From: Holothuria scabra
Lineage: Eukaryota; Echinodermata; Holothuroidea; Aspidochirotida; Holothuriidae
Length of the DNA: 64,000 bases
Direction: 5' to 3'
NCBI GenBank assembly: GCA_037179385.1
Contig: CM074188.1
Span: 26,863,318 to 26,927,317, forward strand
The notes beneath the pieces are model-generated. The model made no database searches and had not been told where the DNA came from. It saw only the letters and a program-made list of their open reading frames with translations. The position numbers were made by a program, and so were the translations under genes. This document shows positions 1 through 64,000 of the stretch, in pieces. The stretch's first letter is position 1. Each line of letters begins with the position of its first letter.

Positions 1-774
1 TGTTCATAATAAAGGTATATGAGCATCATGGTGCTGATTGCTTGGGACTTTTGTGCATAGGCGATAGTGCCATGGCCATAGTTGCATGCATTTTCCAATT
101 ACTGAAACAGGTCACCAATCTTCCAAGGAAATATGTGGTAGGCTGTATGGTAGAGGTAGATAAATGAATTTCTAGAACTCCATGATTAATTGCTGCTCAA
201 TGCCTAATTTCCTCCGATTAAAAGGAACATAACTAAATTATCTCCAACATTTTGAAATAGAAGAAAAAAAGAACATGTTCCTTTGTTTGTTATGGCGCTT
301 TTTCAGACAGAGCAATGCAGTTTAAAATAAGCTACAACCAGGTTATTCATTTGTTGATATGCCCAGAACTGCAGTTATCTCAGCTTCTTATCCAAAAGAA
401 ACAATATCAAGAATCAAAATATGCCATGACACGCACTAGTGCATGGATATCTAGTACTGAACAGTCCTATTTTCCTCATATTATCCATGAGTGTCCACCA
501 TGCAAGGAACAAGTAATATTCTGACCATTATAATCACTGCTAGTTAGCACTATTTGCTGCTAAAGCCATGCAGCCTATTACTGCACTGAAGCAATACACT
601 GTACTGCTATACTACAACGTATAGTCAAGTCCATAGCTTTACACAGCACAGAACACGTACAAAGGACAGATTTGAAAAGTTCTTTGTTGTGACTCAGTAG
701 GCTTTACTGACCAATGACAATGGACTTCCTTTCATGTGCCAATGAATGCAATGGTCAGTGTTAGGAATAGACTC
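1..774. other. Upstream intron or flank, nothing recognised
   Basis: AT-rich DNA without a supported exon, RNA gene or mobile element. The short reading frames here lack homology signals, splice context or compositional bias. Confidence 0.5.
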
Positions 775-777
775 CCC

Positions 778-895
778 AATTCCTACGTAGGAAAGTTGAA
801 ATTCCTGTAGGAATCTTAAAATTCCTACTGGAAATGGCTTACTTCCTATAGGAAATGTGCTTTTCCTACAGGATTCCTACAATGTACTGGAAATT
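778..895. repeat. Cluster of near-palindromes TTCCTA..AGGAA, about 20-bp period
   Basis: Five successive inverted motifs begin at about 780 (TTCCTACGTAGGAA), 802 (TTCCTGTAGGAA), 822 (TTCCTACTGGAA), 843 (TTCCTATAGGAA) and 862 (TTCCTACAGGA), with a half copy at 874. Start-to-start distances are 19 to 22 bp. The function is unknown; a degenerate minisatellite is the simplest reading. Confidence 0.6.
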
Positions 896-1084
896 TTTGT
901 AAGGGATGTTCATAGTGTATTCAACACAATAATACATTACAAACTCATCTGCTTAGAGATCCAATTAAACTCTGGTTTTGTAGTCATAAACTCGGTATCT
1001 CTAATACCAGAGGGTAGTTAAAGGCTTCCTGTTCATAATCTAAAGAAAAGGTTAACTCTACAATCACTGGACATTCAGTAGCTT

Positions 1085-1545
1085 TTCTGCTGTCACAGTG
1101 TTAACGGTAATCAACTGGAAAAAGTTCCTCACAGGCCAGGGGTTAAGGGCTTCTCCGCATTCTTACTTATGTGTATAAATGTCTTCACCATCTTGCTCCG
1201 ATTTATCTGGAAAACCTCATACGACTTTACAATTAAGCCTGGTAGTGCTCTGAGATCTGCAAATTGCAATTATACTTTAGTGAAGCAGGTATCTTGGAGG
1301 AAATTTGGTGGACAATCTTTCTCTGTTGCTGGTCCATGTCTCTGGAATGATATTCCAGCTCATGTAAGGGATTCTCCCTCTCTGCTGATTTTCCAAAGAT
1401 TACTTACAACCAGGCTTATCTTTTTACTAGCTATTTCTTCTAGTTTGTTACTGTTAAGCGCTTAAATTTGATGCCCTTGATTTAGTGCTATAAGCACCGG
1501 TCATTATTATTATTATTATTATCATCATCATCATCATCATCATCA
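1085..1545 (+). pseudogene. 5'-truncated LINE (CR1/L2-like) 3' end
   Basis: Two offset frames carry the conserved end of a CR1/L2-type reverse transcriptase ORF. One reads VYKCLHHLAPIYLENLIRLY and then a stop. The other reads G-x-Q-S-F-S-V-A-G-P-C-L-W-N-D-I-P-x-x-V-R, the usual 'SFSVAGPxLWNxLP' motif. The frames are broken by indels and the 5' limit is vague. The element ends with an AGTGCTATAAGCACC hairpin and runs into an (ATT)n tract, the normal tail of these elements. Confidence 0.75.
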
Positions 1546-1738
1546 TCCATCGCCATCGCGATCGGTGGCGGTGGCGGTGATTATTATTATTATTGTTGTT
1601 GTTGTTGTTGTTACTACTATTACTATTACTACTACTATTACTATTACTATTACTACTATTACTACTACTATTGCTACCACTATTGCTACCACTATTACTA
1701 CCACTATTACGACGACGATTATTATTATTATTATTAGT
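1503..1738. repeat. Compound trinucleotide microsatellite
   Basis: ATT, ATC, GGT, GTT, ACT and ACC triplets in succession, probably expanded from the LINE tail just upstream. It produces spurious poly-Asn/Ser and poly-Thr/Ile frames that are not genes. Confidence 0.9.
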
Positions 1739-1832
1739 GATCATAGTGGTTTCTTGCAACAAATAAGTGAACAGATAAAGGGGATTTTATTAAACCCGAC
1801 CTCCCCTTTGCGAGGTCTGGTCAGAGTGTCCT

Positions 1833-2321
1833 TATTGATTCCTTGCCATAGGCAGGCAAGGAATCTATGCGATGGTGATGTGGTGTGTGTGTGTGTTTAT
1901 GTTTGTGACACTTGCTTGTAAACACGATATCTTAAGATAGGAATGTCCGACACTTTTCATATTTGGTATATAGATTTGTCATGATGAGAGGAAGAACTCT
2001 ATTGTTTTTGGTGGATGTCAAAGGTCATTTGAGGTCACCAGCTGTAAAAATGCGAAAACACCAAAAATGGCTTGCAAACACGATATCTTCAGATATGCGT
2101 GACCAACACTTCTCATCCTTGGTATGTAGGTCTGTCATGTTGAGAGGAAGAAGCGTATTGTTTTTGGTAGAAGTCGAAGGTCATTTGAGGTCACCAGCGG
2201 TAAAATTGCAAAAATTCTGTGCCTAAAATGTAAAGAAAAATCTATCAAACACTGTCAATTTGAAAGAAGGTAAGGTATTTGATGGCAAGGAATCACTAAG
2301 CCTTTTGGCTTTCTGGTTTTT
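1833..2321 (+). mobile_element. Helentron-like element, subfamily 1, short complete copy
   Basis: It begins with a hairpin whose arms are GATTCCTTGCC (1837) and GGCAAGGAATC (1855), followed by TATGCGATGGTGATG and a (TG)n block. Then come a cttgtaaacacgatatct segment and two diverged minisatellite units with tcaaaggtcatttgaggtca. The 3' end repeats GGCAAGGAATC (2284), then the stem-loop AAGCCTTTTGGCTT and TCTGGTTTTT. This matches the plan of Helentron-associated interspersed elements (subterminal inverted repeats, central minisatellite, 3' stem-loop). No protein is encoded. Confidence 0.72.
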
Positions 2322-3049
2322 AAGCAAGTGAAGTCATAATGTAAAATTTGTTAATATTATTGTCCTCATACTGCACAAAATGCACAGATCACCACTCAGT
2401 ACCAGGTTAGGTAACAATTTACTTCAAATGCTTTGCACCAAGGATACACCCAAGTCTGAAAATGCCTAAGGCTTCCAGGTGCTTTTTATGTATTCTAAAG
2501 ATATGATCACTACTGTAGCAGGATTGTGTAGGAGAATCAGTTTTAACTAAGAGGCTATGTAGTCACTGTCAGGAAAGCACCTCAATTAACCCCTACAGAC
2601 ATGGAAGTGCTCCATGTCTGATTAGGATTCCATAAACAAACTAGGATAAGTTTGTGATTTCACAAAAAGTGAGCACTTGTTGTAATTTATGTAAGTACTT
2701 TAAAGGGGGTACAACATGGAGTTGATAGCAATGACCTTTCTAAACACATGACAGGTATCCCCATTACCTACTCTTACCTGATCTGCCAATGGCAACTCGG
2801 TTAAGAAAGATCAGCCACCTTATTCATTTGTTGGAAGGCTCCCTATTGGCCCAGCACAGCTTTTCAGCGTGTCATGGTGACTTATAACAGTTCAAGGTCT
2901 CTGTAGTCAAGATAAGATTCATGTCTGTCCAGAAGTGAGCTGCACGGAGTTTAGAGAATCAGTTGTGGCTGGAGTTTCTGGAAATTCGCAAATGGGCATT
3001 TCCTCTAATGAATCTGGAACAAGTTTGCCTTAGAGTTGTAACTGACTTG
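2322..3049. other. Unassigned flank
   Basis: No exon or repeat structure recognised; ordinary AT-rich DNA. Confidence 0.4.
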
Positions 3050-3341
3050 ACTTCTTGATCAAGTGGTTAGAGTATAAGACTTGCAGTTGGGAAGTTGGGA
3101 GTTAGATGGGAAGTTGGGAGTTTGATGGGAAGTTGGGAGTTAGATGGGAAGTTGGGAGTTTGCTGTAGGGTCATACCGAAGACTTAAAAAAACAGAATTC
3201 AGACAACTTACTGCCATTGTGCTTGGTGCTCAGCGTAAGCAATGGAGTAGGTAAAACAAGCCAGTGAACCACAACTGGGGAAAAAGGCTGTGGCCGCCTC
3301 GACTTGAACCAATTGGTTGGAAACTGGGCGGTAAAACTCCT

Positions 3342-3393
<52 letters not shown>

Positions 3394-3400
3394 TTAACTG
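3050..3400 (+). mobile_element. tRNA-derived SINE with internal minisatellite and (AACT)n tail
   Basis: It starts with a degraded tRNA-like head (tcaagtggttagagta), then four copies of a roughly 18-bp gaagttgggagttagatgg unit. The conserved SINE body follows: gtcataccgaagactt, ttgtgcttggtgctcag, acaagccagtgaaccacaac. It ends in about fourteen AACT/TAAC repeats (about 3340-3397). The body matches copies at 5068 (minus), 6950 (minus), 9993, 26347 and 60265. Confidence 0.75.
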
Positions 3401-5067
3401 TCACTGTTATTGCCATCTGAACCTAACCTAACCAAGAGTTGTAAATACGGTTGATGACTGCACTTTTGGTGACATTTATTCAGACAAAATAGCTGCACTT
3501 TGGCTGATCAATGATGAATTGCACATTCGGTTCAATTTTGATTTCTACAACAGTTGTTTGGTCTGTAGTTTCATTTAATAAGTTTGATAGGACTAGTCCA
3601 TTACCTCCTCTAACCCTACCTGCCTATGGGAAGTTGGGGAAGAAGAATCAGTCTACCTTACTGATTTGTTTGCTTTATGGTTTCCACCTGACAACTGTTG
3701 GGAGAAACTATCCTATTCAGGCCAAGCAGAGCTGTTCAGTGTGTCATGCATGAGTAACTTTTGAAGGGCCAACCCTCTCACCCCAAACTACAATTTTTGT
3801 AGTAGTCCACATGACTGTCTTAACAGGCCCATTTCTTTAACTCACAGCTAGGTTAAAAAACGCATATGTTCCAAAGCTTATATTACACAGCATGTATAGC
3901 AGATACACCAGATTTCACACACTGCAAAACTTTACGCACCAGTGAAAATTTTTCACTATCACTGTAGCTAAGCACTATCCTAAGCTGCAGAACGATCTAC
4001 AAACCAAATGCATTCTTTTTTTCACAATAAAGCCAAAATGGGTCGGTACATTTTTATCTTTACCCAAATTAGTTGTATTTAATCCTCATTGTAGCCAACC
4101 GTTGATTCTTGAAATAAGTTCAGTGGAAATCACATTCTTTGCTCCATTTATCTTGGCAGTTGTTAGCAGGAGCGTTCAGTTTACTCAGCAGTCGATTACG
4201 GGAATCTTTAAAATATGGCATGTCATAATATATTTTGAGCCATCCCTTTGGTTGCTTGCGATCTACACCTCGTGCGTGAAATTTGGCAGTTTTACAACTA
4301 ACAACAACAGGCTGTTCCAGTTAACTTGATATCAGGAATATAAAGCAAAGTTTTGAAGATATCTGCTTGAAATTTCAACAGATTTAAGTTAGTACATTAC
4401 AGATTCAGCATACCTATATTTAAGGGACATTTCAGTTCTAGAATATATCTTATTTTTAAATTTGCATGTGCGAAATGCCACCCTTCCATGCTACTGTAAA
4501 CACACTGGGGTCTTTTCTTAAGGTGTTGTAAAGCGCAATAGAACATTTTATGGTAGTGCGCTAGAAGTTTATGTAATAATAATAATAATGATAATGATAG
4601 TGATGATAGTGATGATGATAATAATAATAGACAGTCTTGTTTACTCACCATGAAGCAATAAACTGAGATTGTGTCTGAATGAGGATGAATTTTATACAGT
4701 AGTGGGAGGGGCATCTTTCAAGCATGCTAATTTGTTTTTATTGTCAGGTGATCAGGTAAAGTTTCTTTCAATGAATTGGAAAGCATGAGCAGGGCTTGTG
4801 GTCTCTTTTTCCTACACAGCAGATGCTAGTCAGCCATGCCCATGTTGATCTATCAAAAGGTTACATGTAGTTTATAATTGACTGGAAGAAGTTGAAAGCT
4901 TCAGAATGTAAATGAGTTGTTCACGTTATGTTCCCTATTATAAAGCTCCCATATATGCAGTGGCTTGGAGCATGCAATGGAATTGAAACCTAATTTGCAT
5001 GTAATTGTATTGTTGCATAGTCATGGACACCATTGTGCAGCTAAATTGAAGGGTTAGTTACTTAGAT
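3401..5067. other. Unassigned flank with weak repeat remnants
   Basis: An (ATA/ATG)n microsatellite lies at about 4574-4630. The pieces at 3760-3800 (cctctcaccccaaactac) and 4640-4715 (tgaatgaggatgaattttata) recur near 13620, 13820, 44750 and 58100-58260, so they belong to a dispersed family whose limits I cannot fix. No exon seen. Confidence 0.4.
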
Positions 5068-5287
5068 GGAGTTTTACAGCTCAGTTTCCAACCTATTGGT
5101 TCAAGTCGAGCCAGCCACGGCCTTTTTCCAGTTGTGGCCCACTGGCTTGTTTTCCACTCTCCATTGCTTATGTGGAACATCACACACAACGGCAGTAGGC
5201 TCCATTTTTAGTCTTTGGTATGACTCGACCTGGGAATCGCACCCAGGCCTACTGCATGAGAGGGGATGCTCTTACCACTAGATCAAA
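5068..5287 (-). mobile_element. tRNA-derived SINE, minus strand
   Basis: Read on the minus strand it has a box-B-like GGTGCGATTCCC (tRNA GGTTCGANNCC), then gagtcataccaaagact and the conserved body with ccactgggccacaactgga. It ends near ccaataggttggaaactgag. Same family as the copies at 3050, 9993 and 26347. Confidence 0.75.
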
Positions 5288-5363
5288 CACATGGTCATTA
5301 AATTGAAGGGGAAGAATGATAGCAGTAAACATTTTTGCTATGTGGGATGAGATAAGAGGGTAC

Positions 5364-6551
5364 TTTAGTGCACCTCAAGTCAAAAAGTCAAAAATATATT
5401 AAACAGCATGAAAAATTAATTCTAACAGTCCAACTTCCATCTTCATAGGACATTCTTGAGCCGAGATATAAAATGTTGAAATTTATTCACTTAAAACAAA
5501 TTAATCCATTGCACAATAATTTGTGACTTTCTTGTTGTACAACTCACATTACCTGCTTTGTTTCCCTTTGAAATTATAAATGTTTTTATGACATTGAACA
5601 CTTCCTGTTTGCTTGCATAGCATGTTGCACAGAGAGGGCTTAAGGTGGGCATGACACGGTTCTACGATAGCAGTGAGCATGACCACTGACTACATTGGGA
5701 ATTATGCATTGCGCGGTGACTGCTTAGTATTCACAATAGCACCTTCACCAAACAGCTCATACAGTAAAGACGTGCTCGTAGTGGGGACGGACTTGTTGTG
5801 GACTGTCCATACATGTTTATAGCTGTTCTGTAAAGCGCCTGAAGCGCATCTTTCTTGAACAAAAACAGAACTGTTTTTACACGCGCATATGCAAGCAAAC
5901 ATATTGGCCAATGATTTGCTCCGAATGCCCACCATGGTCCGCGCCTTTCCCCCTGTATGTTGGACGAGTATTGTGATGCAATCGTTTCCATGAAGTTACT
6001 AAGATAAGATAACTTTACCGAGTGTAACATTAGTTCCTAATCTAGATGCGCGTTCTTAAATAGGGCGGGGTTTGTGCCGCCACTTGCATCATAAAAGTCA
6101 GGTTACCTGTTGCAGCATTTTTCGAAATTGAATTTTTAACTTTTTCCTACAAATATAATTTTTGCCGAATTGTACAGGTTTTTAATGGGGTGTGAGATGA
6201 TATTTGTATACTACTGTATGGAGTCTTGCAATGCACAAAAATTTTTGTGGCTGTGTCATGCCCACTTTAATTAATAACATCACCTCAAATGAGTAAGAGT
6301 GCTATCACACCTTGCTATACAAGGTGCAGTAACTTTCAGAAAAACAAAGAAATACAAAGATTGTAACTTGAGCAGTACAACAGTGACGTCACATAGTATT
6401 GTGCAATGTGCCATTTTAATTTGAGTGAATAAACTTCAACATCTCAGTTCAAGAATTAAGTCCTATGAAGATGTGATTTGGACTGTTAGAATTCATTTTT
6501 CATGTTGTTTAATGTATATTTTTGAATTTTTTGGTTTAAAGTGCACTTTAA
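5364..6551. mobile_element. MITE with long terminal inverted repeats (TTAA-type), interrupted
   Basis: The left end TTTAGTGCACCTCAAGTCAA and the right end (reverse complement TTTAAAGTGCACTTTAAACC) are followed inward by over 100 bp of matching inverted sequence, including aacagtccaa and cttcataggac. Removing the nested element at 5640-6270 leaves about 560 bp, the same size as the intact relative at 56667-57231. No transposase is encoded. Confidence 0.85.
5640..6270. mobile_element. Nested TTAA-flanked non-autonomous DNA transposon
   Basis: It is bounded by TTAA on each side, with inverted ends AAGGTGGGCATGACACGG and (reverse complement) AAAGTGGGCATGACACAG. It interrupts the MITE at 5364-6551 at a spot that is continuous in the relative at 56667. 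TTAA target choice is typical of piggyBac-like elements, but the superfamily is not proven. Frames inside it show no transposase. Confidence 0.82.
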
Positions 6552-6949
6552 ATCATTCCATAATGATACTATGATGGAATGGTCACATTTGAAGCTTCAT
6601 GACAATATGAAAGATGAGATGATTGGTTTTTCATTCAAGGGTAGTTCATTATTTTCTTGTCTGCACTGACTGTCAAAGTAAATCCAAATTCATGAATAAA
6701 ATTTTAGACTTTAGAGTAATTTATTGGAATATTCCATTCAGAAGTCTTAGTCTTTTTCCCTCATATGGAGGTCTCTATTAAAAAATAACTGTGGTAAAGT
6801 CAATATCTTTTTTATATATGTGAAGCTACATTGTCTTCAATTTCTATTCGACTTCCAAACATCTCATTATTCCACTTTTGTTATTGTGAATTTTCATTTA
6901 TGCTAGAATATTTTGCTCTAATTTAGAACCACTGCCCACAATTCAAAAT

Positions 6950-7165
6950 GGGCCATTTGTAAAACATGGACATAGCCAAACAGAGCTAAACAGAGCCAAA
7001 GCCTATTTTCAGTTGTGTTCCTTACTCTATAGCGTCATACATAACGGCAGAAAATTTAATTTTAAGAGTCTGTGGTATGACCAGGCCCAGACTGGAAATC
7101 GATCCTCTGATCTTTTGAGTGCCAGTCGGACACTCTACCAACTAGACTACACACCCTGTCCTAAA
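6950..7165 (-). mobile_element. tRNA-derived SINE, minus strand, with GGCTCTG tail
   Basis: The minus strand gives gtagagtgtccgactgg, a box-B-like GGATCGATTTCC, ggtcataccacagactctt and the SINE body. It then ends with ctttggctctgtttagctct and tccatgttttacaaatgg. The same tail follows the SINE at 9993, so it is part of the element. Confidence 0.72.
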
Positions 7166-7384
7166 AGCATATAGAGAGATGGCCCATGTTTATAAACAAG
7201 AATAAACAGTATTAAAACAGTATTACATGTATAACCCTCTTCATGTCATAGAATGTCGTCCTTAGGATTGGCAAGGCAGGATATATCCCCATCCCTCGAT
7301 AATCGCCGATGTTGTACTAAAATGTGCAGCACGAGTTAAACTCATGAAAAACAGAAATCGTTTATCCAACATGGCAACAACTAG

Positions 7385-7485
7385 AGAGGTGGTAAAATTT
7401 GGCTCTGTCCATGGTTTACAAACTCCAGGAGGATCATTATTTACAAAACATGGACAGAGACAAACAGAGCCAAATCTAAACCTCC
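7385..7485. repeat. Inverted pair of the SINE-tail motif
   Basis: tttggctctgtccatggttt (7398) and aaaacatggacagagacaaa (7446) are inverted copies of the GGCTCTGTCCATG motif that ends the SINEs at 6950 and 9993. No complete element surrounds them. Confidence 0.5.
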
Positions 7486-7715
7486 CACTAAAAAGCTTTA
7501 GTAGTGGCAATCACATAGTTTGCTTCACCATCAAGCAGGGATGGTGATCCTGGAAGATGAGGTTTCATCTCTCATTCCTTGAAATTCATCTCCCTTCATC
7601 AAGACAGGAGTGATGACTGATTTAATACTTCTAATACCTTTCTTATCACAACCTAACAGAGCAGTACTTCAAAGTATCTGCAGTCTTTAATTCCACCACA
7701 CAGCACAAAGATGCT

Positions 7716-7911
7716 ACAATCCCCGACAAAAGTAAATGAAACAAATCACCTTCCCCGATCCCTCTTTCAATGTTGGCTACAACCTTTCAACTATCAGCTA
7801 GGACACAACATTGAAAGGGGGAAGGGGGTGGATTCAAGGAAAGTTTGAGAGTGTGAGTGCATTTCGTTACCATACCAACGATTTTGTTTCATTTGTTTTG
7901 TCGGGGATTGT
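7716..7911. mobile_element. MITE family A, copy 1
   Basis: 196 bp with terminal inverted repeats ACAATCCCCGACAAAA and TTTTGTCGGGGATTGT, extending to about 30 bp with mismatches. Almost identical to the copy at 9518-9711, which implies recent activity. Older relatives with CAATCCTC ends lie at 58812 and 60088. Confidence 0.85.
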
Positions 7912-9517
7912 CTGAACGCCTGTACAAATTTCGGGAAAGACACACGCGTGAACGTGAATATCGGCATGAAAGCATAAAGCGGGCAAATGGAAACTTCGTT
8001 TGAAGAGTGTGTGTGTGTGTTTGGGGGGGGGGGGATGGAAAATGTTACAGAATTGATCTTCAACAGGTGTCAAAGGAGATGAACAATTACGGGAAAGGTA
8101 CAACTGAGTATCATAAATGCTAAAATGCATATTTAAGTTCCTCGTCCTAGCGCAGGCCTTAGAGGGAGTTGAATACACAGTTGTTCTGTATCTGGTTTTC
8201 TTTTTTATGTTGGCCAATCTATAATGTTTTGCGTTAATGAGCCGTATTCGAGACACGTTTGTTTACAGAAAAACCACATAAAATTTTACCTTAAAGATGC
8301 ATAATGATATAGGTACAATATAGTTGCAAGTTATTGAGGTAAATTTAGTAACGTGAATGATATTAATGTTTTGGCAAATGCTTGCACCTCGAATTGTCTT
8401 TAGCCCTGATCAAATGACTTGGGACACCTCATAAGTTGGTAGGTTTTTGTTTTTTGTTTTTATTTTGCTTTTGTTTTTTGCGTGCTCTTTATTTGAGACA
8501 CCTTTGTTCTTTCGGAATTCCATGCATACATTGCTTTTCCTTTACCTTTTTGTTCACTGTACAAACAGCATTGCTTTCAATGGAGGGTTTTACTTTACCG
8601 TCAGGTATAGAAAATAGCTCAGATGACTTCAGATCTTTTCCAATCATTTAAGTTTACCTTTACCACTTGCCCTTATTCAAATATGTCTTTCATATTTGAT
8701 GAAATGACACCGCAAGCATGTTCTTCTTGTAAAGAGGAGTTATTGTGTAAATTCAGTAGTCTTAATTTTGTAAGACTCCTGAGAAAAAAACGAGGGAAAA
8801 TGGTAAATATAAAAGTCCAGTAACCAGCAGGTCGTGTATAGAGATGCCAATCTAAGCGAGCTTAAATCCGTTTCAAAAAATGTACTTAACGTGAAATAAC
8901 TGGCTTTCTCGAACGAGTAACTTTCACTCTTAAAATGTGTCATGCATATGATTCGGCCAAAAATGTCGAGACGAAAAAGAATACACCACCCGCTACTCTG
9001 CCCGGCAAATGAACATCATAACATTTTGTACTTTACTCCAAGAACCTGAGAAATTTGTTTACAACGCATCGACTGGCAGCTCCGTCTTCACAACTCTCGT
9101 ATTAACCTGTCCCGCCCTCATTTTGTAGCAAGTCAATCATACCAAATGAACACCCCTCTCCTTACTGCAGCCTCATTCCCCATCCCTTGTGGTGCCTCCA
9201 GCCCAAATACAAATTAAACGTTTCAGACATGTACCTTCAGCATAAATAAGTTTTCTTTAATATTCTTCTTGTCATAGTTTCAATAATTTTATTGTTGTGG
9301 TTGTGGCCCTTAATATTTAAATCACACGTGACAGAAAGAGATGAAACCCCTTCCCCCACAAAAATATTTTTAGAGCCTTTCTTTGGCACCTACAATGTAA
9401 AATTGACACTCCGCAATTATTAATCGTGCGCCTCCCCTTTCTCCATTTTTTGCAGCAAGTACAATTAAACTTTACTGTTTTCCCATATACTCTCTATGAT
9501 AGCCATATGTACCAGAG
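7912..9517. other. Unassigned flank between MITE copies
   Basis: There is a short (GT)n(G)n tract at about 8008-8033. The rest is AT-rich with no exon signal; T-rich frames near 8436 are low-complexity. Confidence 0.4.
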
Positions 9518-9711
9518 ACAATCCCCGACAAAAGTAAATGAAACAAATCACCTTCCCCGATCCCCCTTTCAGTGTTGGCTACAACCTTTCAACTATCAGC
9601 TAGGACACAACATTGAAAGGAGGAAGGGGGTGGATTCAAGGAAAGTTTGAGAGTGTGAGTGCATTTCATTACCGTACCAACGATTTTGTTTCATTTGTTT
9701 TGTCGGGGATT
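9518..9711. mobile_element. MITE family A, copy 2
   Basis: Same 190-bp body as 7716-7911 in the same orientation, with only a handful of substitutions. The 3' terminus reads GTCGGGGATTTT, so the shared inverted repeat probably begins at AATCCCCGAC. Confidence 0.85.
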
Positions 9712-9992
9712 TTACCTGTCTAGATACAAGACAGAATATCCATTAAGAATGCATAAAAATTAAAAATTTGAAACAGGGACTGCATAGGTAGTATCAGATA
9801 ATGCCACCGCCTACCTATTTTAATTGTACGTAGCCTACAGTTCATTTGAGACTGTCTCTCAATACCCTGTGTGTGTTTTTGTTCGTTGAGAGGTCTAATT
9901 TGTTCATCATGTATTTGCACACTAACCAAGTAGTGCATTTGTAACAAAAATTTTTATTCTTGTTTATATAGCTCACCTCTCTATGTCTATAG

Positions 9993-10300
9993 GACCAGGC
10001 GTGTGGCCCAGTTGGTAGAGCATCCGACCCTTAGTCGAAAGCTCCAAGGTTCGATCCCAAGCCTGGGCCGGGTCATACCAAAGACTGCAAAAATGAAACT
10101 TTCTCCTGTTGTATTTGATGCTCAGCATGTAGTAAGGATAACCCAGTGCCCCACAACTGGAAAAACGTGTTGAACCCTGAGATGAAACCTGAAGGTTTTA
10201 AGTTGAGTTATATCCAATGAAGTAACTCTATAACTGATACTAAACTTTGGCTCTGTTTGGCTCTGTCCATGTTTTGCAAATGGCCGTGATGGCCATGGTT
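9993..10300 (+). mobile_element. tRNA-derived SINE, best-preserved copy
   Basis: The head keeps RNA polymerase III promoter boxes: A box TGGCCCAGTTGG (10004) and B box GGTTCGATCCC (10048), at tRNA-like spacing. The region between reads gagcatccgacccttagtcg, closest to a tRNA-Lys-type anticodon arm (inference). The body has gggtcataccaaagactgc and gccccacaactggaaaaa. The 3' tail reads tttggctctgtttggctctg then tccatgttttgcaaatgg. It is not a functional tRNA because the acceptor stem does not close. Confidence 0.85.
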
Positions 10301-10479
10301 ATAGGTTAAAATTTTGGTGAGAATGAGCTAAATTTATTTGGTTTCCAAAAGCCATTTAGGTTTGAATCCAGAACATGTGACCCCAAATTATGGTCAAAGC
10401 TGAGGCTTCCTCGAGGTTGAATTCAGGTTGAGATGAGGTCAAAGTTAAGTATATGAAGACCTTTACAGTATCACTCAGT
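10301..10479. other. Unassigned flank
   Basis: No recognised feature. Confidence 0.3.
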
Positions 10480-10487
10480 CACAGTTT

Positions 10488-10893
10488 ACAGTCACACTGC
10501 AGCCAATTTGGATCTGATTCCGATCCAATTTTTGTGTGTTTTTGTGAAAATCTTCTCCATCACTGGTCAGAAAGAGCCACAAATTTGTCAACCAGTGTAA
10601 ATACATGAAATACATCTAATGTTCAGGAAAATAAAATGCTTAGTGACTTTTACATAACGTCACACTAAAGTACGTTTTTTTTATCAGACAGCGTAGTCTG
10701 ATAATTTCTGTCTGTTGATGTGACGTCATGAAATAAGCAGCATAAATTAAATTTTCATAGTCTTTTGGTAAAAGTCATATATTTACACAGCTTGTATTTC
10801 CTACCAGATATTGAGAAGATTTTAACAAAAACTCGATCAAATTGGATCAAAATCCGATCACAATTTGTTTAAGGGTAACCGCAGTTTCACTTG
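10488..10893. mobile_element. Fold-back/MITE with about 80-bp inverted ends
   Basis: Left arm gccaatttggatctgattcc, then gtgaaaatcttctcc. Right arm, as reverse complement, has gatcggattttgatccaatt and gttaaaatcttctc. The centre carries TGACGTCA (about 10720) and aacgtcac (about 10658), arranged as inverted CRE-like sites. No ORF. Confidence 0.75.
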
Positions 10894-11930
10894 TGGGCAC
10901 TGATTAGTACCAATGTTCTGGACAAAATTTATTCATTTTGAAATGAGTACATTGTAAGATACATGGTAATCATCTAAGATGTATATGGTAATTGCTTCAT
11001 GCTTTTTTCGACTTTTGTCCCCCAGAACCAAGTGACTAAAGTTTTACCCTTGTGGCACCATTACCATCTACCCTCCCATCCCCCAACACACGTTTATTCA
11101 TACAGCTATTCTGTTGGGGAAGTGCAGGAAACCCATGAAGTCCTGGAGAGCTTATCTGATTGCAGTATCTTTGCCTTCATTCATGGTTACTGATTGATTT
11201 GTTTCCTTCAAGTTGGTCAGCACTGTCAGCTGATTGGCTGTTGAAGTTTCTTTTCCAACATGAAATGAAAGAAATGAACAGGACTTATGGTCACATGACC
11301 TGCACTGAGGAATTGCTACATCAAGTTTATCTATCAAAGGGGTTAACCTTGATGATTGACAGAAAGAAAGCTGGCTTTCAAACACTACCGAGATGTTCAC
11401 CTTATGCACACCAAAACTCAAATACACTTCAGGCTTAACCATCCTTTTCGCTCAATTGAAAATCTTGCATTCAATCAAGTACTGTAATCAGTGTGGCCTG
11501 ATGTATGCAGGGTTTCCATGCAGTAGGAAAAGTAAGAAAAAGCCTGGAATTTCATCAGGATTTTTGAAATCCTTGAAATTTTGATGTTTGATCTAGAACA
11601 AGTGCCATATGGTCTTGAAATTTGAAACCTTACACTGTCGGTACTTGAGTTAGATGAAGTTTTATGGCTCGGTTTCAGTGACCCATTGTTTTAAATCAGA
11701 CCCCCCACAGCCTTTTTTCCAGTTTTGGCACATGCACTTTAAGCACTTGAGATCATGTTCACTATGCACCCACAATTGGTAAACTTGTAAAGATGGAGAC
11801 CATTTTGTACAAAATTTATGATTTTCCAGAACTAAATATTCCAGTTTTAGTCTTCCTTAAGTCTGGGTAAAGTTTTGAATTGTGAGAACCCGTGTATTTT
11901 TCAATATTGGTCTGAATTTTAATTTTCCAG
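10894..11930. other. Sequence upstream of the first recognised exon
   Basis: A T-rich tract ending in cccccag at about 11025 could be an acceptor, but the frame that follows has no domain match and no convincing donor. A SINE 3' fragment on the minus strand is likely at about 11655-11735. Otherwise nothing seen. Confidence 0.35.
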
Positions 11931-12124
11931 ATTCTTATGGTTTTGCTGTGAGTTGGACTCCAACCGGTCGAGACAATGTCTCTTTGGTTATCCAAGCATC
12001 AGATGATGACCAAGCTGCAGCTGCCCTGCAGCCAACTATCAAAATATGCGATTGTCAAAACAGCGCAACTTGTTTGTGGAATACTTACACTGAAAACTCA
12101 GATATTGTTAACGACAAATTTGCT
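11931..12124 (+). CDS. Exon: pre-EGF beta-rich segment ending in a CxCxN motif
   Basis: The acceptor is a pyrimidine-rich tract ending in ttttccag and the donor is gct|gtaagt. The exon is 194 bp: two bases finish a split codon, then 64 codons ending in phase 0. The protein starts SYGFAVSWTPTGRDNVSLV, passes an acidic D-D-D stretch and reaches K-I-C-D-C-Q-N-S. It looks like the short Ig/beta-type unit with 'ICxCQNxGTC' that precedes the EGF chain in invertebrate mucin-like/MUC4-like proteins; I recognise the pattern but cannot align it. Its final CDCQN cysteines probably belong to an EGF-like fold completed by the next exon. It is followed at once by a minisatellite in the intron. The split first codon shows that at least one exon lies upstream. 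Confidence 0.75.
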
Positions 12125-13405
12125 GTAAGTTTCTTGCAATGCATTCATAGACTCATGCAGTGCATGAAGGCATTTATTGCATTGATAGTTTTATGCAGTG
12201 CCTTCCTGTAGACTCATGCCATGCATTCATGTAGACTCATGCCTTGCATTCATATACTGTAGACCCATGCTGGGCATTCATGTAGACTTATGCAGTGCAT
12301 TCACCATACTCAAACAGTGCATTCATGGACCTTATCAGTTGGGAAGCTGACCTTGGGGTCACCGAAATATATTATATAAGCTCTGATGACGTCACACAAT
12401 TTTGAATTTTAGCTGCTTATGGAAATGTACACTTGGAAAAAAAAAAGGATGGCTTATTTATTCTGTTTACATCCAATTACAATCAATACAACTATGACAC
12501 TTACCAGACTAACTTCCCATGTTATCGTAAAACCAATTTTAGGACTAATTGTCGGCCAAAAGGCCCAAGTATCATCCGGCGATTTTAGGTCCTTCCCGGA
12601 CCTTCCCGAACGTTCGGCGAAGGGTCACCAATTTGTCCCGAAATCATCCTGAAGCTGTCCAACAATTACCGAATACACACATTAAGACAGGAAATATACT
12701 TTCTCACATACAGTAGGTCCGTTGATAAATTATTCCAGTATTCCTGAGGACGGTTAATCCCCTTTGTTTATGCTATGATTCTGTTTGCAGTGCATGTGTA
12801 GTCCGTCAGCCATCTTGAAACGCAATGCGTGATGGTAGCCAGCTGGCATGGAGCACTGCAATATAAGATCCAACACAATGCCATGCTTTGTGTGGGCAAA
12901 TACGTAAGTGATGCGAAAGTATGTACATATAATGAATAGATGAAGCAGAACAAAGACCAGAGTTCTTTATAGCATTTTTAGTGAAGATAAAAGGCTAACA
13001 AGAAAGGTACCACTTTATTTTGGAAATATTATATGTTCTCTCTCTTTCAAATGACATTTCAGCATATTCTCACCTTGAAGATGGAAAATGTGCAGTTTGA
13101 AAACTTCGCAAGTGAGCTCTCACTCCTTTGGTTTTCTCGAAAAGCTTATGACGAAGACTCTAGCTAAAGTTCACTCCCTGAAAAGTGCCGTCTGCTAAAA
13201 CGAGTTTCTTTTCAATATTTAACTTGAATGAATAAGAATTATTGACATTTTTAACGGGTGTCCGTTTTCGTTCTGCGTAAGCAAGCTCCAGCATGGTCTC
13301 CCAAAATGCATTTCACCGCGAGTGCTAAGGGCGTAAATTGCGCAATAATGGTCACAAATGTGAGGTCTGCTTCCCAACTGTTATGTTTACATCATCCTCT
13401 TCCAG
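12125..13405 (+). other. Intron 1
   Basis: 1,281 bp, phase 0, gtaagt...tccag. It holds the minisatellite at 12139-12330; the rest shows nothing recognisable. Confidence 0.75.
12139..12330. repeat. Minisatellite, roughly 27-30 bp unit
   Basis: Repeated and decayed units of the form TGCATTCATGTAGACTCATG, starting 15 bp after the splice donor. Unit length varies. Confidence 0.8.
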
Positions 13406-13586
13406 ATTGTTGTATGCGACTGCTTATCAGGATGGACAGGTGACTTTTGTGAAGAGGACCTAGATGCCTGTGCTGACAATCCATGTTTTCCAGGAGTACT
13501 CTGTATTGATGAGCAACCTCCAAGTGAGAATGCAGTGTGTGGTGCATGTCCAGAAAATCTTCAAGGAGATGGTTTCCAGTGTTATG
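13406..13586 (+). CDS. Exon: EGF-like end plus cysteine-rich module
   Basis: The acceptor is cctcttccag and the donor tatg|gtaaac. The exon has 181 bp, entering in phase 0 and leaving in phase 1. It begins IVVCDCLSGWTGDFCEEDLD, which closes the previous exon's EGF (CxC..GWxGxxC). Then comes a second cysteine-rich unit, D-x-D-A-C-A-D-N-P-C-F-P-G-V-x-C, followed by C-G-A-C-P and G-D-G-F-Q-C. The C-x-x-C-P...GDGxxC pattern just before the first D-x-D-E-C module is characteristic of the MUC4-like/mucin-like family. The DIRS element begins 358 bp downstream in the following intron. Confidence 0.85.
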
Positions 13587-13614
13587 GTAAACTCATTGAA
13601 CAAATGCTATAAAT

Positions 13615-13850
13615 TTAGAGGCAGTCATTCATCACCCCAAACTAAAATTTTTACGTGGAGTCTACTAAATTTCTCAATTGGCACTCACAGCTGTTTGATT
13701 GCCGACTAATTAAAAAAAAATGTTGAGTATACGTATACAAATTAATTAATTAGGGCTTTGTATGCTCACCAGTGTATGATCTGAAGCAATAGCTATGATC
13801 AAGTCTGGATAAGGATGAATTTTGAACACCTAGGAAGGTGCTAAGAGTGA
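13615..13850. repeat. Dispersed repeat, same family as 58095-58264
   Basis: It begins ggcagtcattcatcacccca and later has gtatgctcaccagtgtatga, gaagcaata and ggataaggatgaattttgaa. The same blocks in the same order occur near 58100-58260 and partly at 4640 and 44710. Element ends are not resolved. Confidence 0.45.
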
Positions 13851-13961
13851 ATGGTTCGGGAGACTTGGAACTGTCTTGGGTGGTGACTAGCTGTCAAAAG
13901 TGAAGGTAAATGGCGTAGTATTCAAACTTTGTTTGTAATCACCAGTCTATTTCGCTCCTCC

Positions 13962-14081
13962 CTACCTCCTGTTGACCTATGTATATCGTTATTGCCTGCA
14001 ATAACCGTCTGGCAAAAACCTATTAACACCGTGGTAACCCCTACCTAATGAGGGCGCGCTATACCCTAGCTACTTCCTTCT
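13962..14081 (+). repeat. DIRS left inverted terminal repeat
   Basis: 120 bp from ctacctcctgttgacctatg to ctagctacttccttct. It is the reverse complement of 20373-20492 with about three mismatches. Confidence 0.95.
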
Positions 14082-14819
14082 TCGTTTTTGCCTTATCGTG
14101 TTTACACGTGTGGGAAAATCGTCTGGTAAAATTCCACTATTTTTTACGTACAATCTTCATGATTCTGACCAATCCTTTTTGTCTACGCCGTGGACTGCTC
14201 CTTGACGCCTTCTACCGAAACCATGAGTATCCTTTTTCTTTCAGGCCTTTTTTTCGGGGTTTTTTGCTCTTAGCTTAAGTATCGAGGATTTTCGCCTTGC
14301 GGGATCCTCTCATCTATGTAGCTTTGTACAGGGAGCGGTCTCGCGCCGCCATTTTGTTCCCGGTGCGGGCTCCGGGAATTGCGGTCCGTGGTGGACCTTC
14401 CCCCCTCCCCCTCTTCTCCTCCCGTCCGTGTAGGTTGTGGTACGGGTTTCGGGGGTTTTTGTCAGCAGGCTGGCTTCCCTTATATCTTTTTTTTAGGTCC
14501 TTAGCCGGTTCCCGCCCTCTCGTCTCCTTACATGCATGTTTTGGGAATCGTTGTTTATCGATCTCTATCCATTTTGCTTGTTTACGTTACCTTACAGGAT
14601 TTACAGTTTGTATGCATGTGGTAGGATTTTTTATGTGTTCTCTTTCTTGTTTAATATAAGGTTTCTTGCTGCATTTAATGTGTTTTTGGTTGTTGTGTAA
14701 GCATAGGCCTTGTCGTTTTGCATCGTCTTTTGACGTCATAGCTTAGGCCTCGCTAAACTCACCTCACTCTCATTGCATGCTTTCATCTTATCAGTAATCC
14801 TTATCGATTAAAGCTGTTA
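14082..14819 (+). promoter_or_regulatory. DIRS leader region
   Basis: Untranslated stretch between the left terminal repeat and the first Gag-like frame. It contains pyrimidine-rich runs and several short upstream ATGs, with no conserved protein. By position it should hold the promoter and leader; no specific box is claimed. Confidence 0.4.
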
Positions 14820-15449
14820 TTGTTGCATTGTGCTGGCCTCCCTGGCCGGCGAGTAAGTCTCTTTTGTTTGAATGTTTTCCCCGGAAGGGGTTTTGTTTTC
14901 CTTATCGCTTTGTGCACAGCGTCTAATTCCTCCAAATGCAGGAAATGCAAGAAATTCCGGCCGTTCCTGGACTGGGACTTCCACGATCTTTGTCCAGCCT
15001 GCAGACCATGCTCCCGGGTTTCCACCTGCCAGGTGTGCCGCAACTGGTCTTTCCGAGATTGGAATTCCCTGGAACAATGGGTTGAGGAAAACGAGTTGGC
15101 AAGACAAAGGAAAGCCGCTCGTAAGAGGGAAGCCGAGGCTTCCAAGGCAAAGGAAGGCAGTCATCCGACTCCAAGGAAGGATATTCCTCAATCCAAGGAT
15201 AAGTCCTCAAAGGGGCCTGCTGCGGCAGCTTCCCCGAGGACTAGTGAGGTCGGTCCAAGCACTGCGCGGTCAGGCTTGCCGAGTCTCCAAAGGAAAACCA
15301 AGGAAACCAACACCCCGGCATCTCAGCCTCAGGCGAACCAGGCCAACCGGGAAAGCCAAGGAAAAACCGGGGTCCAAGGACAACCCCGAGGCACTAATGT
15401 TCCTCTCAGGAATGCTCGCCTACCGATCCGGGAAATTCCTCGGCTCTAG
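14820..15449 (+). CDS. DIRS Gag-like N-terminal frame with cysteine cluster
   Basis: An open frame of about 209 codons that contains no internal Met. Its conserved part is a zinc-finger-like cluster K-C-R-K-C-K-K...H-D-L-C-P-A-C-R-P-C...C-Q-V-C-R-N-W, followed by a W-x-x-E-N-E-L-A-R-Q-R-K basic helix and a Pro/Ser/Lys/Arg-rich tail. It ends at a stop at 15447, while the next Gag frame (+2 relative) is open from 15398, so the frames overlap by about 50 bp. With no ATG it needs a spliced upstream exon, non-AUG initiation or an ancestral frameshift. A gtaagt at 14851 and a gtgcacag at about 14914-14921 could bound a small intron. Role inferred: nucleic-acid-binding part of Gag. Confidence 0.55.
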   Translation: MLHCAGLPGRRVSLFCLNVFPGRGFVFLIALCTASNSSKCRKCKKFRPFLDWDFHDLCPACRPCSRVSTCQVCRNWSFRDWNSLEQWVEENELARQRKAARKREAEASKAKEGSHPTPRKDIPQSKDKSSKGPAAAASPRTSEVGPSTARSGLPSLQRKTKETNTPASQPQANQANRESQGKTGVQGQPRGTNVPLRNARLPIREIPRL

Positions 15450-17092
15450 TCACCCATGGCCTCGGCCCCGCCGTGCCTTCTTCCAGCAACCCTGGTGGTA
15501 GCCAGTCAATCCAGGGCGGCCAGGAGTTTCAGGCCTCTTCTGATTCACTTCCCGAGTACCATCCATCCCAGGGTTCCCCCGCTACCGGTGCCATGGACCT
15601 GTCCTTTTCCTCGGGTCTACACTCTGTTGCAACCAGGGATTTTCAGGGCTTTCCGAGCAGAGGCCGCCAGAGACACAGGTCTAAGTCAAAGAAGAAGAGG
15701 AGACGCCATTCTTCGTCCTCATCCTCTTCCTCAAGGGAACGCCGGCACCGTAGAAGACGCCGTGATCCGGAGGCCTCCTTCCCAACCGAGGCCCTTTCCC
15801 AACTGGTATCGCTGCTCACTCAGTCCGTGAACCGCATTTCAGCCGTTTCCCAACCAGCCCAGGCTCCGGCTCCTTCTCAACCATCTCCGGTTCCACCTGC
15901 CAGCCAAGGAGCTCCGACGCCAGCCCCCACCCAGCTCCAGGTTGCGGACCAGGCCCAGCTACAAGCAACTACCCAAGATCCCCAGTCGGACTTTCTGCAC
16001 TCCCCAGACGACCAGGGGCAGTTGATTGAGCACTTCGACAAAGTTCTGGATAGCTCCGAGGACGACGCCCCCCTGACTGGAACGTCTTTTTCCAGGGAAG
16101 CTTTCGAGAAGGCCGTAGAAGTCCTTAGGAGACAGTTGGGTTTCGACGATCCCTCGCCTCAAGAATCCTCTTCTGCCAGAAAGTCGAGACTTTCCTTGAA
16201 CAAGTCGCCGGCACCGGAGAGACCTGCTATGCCTGTGGATGCGGAGTGCTTTGACCGCTTTGACGCTCAAGCTAATGCCAAGGTCTGGCATGCTTTTCCC
16301 AAGAAGCAGACCTCAGAGTTCCATATCAGCGACGAGGACTGGAAGTCCTTTTTTGCTTCCCCGTCGATTCCGGATTCCTGCCTCGACAAGCTGAAGACTG
16401 CTGGTGCAGTGGACCGTAATGGGTCGTTCCGCTCCTCTTCTACTAAGAAAGCCTTTTCGTCCCTCCAGGGCATCGACCTGGCAGCCCGGACCGGCATGAA
16501 GTTTACTTCTTCGCTCTTGCTTATTGCAGAAGTTCTCTTGAAGTCTTTCAGACAGTCAGGCACGGAAGAAGTCTCCAGGAAAGACACCGGCGCTTTGGTC
16601 AACATCCTGGGCCCAGTGGCCAGACTTGCTTACGACCAGTTTTCTAGGGTGGCGGTGAGAGCCACCAAGGAGAGAAGGGAACTTGTCCTAGACAATATTC
16701 AGTGGCCGTCTGCGGACATCAAGCGCCGATTCATGGAACTACCCCTCTCAGGCCCGGACCTCTTCGAAGGGAAGTTCAATGAGCAGCTCCTCACCGAGAT
16801 CAAGCGGCGAAAGGACATCAATAAGGCAGAATTTACCTTCTCCAAGCCTTCCACTTCAAGGTCCAGAAGATCCCCTGGCAGAGCTTCATCCCGTCAAGCT
16901 CCTAGATCTTCAAGCTTCCCTGACCGACGCCCCTTCTCGGCTGCTCGCCAGCAACGTGGGAAGCCTCGTTCCCAGCCCTCCAGAAGGAACTTCTCTGGTC
17001 CGTCAACTTCGTCTCTACCTAGCCGTCGCCAGTCGAGGGGAACCTTCCATACTGGTTCCCGGGGATCAGGACGGTTCCAAGCTAAGCCCTAG
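15398..17092 (+). CDS. DIRS Gag-like protein with Arg/Ser-rich domain
   Basis: The frame is open from 15398. The first ATG in good context (ggtgccATGG) is at 15593, giving about 499 residues. Near its start is a strong RS-like block, RSKSKKKRRRHSSSSSSSSR followed by E-R-R-H-R-R-R-R-R-D. A Pro/Gln-rich stretch and an acidic linker follow, then a folded region (F-D-R-F-D-A-Q-A-N-A-K-V-W-H-A-F-P to L-T-E-I-K-R-R-K-D-I-N-K-A-E-F) typical of DIRS ORF1, and a second Ser/Arg-rich basic tail. The role is inferred to be nucleoprotein assembly and RNA binding. The 3' end overlaps the RT frame by about 310 bp. Confidence 0.8.
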   Translation, partial: CSSQECSPTDPGNSSALVTHGLGPAVPSSSNPGGSQSIQGGQEFQASSDSLPEYHPSQGSPATGAMDLSFSSGLHSVATRDFQGFPSRGRQRHRSKSKKKRRRHSSSSSSSSRERRHRRRRRDPEASFPTEALSQLVSLLTQSVNRISAVSQPAQAPAPSQPSPVPPASQGAPTPAPTQLQVADQAQLQATTQDPQSDFLHSPDDQGQLIEHFDKVLDSSEDDAPLTGTSFSREAFEKAVEVLRRQLGFDDPSPQESSSARKSRLSLNKSPAPERPAMPVDAECFDRFDAQANAKVWHAFPKKQTSEFHISDEDWKSFFASPSIPDSCLDKLKTAGAVDRNGSFRSSSTKKAFSSLQGIDLAARTGMKFTSSLLLIAEVLLKSFRQSGTEEVSRKDTGALVNILGPVARLAYDQFSRVAVRATKERRELVLDNIQWPSADIKRRFMELPLSGPDLFEGKFNEQLLTEIKRRKDINKAEFTFSKPSTSRSRRSPGRASSRQAPRSSSFPDRRPFSAARQQRGKPRSQPSRRNFSGPSTSSLPSRRQSRGTFHTGSRGSGRFQAKP

Positions 17093-19154
17093 GGATGCCC
17101 ACCCTACCGCTCGTCCCTTGGCGGTAGGGGGGAGACTAATGAGATATGCTCACATGTGGGAGACTCTCTCACCGGACCCTTGGGTTCGGCGAGTAGTGAA
17201 CGAAGGATACAAACTAGAATTTTCCAGCCCCCCTCCTCAAGGGGGATGCTTCCGAACAACACCTGTCCTGAAATCCCGAGATCAACGACTTGCTCTAGAA
17301 AAGGAAATCTCGGGTCTTCTGGAGAAGGAAGCAATTTATGCCGCCACAGACCCCGCACGGAGCCTTTACCGGTCCTGCTTTTTCCTGACGCCAAAGAAGC
17401 CAGACACGTGGCGCCCTATCATCAATCTCAAGCCTCTGAACAAAGCCTACATTCGTCCCAGAAGGTTCAGGATGGAGACTCTTGCCGTCATTCTCCCGTC
17501 ACTCCTACAGGGATCTTGTGCAACATCCCTGGACCTCAAAGACGCTTACCTGCATGTCCCGATCCACCCAACCCACCACAAGTTCCTGGCATTTCGTTAC
17601 AAGGGTGTTGACTACTGTTTTCGGGCCCTGCCTTTCGGCCTCTCAACCGCTCCCAGAGTTTTCACAAGGGTAACAAGGACCGTCCTGGCTTTCCTCCGAA
17701 GAAGGGGCATCCTAATGTTTGCTTATCTAGACGACTGGCTCCTCGTCGCCCGATTGGCCCAAGAAGCTCAGGAGATCACGTCCTTCACCATGAACACCCT
17801 CGAGGGACTCGGCTGGGTGATCAACATAGAGAAATCCTCCTTGGTTCCGAGCCAGGTAGTCACCTACCTGGGAGCAGTGATAGACTTCCGATCCGGTCTA
17901 GCAACTCCGTCGCCAGAACGAGTACTTTCCCTTCTGGAGATGGCCAGTCATCTCAGCTCACTCGACAAAGCTCCAGCCAGACTCTGGCTTCGTCTGCTGG
18001 GCCTCATGGCCAGCACGGTCAACGTCATACCGTATTGCCGCCTCTTCATGAGACCAATCCAGATTCACCTGCTCAAACACTTCTCTCCATCGACCAGCTC
18101 TCTGGCCAAGAAGGTTCTGGTTTCGACGGACGTCCGGCAGCACCTCTCCTGGTGGACGCTTCAACGCAATATCACTTCAGGGAGACCATTCAGGGAGTCC
18201 AGGCCCAAGGCAACGATCCTGACGGACGCCTCCCTGTCGGGATGGGGAGCAGTTTGGGAATCACACACCCTGTCAGATCTCTGGAGTCCGGAAGAGTCTC
18301 AGTCTCACATCAACCTCCTGGAGCTGAAGGCTGTTCTACTGGCCCTTTCTCAGTGGGGCCCCTCTCTCAGGTCTCACCAGGTTACGGTTCTCTGCGACAA
18401 CTCAACATCAGTCTGTTATATCAACCGCCAAGGAGGGACGAAGTCACCCACTCTCTGCCAGCTGACATGGGATCTCCTCCACCTTTGCCGCCAGTTCAAC
18501 ATCCTCCTCAGAGCCTCTCACCTAGCCGGAGAGAACAACGTGATGGCGGACGCCCTGTCCAGGGGAACCCTTCAGGAGTCGGAGTGGTCCCTGTCTCAAG
18601 CATGGGCCAACCACGTCTTCCAGATCTTCGACAGACCGGTGGTAGACCTCTTTTCCTCCCAGGCCAACGCCAAACTTGAAACCTTTTGTTCGAGGTACTT
18701 TCACCCAGAAGCTTGGAGGACCGACGCTCTGGCCTTTCCGTGGGACAACCTTTACGGGTATGCCTTCCCCCCGTGGTGCCTGATACAACGAGTCCTCCTC
18801 AAACTCCGGGACTCCAACGCAATAATCTTGCTAGTAGCCCCCTGCTGGCCCAACCAGCCGTGGTTTCCGCTTCTTCTGGAGATGTTGATAGACCAACCCT
18901 TCAGGTTCCCGCTCAGGAGCAGCCTCCTAACCCAGGCCGGAGGAAAAATCTGGCACCAGCGCCTCCAGCACCTCAAGCTGACAGCCTGGAAACTCTCATC
19001 GGACGTTTCACTAGTAAGGGCCTTTCACAGGAGGCTGCGGTCATCGCAGCAGGTTCCCGACGATCCTCAACCCTTTCCACTTACGACTCGAGACTTGTCG
19101 GGTTCAGGGAATGGATGTCGCACCGAGATTTCGATCCCCTGGAAGCTCCTGTAG
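16779..19154 (+). CDS. DIRS reverse transcriptase / RNase H with methyltransferase-like C-terminus
   Basis: 791 codons from the ATG at 16779, which lies inside Gag in another frame; RT homology begins about 150 residues in. RT motifs: W-R-P-I-I-N-L-K-P-L-N, S-L-D-L-K-D-A-Y-L-H-V-P, A-L-P-F-G-L-S-T-A-P and the catalytic F-A-Y-L-D-D-W-L-L at about residue 315, the DIRS version. RNase H: T-D-A-S (about 480), L-L-E-L-K-A-V, L-C-D-N-S-T and A-D-A-L-S-R (about 590), so the acidic tetrad is intact. After it comes V-V-D-L-F-S-S-Q-A-N-A-K...D-A-L-A-F-P-W...Y-A-F-P-P...P-C-W-P-N-Q-P-W-F-P, the domain called Dam-like methyltransferase in DIRS elements. No stop or frameshift. It overlaps the recombinase frame by about 470 bp. 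Confidence 0.93.
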   Translation: MSSSSPRSSGERTSIRQNLPSPSLPLQGPEDPLAELHPVKLLDLQASLTDAPSRLLASNVGSLVPSPPEGTSLVRQLRLYLAVASRGEPSILVPGDQDGSKLSPRDAHPTARPLAVGGRLMRYAHMWETLSPDPWVRRVVNEGYKLEFSSPPPQGGCFRTTPVLKSRDQRLALEKEISGLLEKEAIYAATDPARSLYRSCFFLTPKKPDTWRPIINLKPLNKAYIRPRRFRMETLAVILPSLLQGSCATSLDLKDAYLHVPIHPTHHKFLAFRYKGVDYCFRALPFGLSTAPRVFTRVTRTVLAFLRRRGILMFAYLDDWLLVARLAQEAQEITSFTMNTLEGLGWVINIEKSSLVPSQVVTYLGAVIDFRSGLATPSPERVLSLLEMASHLSSLDKAPARLWLRLLGLMASTVNVIPYCRLFMRPIQIHLLKHFSPSTSSLAKKVLVSTDVRQHLSWWTLQRNITSGRPFRESRPKATILTDASLSGWGAVWESHTLSDLWSPEESQSHINLLELKAVLLALSQWGPSLRSHQVTVLCDNSTSVCYINRQGGTKSPTLCQLTWDLLHLCRQFNILLRASHLAGENNVMADALSRGTLQESEWSLSQAWANHVFQIFDRPVVDLFSSQANAKLETFCSRYFHPEAWRTDALAFPWDNLYGYAFPPWCLIQRVLLKLRDSNAIILLVAPCWPNQPWFPLLLEMLIDQPFRFPLRSSLLTQAGGKIWHQRLQHLKLTAWKLSSDVSLVRAFHRRLRSSQQVPDDPQPFPLTTRDLSGSGNGCRTEISIPWKLL

Positions 19155-20038
19155 AGGCAGTTGCAGATTTTCTCCTCATGCTGTTCAAGGAAGGGAAACA
19201 AGTGAGCACTATCAGGAACTACCGTTCAGCGATCGCTTCCGTGCATAAGGGGTTCCAGGACGGCTCAACTGTTGGTTCCAATGAGGCCCTTTCTCACCTC
19301 TTAACGGGCATGTTCAACCAGAGGCCACCTAGGAAATGCCTGGTTCCTTCATGGTCGATAAACGACTTCCTGTCGGCACTATCTAAGCCGCCTTATGAGC
19401 CTCTCCACAACACAACATTGGAACTACTGACCTACAAGGCCCTCTTTCTCATCGCCGCAGCGTCGGCCAAAAGACGCAGCGAACTTCATGCCCTGACCAC
19501 TCAAGAAGGGTTTATACGCTTCAGCCAAGACGGCGTCTTCCTCCTACCGGATGCATCCTTCCTGACTAAGAATGAGACGGTTTCCTTCTCCCCAGCGGAG
19601 ATCTACCTTCCAAACATCACCTCGTCCTCCTCCGTGGCCGAGGATAGGAAAGTCTGCCCAGTTAGGGCCCTGAAATGGTATTTAGAGAGGACAAAGCCAA
19701 TTAGGAAGTCGAAGAGCCTGTTTCTGATTCCCAGATCTCCTTACAACCCAGCTTCAAAAGACACCTTGTCAAGATGTTTAGTCAACCTGGTCCTGCCTCA
19801 CTCCTCCTCGGAGGACAACATGCATGCCCACCAACTTCGGGCCCACGCCTCATCGAGAGCTTGGTTTAGAGGGGTTCCATTGGTCGACATCCTCCGGGCA
19901 GCAGCTTGGAAAACACCGTCTACCTTCGTCGCCTGCTACCTTACCAACGTGGTCTCTCAAGAAGGGGGCTTCGCTAGAGCTGTCCTAGGGGTTCCAGACC
20001 GTCGTCGTCCGGACCTCCCGCCTGCCGCTCGGTGCTAA
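18686..20038 (+). CDS. DIRS tyrosine recombinase
   Basis: 450 codons; the first 100 or so overlap the RT/methyltransferase frame, and the true start is uncertain. The core-binding part has S-T-Y-D-S-R-L-V-G-F-R-E-W and T-I-R-N-Y-R-S-A-I-A-S-V-H. The catalytic part has the first Arg in S-A-K-R-R-S-E-L-H-A-L (about residue 262), H-Q-L-R-A-H-A-S-S-R-A-W (about 384, H-x-x-R box), A-A-A-W-K-T-P-S-T-F (Trp at the second His position, usual in this family) and the nucleophile Tyr in V-A-C-Y-L (about 418). It would integrate circular cDNA by site-specific recombination. The frame is intact and ends just before the internal complementary region. Confidence 0.93.
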   Translation: MFEVLSPRSLEDRRSGLSVGQPLRVCLPPVVPDTTSPPQTPGLQRNNLASSPLLAQPAVVSASSGDVDRPTLQVPAQEQPPNPGRRKNLAPAPPAPQADSLETLIGRFTSKGLSQEAAVIAAGSRRSSTLSTYDSRLVGFREWMSHRDFDPLEAPVEAVADFLLMLFKEGKQVSTIRNYRSAIASVHKGFQDGSTVGSNEALSHLLTGMFNQRPPRKCLVPSWSINDFLSALSKPPYEPLHNTTLELLTYKALFLIAAASAKRRSELHALTTQEGFIRFSQDGVFLLPDASFLTKNETVSFSPAEIYLPNITSSSSVAEDRKVCPVRALKWYLERTKPIRKSKSLFLIPRSPYNPASKDTLSRCLVNLVLPHSSSEDNMHAHQLRAHASSRAWFRGVPLVDILRAAAWKTPSTFVACYLTNVVSQEGGFARAVLGVPDRRRPDLPPAARC

Positions 20039-20046
20039 TCTGGATA

Positions 20047-20137
20047 CATAGGTCAATAGGAGGTAGGGAGGAGCAAAATAGACTCCCCAAAACTCCCTGG
20101 TTTGGGAGTCTATGAGCTCCGATACCTACCTCCTATT
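20047..20137 (+). repeat. DIRS internal complementary region
   Basis: 20047-20084 is the reverse complement of the element's left end (13944-13981, two mismatches). It continues directly into 20084-20137, the reverse complement of the right end (20481-20534, one mismatch). It thus encodes the joined ends of a circular form, as required by the DIRS replication model. Confidence 0.95.
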
Positions 20138-20372
20138 CACCTCGCGCCTCCCGACCCCTAGGACTCCGACGGGTCTCTCCTGCGGCCATCTCCAGCACCA
20201 ATGACGTCGGTCCAAGACTTTGCCGGCCCCTGGTCGGCCGCCGAAGGTGAGACTGGGCCTTTCGGTCCTTTTTCTTTTTGTGTAGTTTAAGCTCTTTTAG
20301 GGGGTAATTCTTTTTTGTGTGTGTGTTTGTCTTTTTCCCGTGGGGCTAGTTCCCACGGGTCAGCCAAAACAT

Positions 20373-20492
20373 AGAAGGAAGTAGCTAGGGTATAGCGTGC
20401 CCTCATTAGGTAGGGGTTACCACGGTGTTATTAGGTTTTTGCCAGACGGTTATTGCAGGCAATAACGATATACATAGGTCAATAGGAGGTAG
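20373..20492 (+). repeat. DIRS right inverted terminal repeat
   Basis: 120 bp from agaaggaagtagctagggta to caataggaggtag, the inverted partner of 13962-14081. Confidence 0.95.
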
Positions 20493-20569
20493 GTATCGGA
20501 GCTCATAGATTCCCAAACCAGGGAGTTTTGGGGATTTTTTCAGTGGTCATTTAAGAGTCAATACAGGAC

Positions 20570-20700
20570 ATGTAAACGTTTAGTGCATCTCTCACAGAAC
20601 AACTTTCACTCTTGGATTCAAGGTCATATGAGGTCATTAAAGGTCAAAATGTGAAACATCTTCGATATAGCATTGTAACTGAAGGTAGGACAGTATTCAA
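20570..20700. repeat. Helentron-like minisatellite scrap
   Basis: ttcaaggtcatatgaggtca then ttaaaggtcaaaatgtgaaa resembles one decayed unit of the 145-bp family. No ends are present. Confidence 0.45.
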
Positions 20701-21497
20701 ACTTAGAGTGTTGAAATAACCATTCTATTACCCAAAATATCTTTAGGAGAGCAAGCCGTTGTACAGACTGCATGAAGAAATGAGAAGTGTACTCACCAAA
20801 AACAAATCTGAAGTCTGTGTAAACAGTTACTCTGGCTTAATCCCTAGTCAGTATATCACAAAACATGGAATATAAATATAATATTACCAAGAATTTTGAT
20901 TAGACTCCCCACTTTCCAGTCTTGAACAAATGGCTTTTGCTTAGGAAAAGCTAAAACTTAGTTTTCCTTTAAGTAGAAAGAAGGTTGTTCTCTCTTTGAT
21001 ACAAAATATGAGTTGCTAATGCAAAGATGAGCATTCACCGATAAATTGGAAATATGAGGGCAATTATTGTCTAACAATTGGTAAATTGAGAGGATATTTA
21101 TCTCCAATATGACAGATATAGACAGAGCTTGTGTCTATAGCCTTGCAGAAGGAGTAAAGAGTGAGTGTGTACTGAATCCTTTGTTCCTTTCAGCTTTGCA
21201 AAGGCAGAATTTTTGACTGATGAAGATTTTTTCATAGGGTGAGAACAAAGGGTTGCTTTGAAGACTTGGCTTGCTTCTTTTCTGAAAAACTTGCCAAGAA
21301 AGCCAGCAGATTTCCATTCTGTCTGGTTCCAAACAGTTCCAGGTTGTTTTGGTTAAAGCCAAGCTATGTGGTGCACTGTAATTAATAGCTTTTCTTGCTA
21401 CAGTACCTACCCGGTGCCAGCATGTTCTTTATTTGCACTGGGTAGAGTTAATGAGACCTTTTTGTTAAGTGGGGGGGGGGGGCAGAAGATTTTGACC

Positions 21498-21970
21498 ATT
21501 TTAAGAGGGTTCATTAGGTTCACTTAGTCAAAGGTTCACTAGATCAAAAATTTTGGCAATGGAGAGGGTTGGCTAGAGTCAAAGTTCACTTGTTTGAAGG
21601 TTCACTACAGATGGAAGGTCTTATCTTCAATAAGTGAACATTCAATTACTTGTTTGGTTTGTTTTTCTTTGATCCTCACTTGTGGGAACACAGCAACACG
21701 CCAAAGAAGGGTACTAAGGCCAAGCTGGTAAAGCCAGTTTTGTGAGACAAATTCACAGTTTAACATCTGTGAATAAGGGATGGCAGATAAACTACAACCC
21801 AGAAAACTAAACCACAATTTTAATTTTGGAACTGGGACTTGAACACACTACCTCTTGAATGGATCATTAACAGTATATCACTTGCTCCTTAAACTTCAGT
21901 CTAAGTATTGAACCTTCGATCCAGTGATTCATCTAGTAACCTTCAGTCTAGTGAGCCCTACTCTTTCAGG
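21498..21970. mobile_element. Fold-back element with short tandem-repeat arms
   Basis: The left arm has gttcattaggttcacttagt, caaaggttcactagatcaaa and caaagttcacttg. The right arm is the inverted form (gaaccttcgatccagtgatt, catctagtaaccttcagtct). The unit is about 18-20 bp, GGTTCACTAGTCAA-like. The arms are decayed and the ends approximate. Confidence 0.55.
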
Positions 21971-22309
21971 GATTCCTCAAAAAGAGGAAATTTGATCTTG
22001 CCAAGTTGAATTACTATTCCACATTACACTGTTGAGACAGGAGTGCTTCCTTTCAATCATGTGACCATATTTGTGTTACTGATTTAATTCATGTAATATT
22101 CCATAATTACAGATTTACTTGTTAGAAAAATGAGCCCGCTGAGGGCTGAGGGGTTGTAGAATATGCAGGCAGTAATTCCCACATGTCATTAGAGGTGAGT
22201 AAAGAGAAGGACATGAACCATTTTGAAACTATATTGACACTAGCCCTATAAAACACATTCATGTTGGTTTTGCCTTTAAACTTATTTCTTTTTAAAATGT
22301 TTTACATAG

Positions 22310-22435
22310 ATTATGATGAATGTGCAGTGGAAAATCCACCGTGTGACCAGACATGCACCAATGCTTTAGGAGGATATGAATGTAGCTGTGGAGAAGGCTA
22401 CGTGCTAGACCCAGATGACAGAACAACTTGCGATG
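22310..22435 (+). CDS. Exon: calcium-binding EGF module 1
   Basis: The acceptor is acatag and the donor gatg|gtaagg; the exon has 126 bp and is phase 1-1. The module starts [16 protein letters not shown] and has the hydroxylation consensus [12 protein letters not shown] (Asn plus aromatic), then [14 protein letters not shown]. Six cysteines in the usual spacing and the D-x-D-E start support calcium binding. An 8.7-kb intron that contains the DIRS retrotransposon separates it from the previous exon. Confidence 0.93.
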
Positions 22436-22539
22436 GTAAGGGGACATTCTCAAAAGAATACAAAGTTTTACACTTTCTAAATCTCTCCACCCAGAACCTA
22501 TAGCTACTAAGTACATTATGGTTGTTTTTGGCAACATTT

Positions 22540-23000
22540 GTCATTACATTTGAAGGGGACAACTTGCTCTTCATAAGGATTATTCATCACTTTTCATAAG
22601 GCTTTTTATTCATAAGGTTTATTTTTTGTGAGGTTCACTATTCATAACTGAGAAAAGGTTTGTCATTCATAAGGTTCGTCATTAAATATGTAAGAGGAAA
22701 AAGGTTCGATATTCATAATCAGAAAAAGGTTCATCATTCATAATAAGAAATAAGGTTTGTAATTCATAATGGATAAAGAGGTTCAATTTTCATCAGGAAA
22801 GAAAAGGTTGGATATTTATAATGGGAAGAAAGGTTCAATATGTGTAAGAAAAACGGGTCAATGTCATGAGAAAAAAGATTGATGTTCATAATGGGAAAAG
22901 GGTTTGAAATGAGTAACGAACTTTATGAACAATGAACCTTATTTTGGCCCTTAATCACATTATGAATAACAACATTTATGAAAAATGATCCTTATGAATA
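22540..23000. mobile_element. Tandem array with inverted ends (CATAAGGTT family)
   Basis: Roughly ten units of about 35-45 bp around AAGGTTCATTATTCATAA begin with ttcataaggattattcatca. They end with the inverted form (aaaaatgatccttatgaata). The layout is like the fold-back elements on either side. Confidence 0.6.
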
Positions 23001-23626
23001 ACACACATTATGTGGATATCGAATAGACACCCATTTGAAACTGCCTTTTTATCAAGTACTAGCTTCAAAGCAAATTATAGGTTGCAAATTTGTGAAAATG
23101 TTGAAAGAAAAAAACCGAGGATTGCTGAACCTTCTCAAGGAGGGAATTCTAGGAAAGTCCTCACTCTATTTGACCATGGACATGATAAAACTTTCCTTCT
23201 TACTTTTTGTAACATTGTACTTCTCTGCCTGATTACATGTCATTGCTTCAGGGAGGAAATGAAGCACTACACATACACGCTTGATGTAGTCATGTTTCAC
23301 ATCTTATTACTTGATTTGACAGTAACAGATATATTAAAATACACAAAAAGTTACGTTACATTTGGCGTTAGCTAACAGACCAGTCAAGCATGTGTTAATT
23401 GCTTTTCACTCAGTGTGAACACAATGAAGGCATAGATCAGTTGAGGGCACAGATCATGAAACAAACTCAGATACCAGATACACCTCACACCGCCTTTGAT
23501 CTACTGGGGTGTTTATGTTGCTTTTTCAAGCAGCAGTGTCACAGCATGAAGCCATGTACATGAAATTTATGCCGATCAGTTAGGGAGGTGTTGTATAGTA
23601 ACACTTTCATTCAAAGTTCTGTTAAA

Positions 23627-25021
23627 TACGGAAGCGTATAAGTGCCACAAGATCACAAACAAATAACCTGACAATTTGCAATAATTTGTTACCTTCAGCA
23701 CATATATCTCAACAAAATGCAGAAAATTGTGCGTTTTCACAGTTACTCATTTTCTTAAAATGCAGCAAAAAATTGCTTAATGCTTTTTTGTCGGGTTTAC
23801 CCAACCTATGATCTCAACAATTATTTGCACAATTGCAAATTGTTGACTTTTTCAAACTTTGCATGGGAGCAAAATTTTACTCAATGTTCAATTGACATTT
23901 TGTGATCTCCACAATTATTTGCAAAATGGTGAGTCCCATACTCATGAAAACTTTACAATGAAGCAAAATTTTACCCAATGTCCAATTGACATTTTGTGAT
24001 CTCCACAATTATTTGCAAAATGTTGAATTCCTTACTTATAAAAACTTTGCAAAGAAGCAAAATTTTACTCAATGTTCAATTGACGTTTTGTTTTCTCTAC
24101 AATTATTTGCAGAATGTTGAGTTCCTTACTCATTACAACTCTTCAAAGGGGCAAAATTTTACCCAATATTCAGTTCATATTCCGTGATCTCAACAATTAC
24201 ATGCAAATGATGAATTCCTTAAACTCTGCAAAGAAGCAGAATTTTACTCACTATTCAGTTGAAATTTTGTGATTTTAACAATTATTTGCAACATTGAATT
24301 GTTGTTTTGCCAACCTGTTCAAAGAAGCCTGTATATTACGCAAAAGTATATACAGCACTCCGTTTTTCTGATAACGTATTTCACTATCAATATAATGTAA
24401 TGCTTCTTTATAAAGTTTTCATGACTAAGAAATTCAACATTTTGCAAATAATTGTGGAGATCACAAAATGGCAATTGAATAGTGAGTCAAATTTTGCTTC
24501 TTTGTAAATTTTTGATGAGTAAGGAACTCAACATTTTGCAAATAATTGTGGAGATCACATTATTTCAATTGAACATTGACTGAAATTTTGCTTCTTTGTA
24601 AAGCTTTGATGCGTAAGGAACTCAACATTTTGCAAATAATTGTGGAGACCAGAAAATGTCAATCGAAAATTGAGTCAAATTTTGCTTCTTTGTAAAGTTT
24701 TTATGAGTAAGGAATTCAGCATTTTGCAAATAATTGTGGAGATCACAATATGTCAATTGAACATTGAGTAAAATTTTGCCCCCATGCAAAGTTTAAAAAC
24801 GTCAACAATCTGCCATTTTGCAAATAATTGTGGAGATCATGAGTTGGGTAAACCCGACAATAAAGCATTAAGCAATATTTTGCTGCATTGCAAGAAAATG
24901 AGTAATTGTGAAAAGGCACAATTTTTTGCATTTTGTTGAGATATATGTGCTCAATGTAACAAATTATTGCAAATTGTCTGGTTATTTGTTTGTGATGTTG
25001 TGGCACTTATACGCTTCCGTA
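23627..25021. mobile_element. 1.4-kb fold-back element, tandem 94-bp repeats in both arms
   Basis: The two halves are inverted copies: TACGGAAGCGTATAAGTGCC at the left and its exact complement at the right end. About 200 bp of outer inverted repeat match with roughly 90% identity (my count by eye). Inside, each arm holds four to five tandem units of 94 bp marked by gatctccacaattatttgca (left: 23902, 23996, 24090, 24183) and the inverse (right: 24436, 24530, and onward). The direct flanks GTTAAA (23621-23626 and 25022-25027) look like a target duplication. This is the TU/Foldback architecture; no protein is encoded. Confidence 0.9.
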
Positions 25022-26124
25022 GTTAAAAGATAATGCCTTGAAAGTATTAAACTTAATGAAAATGGAAAGTTTCTATAAGTATAAAGATAACAATGTATTC
25101 TGTGCGGGGAGAACATAGAGTAACTTCATGCCATAAAATGGACAAGTGTTTTGAAGTTTACAAACTGTGATTAATCTAGCTGCAAACCCACAATCCAGAC
25201 TGTAATCCTCTCCTTCTCTTCCATCAGTGAGCAGGAAGATTTGTTCCAGCTAGCAGAGCAATGGATTTCCTTAAGTTTGTTTATGCTTGGATGATTTTCA
25301 GCTGAAATTAACTCCAAGGGTTCCCTGTCCAAATGCCTGATTTGCCAGGTATTTGGTTATCAGAATTCCTGGAGCAACTGTCTCCCTAATGGATGAATTT
25401 GCAACATCTTTGTGTTATTAAATGCCAGGGATATCTATGGAATTGCTGTTTGTTTTTTTCCAGAATTGTGAAAATGAATGTAAAATTTAAGAAGATTATA
25501 AATTTACCCATTCAAAGTTGCATTTTTGATTATCGGCATTGTGAATGGTATACTCTCTATATTCATATTCATTTCACGTGCTGGTAAATGAAGTAAGTGA
25601 TTACCAGTAATGATTTATAATTTGTTGGAATCATTTTCTCCTGACAGAATATCTCTAAAATGCACCTCTGAGCACTGTTTCTGATATGTTGCACCTGTTT
25701 TGTATTGCTCTGAAAATGATTAACTGTGTGATTCTTTTACTTCAGGGATTTTGGAGTTACTTTGTTTTGAGGAAATTAGAAATCAGACAAAAGTGTTATC
25801 AGAAGTTTGTTTTTATGTCTCTTGAATATTTTAGCCCAAGAAAGGTAATTTTGAGGGGATTGATGTTTCGTTTGCGAATCGTCCCTCTGGAGGCATGGAA
25901 ATTGATTATTTGGGGGTATGTCAAAGGTCAGGTGTGCTCAGTAGAAGAAGCAAAGTGTAGGAGGAATATGACGACTTATTTTCACATTAAAAGCATCTTT
26001 GCAACAGGAGATTGGATGTTGTGAAAGGTTGCAGAGGTCCACAATCTTTTCAAAGTGGTAAATTTTGTTGTGGATCATAGAATTTACAGAGGACTTTTTT
26101 TTTTCTCATATTGTTTTTTTGTAG

Positions 26125-26247
26125 ATATAGATGAATGTGACTTACAAGAGAGTAATTGCCATGAGAATGCTGAGTGTAGCAATACACAAGGCTCTTTTGA
26201 CTGCACCTGTAGAGAAGGGTACTCTGGTGATGGCATCACCTGCGAAG
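26125..26247 (+). CDS. Exon: calcium-binding EGF module 2
   Basis: The acceptor is a long T tract ending in gtag and the donor gaag|gtaaag; the exon has 123 bp and is phase 1-1. The module starts DIDECDLQESNCHENAEC, with the hydroxylation consensus C-S-N-T-Q-G-S-F-D-C-T-C and the ending GYSGDGITCE. All six cysteines and the calcium ligands are present. The C-terminal G-D-G-I-T-C form is typical of fibulin/matrilin-type modules. Confidence 0.95.
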
Positions 26248-27245
26248 GTAAAGTGAACTGTTGAAGCTATGACTTTTGTGTGATATTGTATGAAAAAAAA
26301 AAAAGAAAAATCATGGTTGCATGATATTATATGGATCAACAGAACAGTCAAGTGGTTAATTAGAGCATCTGATCGACTTGCGGTCTGGAGGTCCAGAGGT
26401 GGATTTCCGGCCAGGTCATACCAAAGACTTTAAAAATGGAACCTACTGTTGTTGTGCTTGGTGCTCATCAGAAACAGTGAAGTAGGGAAAACAAGCCAGT
26501 GAGCCACAACTGGAAAAAGTGTTGTGGCCAGCACAACTTAAACCAGATGGTTAGAAACTTAGCTGTAAACCCTAATCTATGTAACAAAGTGATATTGTAT
26601 TGATGATTTTCATTTTGTTAGTGACAAGGGAATAAAATAGAAAATGGATCAAGTAAGCTGTATGCATGGGTTGCTTAATGGTAATAATATAAACTTTTAA
26701 AGAGACATTATGGAGGTGTTCATTACGTCTGCCTATGAACTTTTTTATTCTTTCAGAGAAAAAAGACACAAATTGTACAACTGTGGCAATATAGTTATGC
26801 AGCAATTGCTTCCTAAGGGCAGCTGAACCCCCCCCCCTACCTCTTCCCAAGATAAGTGTCTTTTTTTTTGCCTCAACATTCAATAACAGGCATGGATCCA
26901 AGGGGGGGCTTTTATGGCCTCAGCCCTCCCTTTTTTGCCACATCAACTGTAAAGCATACAGGAAATTAGCTGTGCAACTCCCCTACACCTCTGCTTTCCC
27001 TTAGGTCAGCCCCTTCTTTTGGAATGTCTGTATCCTTGCCTGAATAAGGTTCAGGGATTGCTGAATTCAAAGTATTTGCTAAAGAGTGCAACATTTTAAG
27101 CTATTCATTTTACATAACAACCCCTTGATGGGAAAGTCAGTCGTCAACAGGGAAAGAAATACAGAAACTGCTCAGAGAACAACAGTAAAGAAGAAAATAT
27201 CTTTCCAGATTTAAACATTTCTGTTTATATGCTCTTCTTTTTCAG
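26248..27245 (+). other. Intron 4
   Basis: 998 bp, phase 1, gtaaag...tttttcag. It holds the SINE at 26347-26580 and C-rich/G-rich runs near 26830 and 26900; otherwise nothing. Confidence 0.75.
26347..26580 (+). mobile_element. tRNA-derived SINE
   Basis: Decayed head (tcaagtggttaattagagca) with no intact B box, then ccaggtcataccaaagactt, gttgtgcttggtgctcatca and caagccagtgagccacaact. Same family as 3050 and 9993. Confidence 0.75.
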
Positions 27246-27368
27246 ATGTGGACGAGTGCTCAACAAGACGCTCAAATTGCCATTTGCTTGCGGACTGTTC
27301 TAACACAGATGGTAGCTACGTCTGTAACTGTCAGGAAGGCTTTGAAGGGAATGGAACCTATTGTACAA
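27246..27368 (+). CDS. Exon: calcium-binding EGF module 3
   Basis: The acceptor is cttctttttcag and the donor acaa|gtgaga; the exon has 123 bp and is phase 1-1. The module starts DVDECSTRRSNCHLLADC, contains C-S-N-T-D-G-S-Y-V-C-N-C (hydroxylation consensus) and ends GFEGNGTYCT. The donor has a G at +3, still a good consensus. The neighbouring exon upstream is about 1 kb away, the second shortest intron here. Confidence 0.93.
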
Positions 27369-30300
27369 GTGAGATCACAGAGATGATCAATTTTTTTTAT
27401 GGAAAATATTTTTTACATGTTGTTTAGAAATGTTAGGCTGGAAGTTACAAAATAAAAGTAATGTGGAGAAATGTTGGAATTTTTCATGCCTTTATAGAGG
27501 AAAAGCAATTTTACTGATGAAGATGCACTTCTGTTTTCTTAAAGTGGACATTGAAGTATGTAAATAGAAAGTTGACTCAAGGAAAGCCGAGAGTGTCATG
27601 TATCAGATTGTATGAGCATGTTAAGGAGACATAAATTGAAACATAGATTAGAAAGTGCTGGCTTTAGTAGAAATTAATGTGCAGGTTAACTGAATGTATT
27701 GCAGTGTCTGCTTTTAACATATCGCAGTGTAGCCCCCACTAAAATCTCATAACCCTTGCAGTCTTAAGCCCAACTTCTTGATAGAAAGTCAGAATATTAC
27801 TTGGTATTTCTGTGTACAGGTTTTAGCCATTCCAACAATTACAACTTATAAGATAATTCAGATAAGATAAACCCAGATAAGTGTTGGGGCACTATAAACT
27901 GTAGGTACCAATATACAGTCAATTCCTGGCATTTAGCTCAGAAGTCTGGTCATATACTTAAGTGAGTGAGGGCTTATTCATATAATGTGGAAGAATTTCA
28001 TATCAGAAGAGCACATTATATCATATTTAGGATTGCAAATTTGCCTGACTGTGTTTATACACTACCTAATTATTATTTATTTCATGTGCCCAGGAGAGAT
28101 CGATCTGGTGGAGGTGTTTGTATTTGTCTTCGTAAAGGTTTTAAAGTTCGTGATATGCATGCAAGGCAGTTTGAGTCATTTGAATATATGGATTTGTTTT
28201 TAACTGCCAAAATGCAGCAACCTCTACATTTAGTAGTGGTTTATAGACCTCAGCTAACTGCCAACAAAAAGTCAACTGCTTCAGTATTTATTCATGAGTT
28301 TGCATCATTTATTGAGGACATTGCATCCACTCCTGCTAACTTACTCATTACAGGTGACTTCAACTACCATGTTAATGATTCATCAGATCATGAAGCTTCA
28401 GTTTTCTTGGATCTTATTGACTCAGCTAATCTTGTACAACATGTCCCTTGCCCTACTCATCTCAAGGGTCACACTTTGGATCTAATTCTAACAAGGGCAT
28501 CTGATGATTTTGTTTCTGGTGTTTCAACTACACACTTTCTTCCTTCAGACCATGCTGCTGTAACTTGTTCTGTATCAATAAGCAAACCTCCTACCACTAA
28601 ATTGGAAGTCAAATTTAGAAGGTTTAATGACATTGACCTTGATAAATTTCGCCAAGATATTCTTAATTCAAAATTATACACTGCTCCTTGCTCTGAGGTG
28701 AACTTACTGGTTCGACAATATGAAACTTGTCTTGAGTGAACTTATTAATATTCATGCTCCTCTCTCTTGTCGTAAAGTTACTGCCCGTCCTCATGCACCT
28801 TGGTATAATGACAATCTTAGGAAAGAAAAACAGAAACTTCGCCATGCTGAACGCCTGTGGTTGAAAAGTAAACTTGAAGTCCACAAACAGATCTTTCGTG
28901 ACCAAGCATACTTATATAAGAACATGATTCTTGATTCTAAGCGTAACCATTATCAACATTACATTGAAGAATGTAACTCTCGTTAACTTTTTCAAAAGGT
29001 CAACAGTCTAAGTGCTCCTGATTCTAAACATGTTCTTCCTCATGGTTTTAGTACTCAGCCATCCCTTGCCAATAATTTTAGTAACTTCTTTGCCAATAAA
29101 GTGAAATGTATTAAGGAGGATCTTCATAATATGCCAGCTAACAATGATCCACATATTCCTTGTGAGCCTTGTACTAGTTCTTTTAGAGGATTTTCTCTGA
29201 TTAGTGTGGAAAAAGTCTCTAGTATTATTCAGAACTCTCCAACAACTTCTTGTTCTATGGATCCTATACCTACTTGGCTTCTCAAGAAATGCATCAAAGA
29301 ACTGGCTCCTATCATAACAAAGATTATTAATGGTTCACTACAGACTGGTATTTTTCCAGAGTCGCTAAAAGTTGCGCACATTACTCCTCTTATTAAAAAT
29401 GCAAAGCTTGACTGTGAGAATCTCAAAAACTATCGTCCAGTAGCTAATCTCAAATTTCTTGCTAAGTCAATTGAACGTGCTGCTGTATTACAGATCCAAG
29501 ATTACCTCTCGCATAATAACCTTCACAGCAAGTATCAGTCTGCTTACAGAAGCCACCATTCTACAGAATCTGCCCTTCTAAGGGTTTACAATGACTTGCT
29601 GCTTTCAGCTGATAAAGGAAAGGAATCTGTTCTTGTATTATTGGACTTTTCTGCTGCTTTTGACACCATTGATCATACTATCCTTTTACAACGCCTTTCT
29701 AATAGATTTGGATTTTGTGAAACTGCACTCCGCTGGTTTACATCATACTTTACCAACCGATTGCAACATATTAATATCAACGGTCACTTATCTGAGGCTC
29801 ATGTACCTGAAGAGGGAGTCCCTCAAGGATCTGTTATTGGTCCTCTTGCTTTCACTTTGTACACATCTTCTATTGAAAACATAATAGAATCATATGGTCT
29901 GTTCAAAATGATTTATGCAGATGACACTCAAGTGTATGCTATAGTTGATAATAGAAACTGCCATTCAGTATTACCGCAACTGGAAACTTGTGTTAAGGAC
30001 ATCCTTTCGTGGTCAACCACCAACAGTTTAAAACTCAATCCTGAGAAAACTGAAGTACTACACCTTGTTTCTCGCTTCCGTGATACTATACCACTCACCA
30101 GTATTTCCATTGGAGACTCTTTAATAACGCCTGCCCAGAGTGCAAAAAATCTGGGTGTTATTTTCCAGAATGATCTTAGCTTATCTCAGCATATTAATAA
30201 TGTGTGTCGCTCTGCCTCCTTTGCTTTGCACAAAATTGGTCAATTACGACATTATTTGGATGCCCAAACTACTGAAAAGCTTATTCATGCATTCGTTACC

Positions 30301-31296
30301 TGCCGTCTGGATTATGGAAATAGTCTTTTCTATGGTTTACCTAAACACCAAATTTCAAAACTCCAGCGAATTCAAAACTCAGCGGCTCGACTTGTTGCAT
30401 TAACAAAATCATGTGACCACATCACCCCTGTTCTTCGTAATCTTCACTGGCTTCCTGTGCAGCATCGTATCAACTACAAAATCCTTCTTCTTACATACAA
30501 ATGCATCCATGGTTTTGCTCCATTATATCTAAAGGATCTTATATCTAATTACAAGTTTTTACGGAACCACGCTCCAGCTCTCAATCTCTTTTAAATGTGC
30601 CGTCATCTGTTACCCATTCTTATGGTGATCGTGCTTTTTCAACAGTATCTGCAAAACTGTGGAATGACCTTCCATCTTTTGTCAAGAACTCTTCCACTGT
30701 TGGACAATTTAAAACTAACTTGAAAACTCATTTGTTTACTTTGTCTTATTGACGGCATGTTGTATAGTTTTAGCGCTTTGAGACTTCTTGTGTAAGGCGC
30801 TATATAAGAACTGTTATATTATTATTATTATTATTATTATCTTCATTGGATTGAGTAGAGAAGAATTTTACATTTCATTGTAAAAGACCTATAAAGGGAA
30901 ATATAGGGCAAATTCTGATGACAATAAGTATTTGTTATGTGCCAATCTTAAGGTGCACATGCTTTTTGTAATGGATAAAAAGCATGGTTATCAAAACTGA
31001 AATGTTCCAAAAGCAAAAAGAGTGCAAAGATATGTACAGTTTGTGAAGACTATGTTTTGGGGATTTTAGCAAGTTTTGACTATTGCAGTAGATTGTGTGG
31101 CATAGAAAATGCTTTAAGATGGCTTACATATTTTAATAAAGAGCCAAGTTAATTTGCTGTCTTTCAGAATTTGAGTAAAACATGTCAGGTCTATGTGTGT
31201 TGAGAAATTAAGGAACTTGTTGGCGCAAGAAACCAGAAGTTAATTGGGAATTTATTTACAATTTAACAATTAAAAAAAATTTTTTCCATTATGCAG
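27369..31296 (+). other. Intron 5
   Basis: 3.9 kb, phase 1, gtgaga...tgcag. Mostly a LINE (27966-30846) on the same strand as the gene. 27369-27960 and 30850-31290 show nothing recognised. Confidence 0.75.
27966..30846 (+). pseudogene. CR1/L2-superfamily LINE, 5'-truncated, few lesions
   Basis: The first frame (27966-28739) is an APE-type endonuclease lacking its N-terminus: R-S-G-G-G-V-C-I, V-V-V-Y-R-P, L-L-I-T-G-D-F-N-Y-H, L-D-L-I-L-T-R, L-P-S-D-H-A-A-V. A frame change near 28720-28739 leads to the reverse transcriptase: N-Y-R-P-V-A-N-L, L-D-F-S-A-A-F-D-T-I-D-H, G-V-P-Q-G-S-V-I-G-P and the catalytic I-Y-A-D-D-T-Q. One in-frame TAA (28984) interrupts it, and a second frame change near 30570 moves the C-terminal A-F-S-T-V-S-A-K-L-W-N-D-L-P block into another frame. 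The short 3' UTR has an AGCGC...GGCGCT hairpin and ends in (ATT)n. No ORF1 is present. It is dead as it stands but young enough to read through. Confidence 0.9.
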
Positions 31297-31569
31297 ATAT
31301 TGATGAATGTGCTAATCAGCTTGATGACTGTGACCCTATTTCTGAGACCTGCACAGATTTAAATGGGGGCTTTTCGTGTTCGTGTAAACCTGGTTTGACA
31401 GGGAGTAAACAACAATGTGTTGATATTGATGAATGTGCAAATGGTGTCCATAGGTGCCACCCTTATGCAAAATGTCTAAATTTTGAGCAACCTTATGTTA
31501 ATAGTGAGCAAGGTTATGTTTGCATCTGTGACGACGGTTTCACGGGAGACGGCTTTTTATCATGTACAG
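31297..31569 (+). CDS. Exon: two calcium-binding EGF modules (4 and 5) in one exon
   Basis: The acceptor is a T-rich tract ending in atgcag and the donor acag|gtaaat; the exon has 273 bp and is phase 1-1. It encodes two modules without an intron. The first starts DIDECANQLDDCDPISETC, with C-T-D-L-N-G-G-F-S-C-S-C (Asp form of the consensus). The second starts DIDECANGVHRCHPYAKC and has an enlarged loop before Y-V-C-I-C, then GFTGDGFLSCT. Every other EGF exon here holds one module, so this one reflects intron loss, retention of an ancestral fused pair, or intron gain elsewhere. Confidence 0.94.
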
Positions 31570-31616
31570 GTAAATGTTTACATAATTTTTGCAAAAATCT
31601 CCTTTTTGGTTTCATG

Positions 31617-32840
31617 TGTTAGCTAAAGGAACCTATGGAATCAGGTTGGCACATGTGTGTGTGTTTGTGTTTGTATGTCTGTGATGCTAGCTTGGGTATG
31701 CTCTTACTCAACAAGGGAAAGTTTAACTTAAATGAAACAATTCATATATAGAACCGTTATAGTGAGAAGGCGTGCCCTGTCATTTTTGTTGGAGGTTCAA
31801 GGTCATTTAGGGTCACTAGGGGTCAAACACTGAACAGCTTTTGAAGACAGTTTCTGTATGTAGGAAGCTTGGATGGATTTCATGCTTTAAGTAGATATGT
31901 TATGGTGCGAAGTCATATCCCAGCTGCAATTTTTGGTGACAGTCAAAGGTTAATTATATTAAAGTTGGTCAAACATCAAAAATCTTGTCAACAAGATATA
32001 TCTCAAGGTATGAATCTTGGATTAATTTAATTTCATACTTGCTATGTGGATGCATTGTGGTGCATGGATAAAACTTGGTATGTTTGGTGAAGGTCAAAGG
32101 TTATTTGGAGTCATGAAGGACCCAACACTGAAAGCCATGTTAAAATGATATCTCAAGTAAGGAAGCTTAAAGCGGCCCATTGAGTTGGTTCGTGAAATGC
32201 AACAAATTTTTCCAAACCTGTTAAGTTTTCTTCACATACCAATTACAAATGGTCAAACTTAGGCAATCCCTATACCCTACATACAAATAACTGTTTTATG
32301 AGTGAGTACTTAACAGTTGAAGTCGGTTTTCCAAAATTCATGACCAGACACTTTTTCAAATTATGTACAAAACCATTACAAGTCAGGACACTAGAAAATT
32401 AAAAATTTTAACGTTTTCTGTGACTTTTGGACTTTTGGAAACTTGACTTGTTATGCAAACTAGAAGCATTGTTATGTGGTAGTGACCCTTTAAGACTCTC
32501 ATTAAGTTATTGATATCAACTCAATGAGCCTCTTTAAATATGTTTCATATTTAGTATGTGTTAAGGCAAGAAGAGGAATCATGCTGACTTTTGTGGAGGT
32601 CAGAGGTCGTTTAGGGTCACCATAGCTAGGTCAAACATTAAAACCTTGTAAACAAAATATCTCAAGGCAGAAAGCTTGGATAGGTTTTACCTTTGATATT
32701 TGGAAGTGTTTTTGCAGAAATAAGAGTTGTGTTGTTTTTGGTAGAGGTGGAAGATCATCTGGGACAACTTGAGGTAAAACACTGGAAACCTTGTGAACAA
32801 GATAGTATAAATTATCTCAAGATATGAAACTTGAAGCTTG
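31617..32840 (+). mobile_element. Helentron-like element, subfamily 3, diverged, 3' end missing
   Basis: It starts with the right hairpin arm aaaggaacctatgg and caggttggcacatgtgtgtg. Then come gatgctagcttgggtatgct, tactcaacaagggaa and about seven decayed minisatellite units with gttcaaggtcatttagggtc, agtcaaaggtt and gtcagaggtcgtttagggtc. The head matches 41217 (GGTTCCTTGC...AAGGAACC). No 3' stem-loop is found. Confidence 0.65.
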
Positions 32841-32934
32841 GAATTTGTTTCAAGTTCTTTACTTTCACCGTTACATATTTTGATATTAAACATAATAACA
32901 TCACGCAAATTATAGAAGATGGCGTGAAGGAGAC

Positions 32935-33745
32935 ACAACAGGCGCAAAGCTTATAGAGGCTAGGTCACCTTATACAAGTAAGAAGAGACAACAGTGAACA
33001 CTTAAAGTACAGTTACTACATATATGTGATAGACAGAAAAGTCATACGAAAACACAAGGAGACAAGAGGAAAGAGGGAGAAGGAAGGAGAAAGGGAGGAC
33101 AGAGATAAAGGCACAAAGCTAAAAACTAAGCAGGGATATCTAATCTGTTTCATAGAGGATACATTTTTACATTATTCTTAAACCTTAACAGAGTCTTAGA
33201 CAAAACAACTTCTGACACAAGGGAATTCAAAAATCTAGGGCCATAAAATGGAATAGCAGAGGAAGCTATGGAGGAGTGGGTCTAGGTATATATGTGAATG
33301 TGTCTAGCAAAGGTAAATAGATTAAAAAAGTTGGAGGTTAGTAAATTCCTGCACCATTTAAGCGTAAACATTTCTAGTTGGATCTTGTACATTTTAAATT
33401 TCGAAAACAGTTTTAACTCATTAAAAAAAAGGGTAATAAAAATAAGGTGTATGCCGATAATTAGGAGCATTACACAAAATTCTGATGGACTTCTTTTGAC
33501 TCATTGAGGCTGTTCACAGAATACATCGAGGCATTAAATAACAAATAAAATGACACAATGAAGATGTGGTAGAACAAGAGCTTTATACATAGAAAGTAGG
33601 ACACTTTTGGGGACATACTTAATTCCATACATTACACCGATAATCTTAGAAACTATGGTTTTAACTTTATGAATATGACGGTTTCATTTAATATGTTTAT
33701 CAATTATTACACCAAGCAACTTAGCAGTATTAACAGTGAAGAAAC
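32935..33745 (-). pseudogene. Degraded LINE reverse transcriptase C-terminus, minus strand
   Basis: The minus strand gives A-K-L-L-G-V-I-I-D, V-S-K-I-I-G-V-M-Y, L-L-S-M-Y-K-A-L-V-L-P-H-L-H and then I-I-G-I-H-L...L-K-L-F-S-K-F-K-M-Y-K-I-Q-L. These are the post-thumb motifs of I/Jockey/CR1-group elements. Frame breaks and stops are frequent; it is older than the LINE at 27966. Confidence 0.6.
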
Positions 33746-33954
33746 TTTCTAGTCATGTACAGACTCATTCATGCATACATCACTGGTTGGCTTAGAGCAT
33801 GGGCAGGAACATATCTGTACAAGTTCAGTTTTGCATGTGCAGTGATCCCACCTTTGCAAGCAGAATGTAAATGAATTAGAATCTGCATTTCACTGTGATA
33901 AAATATACATGTACCTCACCAACTCTCGTGGCAAGCAGCTGTGATGTTTTTGGT

Positions 33955-34040
33955 TTGCGGAAACATGAATAAGACTCAATAATATAATAATATATGTAAT
34001 AATATATATATATAATAAATAATGAATATAATGTAATAAT
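33955..34040. repeat. AT-rich (ATA)n tract
   Basis: Imperfect ATA/ATAT repeats, low complexity. Confidence 0.8.
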
Positions 34041-34587
34041 ATTCAGCTCAATACTACAAGCTGGTCTCTGGTAGGGCTGGGAAACCATAGTTTGTCTTGA
34101 AGGTGGATGTACAGTAGGCAATATTCAATGCCATTAACTTTGAAGGTCATGTAGGCCTGGTTCACCAGACTAACAAGCCAATTTCACTTTTAGCTAAATT
34201 TTGTATGCTAGTGGAGTAAATGGCTCCATTCAATACATTCAGCAAATAACCACAGTGCCCAATTGGCTCTTGTTTTAATGTGGGAGCAGGGAAATACAGC
34301 AAGGAACTTTACAAAATGCAGACATAGGTGTGTACATAGGGTTGTCCATCTGGCCTAGCCTGATGCTTTTGGCAGTGCCACTAAATATAGTCTTTCTGGT
34401 TTTTCATTTTATCAAAGTGTATTTCATAACCACTGTTGTTGTGTTTTCTTATTTAAAATAGTGACAATGTTGAGGTTAAGTTAGTATTTCCAGTCCGAGG
34501 TGTATTTGTACCATGTTCTGTGATTTTCATTTGGGTTCCTATGATTTCTGTCCAACTATTTAATTTCTCACTCATATTTCATTCCAG

Positions 34588-34722
34588 ATGTTGACAAATG
34601 CTCAGACCATGACTGTAATCTGCAGACTTCACGATGTATCCCTAACTTAGATACTAATAATCCTACAGGATTTATCTGTAAATGTCTAAACGGATTTGAA
34701 GAAGCCAATGGACAGTGCCAAG
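34588..34722 (+). CDS. Exon: atypical EGF module 6 (DVDKC)
   Basis: The acceptor is tttcattccag and the donor caag|gtaact; the exon has 135 bp and is phase 1-1. It begins DVDKCSDHDCNLQTSRC. Lys replaces the usual Glu of the D-x-D-E-C calcium start, and the C3-C4 region is short. Before the CKC pair there is an Asn/Asp-rich insertion (P-N-L-D-T-N-N-P-T-G-F) that breaks the hydroxylation consensus. Six cysteines remain. I read it as a real EGF module with weakened or absent calcium binding. Confidence 0.88.
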
Positions 34723-35302
34723 GTAACTAGACATCTGCACTTTTATGGCAAGTACTAATCAAACACTGTAAACAAAAATTAGTCAAACACTGCCTGAACT
34801 GACTGATCACATTAGTCAACAATATTAACTAATATTTGACCCAGTAAAATTAGTTTCTAACAAATATTAAGCCACCTTGACTAAGTTTTGACTAACATTC
34901 ATTAGTCCATTACTACTAAATTAGTCAGATCTCATCACAAATTAGTCAAATATGAGTGACTTACATGGTTTATCAATTCGGGAATCACTTGACTAATTTG
35001 TGTTTACAGTGACGCCTTGAAAATGTATGGCAGACTGTAATGAATTTTTCTCATTTTGTATCTTCTGCCCACTTATTTTCAAAGCAACAGAGAGTCACAT
35101 ATTTGTGTTAATAGAAAGACATCTCCAGAGCAGCAGATAGCAAGTTAGAAGAACTTGTTCCTCATCTCATTTATTTTGTGCCATTACTTTCTTTAAAACT
35201 GGACCTCATTTTGATTTTTGAGCATATTACAACCATCCCCCACCATCCTTACCACACTCACATATTGATTTATAAATTCTGTCTTTACCTGTCATACTTT
35301 AG
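34723..35302 (+). other. Intron 7
   Basis: 580 bp, phase 1, gtaact...actttag, the shortest intron here. Nearly half is the MITE at 34764-35011. Confidence 0.8.
34764..35011. mobile_element. MITE with CACTGTAAAC ends
   Basis: 248 bp with inverted ends CACTGTAAACAAAAATTAGT and (reverse complement) CACTGTAAACACAAATTAGT. The inside carries about ten TTAGTCA/TGACTAA motifs in both orientations. No clear target duplication; the superfamily is left open (CACTA-like ends). Confidence 0.75.
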
Positions 35303-35425
35303 ATATCGATGAATGTGCTCTCGGTGTCGCTAGATGTAATAGCAGTGCTACTTGCTTCAACAGAGTACCAGACTATTTATGTGAATGTAATGAAGGATTC
35401 CAAGGAAATGGCATACAGTGTGATG
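35303..35425 (+). CDS. Exon: calcium-binding EGF module 7
   Basis: The acceptor is catactttag and the donor gatg|gtaaat; the exon has 123 bp and is phase 1-1. The module starts DIDECALGVARCNSSATC, with C-F-N-R-V-P-D-Y-L-C-E-C (hydroxylation consensus) and the ending GFQGNGIQCD. The intron upstream is the shortest seen (580 bp, carrying a small MITE). The next exon I can find is 22.4 kb away. Confidence 0.94.
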
Positions 35426-35624
35426 GTAAATGAATTACTCCTACACATTCTATGAAGTCAACTCACAACAGAAAACTTTTATTTTCAAATCTGGTTATCA
35501 AGTGATCCTTAGATTTGTGGGGTCCATCTTTTCTTTTCTAATCTAACTGCACCATGAATAGTCGAATTCAATTCAAAAACTGAGTGTAATCTGCGTATTA
35601 TAGTGTCATGGTCGTTTGCCACCA

Positions 35625-35905
35625 TCTGGGTTAGTCAGTCGAGTGGTTGGTTGTTGGGCGGTCGGTCATTCAGTCGGTCTGTGGGTGGGTCGGTCGGTCG
35701 GTCAGACTACGGACGGACGGACAGACGGACGGACACATCAACACAAATGTGTTATATAGTGTCAGTCAACTGGATAAAAAGTTCCAAGTTTAAATTTATT
35801 TTCAAGTATGGTTCAAGTTGCAGTTTAGTTTCCCTTAGTCGCCTCTTACGACAGGCGGGAAATACTGCGGGCATATTCTGCAACCACCAGCCCACAGGGA
35901 GCCAA
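35625..35905 (+). repeat. GGTC/GGAC simple repeat followed by a dispersed conserved block
   Basis: (GGTC)n and (GGAC)n runs at 35660-35735 lead into tgtgttatatagtgtcagtc. The next block reads cgcctcttacgacaggcggg, atactgcgggcatattctgc and ccagcccacaggga. The same block in the same order recurs at 43810-43937. It looks like a SINE-type tail shared by many copies; the class is not determined. Confidence 0.6.
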
Positions 35906-36381
35906 GCATGGAGGGATATTTGTTGTCAACAGTATTACTATAATTGTTACTGATGGACCCCAGCAATTTCTCACCATAACTTGACTGTTAGATTCATCTA
36001 TAGTTTCATTCAGATGAGTCATATGTATTTAAGTTGTTTGTTCATGTGTATTTAACTGTCTTGTGTTTTTTTTGTGTCTTATTTTCTAACTTTCTATCCT
36101 TCTTCCCCAGTAAAACAGGTTTTTTAAGTCTATGGATACATGCAAAATGTACAGTCATGGTGTTTTAAAGGCAGTCAATTCCCTACCCAAAAGTACAATT
36201 TTTTACTGGCACAGTTCTCTGATTGACAGGAAATAAAAAAAAATGCAGAGTTCTGTAGCTCATATTACACAGAATTTCACTAATTTTGTTTCCATGCCCC
36301 AGGAGTGAAATAATTTTTACTGACTCACAACTTAAAAGAGTGCACTGAAATTTCAGTTTCAGAGAAAATACAGTCACATGC

Positions 36382-36445
36382 TGCTAGAATTCAATACGAC
36401 ATTTTAGCCAATATTACCCGGGAAAAAGGCTTTTTCCCGGGTGAA
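36382..36445. mobile_element. MITE fragment (family of 63269)
   Basis: gctagaattcaatacgacat and ttttagcc match the end of the element at 63269-63381. A perfect hairpin follows, ACCCGGGAAAAAGG with its inverted partner at about 36416-36442. Confidence 0.6.
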
Positions 36446-36664
36446 GCTTATCTCTATAATTGCATCAGTTAATACCTTTTACAACCAAACTTGCTCCATT
36501 GACCAATCAGTCTTTAAAACGGTTCAAACCCCTTTAATTTTAATGATCTCAAGACACCTGAACAGGAAGTTCTCTGATAGATTCTGGATTAAGAGTGGTC
36601 AACTAGAGATGGCTAAAACTTGCTATTCATTTCTAGGGTCATGATAAATTACAAATCATTTTTT

Positions 36665-39590
36665 GATTCCTTGCCGAAGGCAGGCAAGGAATCTATGTGA
36701 TGGTGATGTCGCGTGTGTGTGTGTATGTGTGTGTGACGCCTGCTTGTAAACACGATATCTCAAGAACGGTAACCCCCAGGGATCTCAAACTTGGCATGTA
36801 GATTGTCCACATTGAGTAGATGGTCCCTATTTTTTTTTGGTAGAGGTCAAATGTCATTTGGGGTCACCAGAGGACAAAATGTAAATACCTTGGAAATTGC
36901 TTGTAAACACGATATCTCCAGAAGGAAAAATTTGAGCAATCTCATACTTACCTTGCTGATTGTCCATATTGAGTAGATGGTCCCTATTGTTTTTGATGGA
37001 GGTCAAAGGTCATTTGGGGTCACCAGAGAGAAAAAGGTCAAAACCTTGTAAACACTGTATCTCAAGAAGGGTAAATGTGAGGGATCTCATACATAGCAGG
37101 TGGATTGCCCATATTAAGTTGATGATCACTATTATTTTTGGTGGAGGTCAAAGGTCATTTGGGGTCATCAGAGATGAAAAGCTCAAAAACTTGTAAACAC
37201 CATATGTCAAGAAAGGTAACTGCCAGGAATCTCATATTTACTAAGTGGATTGTCCATATTGAGTAGATGACCCCTATTGTTTTTGGTTTCGATGATAAGA
37301 GAAACCAATGCAATCATGATGGCGTGCGTGTGTGTGTGTGTGCGTGTGTGTGTGTATGTGTGTGTGTTCCTGACACTTTGCTTGTTAACACGATATCTCA
37401 AGATAGGAATGTGTGACAGTTTTCAAACTTGGTACATAGATGCGCCATATTGAGAGGAAGAACCCTATTGTTTTTGGTGGAGGTCAAAGGTCACCTGGGT
37501 CACCAGGGGTCAGAGTCTGAAAACCTTGTTAACACAATATCTCAAGATAGGAAGCTTGGATAGATTTCAGAATTGGTATGTGGATGCATTATAGTCAGTA
37601 GATGGTCCCTATCGTTTTGGGGGTAGTTCAAAGGTAATCTGGGGTCACCAGGGGTCAACATCTGAAAATCTCGTTAACACGATATTTCAAGGTAGAAAGC
37701 TTGAATAGATTTCATGTATAATATGTGGATGTGTTATGGTCAGGAGATGGTCCCTATCGTTTTTGGTGGAGGTCAAAGGTCATCTGGGGTCACCAGGGGT
37801 CAAAGTATGGCAGCCTTGTTAACAGGATATCTCAAGGTAGGAAACTTGGATACATGTCATATTTGGTATGTGGATGCATCATAGTCAGTAGATGGTCCAT
37901 ATAGTTTTTGGCGGGGGTCAAAGGTCATCTGGGGTCACCTGGGGTCAAAGTCTGAAAATCTTGTTAACATGATATCTCAAGGTAGGAAGCTAAGATAAAT
38001 TTTATACTTGGTATGTGGATGCATTATAGTCAGTAGATGGTCCCTATTGTTTTTGGCATAGGTCAAAGGTCATCTGGGATCACTGGGGGTCAACATCTGA
38101 AAATCTCGTTAACACGATATTTCAAGGTAGAAAGCTTGAATAGATTTCATATATAGTATGTGGATGTGTTATGGTCAGGAGATGGTCCCTATCGTTTTTG
38201 GTGGAGGTCAAAGGTCATCTGGGGTCACCAGGGGTCAAAGTATGGCAGCCTTGTTAACAGGATATCTCAAGGTAGGAAACTTGGATAGATTTCATATTTG
38301 GTATGTGGATGCATTATGGTCAGTAGATGGTCCCTATTGTTTTTGGCGGAGGTCAAAGGTCATCTGGGGTCACCTGGGGTCAAAGTCTGAAAATCTTGTT
38401 AACATGATATCTCAAGGTAGGAAGCTTGGATAAATTTTATACTTGGTATGTCGATGCATTATAGTCAGTAGATGGTCCCTATTGTTTTTGGCATAGGTCA
38501 AAGGTCATCTGGGATCACTGGGGGTCAACATCTGAAAATCTCGTTAACACGATTCCTCAAGGTAGAAAGCTTGAATAGATTTCATATTTAGTATGTGGAT
38601 GTGTTATGGTCAGGAGATGGTCCCTACCGTTTTTGGTGGAGGTCAAAGGTCATCTGGGGTCACCAGGGGTCAAAGTATGAAAACCTTGTTAACGCAATAT
38701 CTCAAGGCAGGAAACTTGCATAGATGTCATATTTGGTATGTGAACCCCTTATAGTCATCAAATGGTCCCTATTTTTTTGGCGGAGGTCAAAGGTCATCTG
38801 GGATCATCAGGGGTCAAAGCATGAAAACCTTGTTAATGCAAGATCTCAAGGTAGGAAACTTGGATAGATTTCATATTTGGTATGTGGATGTGTCATAGTC
38901 AGTAAATGATTCCTATTGCTTTTGGCGTAGGTCAAAGGTCATCAGGGGTCACCGGGGGTCAAAGTCTGAAAACCTTGTTTATGTGATATCTCAGGGTAAG
39001 TAGCTTTGATAGATTTCATATTTGTTATGTGGATGGGTTATGGTCAGGAAATGGTATGTAATGTTTTTGATGGAGGTCAAAGGTCATCTGGGGTCACTGC
39101 TGGTCCATGTCTGAAAATCCTGCTAATGCAATATCTCAAGATAGGAAACTTGGATAGATTTCATATTTGGGTACTGTATGTGGATGCATTGTTGTCAGAA
39201 GATGGTCCCCATAGTTTTTGGCAGAGATGAAAGGTCATCTGGGGTCTCCAGGGGTCAAAGCCTGGAAACCTTTCTAAATGTGATCTCTCAAGATAGCTGT
39301 TTGTCCATTTGTCTGTCTGTTGTTTGTCATTCTAGCTATGTATTGCTTTTATGGAGGTCAAAAGGTCATCTGGAATGACAAAATTATTTTTTGAACATGC
39401 TAGTATAACATTTGAATGAGAAGATAATGGTGCATGATGGCACTCTTTGAAACGGAAATTTATGTATCATCGAAACCTCAATGCATTTTTGCATTCTGGT
39501 TATTGGATGTCAAAGGTCATTTGGGGTCATCAGAGTTCAAAACATCTAAACCTTGCAAACACTACATCTCAAAAGAGTATAACTGTTGAA
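36665..39590 (+). mobile_element. Helentron-like element, subfamily 1, split by a nested copy
   Basis: Head hairpin GATTCCTTGCC/GGCAAGGAATC (36665, 36683), gatggtgatg, (TG)n and gcttgtaaacacgatatctc, then four minisatellite units. It is interrupted within cctattgtttttgg at about 37284 and resumes at about 39503 with ggatgtcaaaggtcatttgg. The 3' tail with the stem-loop is missing, so the outer copy is truncated. Confidence 0.75.
37285..39502 (+). mobile_element. Helentron-like element, subfamily 2, nested, with 145-bp array
   Basis: Head GGTTTCGAT...GAGAAACC hairpin (37285), catgatggcgtg and (TG)n, then about thirteen units of 145 bp: AGGTCAAAGGTCA boxes start at 37771, 37916, 38061, 38206, 38351, 38496, 38641, 38785, 38930 and 39075. 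The 3' end has ATCGAAACC (39469), complementary to the head, then the stem-loop AATGCATTTTTGCATT and TCTGGTTATT. Both ends are present, so this is a full-length non-autonomous copy. Confidence 0.8.
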
Positions 39591-41216
39591 GTTAATATCC
39601 ATGAGCGGTTAGGGTGAAAGGGTAAGAATAATTTGGCATGGGTAATGTAATAGGCATAGGGTATATAATTTTTTTGGAACAGTTATTAACTTCACTATGT
39701 AAATTCTTTAGTGAGGTAATTTTGAAAATGCATTTGTAAAGTACTGAAGCAAACTCATAGGAAGAAGGTCTAAGGTGCACAAAAAGGCACATCACATGGT
39801 AGTTACTGTACAATATGTTGATTCTGGCATGAAATTGTGCCCTGTTATTACATTACATGAAAAAGTGGGCAGAGCAAAATATAAAATTTTAAAAGGCAAA
39901 ATCTGTTCATCAGGTTGGCATACATGCTTCAATGCTCATGGGTATGCTGATTTTGCAGCCACAAGTAAATAGATTTTCATGAAACTGATGTGGAACATGT
40001 GAGTTTAAACAGTCTGTATAAGGGTCATTTAGGGACATAGTCTGAAAATATTAGATGCTTCTGTGCACACTAAGTAGATGACTGATGTGGAACTTCATAA
40101 GTATAAACTTTGAACAGAGAGTACTCTGTGTGATGCACAAGAATCTCTTTTATAACATACCTACATTGCTTTTTCAATAACCTTAAAGAAAACCTGAAGA
40201 AAACATTAAATTTAGTGGCAAAAAGTGCTAATATTTGACAAACCTTGTGCCTACTGTCCTCATGAGGACATGTGCATGCAAGCATGCATTAATTGGAAGT
40301 GGGAATTGATTAATTAGATATACCACAGTTAATTAGTTTTACAAAAAAGAACCTAATTTACACTGATCATTTGGTATCAAATACCCTTCAGCGCACATGA
40401 ACTGTCATTGCCTAATAGAGTGAATCAAATTGTGACTGACCCATTCTTTGCCATTTGGTCACAGTTATCTGGCCCAATTTTTCACAGTTGACTGCCAGTT
40501 ATCCCCACAGTGTCCTGAAGGATTACCTCATACAAACATACAGCTCAATTGACTTAAGCTTTTTACTGTATAAGTGGTGTTAATTGACTCTTATAAACCC
40601 TCTGAAGAAAGCTTATTTTTATCTCAGTACATAACCATGACAGCCCATTGTTTGTATATACTCCTATTTCCTGCCATTCCCTGCAGGCATTCAGTACTCT
40701 ATTTGTGGTCAAAATGTCAGACCTCCATGAAAGTCACACCTCTGCTAAATCCAGCATAAAATAACTGTCCACATTATCTTGTCTCATCTGACCACAAATA
40801 AAAGTTGTTTGCTTAGCCATTGTCTGGAGATGGAGAAGTACATGTACACTTATCAAGTTTCTAAACTGAAAGTCATCTTAGAAATACTGTAGATTGACAC
40901 CCTTCAGAAATTAGTGTCCTTTATATATAGAAGCTGGTGGAATTGAACAAATAGTGTGTTTGTATAAGGAATTTTGTTGAACACAACTTTAAACATTGGT
41001 GTCTGTCTAGATTGGTGTTTCTGCTTTACAGTTTCAATATGCTCTGCAGTGATTATTTGTCCCTTAGTTTCATTCTAGAATTTGTTTTAAATTTTTGATC
41101 GCATAAAATGTATCAGCATACTACTTGCCTCATCTCTGCTTATATCTGGTGAAGGATTATTTAGTTATGTCAAATATCATCATCAAGTGGGAATTCTTGT
41201 CTCACATTTCATTTTT

Positions 41217-41755
41217 GGTTCCTTGCGGTAGCAAAGGAACCTATGTAGTCAGGTTGGCGTGTGTGTGTGTGTATGTGTGTGTGCGTGTGTGTGTGTGTGA
41301 CACTTGCTTCGGTACGCTCTAACTCAACAAGGGAATGTTGGATGGAACTTGGATTTGGTACATAGATTCATCATAGGGAGAAAGTGTGCCCTATTGTTTT
41401 TGGTGGAGGTCAAAGGTCATTTGGGGTCAAAAGAGGTCAAAAACTAAAAACCTCAATAAGATATTTCTAGTTAGGGAACTTGGATAGATGTCATACTTGG
41501 TGTGTGGATGTGTTATGGTGTAAGGATGAAATTGGATATGTTCAGTGAAGGTCAAGGGGTCATCTGAGGTCACCAGGGGTCAAACACTGAAAAACATTTT
41601 AACACAGTATTTTACGTTCGAAAGGACAGATTTCAAATCAATCTGTGTTTGGGTAAGGTCAAAGGTCATCAAGGTCACTGGAGGTCAACCGCTGGAAATG
41701 TTATTTAGAAAATCTTGTAAGCTAGATAAAGATTGTTTCAATAGATTTTTTATCT
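41217..41755 (+). mobile_element. Helentron-like element, subfamily 3, 5' part
   Basis: Hairpin GGTTCCTTGC ggta GCAAAGGAACC (41217-41241), tatgtagtcaggttggcgtg, (TG)n and gcttcggtacgctctaactc. About three diverged units with ggtggaggtcaaaggtcatt follow. The 3' stem-loop is not found. Confidence 0.7.
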
Positions 41756-42907
41756 CACCTGGTTTTGCATGCTTACGCACCCAAACACCTTAGAAATTTG
41801 GCCTTTATGTTCGTTCAGTAATGATTCCTTTGGGTTGTACACATATTTTGGATCATTCAAAGTTTTAAGAGGGCAATAACTGAAATCTGTAGATTTCACT
41901 GAGCACAGGTCACTCTGCATTAAACTGGTCTCTCTGTCAGTGGAAGCAATAATGCATGGATTATACAGTATGTATGTCCCTTTAATACTGCTGTGCTCTG
42001 TGGGGTAACCTAATCCTCATTCTATTATCACACTTCATTAATCACTTGCTTTCTGCTTAACTGCTGAATAAACCCTGTTTTCTGTGTAGAGGTAGCAAAC
42101 AGGACAAATGGTAGATTGTTTAAAAGTAATAGCAAGTTTTATTTGAGAGCAGGTAAAAATGACTTGTGAGAGAAATACAAGGGGTGTTTCTCTCGATCTG
42201 TCTGACCACATTGTGTATTGTTTATTGGTGATAATATCAAGTTTGATTACAAGCATAAATATATGGAAATGAGGTAGTGTTTTTGAAGGATCACCAAGCA
42301 TTATAAAAGTTGAATGTCAGTAAGGCCACAAAAATTTAATCTTTGATTTCATGTACTGTAATATTAGTACTAAAATACCCCTTGTGAGGATGTTACAAAC
42401 ATTGAGTATGAGCTTATGCTTAGCTCTATTTCACAGACTGGCTGTACAGTTCTTATAATATCCAGCAAGGAACCACAGTGCCCACTGGGCTCTTGTTATC
42501 CATGTCACTATCCCCCCCCCCCCCCCAAAAAAAAAAAGTGTACCATAAAGCTTAATGCATAGAACCATTGCTTCTAGATTACCCTTTATGACACATTTCA
42601 AAAGTATTAAGATTTTATTTTGCATTGCTGCTGTCATTTAAAAGTAGTTCAGGTAACAAGAGCAAGCAAAATGTTGTATACTGTGTATCAAACAAGGAGA
42701 ACTTGTACTGTATGTTATGCTGTACCTACAGTATAAGTAGACAAAAGGCGAATTAAAAGTCTTGTTAAATTATGGATTAATAGGGATATCTGCTTTTGTT
42801 AATTTGCAAAGGATACCATAGACAATGGGTGGGGCATTTCCCCCATAAAGCAAAAATTGCCGTCAGTAATAGCCAAGGTTACACATCTCTGTTCAGATGT
42901 CTCTTTA

Positions 42908-43284
42908 GGCTTGGTCTCACATACCCCGCAACACCCAGTGTTAACTCGTGTTTACAATCAGACAAAACCACAGGCTAACCCCGTGTTTTCCAGTCTGTGT
43001 TCTCACGTACCCAGTGTTTCGTTGATTGGATAGTGTTACAATAGTAACAAGGCCAAATATTTCACACACCGATTACAGCAAAATGTAAGAAAATACCTGT
43101 CATCAGTGCGATAAATACCTGTGACCTTGCTTGATTAAAACAAACACGATGTTTAAAACTGCTTAACCCTACGATTTGAGGTGGATCGAAATTTAAACAC
43201 CGACCCCGCGTTAACCCGCATTCCCACGTTACTCGAGTGTGAGATAATACAGTGTTACCTCGAGCGCAGGGTATGTGAGAACAC
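42908..43284. mobile_element. MITE-like element with CTCACATACCC ends
   Basis: Left ggtctcacataccccgc and right (reverse complement) tgttctcacataccctgcgc; about 375 bp, GC-richer than its surroundings, no ORF. Confidence 0.6.
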
Positions 43285-43479
43285 AGTATTTGATCCAATG
43301 CTTGTAGAAGAGTATGTCAATGAGGGCTTGTTTAAACACTAACCTCAATGCAGACTTTTCGAAACATAGAGGCATCGAAACATAGAGACTTCAGAACGGA
43401 GAGCTGTCCCCATTGACCAAACTTTTGATAAAAATGGTTTCAAAATACCGCTTTATCAAGTAATGAGACAGTTTTCTGG

Positions 43480-43776
43480 AATATTAAAGCTGTATGAGAA
43501 ATTCCTCTTGTGTGTGGAGATCAAAGGTTTGAGGTGACAATTAGATCAAACTTTGTAGACTTAATATTTTTAGGGGGATAACTGTGAGGGATCTCATACC
43601 ATGGTGGTAGTACTTCCATACTCATTCTGTACTAAGCTTAATTTTGAATTACTCATGTTGATGGACATGTTGGTTAGGTGATCACTATTGTTTTTAAGGG
43701 GTCGAAAGGTCATTTTGGGTCACATGAGGTCAAGGAAGGCAAGGAATTACTAAGCCTGTTGGCTTTCTAGTTTTTC
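43480..43776 (+). mobile_element. Helentron-like subfamily 1, 3' fragment
   Basis: Two decayed units, then GGCAAGGAATT, the stem-loop AAGCCTGTTGGCTT and TCTAGTTTTT at 43738-43776. The 5' head is absent. Confidence 0.65.
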
Positions 43777-43799
43777 TTCTCCTTGAAGGATTGGTTAAT

Positions 43800-43937
43800 T
43801 AGTTAGATAAGCTTTAATGACACACCAACATTAATGTGTCATATAGTGTCATACTGTTCAAGTCTTCCCATTTAGTGGCCTCTTACCACAGGCAGGGAAT
43901 ACTGTGGGCATATTCTACAACCCCCAGCCCACAGGGG
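43800..43937 (+). repeat. Dispersed block shared with 35735-35905
   Basis: gtgtcatatagtgtcatact, ggcctcttaccacaggcagg, atactgtgggcatattctac and cccagcccacagggg match the block near 35800. Confidence 0.6.
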
Positions 43938-44334
43938 GGTTCTCCTTGAAGGAAAAAACTTTATTTACATCAATGCATTTTAACAGTATAACACCATGAC
44001 TGTAGTTTACATATTGATACTAATTACTGTAGTTTCTGTAGGGAAGAGCTTGATTGACAGATTGGGCATAGAACTGTAACATAAAAAAAAAATCTTATTT
44101 TTTCAAGTGAATACCTTAATTCTTTTTCCACTGGTGAGGAGCAGTACATGCAAATACTGTGGAGAGAAGTGAATGGTTAGTGCTGTGGAAGAAAGAAAAG
44201 CATTGGTAGAGCCTGTATTCCCACCCTTGACCCTAGCAGTGTTGCATCAAGACCAGCACGCTAGCCAACTGCGCTGTGAGCGCCGTTGTCGGTGAAGTGG
44301 TTCGAAATAATATCAGCGCTGTCTAGTAGTACTA

Positions 44335-44640
44335 TCTGTTATATATAGATATAGGTATATGTATATACATATACCTATAGCCAAGTATATACGTGTGCAT
44401 ATACATACAGGGTACCTACAGTAGGCCTATGCATATATTCGTATACGCATAGGCAAACCCTATGTATACATTCCTATGCATGCATACACCTACATATAGC
44501 CCACCCCAACCCTATACCTATGCATATAGGTATGCGTACTTAACCCTCAGACTAACCCTATCACTATGCGTACGTAATCTTAACCCTATGACTATACATA
44601 CATAACCCTAACCCTATTACTATGACGCAAGTTCCGTTCA
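44335..44640. repeat. TATA/GCATAC palindromes and CCCTA-rich degenerate minisatellite
   Basis: A perfect palindrome GGTATATGTATATACATATACC-type (about 44355-44377) is followed by repeated tatgcatata/cgtatacgcata motifs. After that come several aaccctat(g/c)actat units, including cataaccctaaccctat (about 44600). The latter resembles a decayed TTAGGG telomere-type tract. Confidence 0.6.
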
Positions 44641-44859
44641 CATAAACGCAATTAGAGTGCACAGTATGTATTGTGCCAAGAGTCTGAGAGTGTTCTGATG
44701 ACACATTTGGTCATGTATACTCAACAAGACTCAGCAATTAATTGAGATTTTTTCCATGTGAGGATGAGTTTTACAGAGTTGTGGGAGGGGCTTAAGTAAG
44801 TAGGTTAGGAAAATTTAAACTGTATGGGGTGAGAGGATCTGGCTTATAAATATCCCTAA

Positions 44860-45672
44860 TTAATGCGGCCTTCACACTATTCTGGGCAAGCTGCACAGGC
44901 TTGTTGCTGGCAAGGATTTTGTTGCACGCTGGAAAATTTCTGCAGGCAATTCAAGATTTTGGATGAGTTTTCCGTGTTTGATGCATGATACTTGCGTGGG
45001 TTTGCATGTTCTCCATGCGACATGCTTGCCACAAGCAAGAGAGTTCCATGTTAGCTCTTACGGGCACTGCGGGCTACTTGCATGCCAGTCACGTTACCTG
45101 CGTGAGAGTTGCCTGCAATGCAAGAGGTTTACATGTGCCGATTGCAGGCGTATTCATATGGCAGAGGTAGTTGCAGAATGCCAGCAACTTGCCCGCAGCA
45201 AGCCCTTGGATTACCAGCAGGGAGGCAGTAACTTGCTTGCCAAATGCCCTCACTTTATTGACACTCTGAAAGCAAGTCTGCAGTACCAATACCATTCCTT
45301 GTCTGCAAAATGCACACTCTGTGCCAGCATCTGACGCACGCTCTTGAGAAATTGCCACATGATCCACGACTAAACTACTTTCTTCAAGTGGGTTAACCAC
45401 TGGTGACTTGCAGCCGCTACAAGCCTCCTGCGGGTGTGCCTCTGGAAACTCTGCAAGCAAACTCCCACAGTTCACCCAGAACAAGTTTTGAGTATGTTCA
45501 AAACTTGTTTGTGGGCAATTTTCACTTCCGTTTGCACCTGCGGGCAAGTACCGGCAAGACCTGGGTGAAATACCGTTAGGTCCATGCTATCTGCATGGAA
45601 TTTCGCACAGCACAAATCGTCACCCGCAAGTTGCATGCAGTGCTTGCCTGGAATTGTGTGACAGGGGCTTAA
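44860..45672. mobile_element. TTAA-flanked non-autonomous DNA transposon
   Basis: TTAA at both ends (44860, 45669). Inverted termini TTAATGCGGCCTTCACACTA and (reverse complement) TTAAGCCCCTGTCACACAAT, then ATTC(T/C)(G/A)GGCAAGC. About 813 bp, rich in CTTGC/GCAAG motifs in both orientations. Cysteine-rich frames inside arise from this motif and are not genes. Confidence 0.75.
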
Positions 45673-46045
45673 GCTGTTAGTGATCACATTTTAGCCATAA
45701 TTTACTCTAAAACTTGAATCCATGGGGGAAGTTTAAACCTCAGAAACAGTTTCTTAGCTGAATCCATGATTGGATGTTCTGTATTCATCTTGTTGTACAT
45801 GGATGGAATGTGCTATCATAATCAAGCTGTCTTCATTAAAATGTTATTGTAGAAATGTTGGTCATATTGCCCACACTATTTTCAGGACAATTTTCATCTT
45901 CCTAGACTGTTACAGTTCTCCCAGCTGTGCAGTTTGTAGCTCTTCCCATAACTGTATAAAGCATCACCTTGATCAGTCACTAATCTATTTTTATTGCTAA
46001 TGGTCAGGGCCCAGTAAGCATACAAAGCTTGAAGTGTAAACTGAC

Positions 46046-46201
46046 ATAGACCTATTTCCAAATAGCAATTACAAAGGATTGTGGGATAAAGTTTTGGTGT
46101 GTGTTATTTTTCACCACAGTAAAATGTCATTGACAATGACGACACACACCCAAAACTCTATCCCACAATTCATTGTAATTGCTATTTGGAAACAGGTCTA
46201 T
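46046..46201. mobile_element. Hairpin MITE, 156 bp
   Basis: Two arms of about 60 bp are inverted copies: atagacctatttccaaatag and the right-arm complement atagacctgtttccaaatag, then gcaattacaa. The loop is about 35 bp. No ORF. Confidence 0.85.
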
Positions 46202-47894
46202 TGAAACACTTTCTCTAAAATTTTTGGAAGGTAATTCACCCTGTATCTCTTTAATTTTCAAGTTTGATCCAATTATTAAGGAGCACTTGCCAACTGAGGA
46301 TTTTCTAACCCTCACTCTAAAAATTTATTTTGAGGTAATGATAAAATTGCTTTAAAATTTGAAGCTTTATCCCTTAAGTGACATTTTACTAAACCAAACT
46401 GTTTTTTGTCCCTTTCAATTTGTTGAAAACCATTTGAAACCCTTTGGAGACTGGGGTTACTGAATGAAATGTGGAAATTATAGGGTGCATCTAGATTTTC
46501 ACGTTCATTCTGTAGTGTTCATTCTATTTCATTTGTTATTTTTATGTTCTATAGCTGTGAGGGATTAGTGATTAATCAATGATTAACAGTTGTTTGGTGA
46601 AAGACCACTTTTAATTAATCACTTGTCATAAAACATACGGTACTCGATCCATCACTGCACTGCTTTAATCTTACCTAAAATTTTCCTTTTTTTTAAGTGG
46701 AACAGGTAACTCCAAGTTAAAAACCATTTACAGAATGAAAGAAAAAGATCAAAAAGACAGAAATCCATGGCCCTTTATTTCCTGCTATGAAACGGAGAAT
46801 GTCCAACAGATAATTTACGTTTAAACATTGCCGTGCATACAGATTGTCATTCATGTGTCATTCAAGTGTATAAAAGATGACGAAACGTGTGTGGCATAAA
46901 CCAAACATTACACGCAAAACATACGTTAGGACATGTAATGCAACTCTGCAATATCTATATCCAATGCTCTAAATTTTCATAGGTTGATACTGGTGTACAT
47001 AAAATATTATGGATATTTTTCATAAGAATTAAAAGAAAGGAATGGAGGGAGATTGAAACACATCATTTTGGTATTTTTGCAAAAGGCGGTGGTTACGATC
47101 AGTAGAAAAACTGTCTGGGCCTAAAGAGGGAGTTACATAGATAACTGTTGCAATTAAAAGATAGATCAAAGCCTATTGTTTCACAGTTTGTATACGCTAA
47201 CACTATAATGCAGCAGCCGGAGAGCACTGACTTGCTTACTTCCAGTTTTACTGTAAAGAATGGTCCTCTGTTACTATATAGATTATTTCTGAACAAACAT
47301 TTCAGAACAAGATAGTTCCAAACTCTGAACCAAAAATGAATTTTTAATTCCTACTATGTATTTCAGAATTCGCATTTATTGAATAAATCTGTGGGCCTAG
47401 TATTTGATGTTAGGATGCTAATTGTTACATGGAACGATTGGGCAGTTTGGGGGGAATTCCCATTTGGAAGCAATTCTTCGATTAATCATCAATTAATCGA
47501 AAAAATATGTGATTGAATAATTGACTCATTAATTGGAAATTGACAACCCTATTGTGTTCATTCTTTACAAATTAGTTGCTCATTCTTGGCATTCTTGACC
47601 TGTATTCAGATTTTGTCCATCAGAATACTATTAGATGATACTATTCATTAACGGTGTATTTGGGATTTTTTAATATACAGTCTAGATACTCAATTATATC
47701 AAAAACAATTCCAAAAGGGAAGTGAGACAGCTTTTTTCCAGGATTTATATGAATCGAGGTGGGGGAGGTGGGGGGATTTTATATTTCCAAAAGTCATGTC
47801 TAGTACGATTATGGATTATGTGTGTTTTGTATTATTTGTAAAGTACATGCTCAGTGGAAACTTTTTTGAGAATTAGTGTAAGGTGTGCTTTCAG

Positions 47895-47982
47895 GCCAAG
47901 TCGCCCCCAACCAACTTGGCCCCAAGCCCAAGCCAAGTCGGCCCCAAACCAAGTCGGCCCCAAGCGAAGTCGGCCCCAGTAT
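47895..47982. repeat. 16-bp minisatellite CCAAGTCGGCCCCAAG
   Basis: Five to six units; related to the inverted array at 52605-52755. Confidence 0.8.
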
Positions 47983-48484
47983 GAAAAATTAGTGGAAAAT
48001 AGTGACTTTCATTGATACTTCTTATACATTATGGAAAATAGTGACTTTCTTGAAATTTTCTCTTCCCACGCCAGTTTTTAATGGACAATCCTGGTAGCAG
48101 TGTGAATGAATGGACATTTCCTTACAATCTCATAGTCATACCGTGTAAGGCCTGTAGTGTTTCACAGGGGCAAGGGAGCAGTTTCACCCAGAGATTTGCT
48201 AACCCCAAAATTAATAATCACGCAAATTTTCAGGTGACCTTGTTATTAAAGTACAAGCCAATAGCATGGCTAGACGCGTTTCACACAGAAAAAAATATTT
48301 CAAGGCTCATCAGTAGCGTGATATAAATCAGCTTACAGTGCTAGGGTCATCACGTACAAACGGTATTATCAAAACAAAACAAATTCCCAAGTGTCAGAAT
48401 GGTAGCCCAACTCTCGGTTCTTTTTGGATATATTACTCGGATTTTGGGCTTATCTGTTGGCTATTGTTTTATATATGCTCCAGT

Positions 48485-49874
48485 TTTTGGTTTCGATGAA
48501 AAGAGAAACCTATGCATTCATGATGGCGTGTGTGTGTGTGTGCCTGTGTATGTATGTGTGTGTGTATGTGTGTTCGTGACACTTTGCTTGTTTACACGAT
48601 ATCTTGAGAAGGGAAGATATGACAGTTTTCAAACTTGGTACACAGATACCCCTTACTGAGAGGAAGAACCCTATTTATTATTTTGGTTGAGGTCAAAGGT
48701 CATCTGGGGTCACAGGGGTCAAAAACCGAAATCTTTGTTTACACAATATCTCAAGATAGAAAACTTGGATTAATTTCAAACTTGATATGTAGATGCATTA
48801 TGATGTAAGGAAGAACCCTATTGATTTTGGTGGAGGTCAAAGGTCATTTGGGGTCACTTGGGGTAAAACCCGGAAATCCTTGTTCACACGATATCTTATG
48901 GTAGGAAACTTGGATTAATTTCAAACTTGATATGTTGATGCATTATGATGTAAGAAAGAATCGTATTGATTTTGGTGGAGGTCAAAGGTCATTTGGGGTC
49001 ACATGGGGTCAAACCCCGAAATCCTTGTTTTCACGATATCTCATGGTCGGAAACTTTGATTCATTTCAAACTTGATATGTTGATGCGTTAAGATGTAAGA
49101 AAGAACCGGGTATATTTTCGTGGAGGTCAATGGTCATTTGGGGTCACATGGGGTCAAACCCTGAAATCCCTGTTTACACTATATCTCAAGGTAGGAAACT
49201 TTGATTCATTTCAAACTTCATATGTTGATGCGTTATGATGTGAGGAAGAACCCAATTTATTTTGGTGGAAGTCAAAGGTCATTTGGGGTCACGCGGGGTC
49301 AAACCCAGAAATCCTTGTATACATGATGCATCATGGTAGGAAAGTTGGATTCATTTCAATCTTGATAGGTTGATGCGTTATGATGTAAGAAAGAACCCGA
49401 CCAATTTTGGTGGAGGTCAAAGGTCATTTGGGGTCACATGGGGTCCAAACCCTGAAATCCTTGTTTACATGATACATCATTGTAGGAAAGTTGGATTCAT
49501 TTCAGACTTGATATGTTGATGTATTATGATGTAAAGAAGAATCCTATTCATTTTGGTGGAGGTCAAAGGTCATTTGGGGTCAGAAGGGGACAAATCGTGA
49601 AAAACTTTTTAACACAATATCTCAAGGTAGGAAGCTTGGATTGATTTCAAACTTGATATGTTGATGTGTTATGATGTAAGCAGCTTGTTTGTATGTAAAA
49701 AAAAAAAAAAAATTTGTAGAAATGTTTTGGTTAAAAGAAAAACCAGTTACTAACAGGTGGAGTCAAAGGTCACTTTGTGTCACCAGTTGTTACAAGAAAT
49801 GTAGCATTTCATTGAAAAGAGCATGTATGTATCATCGAAACCTCAATGCATTTTTGCATTCTGGTTTTTTTTTT
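48485..49874 (+). mobile_element. Helentron-like element, subfamily 2, full-length
   Basis: Head GGTTTCGATGAAAAGAGAAACC-type hairpin (48489), (TG)n, gtgacactttgcttgtttac, and about eight 145-bp units (boxes near 48690, 48835, 48980, 49123, 49268, 49413, 49560, 49757). The 3' end has ATCGAAACC (49834), the stem-loop AATGC-ATTTTT-GCATT (49845-49860) and CTGGTTTTTTTTTT. No coding capacity. Confidence 0.8.
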
Positions 49875-50672
49875 CATTGGTAAGGCATTGAGGTCACGGG
49901 GCGCGTCAAGATCTAATATTGTGAGGGAGTGGGGGCGTATTACAGTATGTGTATAAAGGACATATTACTACTACAATGGCATAAACCGGATTATATAAGG
50001 GGCTAACTGCACAGCCTGGACGCCGGCTGGGGAATGGGTTTACAAGATTATGTAGGAGGAGGGGTGTCCATCGCCTTTGAGAAATTTTGGCCATTAAAGT
50101 TCCTTTACAGAAGCAATCTGGTGCAATATTGCCATCATTTGAAGTTTTTTTTTCGATTTTTAGGTGTGTATGGGCAACACTTATGGTTGTATCCTTTGCC
50201 TTTTTTTCAAAATTCGATTCAGGGCCGTAGAAAAATCCCTTCCCCCTTGACGTCAAATTTAGTAGGCTCATATAGTTGACAAAACAAGGTTCAGTCCACC
50301 CACATATCAACCAATGACACGCCACATTTGATACTCCACTTTGATGGTGATGTGAACTCAGACAATGCCCCTCCCCCTAAATTCCCCCCCCCTTCCCAAC
50401 CTGGAGTTAAAATCCTGCCATTGACTTAATTCATTTGCATACATTTGGCACCCTGAAAATTTTTTTTCGCCCACCCCATCCCATTTTTCGCAAATGACAC
50501 TGACGGACTAGGCCCCGTTGGCTGACGGGTATCATACATGCAGAGAAAATTTTCAACTAGCCCAGTTGTCTAAAGTGCCTCTCATATTGTCGGAATGGCA
50601 CTTTTAAATTTCCCAGTCTAGGGGGCCGCTAAGATCTGTTCTTTCAATGGCCAGGTGTTTATTTCATTTTTT

Positions 50673-52378
50673 GATTCCTTGCCGTAGGCAGGCAAGGAAT
50701 CTATGCGATGGTGATGTCGTGTGTGTGTGTGTGTGTGTGTGCGCGTATGTGACGCTTTGGCTTGTAAACACGATATCTCAAGAAGGGTAAGTCTGAGGGA
50801 TCTCATACTTGGCATGTGGAATGCCCATATTGAGTAGATGATCCCTATTGTTTTTGGTGGACGTCAAAGGTCACTTGGGGTCACGAGAGGTCAAAAGGTC
50901 AAAATCTTGTAAACACGATATCTCGAGAACGGTACATGTGACTATGCTCATATTTGGTGTGTGGGTTGGTCATATTGAGTAGATGATCCCTATCGATTTT
51001 CTTGGAGGTCAAAGGTCATTTGGGGTCACGAGAGGTCAATGGGTAAATTCCTTAGAAATTGCTTGTAAACAGGGTATCTCAAGAAGGGTAAGTGTGACTA
51101 ATCTCATATTTGGTGTGTGCATTGGCCATATTGAGTAGATGATCCCTATTGTTTTTGGTGTAGATCAAAGGTCATTTGGGGTCACTAGAGGTCAAAAGGT
51201 CAAAACTTCATAAACACGATATCTCGAGAACGGTACATGTGACTATGCTCATATTTAATGTGTGGGTTGGTCATATTAAGTAGATGATCCCTGTCGATTT
51301 TCGTGGTGGTCAATGGTCATTTGGGGTCACGAGAGGTCAAAAGGTCAAAACTTCGTAAACACGATTTCTCGAGAACGGTACATGTGACTATACTCATATT
51401 TGGTGTGTGGGTTGGTCATATTGAGTAGATGATCCCTGTTGTTTTTGGTGGAGGTCAAAGGTCATTTGGGGTCACGAGAGGTCAAAAGGTCAAAACTACG
51501 TAAACACGATATCTCGAGAACGGTACATGTGACTATGCTCATATTTGGTGTGTGGGTTGGTCATATTGAGTAGATGATCCCTTTTATTTTGGTGGACGTC
51601 AAAGGTCATTTGGGGTCACGAGAGGTCAAAAGGTCAAAACTTCATAAACACGGTATCTCAAGAATGGTACATGTGACTATGCTCATATTTGGTGTGTGGG
51701 TTGGTCATATTGAGTAGATAATCCCTATTGATTTTCGTGGCGGTCAAAGGTCATTTGGGGTCACGAGAGGTCAATAGGTAAATTTCTTAAAAATTGCTTT
51801 TAAACACGGTATCTCAAGAAGAGTAAGTGTGACTAATCTCATATTCGGTGTGTGCCTTGGCCATATTGAGTAGATGATCCCTATCGTTTTTGGTGGAGGT
51901 CAAAGGTCATTTGGGGTCATGAGAGGTCAAAAGGTCAAAACTTCGAAAACACGATATCTCAAGAACGGTACATGTGACTGTGCTCATATTTAGTGTGTGG
52001 ATTGGTCATATTGAGTAGATGATCCCTATTGATTCTCTGAAAGGTCAAAGTTCATTTGGAGTCAGCCTGTTCAAAGCCTGAAAAGCTTTCCTGCACAGTC
52101 TTTCAAGAAATGTCACTTGTAGGGTCCTGTAACTTGTCCTGTAGATGGCACATAGTGAATACATGGTCCCAGAAGTTTTTGGTGGAGGTCAAATGTCATT
52201 TGGGTTCACAACGGGCAAGGGGGATCTCAATGTAGGAAGATTGGATGCCTTGCATGTGTACTTTGTGGGCACATTATGGAGCCCTGTTAATTGAAAAACA
52301 TTGCCAAGCAATGTCAGTGTGAAAAAAGGCCTTACATTTCAGCGGCAAGGAATCACTAAGCCTTTTGGCTTTCTGGTT
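50673..52378 (+). mobile_element. Helentron-like element, subfamily 1, full-length
   Basis: Head GATTCCTTGCC/GGCAAGGAATC (50673, 50691), gatggtgatgtcg, (TG)n and gcttgtaaacacgatatctc. About ten units of 145-160 bp follow, with gtcaaaggtcatttggggtc and acgagaggtcaaaaggtcaa. The 3' end has GGCAAGGAATC (52344), the stem-loop AAGCCTTTTGGCTT and TCTGGTTAA. 1.7 kb with both ends present. Confidence 0.8.
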
Positions 52379-52604
52379 AATAATAATTAGCCTATAATAG
52401 CACAAGGAAAATCCATACTTTCAAAGGTCGTTCAGAACTTGTGTTCAGAACCTGTGTGAGAGATAATATCACGCAAGTCATCACCTCTTGAGATACCAAC
52501 GTAAATTAGGCCTACACTTGTTGTAGAACCAACCTGTGTGAGAGATAATATCAGGCAGGTCACTTTTGCATAATTTAAGTGTAGAAAATCACACCATTTT
52601 TCAT

Positions 52605-52757
52605 ATTGGGGCTGACTTGGCTTGGGGACGAGTTGGCTTGGGGCTGAGTTGACTTGGGGCCAACTTGGCTTGGGACCGAGTTGGTTGGGGATGAGTTGGC
52701 TTGAGGCCAGGTTGGTTGGGGGCGAGTTGGTTTCGGGAGGACTTGGCCTGCTTCGTA
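52605..52757. repeat. 16-bp minisatellite CGAGTTGGCTTGGGGC, inverted relative of 47895
   Basis: Eight to nine units reading as the complement of the 47895 array. The flank tttttcatattgggg also matches the inverted flank near 47978, so the two loci are inverted copies. Pro/Ser-rich minus-strand frames are artefacts of the repeat. Confidence 0.8.
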
Positions 52758-53246
52758 AGGTGCAGGCCAAGGCCATTCCAATTTTGAGAAATTGATGTTA
52801 ATATTTGTCGTTTCGGAGGCGTCATTTTCTGTTAACATTTGCTAACAGACATTTCAGTTTAGTTACAACGATAAAAATACTGCTCCCAGCTCTCCAATCA
52901 TTCTTTACTAAATGTTTCATAACAGTACTTCCAGTTGGAAGGTAACTTTACCAGATCCGAGGACTTTTTTTAATTTTGTGGCAGCACAGCAACTCAGCAA
53001 AGTAAGTTTTACGTTAATAATTTTGAAGCCTCCAAAGCATTCCCAGATGTTCCAACAGAATCACCTTTCATGATTGGATTGGCAATGGAATGGGTGATCG
53101 TGGCAATGAAGGTCCTGGGTGAAACATGATGCTCACCATGGGCTAGACCTGAAAGAAGTTCATCCAAGAGATAATTTCCCCAAAAAAGCAATGTACGAGC
53201 TTGTTCTTGCTAAAAGTGATTTCAGCGAACAATTTACCATCTATTT

Positions 53247-53324
53247 GATAAAATCTCAGTCAAAAACAAGTAAAATGTGCTGCAAAGACAGCACATTTTA
53301 CTTGTTTTTGACAGAGATTTTATC
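53247..53324. repeat. Near-perfect 35-bp hairpin
   Basis: Left arm GATAAAATCTCAGTCAAAAA then CAAGTAAAATGTGCT. The right arm is its complement with one mismatch, separated by an 8-nt loop (gcaaagac). No terminal motif or second copy seen here. Confidence 0.85.
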
Positions 53325-53951
53325 ACAAGAGGCTTGGGGAAATTGGTAGATAATTTTCACTCTAGATATACCGAGACTGTACAGGAGTCATTGGAGCTTA
53401 CACCCCAAACAATGTCATTGTAACTGAAAGATCCATACCCTAGGAGCCCAGGAAAATAAGTCCTGTTTTGACAAGAGCCATATGCTCTTTGAGGCCATGT
53501 GTGTGAGGCCAGTAGCTTAATTTAGATTTTGGATTTAACAATGGGCGTGGTCAGCAGGTAGAAAAAAATTGACGCCGAGTGATTCTGTGGGTAATTTGCA
53601 CTGGCGATGGGGATGTAAAAAAGGTGAAGAAATAGGTTTATGCCTTTGTGTGATCATGGAAGTATTATTTCCAATGAGTATTTCTTTTTGCAACTAATGC
53701 GGTAAAATATGTAAGAATAGGAGTTTAAAACAAGAGAGCTGTTTAGCAGGGAAGCTGTTATGCAAGTCATGGCAATGATTATAAAATGATGATTGGACAA
53801 ATGAAATGATCATTTGCATATGGGGTAGTGAGGAACTAATTGAAAAAGCTTCAGTGCAAGCTCTAACTCTTGGCTATTGAGATGATAATATTATGTAAGG
53901 CCAGTGATTTTCATAGTAAGTGATTCTGTGGGCCATCCCGTCCTGAACATA

Positions 53952-54528
53952 CAGACCTATCAACTCTCCCGGTTTTGCTGGGACACTCCCGGTTTTTGCC
54001 CAAATCTCCCGGCCTCCCGGTTTCATACCCTAATCTCCCGGTTTTTTACTGTTCCGTTCGTAAATTGCAACATTTCTGAAAATAGCCAAAGCAATTAATA
54101 CTAACCTTGGCTGATAAAGATTTGAGCAATCTGCCACATTAATAAGCGTATTCTGCTTCGTTAGACTGTTTGCGCTCGCCTCACGTCTAGTCTACATGCA
54201 TACAGTACAGCGTACATTTACCTGCAACGTACGTAGATTTCATCAAAGGCAACTTGCACTGCATTGTGCATGTCGTGCACCTGCACTCAGTTCAATTCAT
54301 ACTTAGCACGTACACAAGTTGTTGCGAATTCTGCATCGATGATACGACCGGCCCTCGTAACTTTTTCCCAGGACAAATGAGGGCGTATACGTAGGCTACT
54401 CATTTTTGAGTATTTTTACCATTTCAGATTAAAATTACTAACCTCCCTATTTTTACTCAATCTCCCTATATTTTGGCACTGAAAAATGAATTCTCCCTAT
54501 TTTGGAGTCAGATAGGTTGACAGGTCTG
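53952..54528. mobile_element. hAT-type MITE with 8-bp target duplication
   Basis: Inverted ends CAGACCTATCAAC and (complement) CAGACCTGTCAACC. Flanks TGAACATA (53944) and TGAACACA (54529) are an 8-bp duplication with one change. The left side has tandem CTCCCGGTTTT motifs and the right side CTCCCTATTTT. 577 bp, no transposase. Confidence 0.8.
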
Positions 54529-54749
54529 TGAACACACCATATTTGTTAACTGAATCCTCCAAAACACATTATCTTGAAAATGAGAATTTTGGTAAGACAA
54601 ATGCAATTACTCTAGGATTTATTGTACTGTTGTTTTGGTCTACATTCCTCCCAGCTTATGTAATGAACAAGACAAACATATTGCAAGGGTCTGGTATTCA
54701 TCCAATTTGGAACTATTTGTTTGACCGGGTCAGTTTGGATGGAAAAGCA

Positions 54750-55310
54750 TTTCATAACATCTCAAGATAGGAAACTTGGGTAAATTTTGTACTTTGTATG
54801 TGGATCAGTTATCCTGAGAGGACAATACCTATTGTTGTTTTGGTGGAGGTCAAATATCATCTAGGATAACCAGGGGGTAAAAGTGTGAAAAACTTGTTAA
54901 AATGATATCTCTAGACAGGAAACTTGGATAGATTTCATACTTGGTATTTGGATGGGATAAACTAAGAGGATGGTCCCTATTGTTTCTAGTGGAGGTCAAA
55001 GGTTATCTGGGGTCACCAGTGGTAAAAGTCTGAAAAACTTGTTAACATGATATCTCAAGATAGGAAACTTGGATAGATTTCATACTTGGGGTGTGTGGAT
55101 GCACTTTAGTAAGAGGATAGACCCTATTGGTTTTGGTTGATGTCAAAGGTCATCTTGGGTCACCAGGGTCAGAGTGTGAAAAACTTGTTAACACCATTTT
55201 AAAATTGGACACTTACATATATTTCATATTTGGTATGTGGAAATGTCATGGTGGAAAGATGGTGTCTTCTGTTGTTAGAGAAGGTCATCTGGGGTAACAC
55301 AAAAGTTATT
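54750..55310 (+). mobile_element. Helentron-like minisatellite block without ends
   Basis: Four units with catctcaagataggaaactt, ggatagatttcatacttggt and ggtggaggtcaaaggttatc. No head hairpin or tail stem-loop, so it is a fragment, closest to subfamily 2. Confidence 0.65.
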
Positions 55311-56149
55311 ATTCAAACATGCTACACATGACACTTTCAGGCCCAATACTACCTGTGTTCACACCTCTGAGTTTGCTCTGCCTAAACCATCAAGCTAAAA
55401 TACGGAAGTGTATAATCCTGTTTGATAACAGTCTGTTGTTTGATCACTCATGAAAACAGGAAATTAACCTTGTAAAACCTTTCCAAGTAAACAAAAGAGA
55501 AGACTTGAGGATGGAAGCAAGTTTCTACACACATGTGTGATAGTTTATATACGGAAGAGTGGGTTTCAGTGGTGTGGTGGGAATGGTAGACAAACTGATA
55601 AGGATCAAAGCAAGTGCTGCTTGAGCTCTCTCTCATGAAATCCGCCGAGCGGCGAATACTTCGTCTTGTTTTAGTATCAGGCATGTTCTTAGCATGAGGG
55701 CTCAATTTTCGTGGTTGTCCGATGGGACAACTAAAATTCCATACAGATTTCAACCAAAAATTACAAGTTGGTTGTCAAATGGACAACTATTTTTCTCTCA
55801 CAATGAATTTTGCTTTTAGACGTATGCTGACTGATCAACTTTTTCCATCATAAAACATTTCAGATTTCAAGTGATTTTGTCTCTCAAGAGTCACATCTTT
55901 TTATTCTTCAAGACCAATAATAGAAAAACACATTAACTGTTTTTGTAATTGTGCAAAAAATTATTTGGACGACCAAATTTTCTTGCAGACAACCAAAAAT
56001 ACTGAAATGATTGCTTGAAGCACATGCAGCCATAAATTTTTCAGAAAATCTAGACCTGACTGCTAGCCTAACAGTTGACTAAGAAGATTTGAGACAACAT
56101 GGCATTTTGTTGGAATAGTACACACATTACGGGATATCAGCCTTTAACT

Positions 56150-56430
56150 AGATCCGTCATGGCAACCGCAGTTTTTAGGGAAAAACTGCGCTTCCCAATT
56201 ATAGTACCCGACCACTGGTTCATTACCTCTATTAGCTGCTTCAATGAGCAGTAGATTTGATTACCATTCTAGTACAATAGAAGCCCAGCAACTTTGGGGT
56301 TCAAATAACAACTTACAACAAATCCTGAAATAAGTGCTTGCAAAAACGGAATCAAATTACCTAAAGTGCACAAGAGGGCTACAGCCCCTTTCAGCATATT
56401 CTGAGATAAAGTGCTATCAAATGTCAACAT
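56150..56430 (+). repeat. Dispersed repeat, inverted relative at 60660-60925
   Basis: Hairpin CAGTTTTTAGGGAAAAACTG at about 56169, ctggttcatt, gcttcaatgagcagtag and ctgagataaagtgctatcaa. All recur as complements in reverse order at 60660-60925. Confidence 0.7.
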
Positions 56431-56514
56431 TCACGGTCATTTTCAAATGCTTAAATGGGCATATAATTAGTACTGAGAAAAGTTCCTGACGAGGTTGTTC
56501 TAAGGACATTTTTC

Positions 56515-56575
56515 CCGACATGATGTATGTGATTGCAACCTCAATTCACTGGCATTTTTACATTCTGGTTTCTCA
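56515..56575 (+). repeat. Decayed Helentron-like subfamily 2 3' end
   Basis: gcaacctcaattcactggca followed by tttttacattctggtttc resembles the tail of the 48485 copy. Confidence 0.45.
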
Positions 56576-56666
56576 TGCAGCAAATTTTTATCACATATCA
56601 TACAAAATGTTTAAGATCCAGAACTTGTTTTTTCCAATAATTTGGACCTTTCTGCACATAATTGCA

Positions 56667-57231
56667 TTAAGTGTACCTCAAGTCAAAAAATTCAAAAATA
56701 TTTATAAAAGAACACGAAAGATGAATTCTAATAGTCCAACCCGCATCTTCCTAGGACATTTCTGAACTGAGATATAAAATGTTAAAGTTTATTTACTCAA
56801 CTGACAATGGTATATTGGACAAATTGTGATGTCATTTTTGTACTACTCAAATTACAATCTTTGTATTTCTTTGTTTTTTTCTGAAAGTTACTGCTACTTG
56901 TTCCAGGGTGTAATAGCAATCTTACTATAATGGGGTGATGTAATAAATGAAGCCCTCTCTGTGCAATAAGGTGCTATGCAAGCAAACAGGAAGTTTTGAA
57001 GTTCATGAAAACATTTTTAATTTCAAAGTGAAACAAAGCAGGTTATGTGAGTTGTACAGCAAGAAAGTCACAAATTATTGTGCAATGGACAAATTTGTAA
57101 TAAGTGAATAAACTTCCAGATTTTATGTCTCAGCTCAGGAATGTGCTATGAAGATGGGAGTTAGACTGTTAGAACTCGTTTTTCCTGCTCTCTAATATAA
57201 ATTTAATTTTTTGACTTGAGGTACACTTTAA
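56667..57231. mobile_element. TTAA-type MITE, intact relative of 5364
   Basis: TTAA at both ends. Inverted termini TTAAGTGTACCTCAAGTCAA and (complement) TTTAAAGTGTACCTCAAGTC, then over 100 bp of matching arms. About 565 bp without the nested insertion. Confidence 0.85.
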
Positions 57232-57852
57232 AACTTTTTGTGGAACTCCAGTGTGAAGTTTTGGTGTCAGAATTTTAAAAGGTGCACCCTTTGCTGTGAA
57301 AATGACCATATTCTTAGCATTCTTTTGAAATTTTCAACTATTACTCATTTTCAGTTCTCAAGATATTGGCAATTGACTGATGCATTTTCTATAAAAAGTA
57401 CGCTTGAAGCAAGCAGGTGTGATGGATTCACATTGGTGGTCAATGTTTTTTTTTTATCTTAATTTTCAATCCTATTATTATGACCTTGGATTTATTATCT
57501 GGGGATGCTCTACACCTAAATCCATATAAAGTTTTTAGAAATCCATTGCTCAGCATCACTTTGTTTAATATGTTGCATAAAATTGGGTGGTAAATTATAA
57601 AGAAAAATAAAACTTTGGCCAACAATGTGAATCCATGATATCACCCTTCCTTGTTTCAAGTTCATTCTGTGTAGAAAATTTTGTCACATGCAGTTGGTAA
57701 TATCTCGAGAACCAAACATTGGAAAGGAATGAAAATTTCACCAGAATTTTAAAATATGTTCCTCCGTAAAATATATTTCAAAAATATATTTGGTTCAGGA
57801 CTAATCTATGAACATAGATGTTTACCTTTCCATTTCATTATGCTTTTCTTAG

Positions 57853-57975
57853 ATATTGATGAATGCCTTGCTGCACCATGTACTTCCAGTCTTCATAGAT
57901 GTTTAAACACTTATGGATCATATGAATGTGTCTGTCATTTTGGATATGAGGAAAATATTGATGGCCAGTGCATAG
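57853..57975 (+). CDS. Exon: calcium-binding EGF module 8
   Basis: The acceptor is gcttttcttag and the donor atag|gtaggt; the exon has 123 bp and is phase 1-1. The module starts DIDECLAAPCTSSLHRC, contains C-L-N-T-Y-G-S-Y-E-C-V-C (hydroxylation consensus) and ends Y-E-E-N-I-D-G-Q-C. It restarts the EGF chain after a 22-kb intron filled with mobile DNA. The matching phase means it would splice in frame onto the module at 35303. Confidence 0.92.
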
Positions 57976-58094
57976 GTAGGTTGTTTTTTAAAATTTTCCT
58001 ACTTTTGCAAAAACTAGAACATTTGTGTGATTACAAATTATTACTGTTATGTTGAACACATTATTGTTGGTGTGCCCTATCCCAACTATAACTA

Positions 58095-58264
58095 AATCCT
58101 TTAAGACAGTCATCTATCACCCCTTACTATATATATAGCAGATTACTGTCGCTGAGATTATACATCATGTACTGTACTGAGAGTGGTTAGGATTACACAT
58201 TGGGGTTTTGTACACTCACCTTGAAGTAATAAACTTGTATTGGCAGTCAGGTGTGGAAGTGGCT
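58095..58264. repeat. Dispersed repeat, family of 13615
   Basis: agacagtcatctatcacccc at the start and tgtacactcaccttgaagta, aataaactt near the end match 13615-13850 and 4640. Confidence 0.45.
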
Positions 58265-58385
58265 TAAAGTGTACCTTAAGTAAAAAACTTCTAAAATACA
58301 TATTAAACTGCATGAAAATTGAATTCCAGCAGTCCAACTCCCATCATCATGGGACATTCTTGAGCTGAGATCACTCAGAATTGCA
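58264..58385. mobile_element. TTAA-type MITE, one arm only
   Basis: TTAAAGTGTACCTTAAGT, then catgaaaattgaattccagc and ggacattcttgagctgagat match the left arm of 5364 and 56667. The right arm is missing. Confidence 0.7.
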
Positions 58386-58564
58386 CCCCTTAGTGATCCA
58401 AATTTGTTTCATAGAAGATTTGCCTTTGGAGCGTCTGTTCTTTATAGTTACTCCAGCTTAAACACGTACCTTCAGCACTCACCCCACTTCCCCTTATTCC
58501 CATTTATCTTTGTCCTTTTAAATATGTGCAATAATTATTCTTCTGAAGCGGGTGTTTCTTGTCA

Positions 58565-58680
58565 CTCAGGCGACTGCCCTATATTCCAACACCCCTGTGT
58601 TCTGACAGTTCCGACAGTCTTTATATTTATCTACGATCGAGTTGTCGGGCATAGGGGTGTGGGAATATAGGGCTGTAACT
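58565..58680. mobile_element. Small hairpin MITE
   Basis: gccctatattccaacacccc and the inverted ggggtgtgggaatatagggc lie about 100 bp apart; no ORF. Confidence 0.7.
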
Positions 58681-58811
58681 GTCAGATGTATTCTCTAAAG
58701 ATATATTAACTGGTTCCAAATGTTGTAGATAACTGTATAACCCCTCATAAAATTACAAATTGGTGTTCTGTTTGATCAAGTGGTAAGGTTTCAGCGTCGA
58801 ACCTACAATCC

Positions 58812-58945
58812 TCAATAAGAATCCTTGGGAAAACCCTGCTCCCTGTATCGATGTTAAAGTTTCAGGATGCCTTGGGTTGCTTGTTTTGCTTGTTTTGTTT
58901 TGTGGAGGATTGTCGGAAGCCTGTACAAAGGTATATGGAGAAGTT
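58812..58945. mobile_element. Old MITE family A relative
   Basis: CAATCCTC at the left and GAGGATTG at the right, gaaaaccctgctccctgt inside, then gcctgtacaaagg, as also seen after the copy at 7716. Confidence 0.55.
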
Positions 58946-60087
58946 TTCGGTCTTGGACAACGCATGTCAATTGGTGAATAAAGGTTGTGTATTTTGAAGG
59001 GAGTGCTTCGATGGCAAATGTCATGATGTATTAAGCATTATGAAGAACAATTGCTGCATGATGACAAAATAAAAGCAGCTCATGGGGAAGAAGTGTAATT
59101 TATTAAGCATTACAGACTTCTGTCCATATCCTGTCTTTCTAATTAGGATAGGGATTAAGTGATTAAAATAAGATACCCATGAGTGGTTAACGTCATTAAA
59201 TTTTGTCATTAATCTATTTAGAAGACCAATGCCGTGCAGGGTACAGGGAGAAGGATAGCTTCAAGCGAGAAATATTTCTTGGGGAGGGGGACAGATCAAC
59301 ACAACCTTCAGGGGAGGGGATGAATAGATATACTAGATAAATTACAGGTCAAAAGCGGCTTTTAAAATTTCTGAAACCAAACTGCTGCAGAAAGCCCCAA
59401 AGGTGGGCTTTATAATGTTTAATTTATTCATTTTCCCAATGTAGAACTCGTCACTGCTTCCTATTTCTCAGAATATTTAATTAGGGCCATGGTTTACCGT
59501 TGACCTTACCATGATTAACCGTTGACTTCCACACTATTTCAATGTATGTCAAGGGTCAATAGTGCAAATAGAAAATCTTTCACTGTACAAGAAACTTTCA
59601 TTGTGCAAAAAGGGTTAACTTTCAATTTCGTGAAATATTTGCGTTAAATTGTCATGTTTACTACCCAAATGCTTACATATCATTCTGTTTTTATCCAAGT
59701 TGTAGTTTGAATGATCATTCAATGTTTATTTATGCAAAAAAAGAGAAAATTTTGTGATTAACCCTTGGGTACATTGTGAAATATGTTACCCCCACCCCCT
59801 AACATGAAAAATAAGATGGAAAATATTCTTTGTTTTTCCCCCCATGACAGTACATTAAAGTTTTAAATTAAATCTCTCACCAGCCAGAGTACTATTTCCC
59901 CCTCCCCCTCCCTGGTATGAGCTAATTGAGGAAAACAAACCTTTATTCAAGCGCCAGTGCTAATCTGACAAGCCAGTGTATTGGTCGCACAAATTCTACT
60001 GTTACTACTTTACTGTAACTTGAAAAATAAAATGGCCTCCTGCTCATTTCAGATCATTTGAAAACAAAAATTTGGAGATTCCTATAC

Positions 60088-60245
60088 CTTTGTACAGACT
60101 TCCAACAATCCTCGACAGAAAAACATGGGACAAACCCTGCTCCCTGTTTCATTGTTGAAGTTTCAGGATGACTTGGGCTGTCGCAACATTGAATAGGGGA
60201 GTGGGGGTGGTGATCCACTCATTGCTTGTTTTGCTTGTCTTGTCC
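60088..60245. mobile_element. Old MITE family A relative, inverted flank
   Basis: caatcctcgacagaaaaaca, acaaaccctgctccctgttt and aacattgaataggggagtgg parallel the body of the 7716 copy. Confidence 0.55.
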
Positions 60246-60264
60246 CATCATTTTGAATGGTATG

Positions 60265-60405
60265 TAGGTCATCCAGGTTCATTTCCTGGACTGAGTCCTA
60301 CCATTAACTTTAAAAAGTGGAACCTAGTGCCAAAGTGCTCTATTGTGTGGTTCTTCAAATAAGCAGTGAAGAAGGGAAAGCTATCCTGTGCCCTGCAAAT
60401 GAACA
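60265..60405 (+). mobile_element. SINE 3' body fragment
   Basis: gtcctaccattaactttaaa, agtggaacctagtg and gcagtgaagaagggaaa match the body of the SINE at 26347; the tRNA head is lost. Confidence 0.5.
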
Positions 60406-60659
60406 AAAAAGCCATGGAAGATACTAGAGTAATGTAAAAGATTTAAAAGCTAGAAAATCAGACCAAACCTCATAAAGGTTTGCACATATCATTTCATTCT
60501 GTGCCCTTTAGATAAACATCCTGTTGGAAGATTTGTAACTTGTTGGTGAAGTGTTTCTCTGTGAGACCTTACAGAGGATGTAAATGACATGGTAAACCAG
60601 GCAAGAACTGTTAACAGAACCAATTACATGCCCATTCAAGCTTTTGTTAATAGCCCTGA

Positions 60660-60925
60660 AGGTTAAAATTTGATAGCACTTTATCTCAGATTAATCTTTT
60701 AAGGTTATCCAACCTTTTAATTCAACACACGGTGATTAGTTTGATCCAAGCTTTTATTTCAGAGTTTATTGTTAGCTGCTCTTCAAACAGCTAGGTTGTT
60801 GGACTTCCATTGTATCAGAATGGTCATTGAAGCTGTTGCTCATTGAAACCATCTCACTGGAGAAATGAACCAGTCCAGTACTTAAATTGGCAACCACAGT
60901 TTTTCCCCAAAAAACTGTGATAGCC
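60660..60925 (-). repeat. Dispersed repeat, inverted relative of 56150
   Basis: The complement gives cagttttttggggaaaaact, ctggttcatt, caatgagcaacagcttc and ctgagataaagtgctatcaa in the same order. Confidence 0.7.
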
Positions 60926-60975
60926 AAGACAAATTTCTGCAATGGCATATATTTTATCTTGTGTTACATTTGCAG

Positions 60976-61101
60976 ATGTTGATGAGTGTGCCCTCGGTGT
61001 CAGTGACTGTCAGCAAGTGTGCAGTAACAGAGAAGGAAGCTATGATTGCCTCTGTAGAGAAGGTTTTACGGTTTCACTTAGTAATCCTGCTGAATGTTTG
61101 G
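60976..61101 (+). CDS. Exon: calcium-binding EGF module 9
   Basis: The acceptor is acatttgcag and the donor ttgg|gtaaga; the exon has 126 bp and is phase 1-1. The module starts DVDECALGVSDCQQVC, with C-S-N-R-E-G-S-Y-D-C-L-C and the ending S-N-P-A-E-C-L. The short C2-C3 spacing (D-C-Q-Q-V-C) is the type found in LDL-receptor/fibulin cEGF modules. Confidence 0.93.
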
Positions 61102-62895
61102 GTAAGATCTTGAGACTTTCATGTCCACCTGTTTTCATATAATCTGCTTTAGCTGCCAAACGATACAATTTAAAAAAAAGTGTCACTGTAAGTGCCCGAA
61201 GAAGACGCAGTAAAAAAAAGGAGGGAAATGGTAATGTGTTATGAAGGCTTAATCATTTTTATACACGCTATTTTGTTTCTGCTTCTGGCATGTCCTGTAG
61301 TGTATCAGTTTTGACAAATACACACAAAAAAATCTTGAAGCACTTGTGACTGTAATTGCACTGTCACTGTGTCTACCATGATACATTGAAAGCTGACTGT
61401 TCATCTGTCTGCACTGGTGTAGCCAGCATTTTTTTTTTTTTGGGGGGGGGGGGCAGGGGGTGGTCAACTGCAGTGCCTGATTGCCAGTTTGGGGGAAGAG
61501 TCTTCTTGGAGTGGGTGCCCCTTCCCCCTCCTTTTTGAGAAACTTTTAAATATTTAAGTAGCCCCAGATGCAATCTGGAGTAACATTTGGCACAATTTGA
61601 AGTCAATTTTTTGTTCCATTACAAAATCATTTTTTCAAGAATTTTTTTGTGGGAATACAAGCCCCCCTGTCCCCTTAACTGATCTGGCTATGCCAATGTC
61701 TGTCTGTTTGTCTGTCCAGCTCTCTAGCTGCCTTTCTACTCATGCAGATTTTATTCCCCTCATGAGCATTAGGATCAGTTGAATCCAAATCCAGAGTTAT
61801 ATGAAACCTATTGATGACAAGCCAAGTATCCAGCCCCAGAAGGATTGAAGGTGCTTGGAAATTGTTGTAGTACTATTATTTTTTGGAGTTAATGTTTATT
61901 AGCCTGTTAAAGGGGGACTACTTGCACAAGCTTTTGCTTTTTGGTCATCCTCTACTTCCTTATTGTAATCTTGTTGTCTAGATTTTAACGCAAGTGGTAT
62001 GGAAGAAAACTAAAATTTAAACTGACAGTGATGTTAAGAATTGTTATCTTAAAGGAGCTGTATTGTATTGTATGTGACCTCTGAGACGTATTCAGATACT
62101 CTGTTTTAATTGTTACTGAGGGCATTGCTAGTATATGAAATAGTTGCCCAGTGACTTTTGTTTACAATTTATGTACTATAGCAGAGATTCCTAAAAGCAT
62201 GGAATCTTGCGTCTGGGACTCCCATGCTGAAAGTAAACCCATCTTTCTGCAATGCTAGTATCTGTTTCACAGCTCTTTTTCTGTGTGAGGACTTTGCACA
62301 CAGATGGGTCATTGTTTATCCAGGAAAGTCCTATATTGGGCTAATATAATCTTTTGTTTTCATGATGTAATTGCAGCAGAAATCTTGAATATTGAAGATT
62401 TTTACTTGTGCTCACTTTAATAAAGCCTAGTATCAGTCCTATGTCTTGATTGTCTCCTATGCATCATGTGAAAATGTTTTTCCCCTCAGTTATCAAATCA
62501 AATTTACTAGGAACACTAGGAATAACTGCTTGGTTTACCTTGACTAGGCAACATGTAAGTCCCAAATTATGACAGATACTTTGAAGAAAAAAGGAGAAAA
62601 TTCTGAGATAAGCTGTTTATTCAAAATATGTTTGGGGTGACTGCTCATGCCCTATGCCAAGCAACACTACCTTCATCTAAAGGGCAACTTTCTCCAACTT
62701 CTAGGTGTAAAGTGTTACATCATGGTTAACCCAACATGAGTTATAGGTATGCATAAGGTGTAGACCATTCTTTGGTTCAACATAAATTAAAAAACTGAAC
62801 CGGTCATTACTCTTTGTCAGAAGGGTTGAGCAAAGTTCTGCAACAATTGCTGCTCTACTAATTTGGGACAATTTGGCTCTTTTGAATGTCTTCAG
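61102..62895 (+). other. Intron 10
   Basis: 1.8 kb, phase 1, gtaaga...cttcag. It holds the hAT-type MITE at 61412-61698; 61720-62890 shows nothing recognised. Confidence 0.75.
61412..61698. mobile_element. hAT-type MITE, 287 bp
   Basis: Ends CACTGGTGTAGCCAG and (complement) CATTGGCATAGCCAG. TCTGTCTG on both sides (61404, 61699) gives a perfect 8-bp duplication, though the right flank is itself a short (TCTG)n tract. It has a T12-G12 run near the left end and no transposase. Confidence 0.75.
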
Positions 62896-63030
62896 ACATA
62901 GATGAGTGTTTACTGGGACTAGCAGACTGCCACCAAGAGTGCATGAACACTGACCCTATTGAAGATGGCATGCCGTTCAAATGTGTCTGTGCTGAAGGAT
63001 TCAATGAAACAGAATCTGGTGAATGTGTTC
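62896..63030 (+). CDS. Exon: calcium-binding EGF module 10
   Basis: The acceptor is tgtcttcag and the donor gttc|gtaagt; the exon has 135 bp and is phase 1-1. The module starts DIDECLLGLADCHQEC, then C-M-N-T-D with a five-residue insertion before F-K-C-V-C, and ends E-S-G-E-C-V. It closely resembles module 9 in its first half (LGxxDCxQxC), suggesting local module duplication. The gene continues past the window, since the codon is split at the donor. Confidence 0.92.
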
Positions 63031-63268
63031 GTAAGTAGTTCTGTTTTGTTTTGTTGCTATGAGAATAGGTTGTGAAGGCATAAGTGTTGTGAAGACTTCA
63101 ATTCCTAAATATTAAACAAAGTTCGTAGAAGTTAGTGTAGTAGCGTAACCAGAGGATACTGTAAATATAAGTTAGATTGAAAAATGGAGATATCAAAAGG
63201 TGACTCAAATTGATTAGGCAGAGGTACAAAAGTGATGTGTATTGCACATGCTTACTACATGCCGCTAG

Positions 63269-63381
63269 AATTCAATAGGGTCGTTTAGCCAAACTTCCCC
63301 GGGAAAAGGCCATTTTCTCGGGTGAAATATATAGATGTCTTATGTCGCCTGATGGCTAAAACCTCCTATTGAATTCTAGCC
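63269..63381. mobile_element. Small MITE, 113 bp
   Basis: gctagaattcaatagggtcg/tttagcc at the left and the inverted gctagaattcaataggaggt/tttagcc at the right; cccgggaaaagg and tctcgggt inside. A fragment of the same family lies at 36382. Confidence 0.75.
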
Positions 63382-63636
63382 TCATGTAATTATTCTGTTT
63401 TGTGATATGTAAATTAGACATCTGCTTGTTAAGATTCACCCATGAGCAGGATTTACATTTTCATGGATACAACTTCCTGCATTACCATTGTCACTGTATT
63501 ATTGAAACCTTGAGGAGTCAGGGTTTTTTTTGTATGCTTTGGAGGTGTTAATATGGGTGAGATTAAGCTTACAAATTAACTTTGCTGGATTATCAGACTG
63601 TGTTGGAAGTTTGTAAAGCTATTGTCATGCATTTTT

Positions 63637-63710
63637 GATTCCTTGCCAAAGGCAGGCAAGGAATCATTGGGATGGTGATGTTGTACGTGTGTGTGTGTAT
63701 GTGTTGACAA
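63637..63710 (+). mobile_element. Helentron-like subfamily 1 head only
   Basis: GATTCCTTGCC...GGCAAGGAATC hairpin, gggatggtgatg and (TG)n, then unrelated sequence. 3'-truncated. Confidence 0.65.
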
Positions 63711-64000
63711 ATGCCGTTAACCGGGGATGTTTTTGTGAATACACACCTACCAGGCGGGGACCTAACATACATGAGGGACGGTCCCACTTTAAATCATACT
63801 TTGAAATAGCCCCTTAGTGCTATAAGATGTCTCCATGAAGATACCTATTGAGTTAAAGACAATATAACATCAGTCCCCACCGAGATAGTGCTGTTTTCCA
63901 TCCTCATTTGCAGATACGTGTCTGTATCACGTTACGTCCACTTGTTCCCTGTGGAGAATCCTATACACACCTACAATTATCTAGATAAATATTGATTGAA

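Follow-up and report, generated by a model that had tools for sequence, protein, structure and literature searches.

Non-autonomous Helentrons provide the closest described counterparts of the repeat considered here. Cg_HINE elements of the Pacific oyster are described as carrying a 5′ subterminal repeat with a complementary inverted repeat, a microsatellite, tandem central repeats with a consensus of 138-181 bp, a 3′ subterminal repeat, a 3′ palindrome and a T-rich insertion site (PMC7492417). In the account given in PMC4067079, HINE, DINE-1 and Helentron elements likewise have subterminal repeats, a 3′ palindrome and a preference for TT, with tandem repeats in some copies, and the subterminal repeats of the mite elements are palindromic. 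The element of Holothuria scabra analysed below resembles Cg_HINE, as described, from the 5′ subterminal repeat to the T-rich insertion site.

Our analysis of a 64-kb window (C10:26,863,318-26,927,317, in a genome of 1.19 Gb and 31 contigs) places the array at 37,285-39,502 in a family of non-autonomous Helentrons (HINEs), where it forms the central minisatellite. The family has palindromic subterminal repeats, a (GT)n tract, 145-bp units, a 3′ palindrome and a T-rich insertion site, and it comprises three subfamilies, A, B and C, each with distinct ends. Subfamily B has GGTTTCGATGATA as its 5′ and TATCATCGAAACC as its 3′ subterminal repeat, which form a perfect 13-bp inverted repeat in B1 and one with a single mismatch in B2, and is closed by the palindrome AATGCATTTTTGCATT and a terminal CTGG. 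Subfamily A has TGATTCCTTGCC at the 5′ end, GGCAAGGAATCA at the 3′ end and the 3′ palindrome AAGCCTTTTGGCTT; the palindromes of A and B precede TCTGG or CTGG. The features by which HINEs are recognised were found in these elements: inverted subterminal repeats at either end, the 5′ one accompanied by a short inverted repeat, a palindrome near the 3′ end (in A and B) and insertion at TT in T-rich DNA, with TT following five of five A- and B-type 3′ ends. The elements of the window are as follows.

37,285-39,499, + strand: HINE B1, subfamily B, nested in an older A element, with 13-bp inverted repeat, 3′ palindrome, CTGG and flanking A-type units.
37,285-37,306, + strand: 5′ subterminal repeat of B1, with the internal inverted repeat GGTTTC...GAAACC.
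37,324-37,367, + strand: (GT)n microsatellite of B1.
37,380-39,296, + strand: about 13 tandem 145-bp units of B1 with the half-site cluster.
37,770-37,802, + strand: example of a complete cluster, AGGTCA-A-AGGTCA-TCTG-GGGTCA-CCAG-GGGTCA.
39,465-39,477, + strand: 3′ subterminal repeat of B1, TATCATCGAAACC.
39,480-39,499, + strand: 3′ palindrome of B1, AATGCATTTTTGCATT, with the terminal CTGG.
36,664-37,284, + strand: left part of A2, an older A-type HINE split by B1.
39,496-39,577, + strand: unit fragment of A2 resuming past B1; the 3′ end of A2 was not found in the window.
48,489-49,864, + strand: B2, a second subfamily B HINE, its 5′ repeat differing from that of B1 by one mismatch.
50,672-52,376, + strand: A1, a subfamily A HINE with TGATTCCTTGCC at the 5′ end, GGCAAGGAATCA at the 3′ end and palindrome AAGCCTTTTGGCTT.
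1,836-2,316, + strand: A0, a short subfamily A HINE.
41,216-41,729, + strand: 5′ part of a subfamily C HINE, with a third type of 5′ end; its 3′ end was not found in the window.
43,500-43,770, + strand: decayed copy whose 3′ end is of the A type.
31,745-32,835, + strand: E, decayed unit arrays matched by the unit profile.
54,744-55,299, + strand: D, a decayed unit array matched by the unit profile.

At 63,636-63,720 lies another 5′ end of subfamily A together with a GT tract, and no 145-bp unit appears between it and the window edge. B1 is inserted in a T-run of a unit of the older A element, with A-type unit matches on both flanks; in this sole nested insertion examined, the T-run hides the exact base where a target-site duplication would show. 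The ends of A and B recur in stretches from other chromosomes, and a B 3′ end of 28 bases is present 4,266 times in the genome in exact form, compared with 0 for the same pattern read backwards. No Rep/helicase was found in the five window frames scanned against Pfam. A sequence-only reading of this DNA had proposed a mobile minisatellite. Its mobility is supported by the defined HINE ends, the nested insertion and the 4,266 exact 3′ ends, but what moves is the complete HINE, its ends lying near 37,285 and 39,499.

The repeat unit is marked by nuclear-receptor-type half-sites. The exact DR1 string AGGTCAAAGGTCA, two direct RGGTCA half-sites spaced by one base, occurs 22 times on the + strand of the window and 0 times on the − strand, bearing out the earlier count of at least 20; ten of the 22 lie inside 37,285-39,502, and 100 first-order Markov simulations of 64 kb gave a mean of 0.02 copies and a maximum of 1. 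Start-to-start distances between successive RGGTCA half-sites on the + strand were 10 bp (a 4-bp spacer) 56 times, 7 bp (a 1-bp spacer) 23 times and 8 bp eight times, and no two half-sites lay within 40 bp of each other on the − strand of the window. Tandem Repeats Finder reported a period of 145 with 13 copies at 37,381-39,272. An nhmmer profile of the unit matched the window 63 times at E up to 10, always on the + strand and at the weakest no better than chance, in 12 clusters; the 60 with E up to 0.01 were aligned. The spacing of 1, 4 and 4 that had been read from the unit is a fair description of a typical copy but not a universal one, the strict four-site string AGGTCAAAGGTCA-N4-RGGTCA-N4-RGGTCA occurring ten times in the window. 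Among the arrays of the window, hexamers 1-3 vary less than hexamer 4. A-type units (50,811-51,988 and locus L029) often carry a fifth half-site, AGGTCA-AA-AGGTCA (DR2), behind the fourth. Interspersed with the 145-bp units are longer ones of about 156 bp, which carry an insertion near model column 94 and make up a higher-order repeat, at 50,956-51,108 and 51,691-51,843 of the window and at 5,258-6,455 of locus L010.

Genome-wide, exact DR1 occurs 93,824 times (47,963 forward and 45,861 reverse), whereas the same pattern read backwards occurs 145 times (80 and 65). In the first 200 kb to be sampled, every one of the 15 exact copies fell within a unit match. Exact patterns of the half-site cluster had no match in the viral and bacterial/archaeal contigs scanned, and Rfam gave no match at gathering score. 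We also considered megabase-scale strand domains, an idea for which two papers on replication forks were consulted (PMC5371812, PMC5876387), and rejected them: the oriented B 3′-end pattern lies on both strands over 0.89-2.97 Mb of C1, an interval in which exact DR1 had + copies alone among the matches listed, these probably covering one strand incompletely. Among the 100 B 3′ ends listed for C1, nine of nine neighbour pairs less than 10 kb apart were co-oriented and farther neighbours were so in 30-63% of cases (runs test P = 0.039); this local co-orientation may come from local duplication or strand-dependent insertion. Other elements of the window include a DIRS-like element at 14,757-20,038, with a reverse transcriptase frame and with RNase H-like and tyrosine-recombinase matches below the Pfam cut-offs, a LINE at 27,966-30,594 with endonuclease and reverse transcriptase frames, and a 94-bp repeat at 23,809-24,839 in two adjacent arrays of opposite orientation (23.8-24.3 and 24.4-24.8 kb). 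In protein searches with two retroelement frames of the window, nine rows among the best 120 listed for each bore an organism name, seven of these being echinoderms, one a coral and one a limpet.

We evaluated substitution within the window using one tree per test, without support values, on related subfamilies and with a profile trained on the window itself; the first tree held 46 of the 60 aligned units (at least 95 columns) and later trees held 44 window units (at least 110 columns). Among nine window array consensuses, DR1 showed 0 of 436 pairwise differences, in contrast to 789 of 3253 (24%) outside the cluster. DR1 and its adjoining bases had the lowest change count of all 13-column stretches, as the claim that DR1 is the best-conserved part of the unit had implied. 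The third hexamer differed in 12/193 comparisons and the fourth in 36/193, the latter being variable in three of its six columns. In the tree of 46 units, DR1 had 35 terminal changes and 1 internal change, against 386 and 197 for the rest (Fisher P = 2e-5), and the split was again 35 and 1 on a tree made without the DR1 columns. Under the same treatment, each with a tree that omitted it, 22 blocks outside the cluster had 16 to 36 internal changes. The total steps of DR1 were low (P = 0.002 against random columns and 5e-5 by base-matched permutation), and 0 of 50,000 step-matched draws had so few internal changes. The probability of zero variable columns among 13 was 8e-5, which over about 130 possible blocks comes near 0.01, and a second test in other DNA was therefore needed.

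The outside sample comprised 240 kb in 10-kb stretches picked regardless of the motif (twenty from C1-C20, at 5.0 Mb, and a further four from C3, C11, C14 and C19, at 20 Mb), six of the 24 bearing units. The first 20 stretches gave 65 unit matches, of which 59 were aligned; with locus L029 these make 75 matches, 57 of them in the tree. Loci L001-L008, chosen for holding DR1, were excluded from every conservation count. Internal changes per column in the 57 outside units stood at 0.50, 0.33, 0.50 and 1.0 in hexamers 1-4; the two 4-bp spacers had 1.5 and 3.25, and the remaining columns 1.85. A template of the hexamers, with the first base of the fourth left out, ranked first of 142 placements, with 11 internal changes compared with 15 for the next placement and a median of 39; in the window units alone the template ties with the placement one base on. 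Pooling 44 window and 57 outside units gave 0.83, 0.50, 0.83 and 1.67 for the hexamers, 2.0 and 5.5 for the spacers and 3.27 for the rest, and among 86 units the hexamers had fewer internal-branch changes than both spacers pooled (Mann-Whitney P = 3e-4, A and G at the first bases being counted as one).

At hexamers 1-4 the 75 outside matches shared the majority base of the window in 91%, 92%, 90% and 83% of cases, compared with 87% and 73% at the two spacers and 72% elsewhere in the unit; hexamer 4 reached 95% when its first base was set aside. The first base of RGGTCA is an A/G position, where swaps between the two are expected; four of the eight internal changes of hexamer 4 fall there, and merging A with G leaves one of those four. 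In the outside arrays, departures from the array consensus numbered 42/494 in DR1 and 700/3680 in the rest. Together these data show that substitution is slower in all four hexamers than outside the cluster or in the second spacer, which changes freely, and that the first spacer is intermediate. It is therefore the hexamers that are preserved, not simply one contiguous block. For the DR4 pair the picture is mixed: hexamers 3 and 4 change more slowly than the spacer between them and than the remaining columns, yet hexamer 4 varies in three of its six columns among window arrays.

Such a pattern could also arise without any function, were mutation bias, gene conversion, recent ancestry, short duplications of GGTCA or alignment anchoring to mimic conservation. 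TCTGGGGTCA and CCAGGGGTCA resemble a duplicated decamer, and gene conversion between element copies is described for the Drosophila ISX element (PMC4384637). DR1 also differs in some outside arrays: between outside array consensuses it differs in 49 of 532 comparisons (9%) and the rest in 980 of 3648, a DR1 count raised by fragments of one or two units, and array L010a has ATGTCA as its second half-site. Insertions and deletions are not depleted: hexamers 1-3 and their spacers took 4 of 32 events where their length predicts 5.2, and DR1 took 2 where 2.9 are predicted, so the spacing of the half-sites enjoys no special protection. A few control hexamers are equally intact. Outside the window, hexamers 1-4 were fully intact in 36/62, 42/65, 42/67 and 48/58 cases (58%, 65%, 63% and 83%). 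The median across 94 control hexamers was 38%, but the top six, of which three lie at alignment ends, reached 68-93% and so matched or exceeded hexamers 1-3. Against an origin without function stand the base-matched permutation, the step-matched draws and the agreement of the block-free tree, together with the recurrence of the hexamer contrast in units on other chromosomes; moreover, conversion should homogenise the spacers together with the hexamers. We consider a purely neutral origin rather improbable. Half-sites diverging as fast as the rest would have told against the earlier reading; in the window and the 240-kb sample the comparison came out in its favour for substitutions, but indels are no rarer in the cluster.

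The age of the arrays bears on when the constraint acts. In four younger arrays, departures from the array's own consensus were 13/401 in DR1 and 380/3205 in the rest, whereas in the decayed arrays the two rates were nearly equal (4/31 and 33/246 in D, 11/62 and 107/440 in E). These data suggest that constraint acts while the element spreads and that little of it persists in older, decaying arrays. In 21 decayed or edge units, a set that includes fragments perhaps detected through their retained cluster, DR1 differed at 25/261 positions compared with 152/823 in the other columns of constant consensus, and this lower rate of change fits poorly with full relaxation after insertion.

Given the position of the array, selection by the host must also be weighed. 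A calcium-binding EGF pattern has eight matches in the window, all on the + strand (26.1, 27.2, 31.3, 31.4, 35.3, 57.9, 61.0 and 62.9 kb), and Pfam confirms EGF in the frame holding those at 31.3 and 31.4 kb. Since the array is flanked by EGF segments of the same strand, it probably lies in an intron; of the insertion into an intron proposed earlier, the placement between EGF-coding segments is seen by pattern, and the intron itself is probable. Insertions in such places could give host genes receptor sites that host selection then keeps, and precedents exist in human Alu (PMC3252374) and Drosophila ISX (PMC4384637). However, the signal is common to many copies of several subfamilies, and DR1 is lost in D and E at about the rate of the rest, so that we regard co-option by the host as very unlikely to explain the conserved hexamers.

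A hairpin, formed by a single-stranded transposition intermediate or a transcript, would preserve the block by another route. RNAalifold on 12 units does pair TTTTTGG with the DR1 block, but folding was no better than in shuffled sequences (z of -0.84 to 2.08 for RNA in seven stretches and 0.19 to 1.72 for DNA in six), two-sided change was seen in 2 of 15 pairs and the covariation term was -0.18. Single-strand structure is disfavoured by these shuffle scores and by the covariation term, and we judge it a highly improbable cause of the conservation.

The half-sites have kept their sequence better than most of the repeat around them, which suggests that some protein binds them. We propose, with a probability of roughly 0.45, that a selfish element keeps receptor-type sites in order to be bound by a host protein, most likely a nuclear receptor, and so to stay mobile. 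A host protein would bind the hexamers during the spread of the element, the best candidate being a DR1-binding nuclear receptor of the RXR, COUP-TF, HNF4 or TR2/TR4 type. The bound receptor would hold the chromatin of the element open, or keep it transcribed, in the germ line or early embryo, and open chromatin would let the Helentron machinery reach it; arrays would decay once old. A receptor with this effect wherever Helentrons move would account for the constraint on the hexamers.

The main rival to this receptor reading is a different binding protein that recognises the hexamers, such as the Helentron Rep/helicase or RPA, a zinc-finger protein or a CENP-B-like satellite-box protein. Slow hexamer change does not identify which protein is involved, and TTTTTGG upstream of DR1 and the first 4-bp spacer are also fairly well kept, so the footprint may exceed a receptor site. 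The repeated RGGTCA, the free second spacer and the A/G alternation at the first base of hexamer 4 nevertheless fit nuclear receptors, for which repeated RGGTCA, a variable spacer and an A/G first base are known traits. In addition, the central repeats of Cg_HINE elements are described as unrelated, some of them between related ends (PMC7492417), so that the Helentron machinery seems not to need a half-site motif. On this evidence we think a non-receptor binder unlikely.

It is conceivable, though doubtful, that a transposon family of the rolling-circle type spreads by means of its own tandem enhancer, the DR1-DR4-DR4 cluster kept by selection on mobility, and that its approximately 94,000 perfect DR1 sites could titrate or rewire RXR-class receptors. 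The role of tandem repeats in non-autonomous Helentrons is, to our knowledge, open; were they arrays of receptor sites under selection, the repeat would be cargo with a job. One mobile family would then supply most of the perfect DR1 sites of a genome, with a bearing on the evolution of receptor networks and on the interpretation of receptor ChIP in Holothuria scabra.

In the open-licence literature searched, we found nothing describing nuclear-receptor half-sites in a minisatellite or Helitron. The likeness to Cg_HINE is one of architecture: the description consulted for that family mentions no nuclear-receptor-type motif, and its microsatellites are mostly of 4-base units, several of them GTCY, GTCC or GTCK (PMC7492417), whereas the H. 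scabra elements carry half-sites and a (GT)n tract. Among echinoderms, the sea urchin Tsp transposons are cited with DINE-1-like elements (PMC4067079). The Drosophila ISX element likewise disperses protein-binding sites by mobility, recruiting the dosage compensation complex with binding shown (PMC4384637), whereas binding in H. scabra is predicted. The HNF4-alpha sites of human Alu offer a likeness in motif, since there too a dispersed element multiplies nuclear-receptor sites (PMC3252374). Alu, a retrotransposon, is described as mostly having between one and three sites per element, these being imperfect 13-mers at which binding was shown; the H. scabra family, in contrast, carries perfect DR1, as predicted sites, in tandem arrays on an element of the rolling-circle type.
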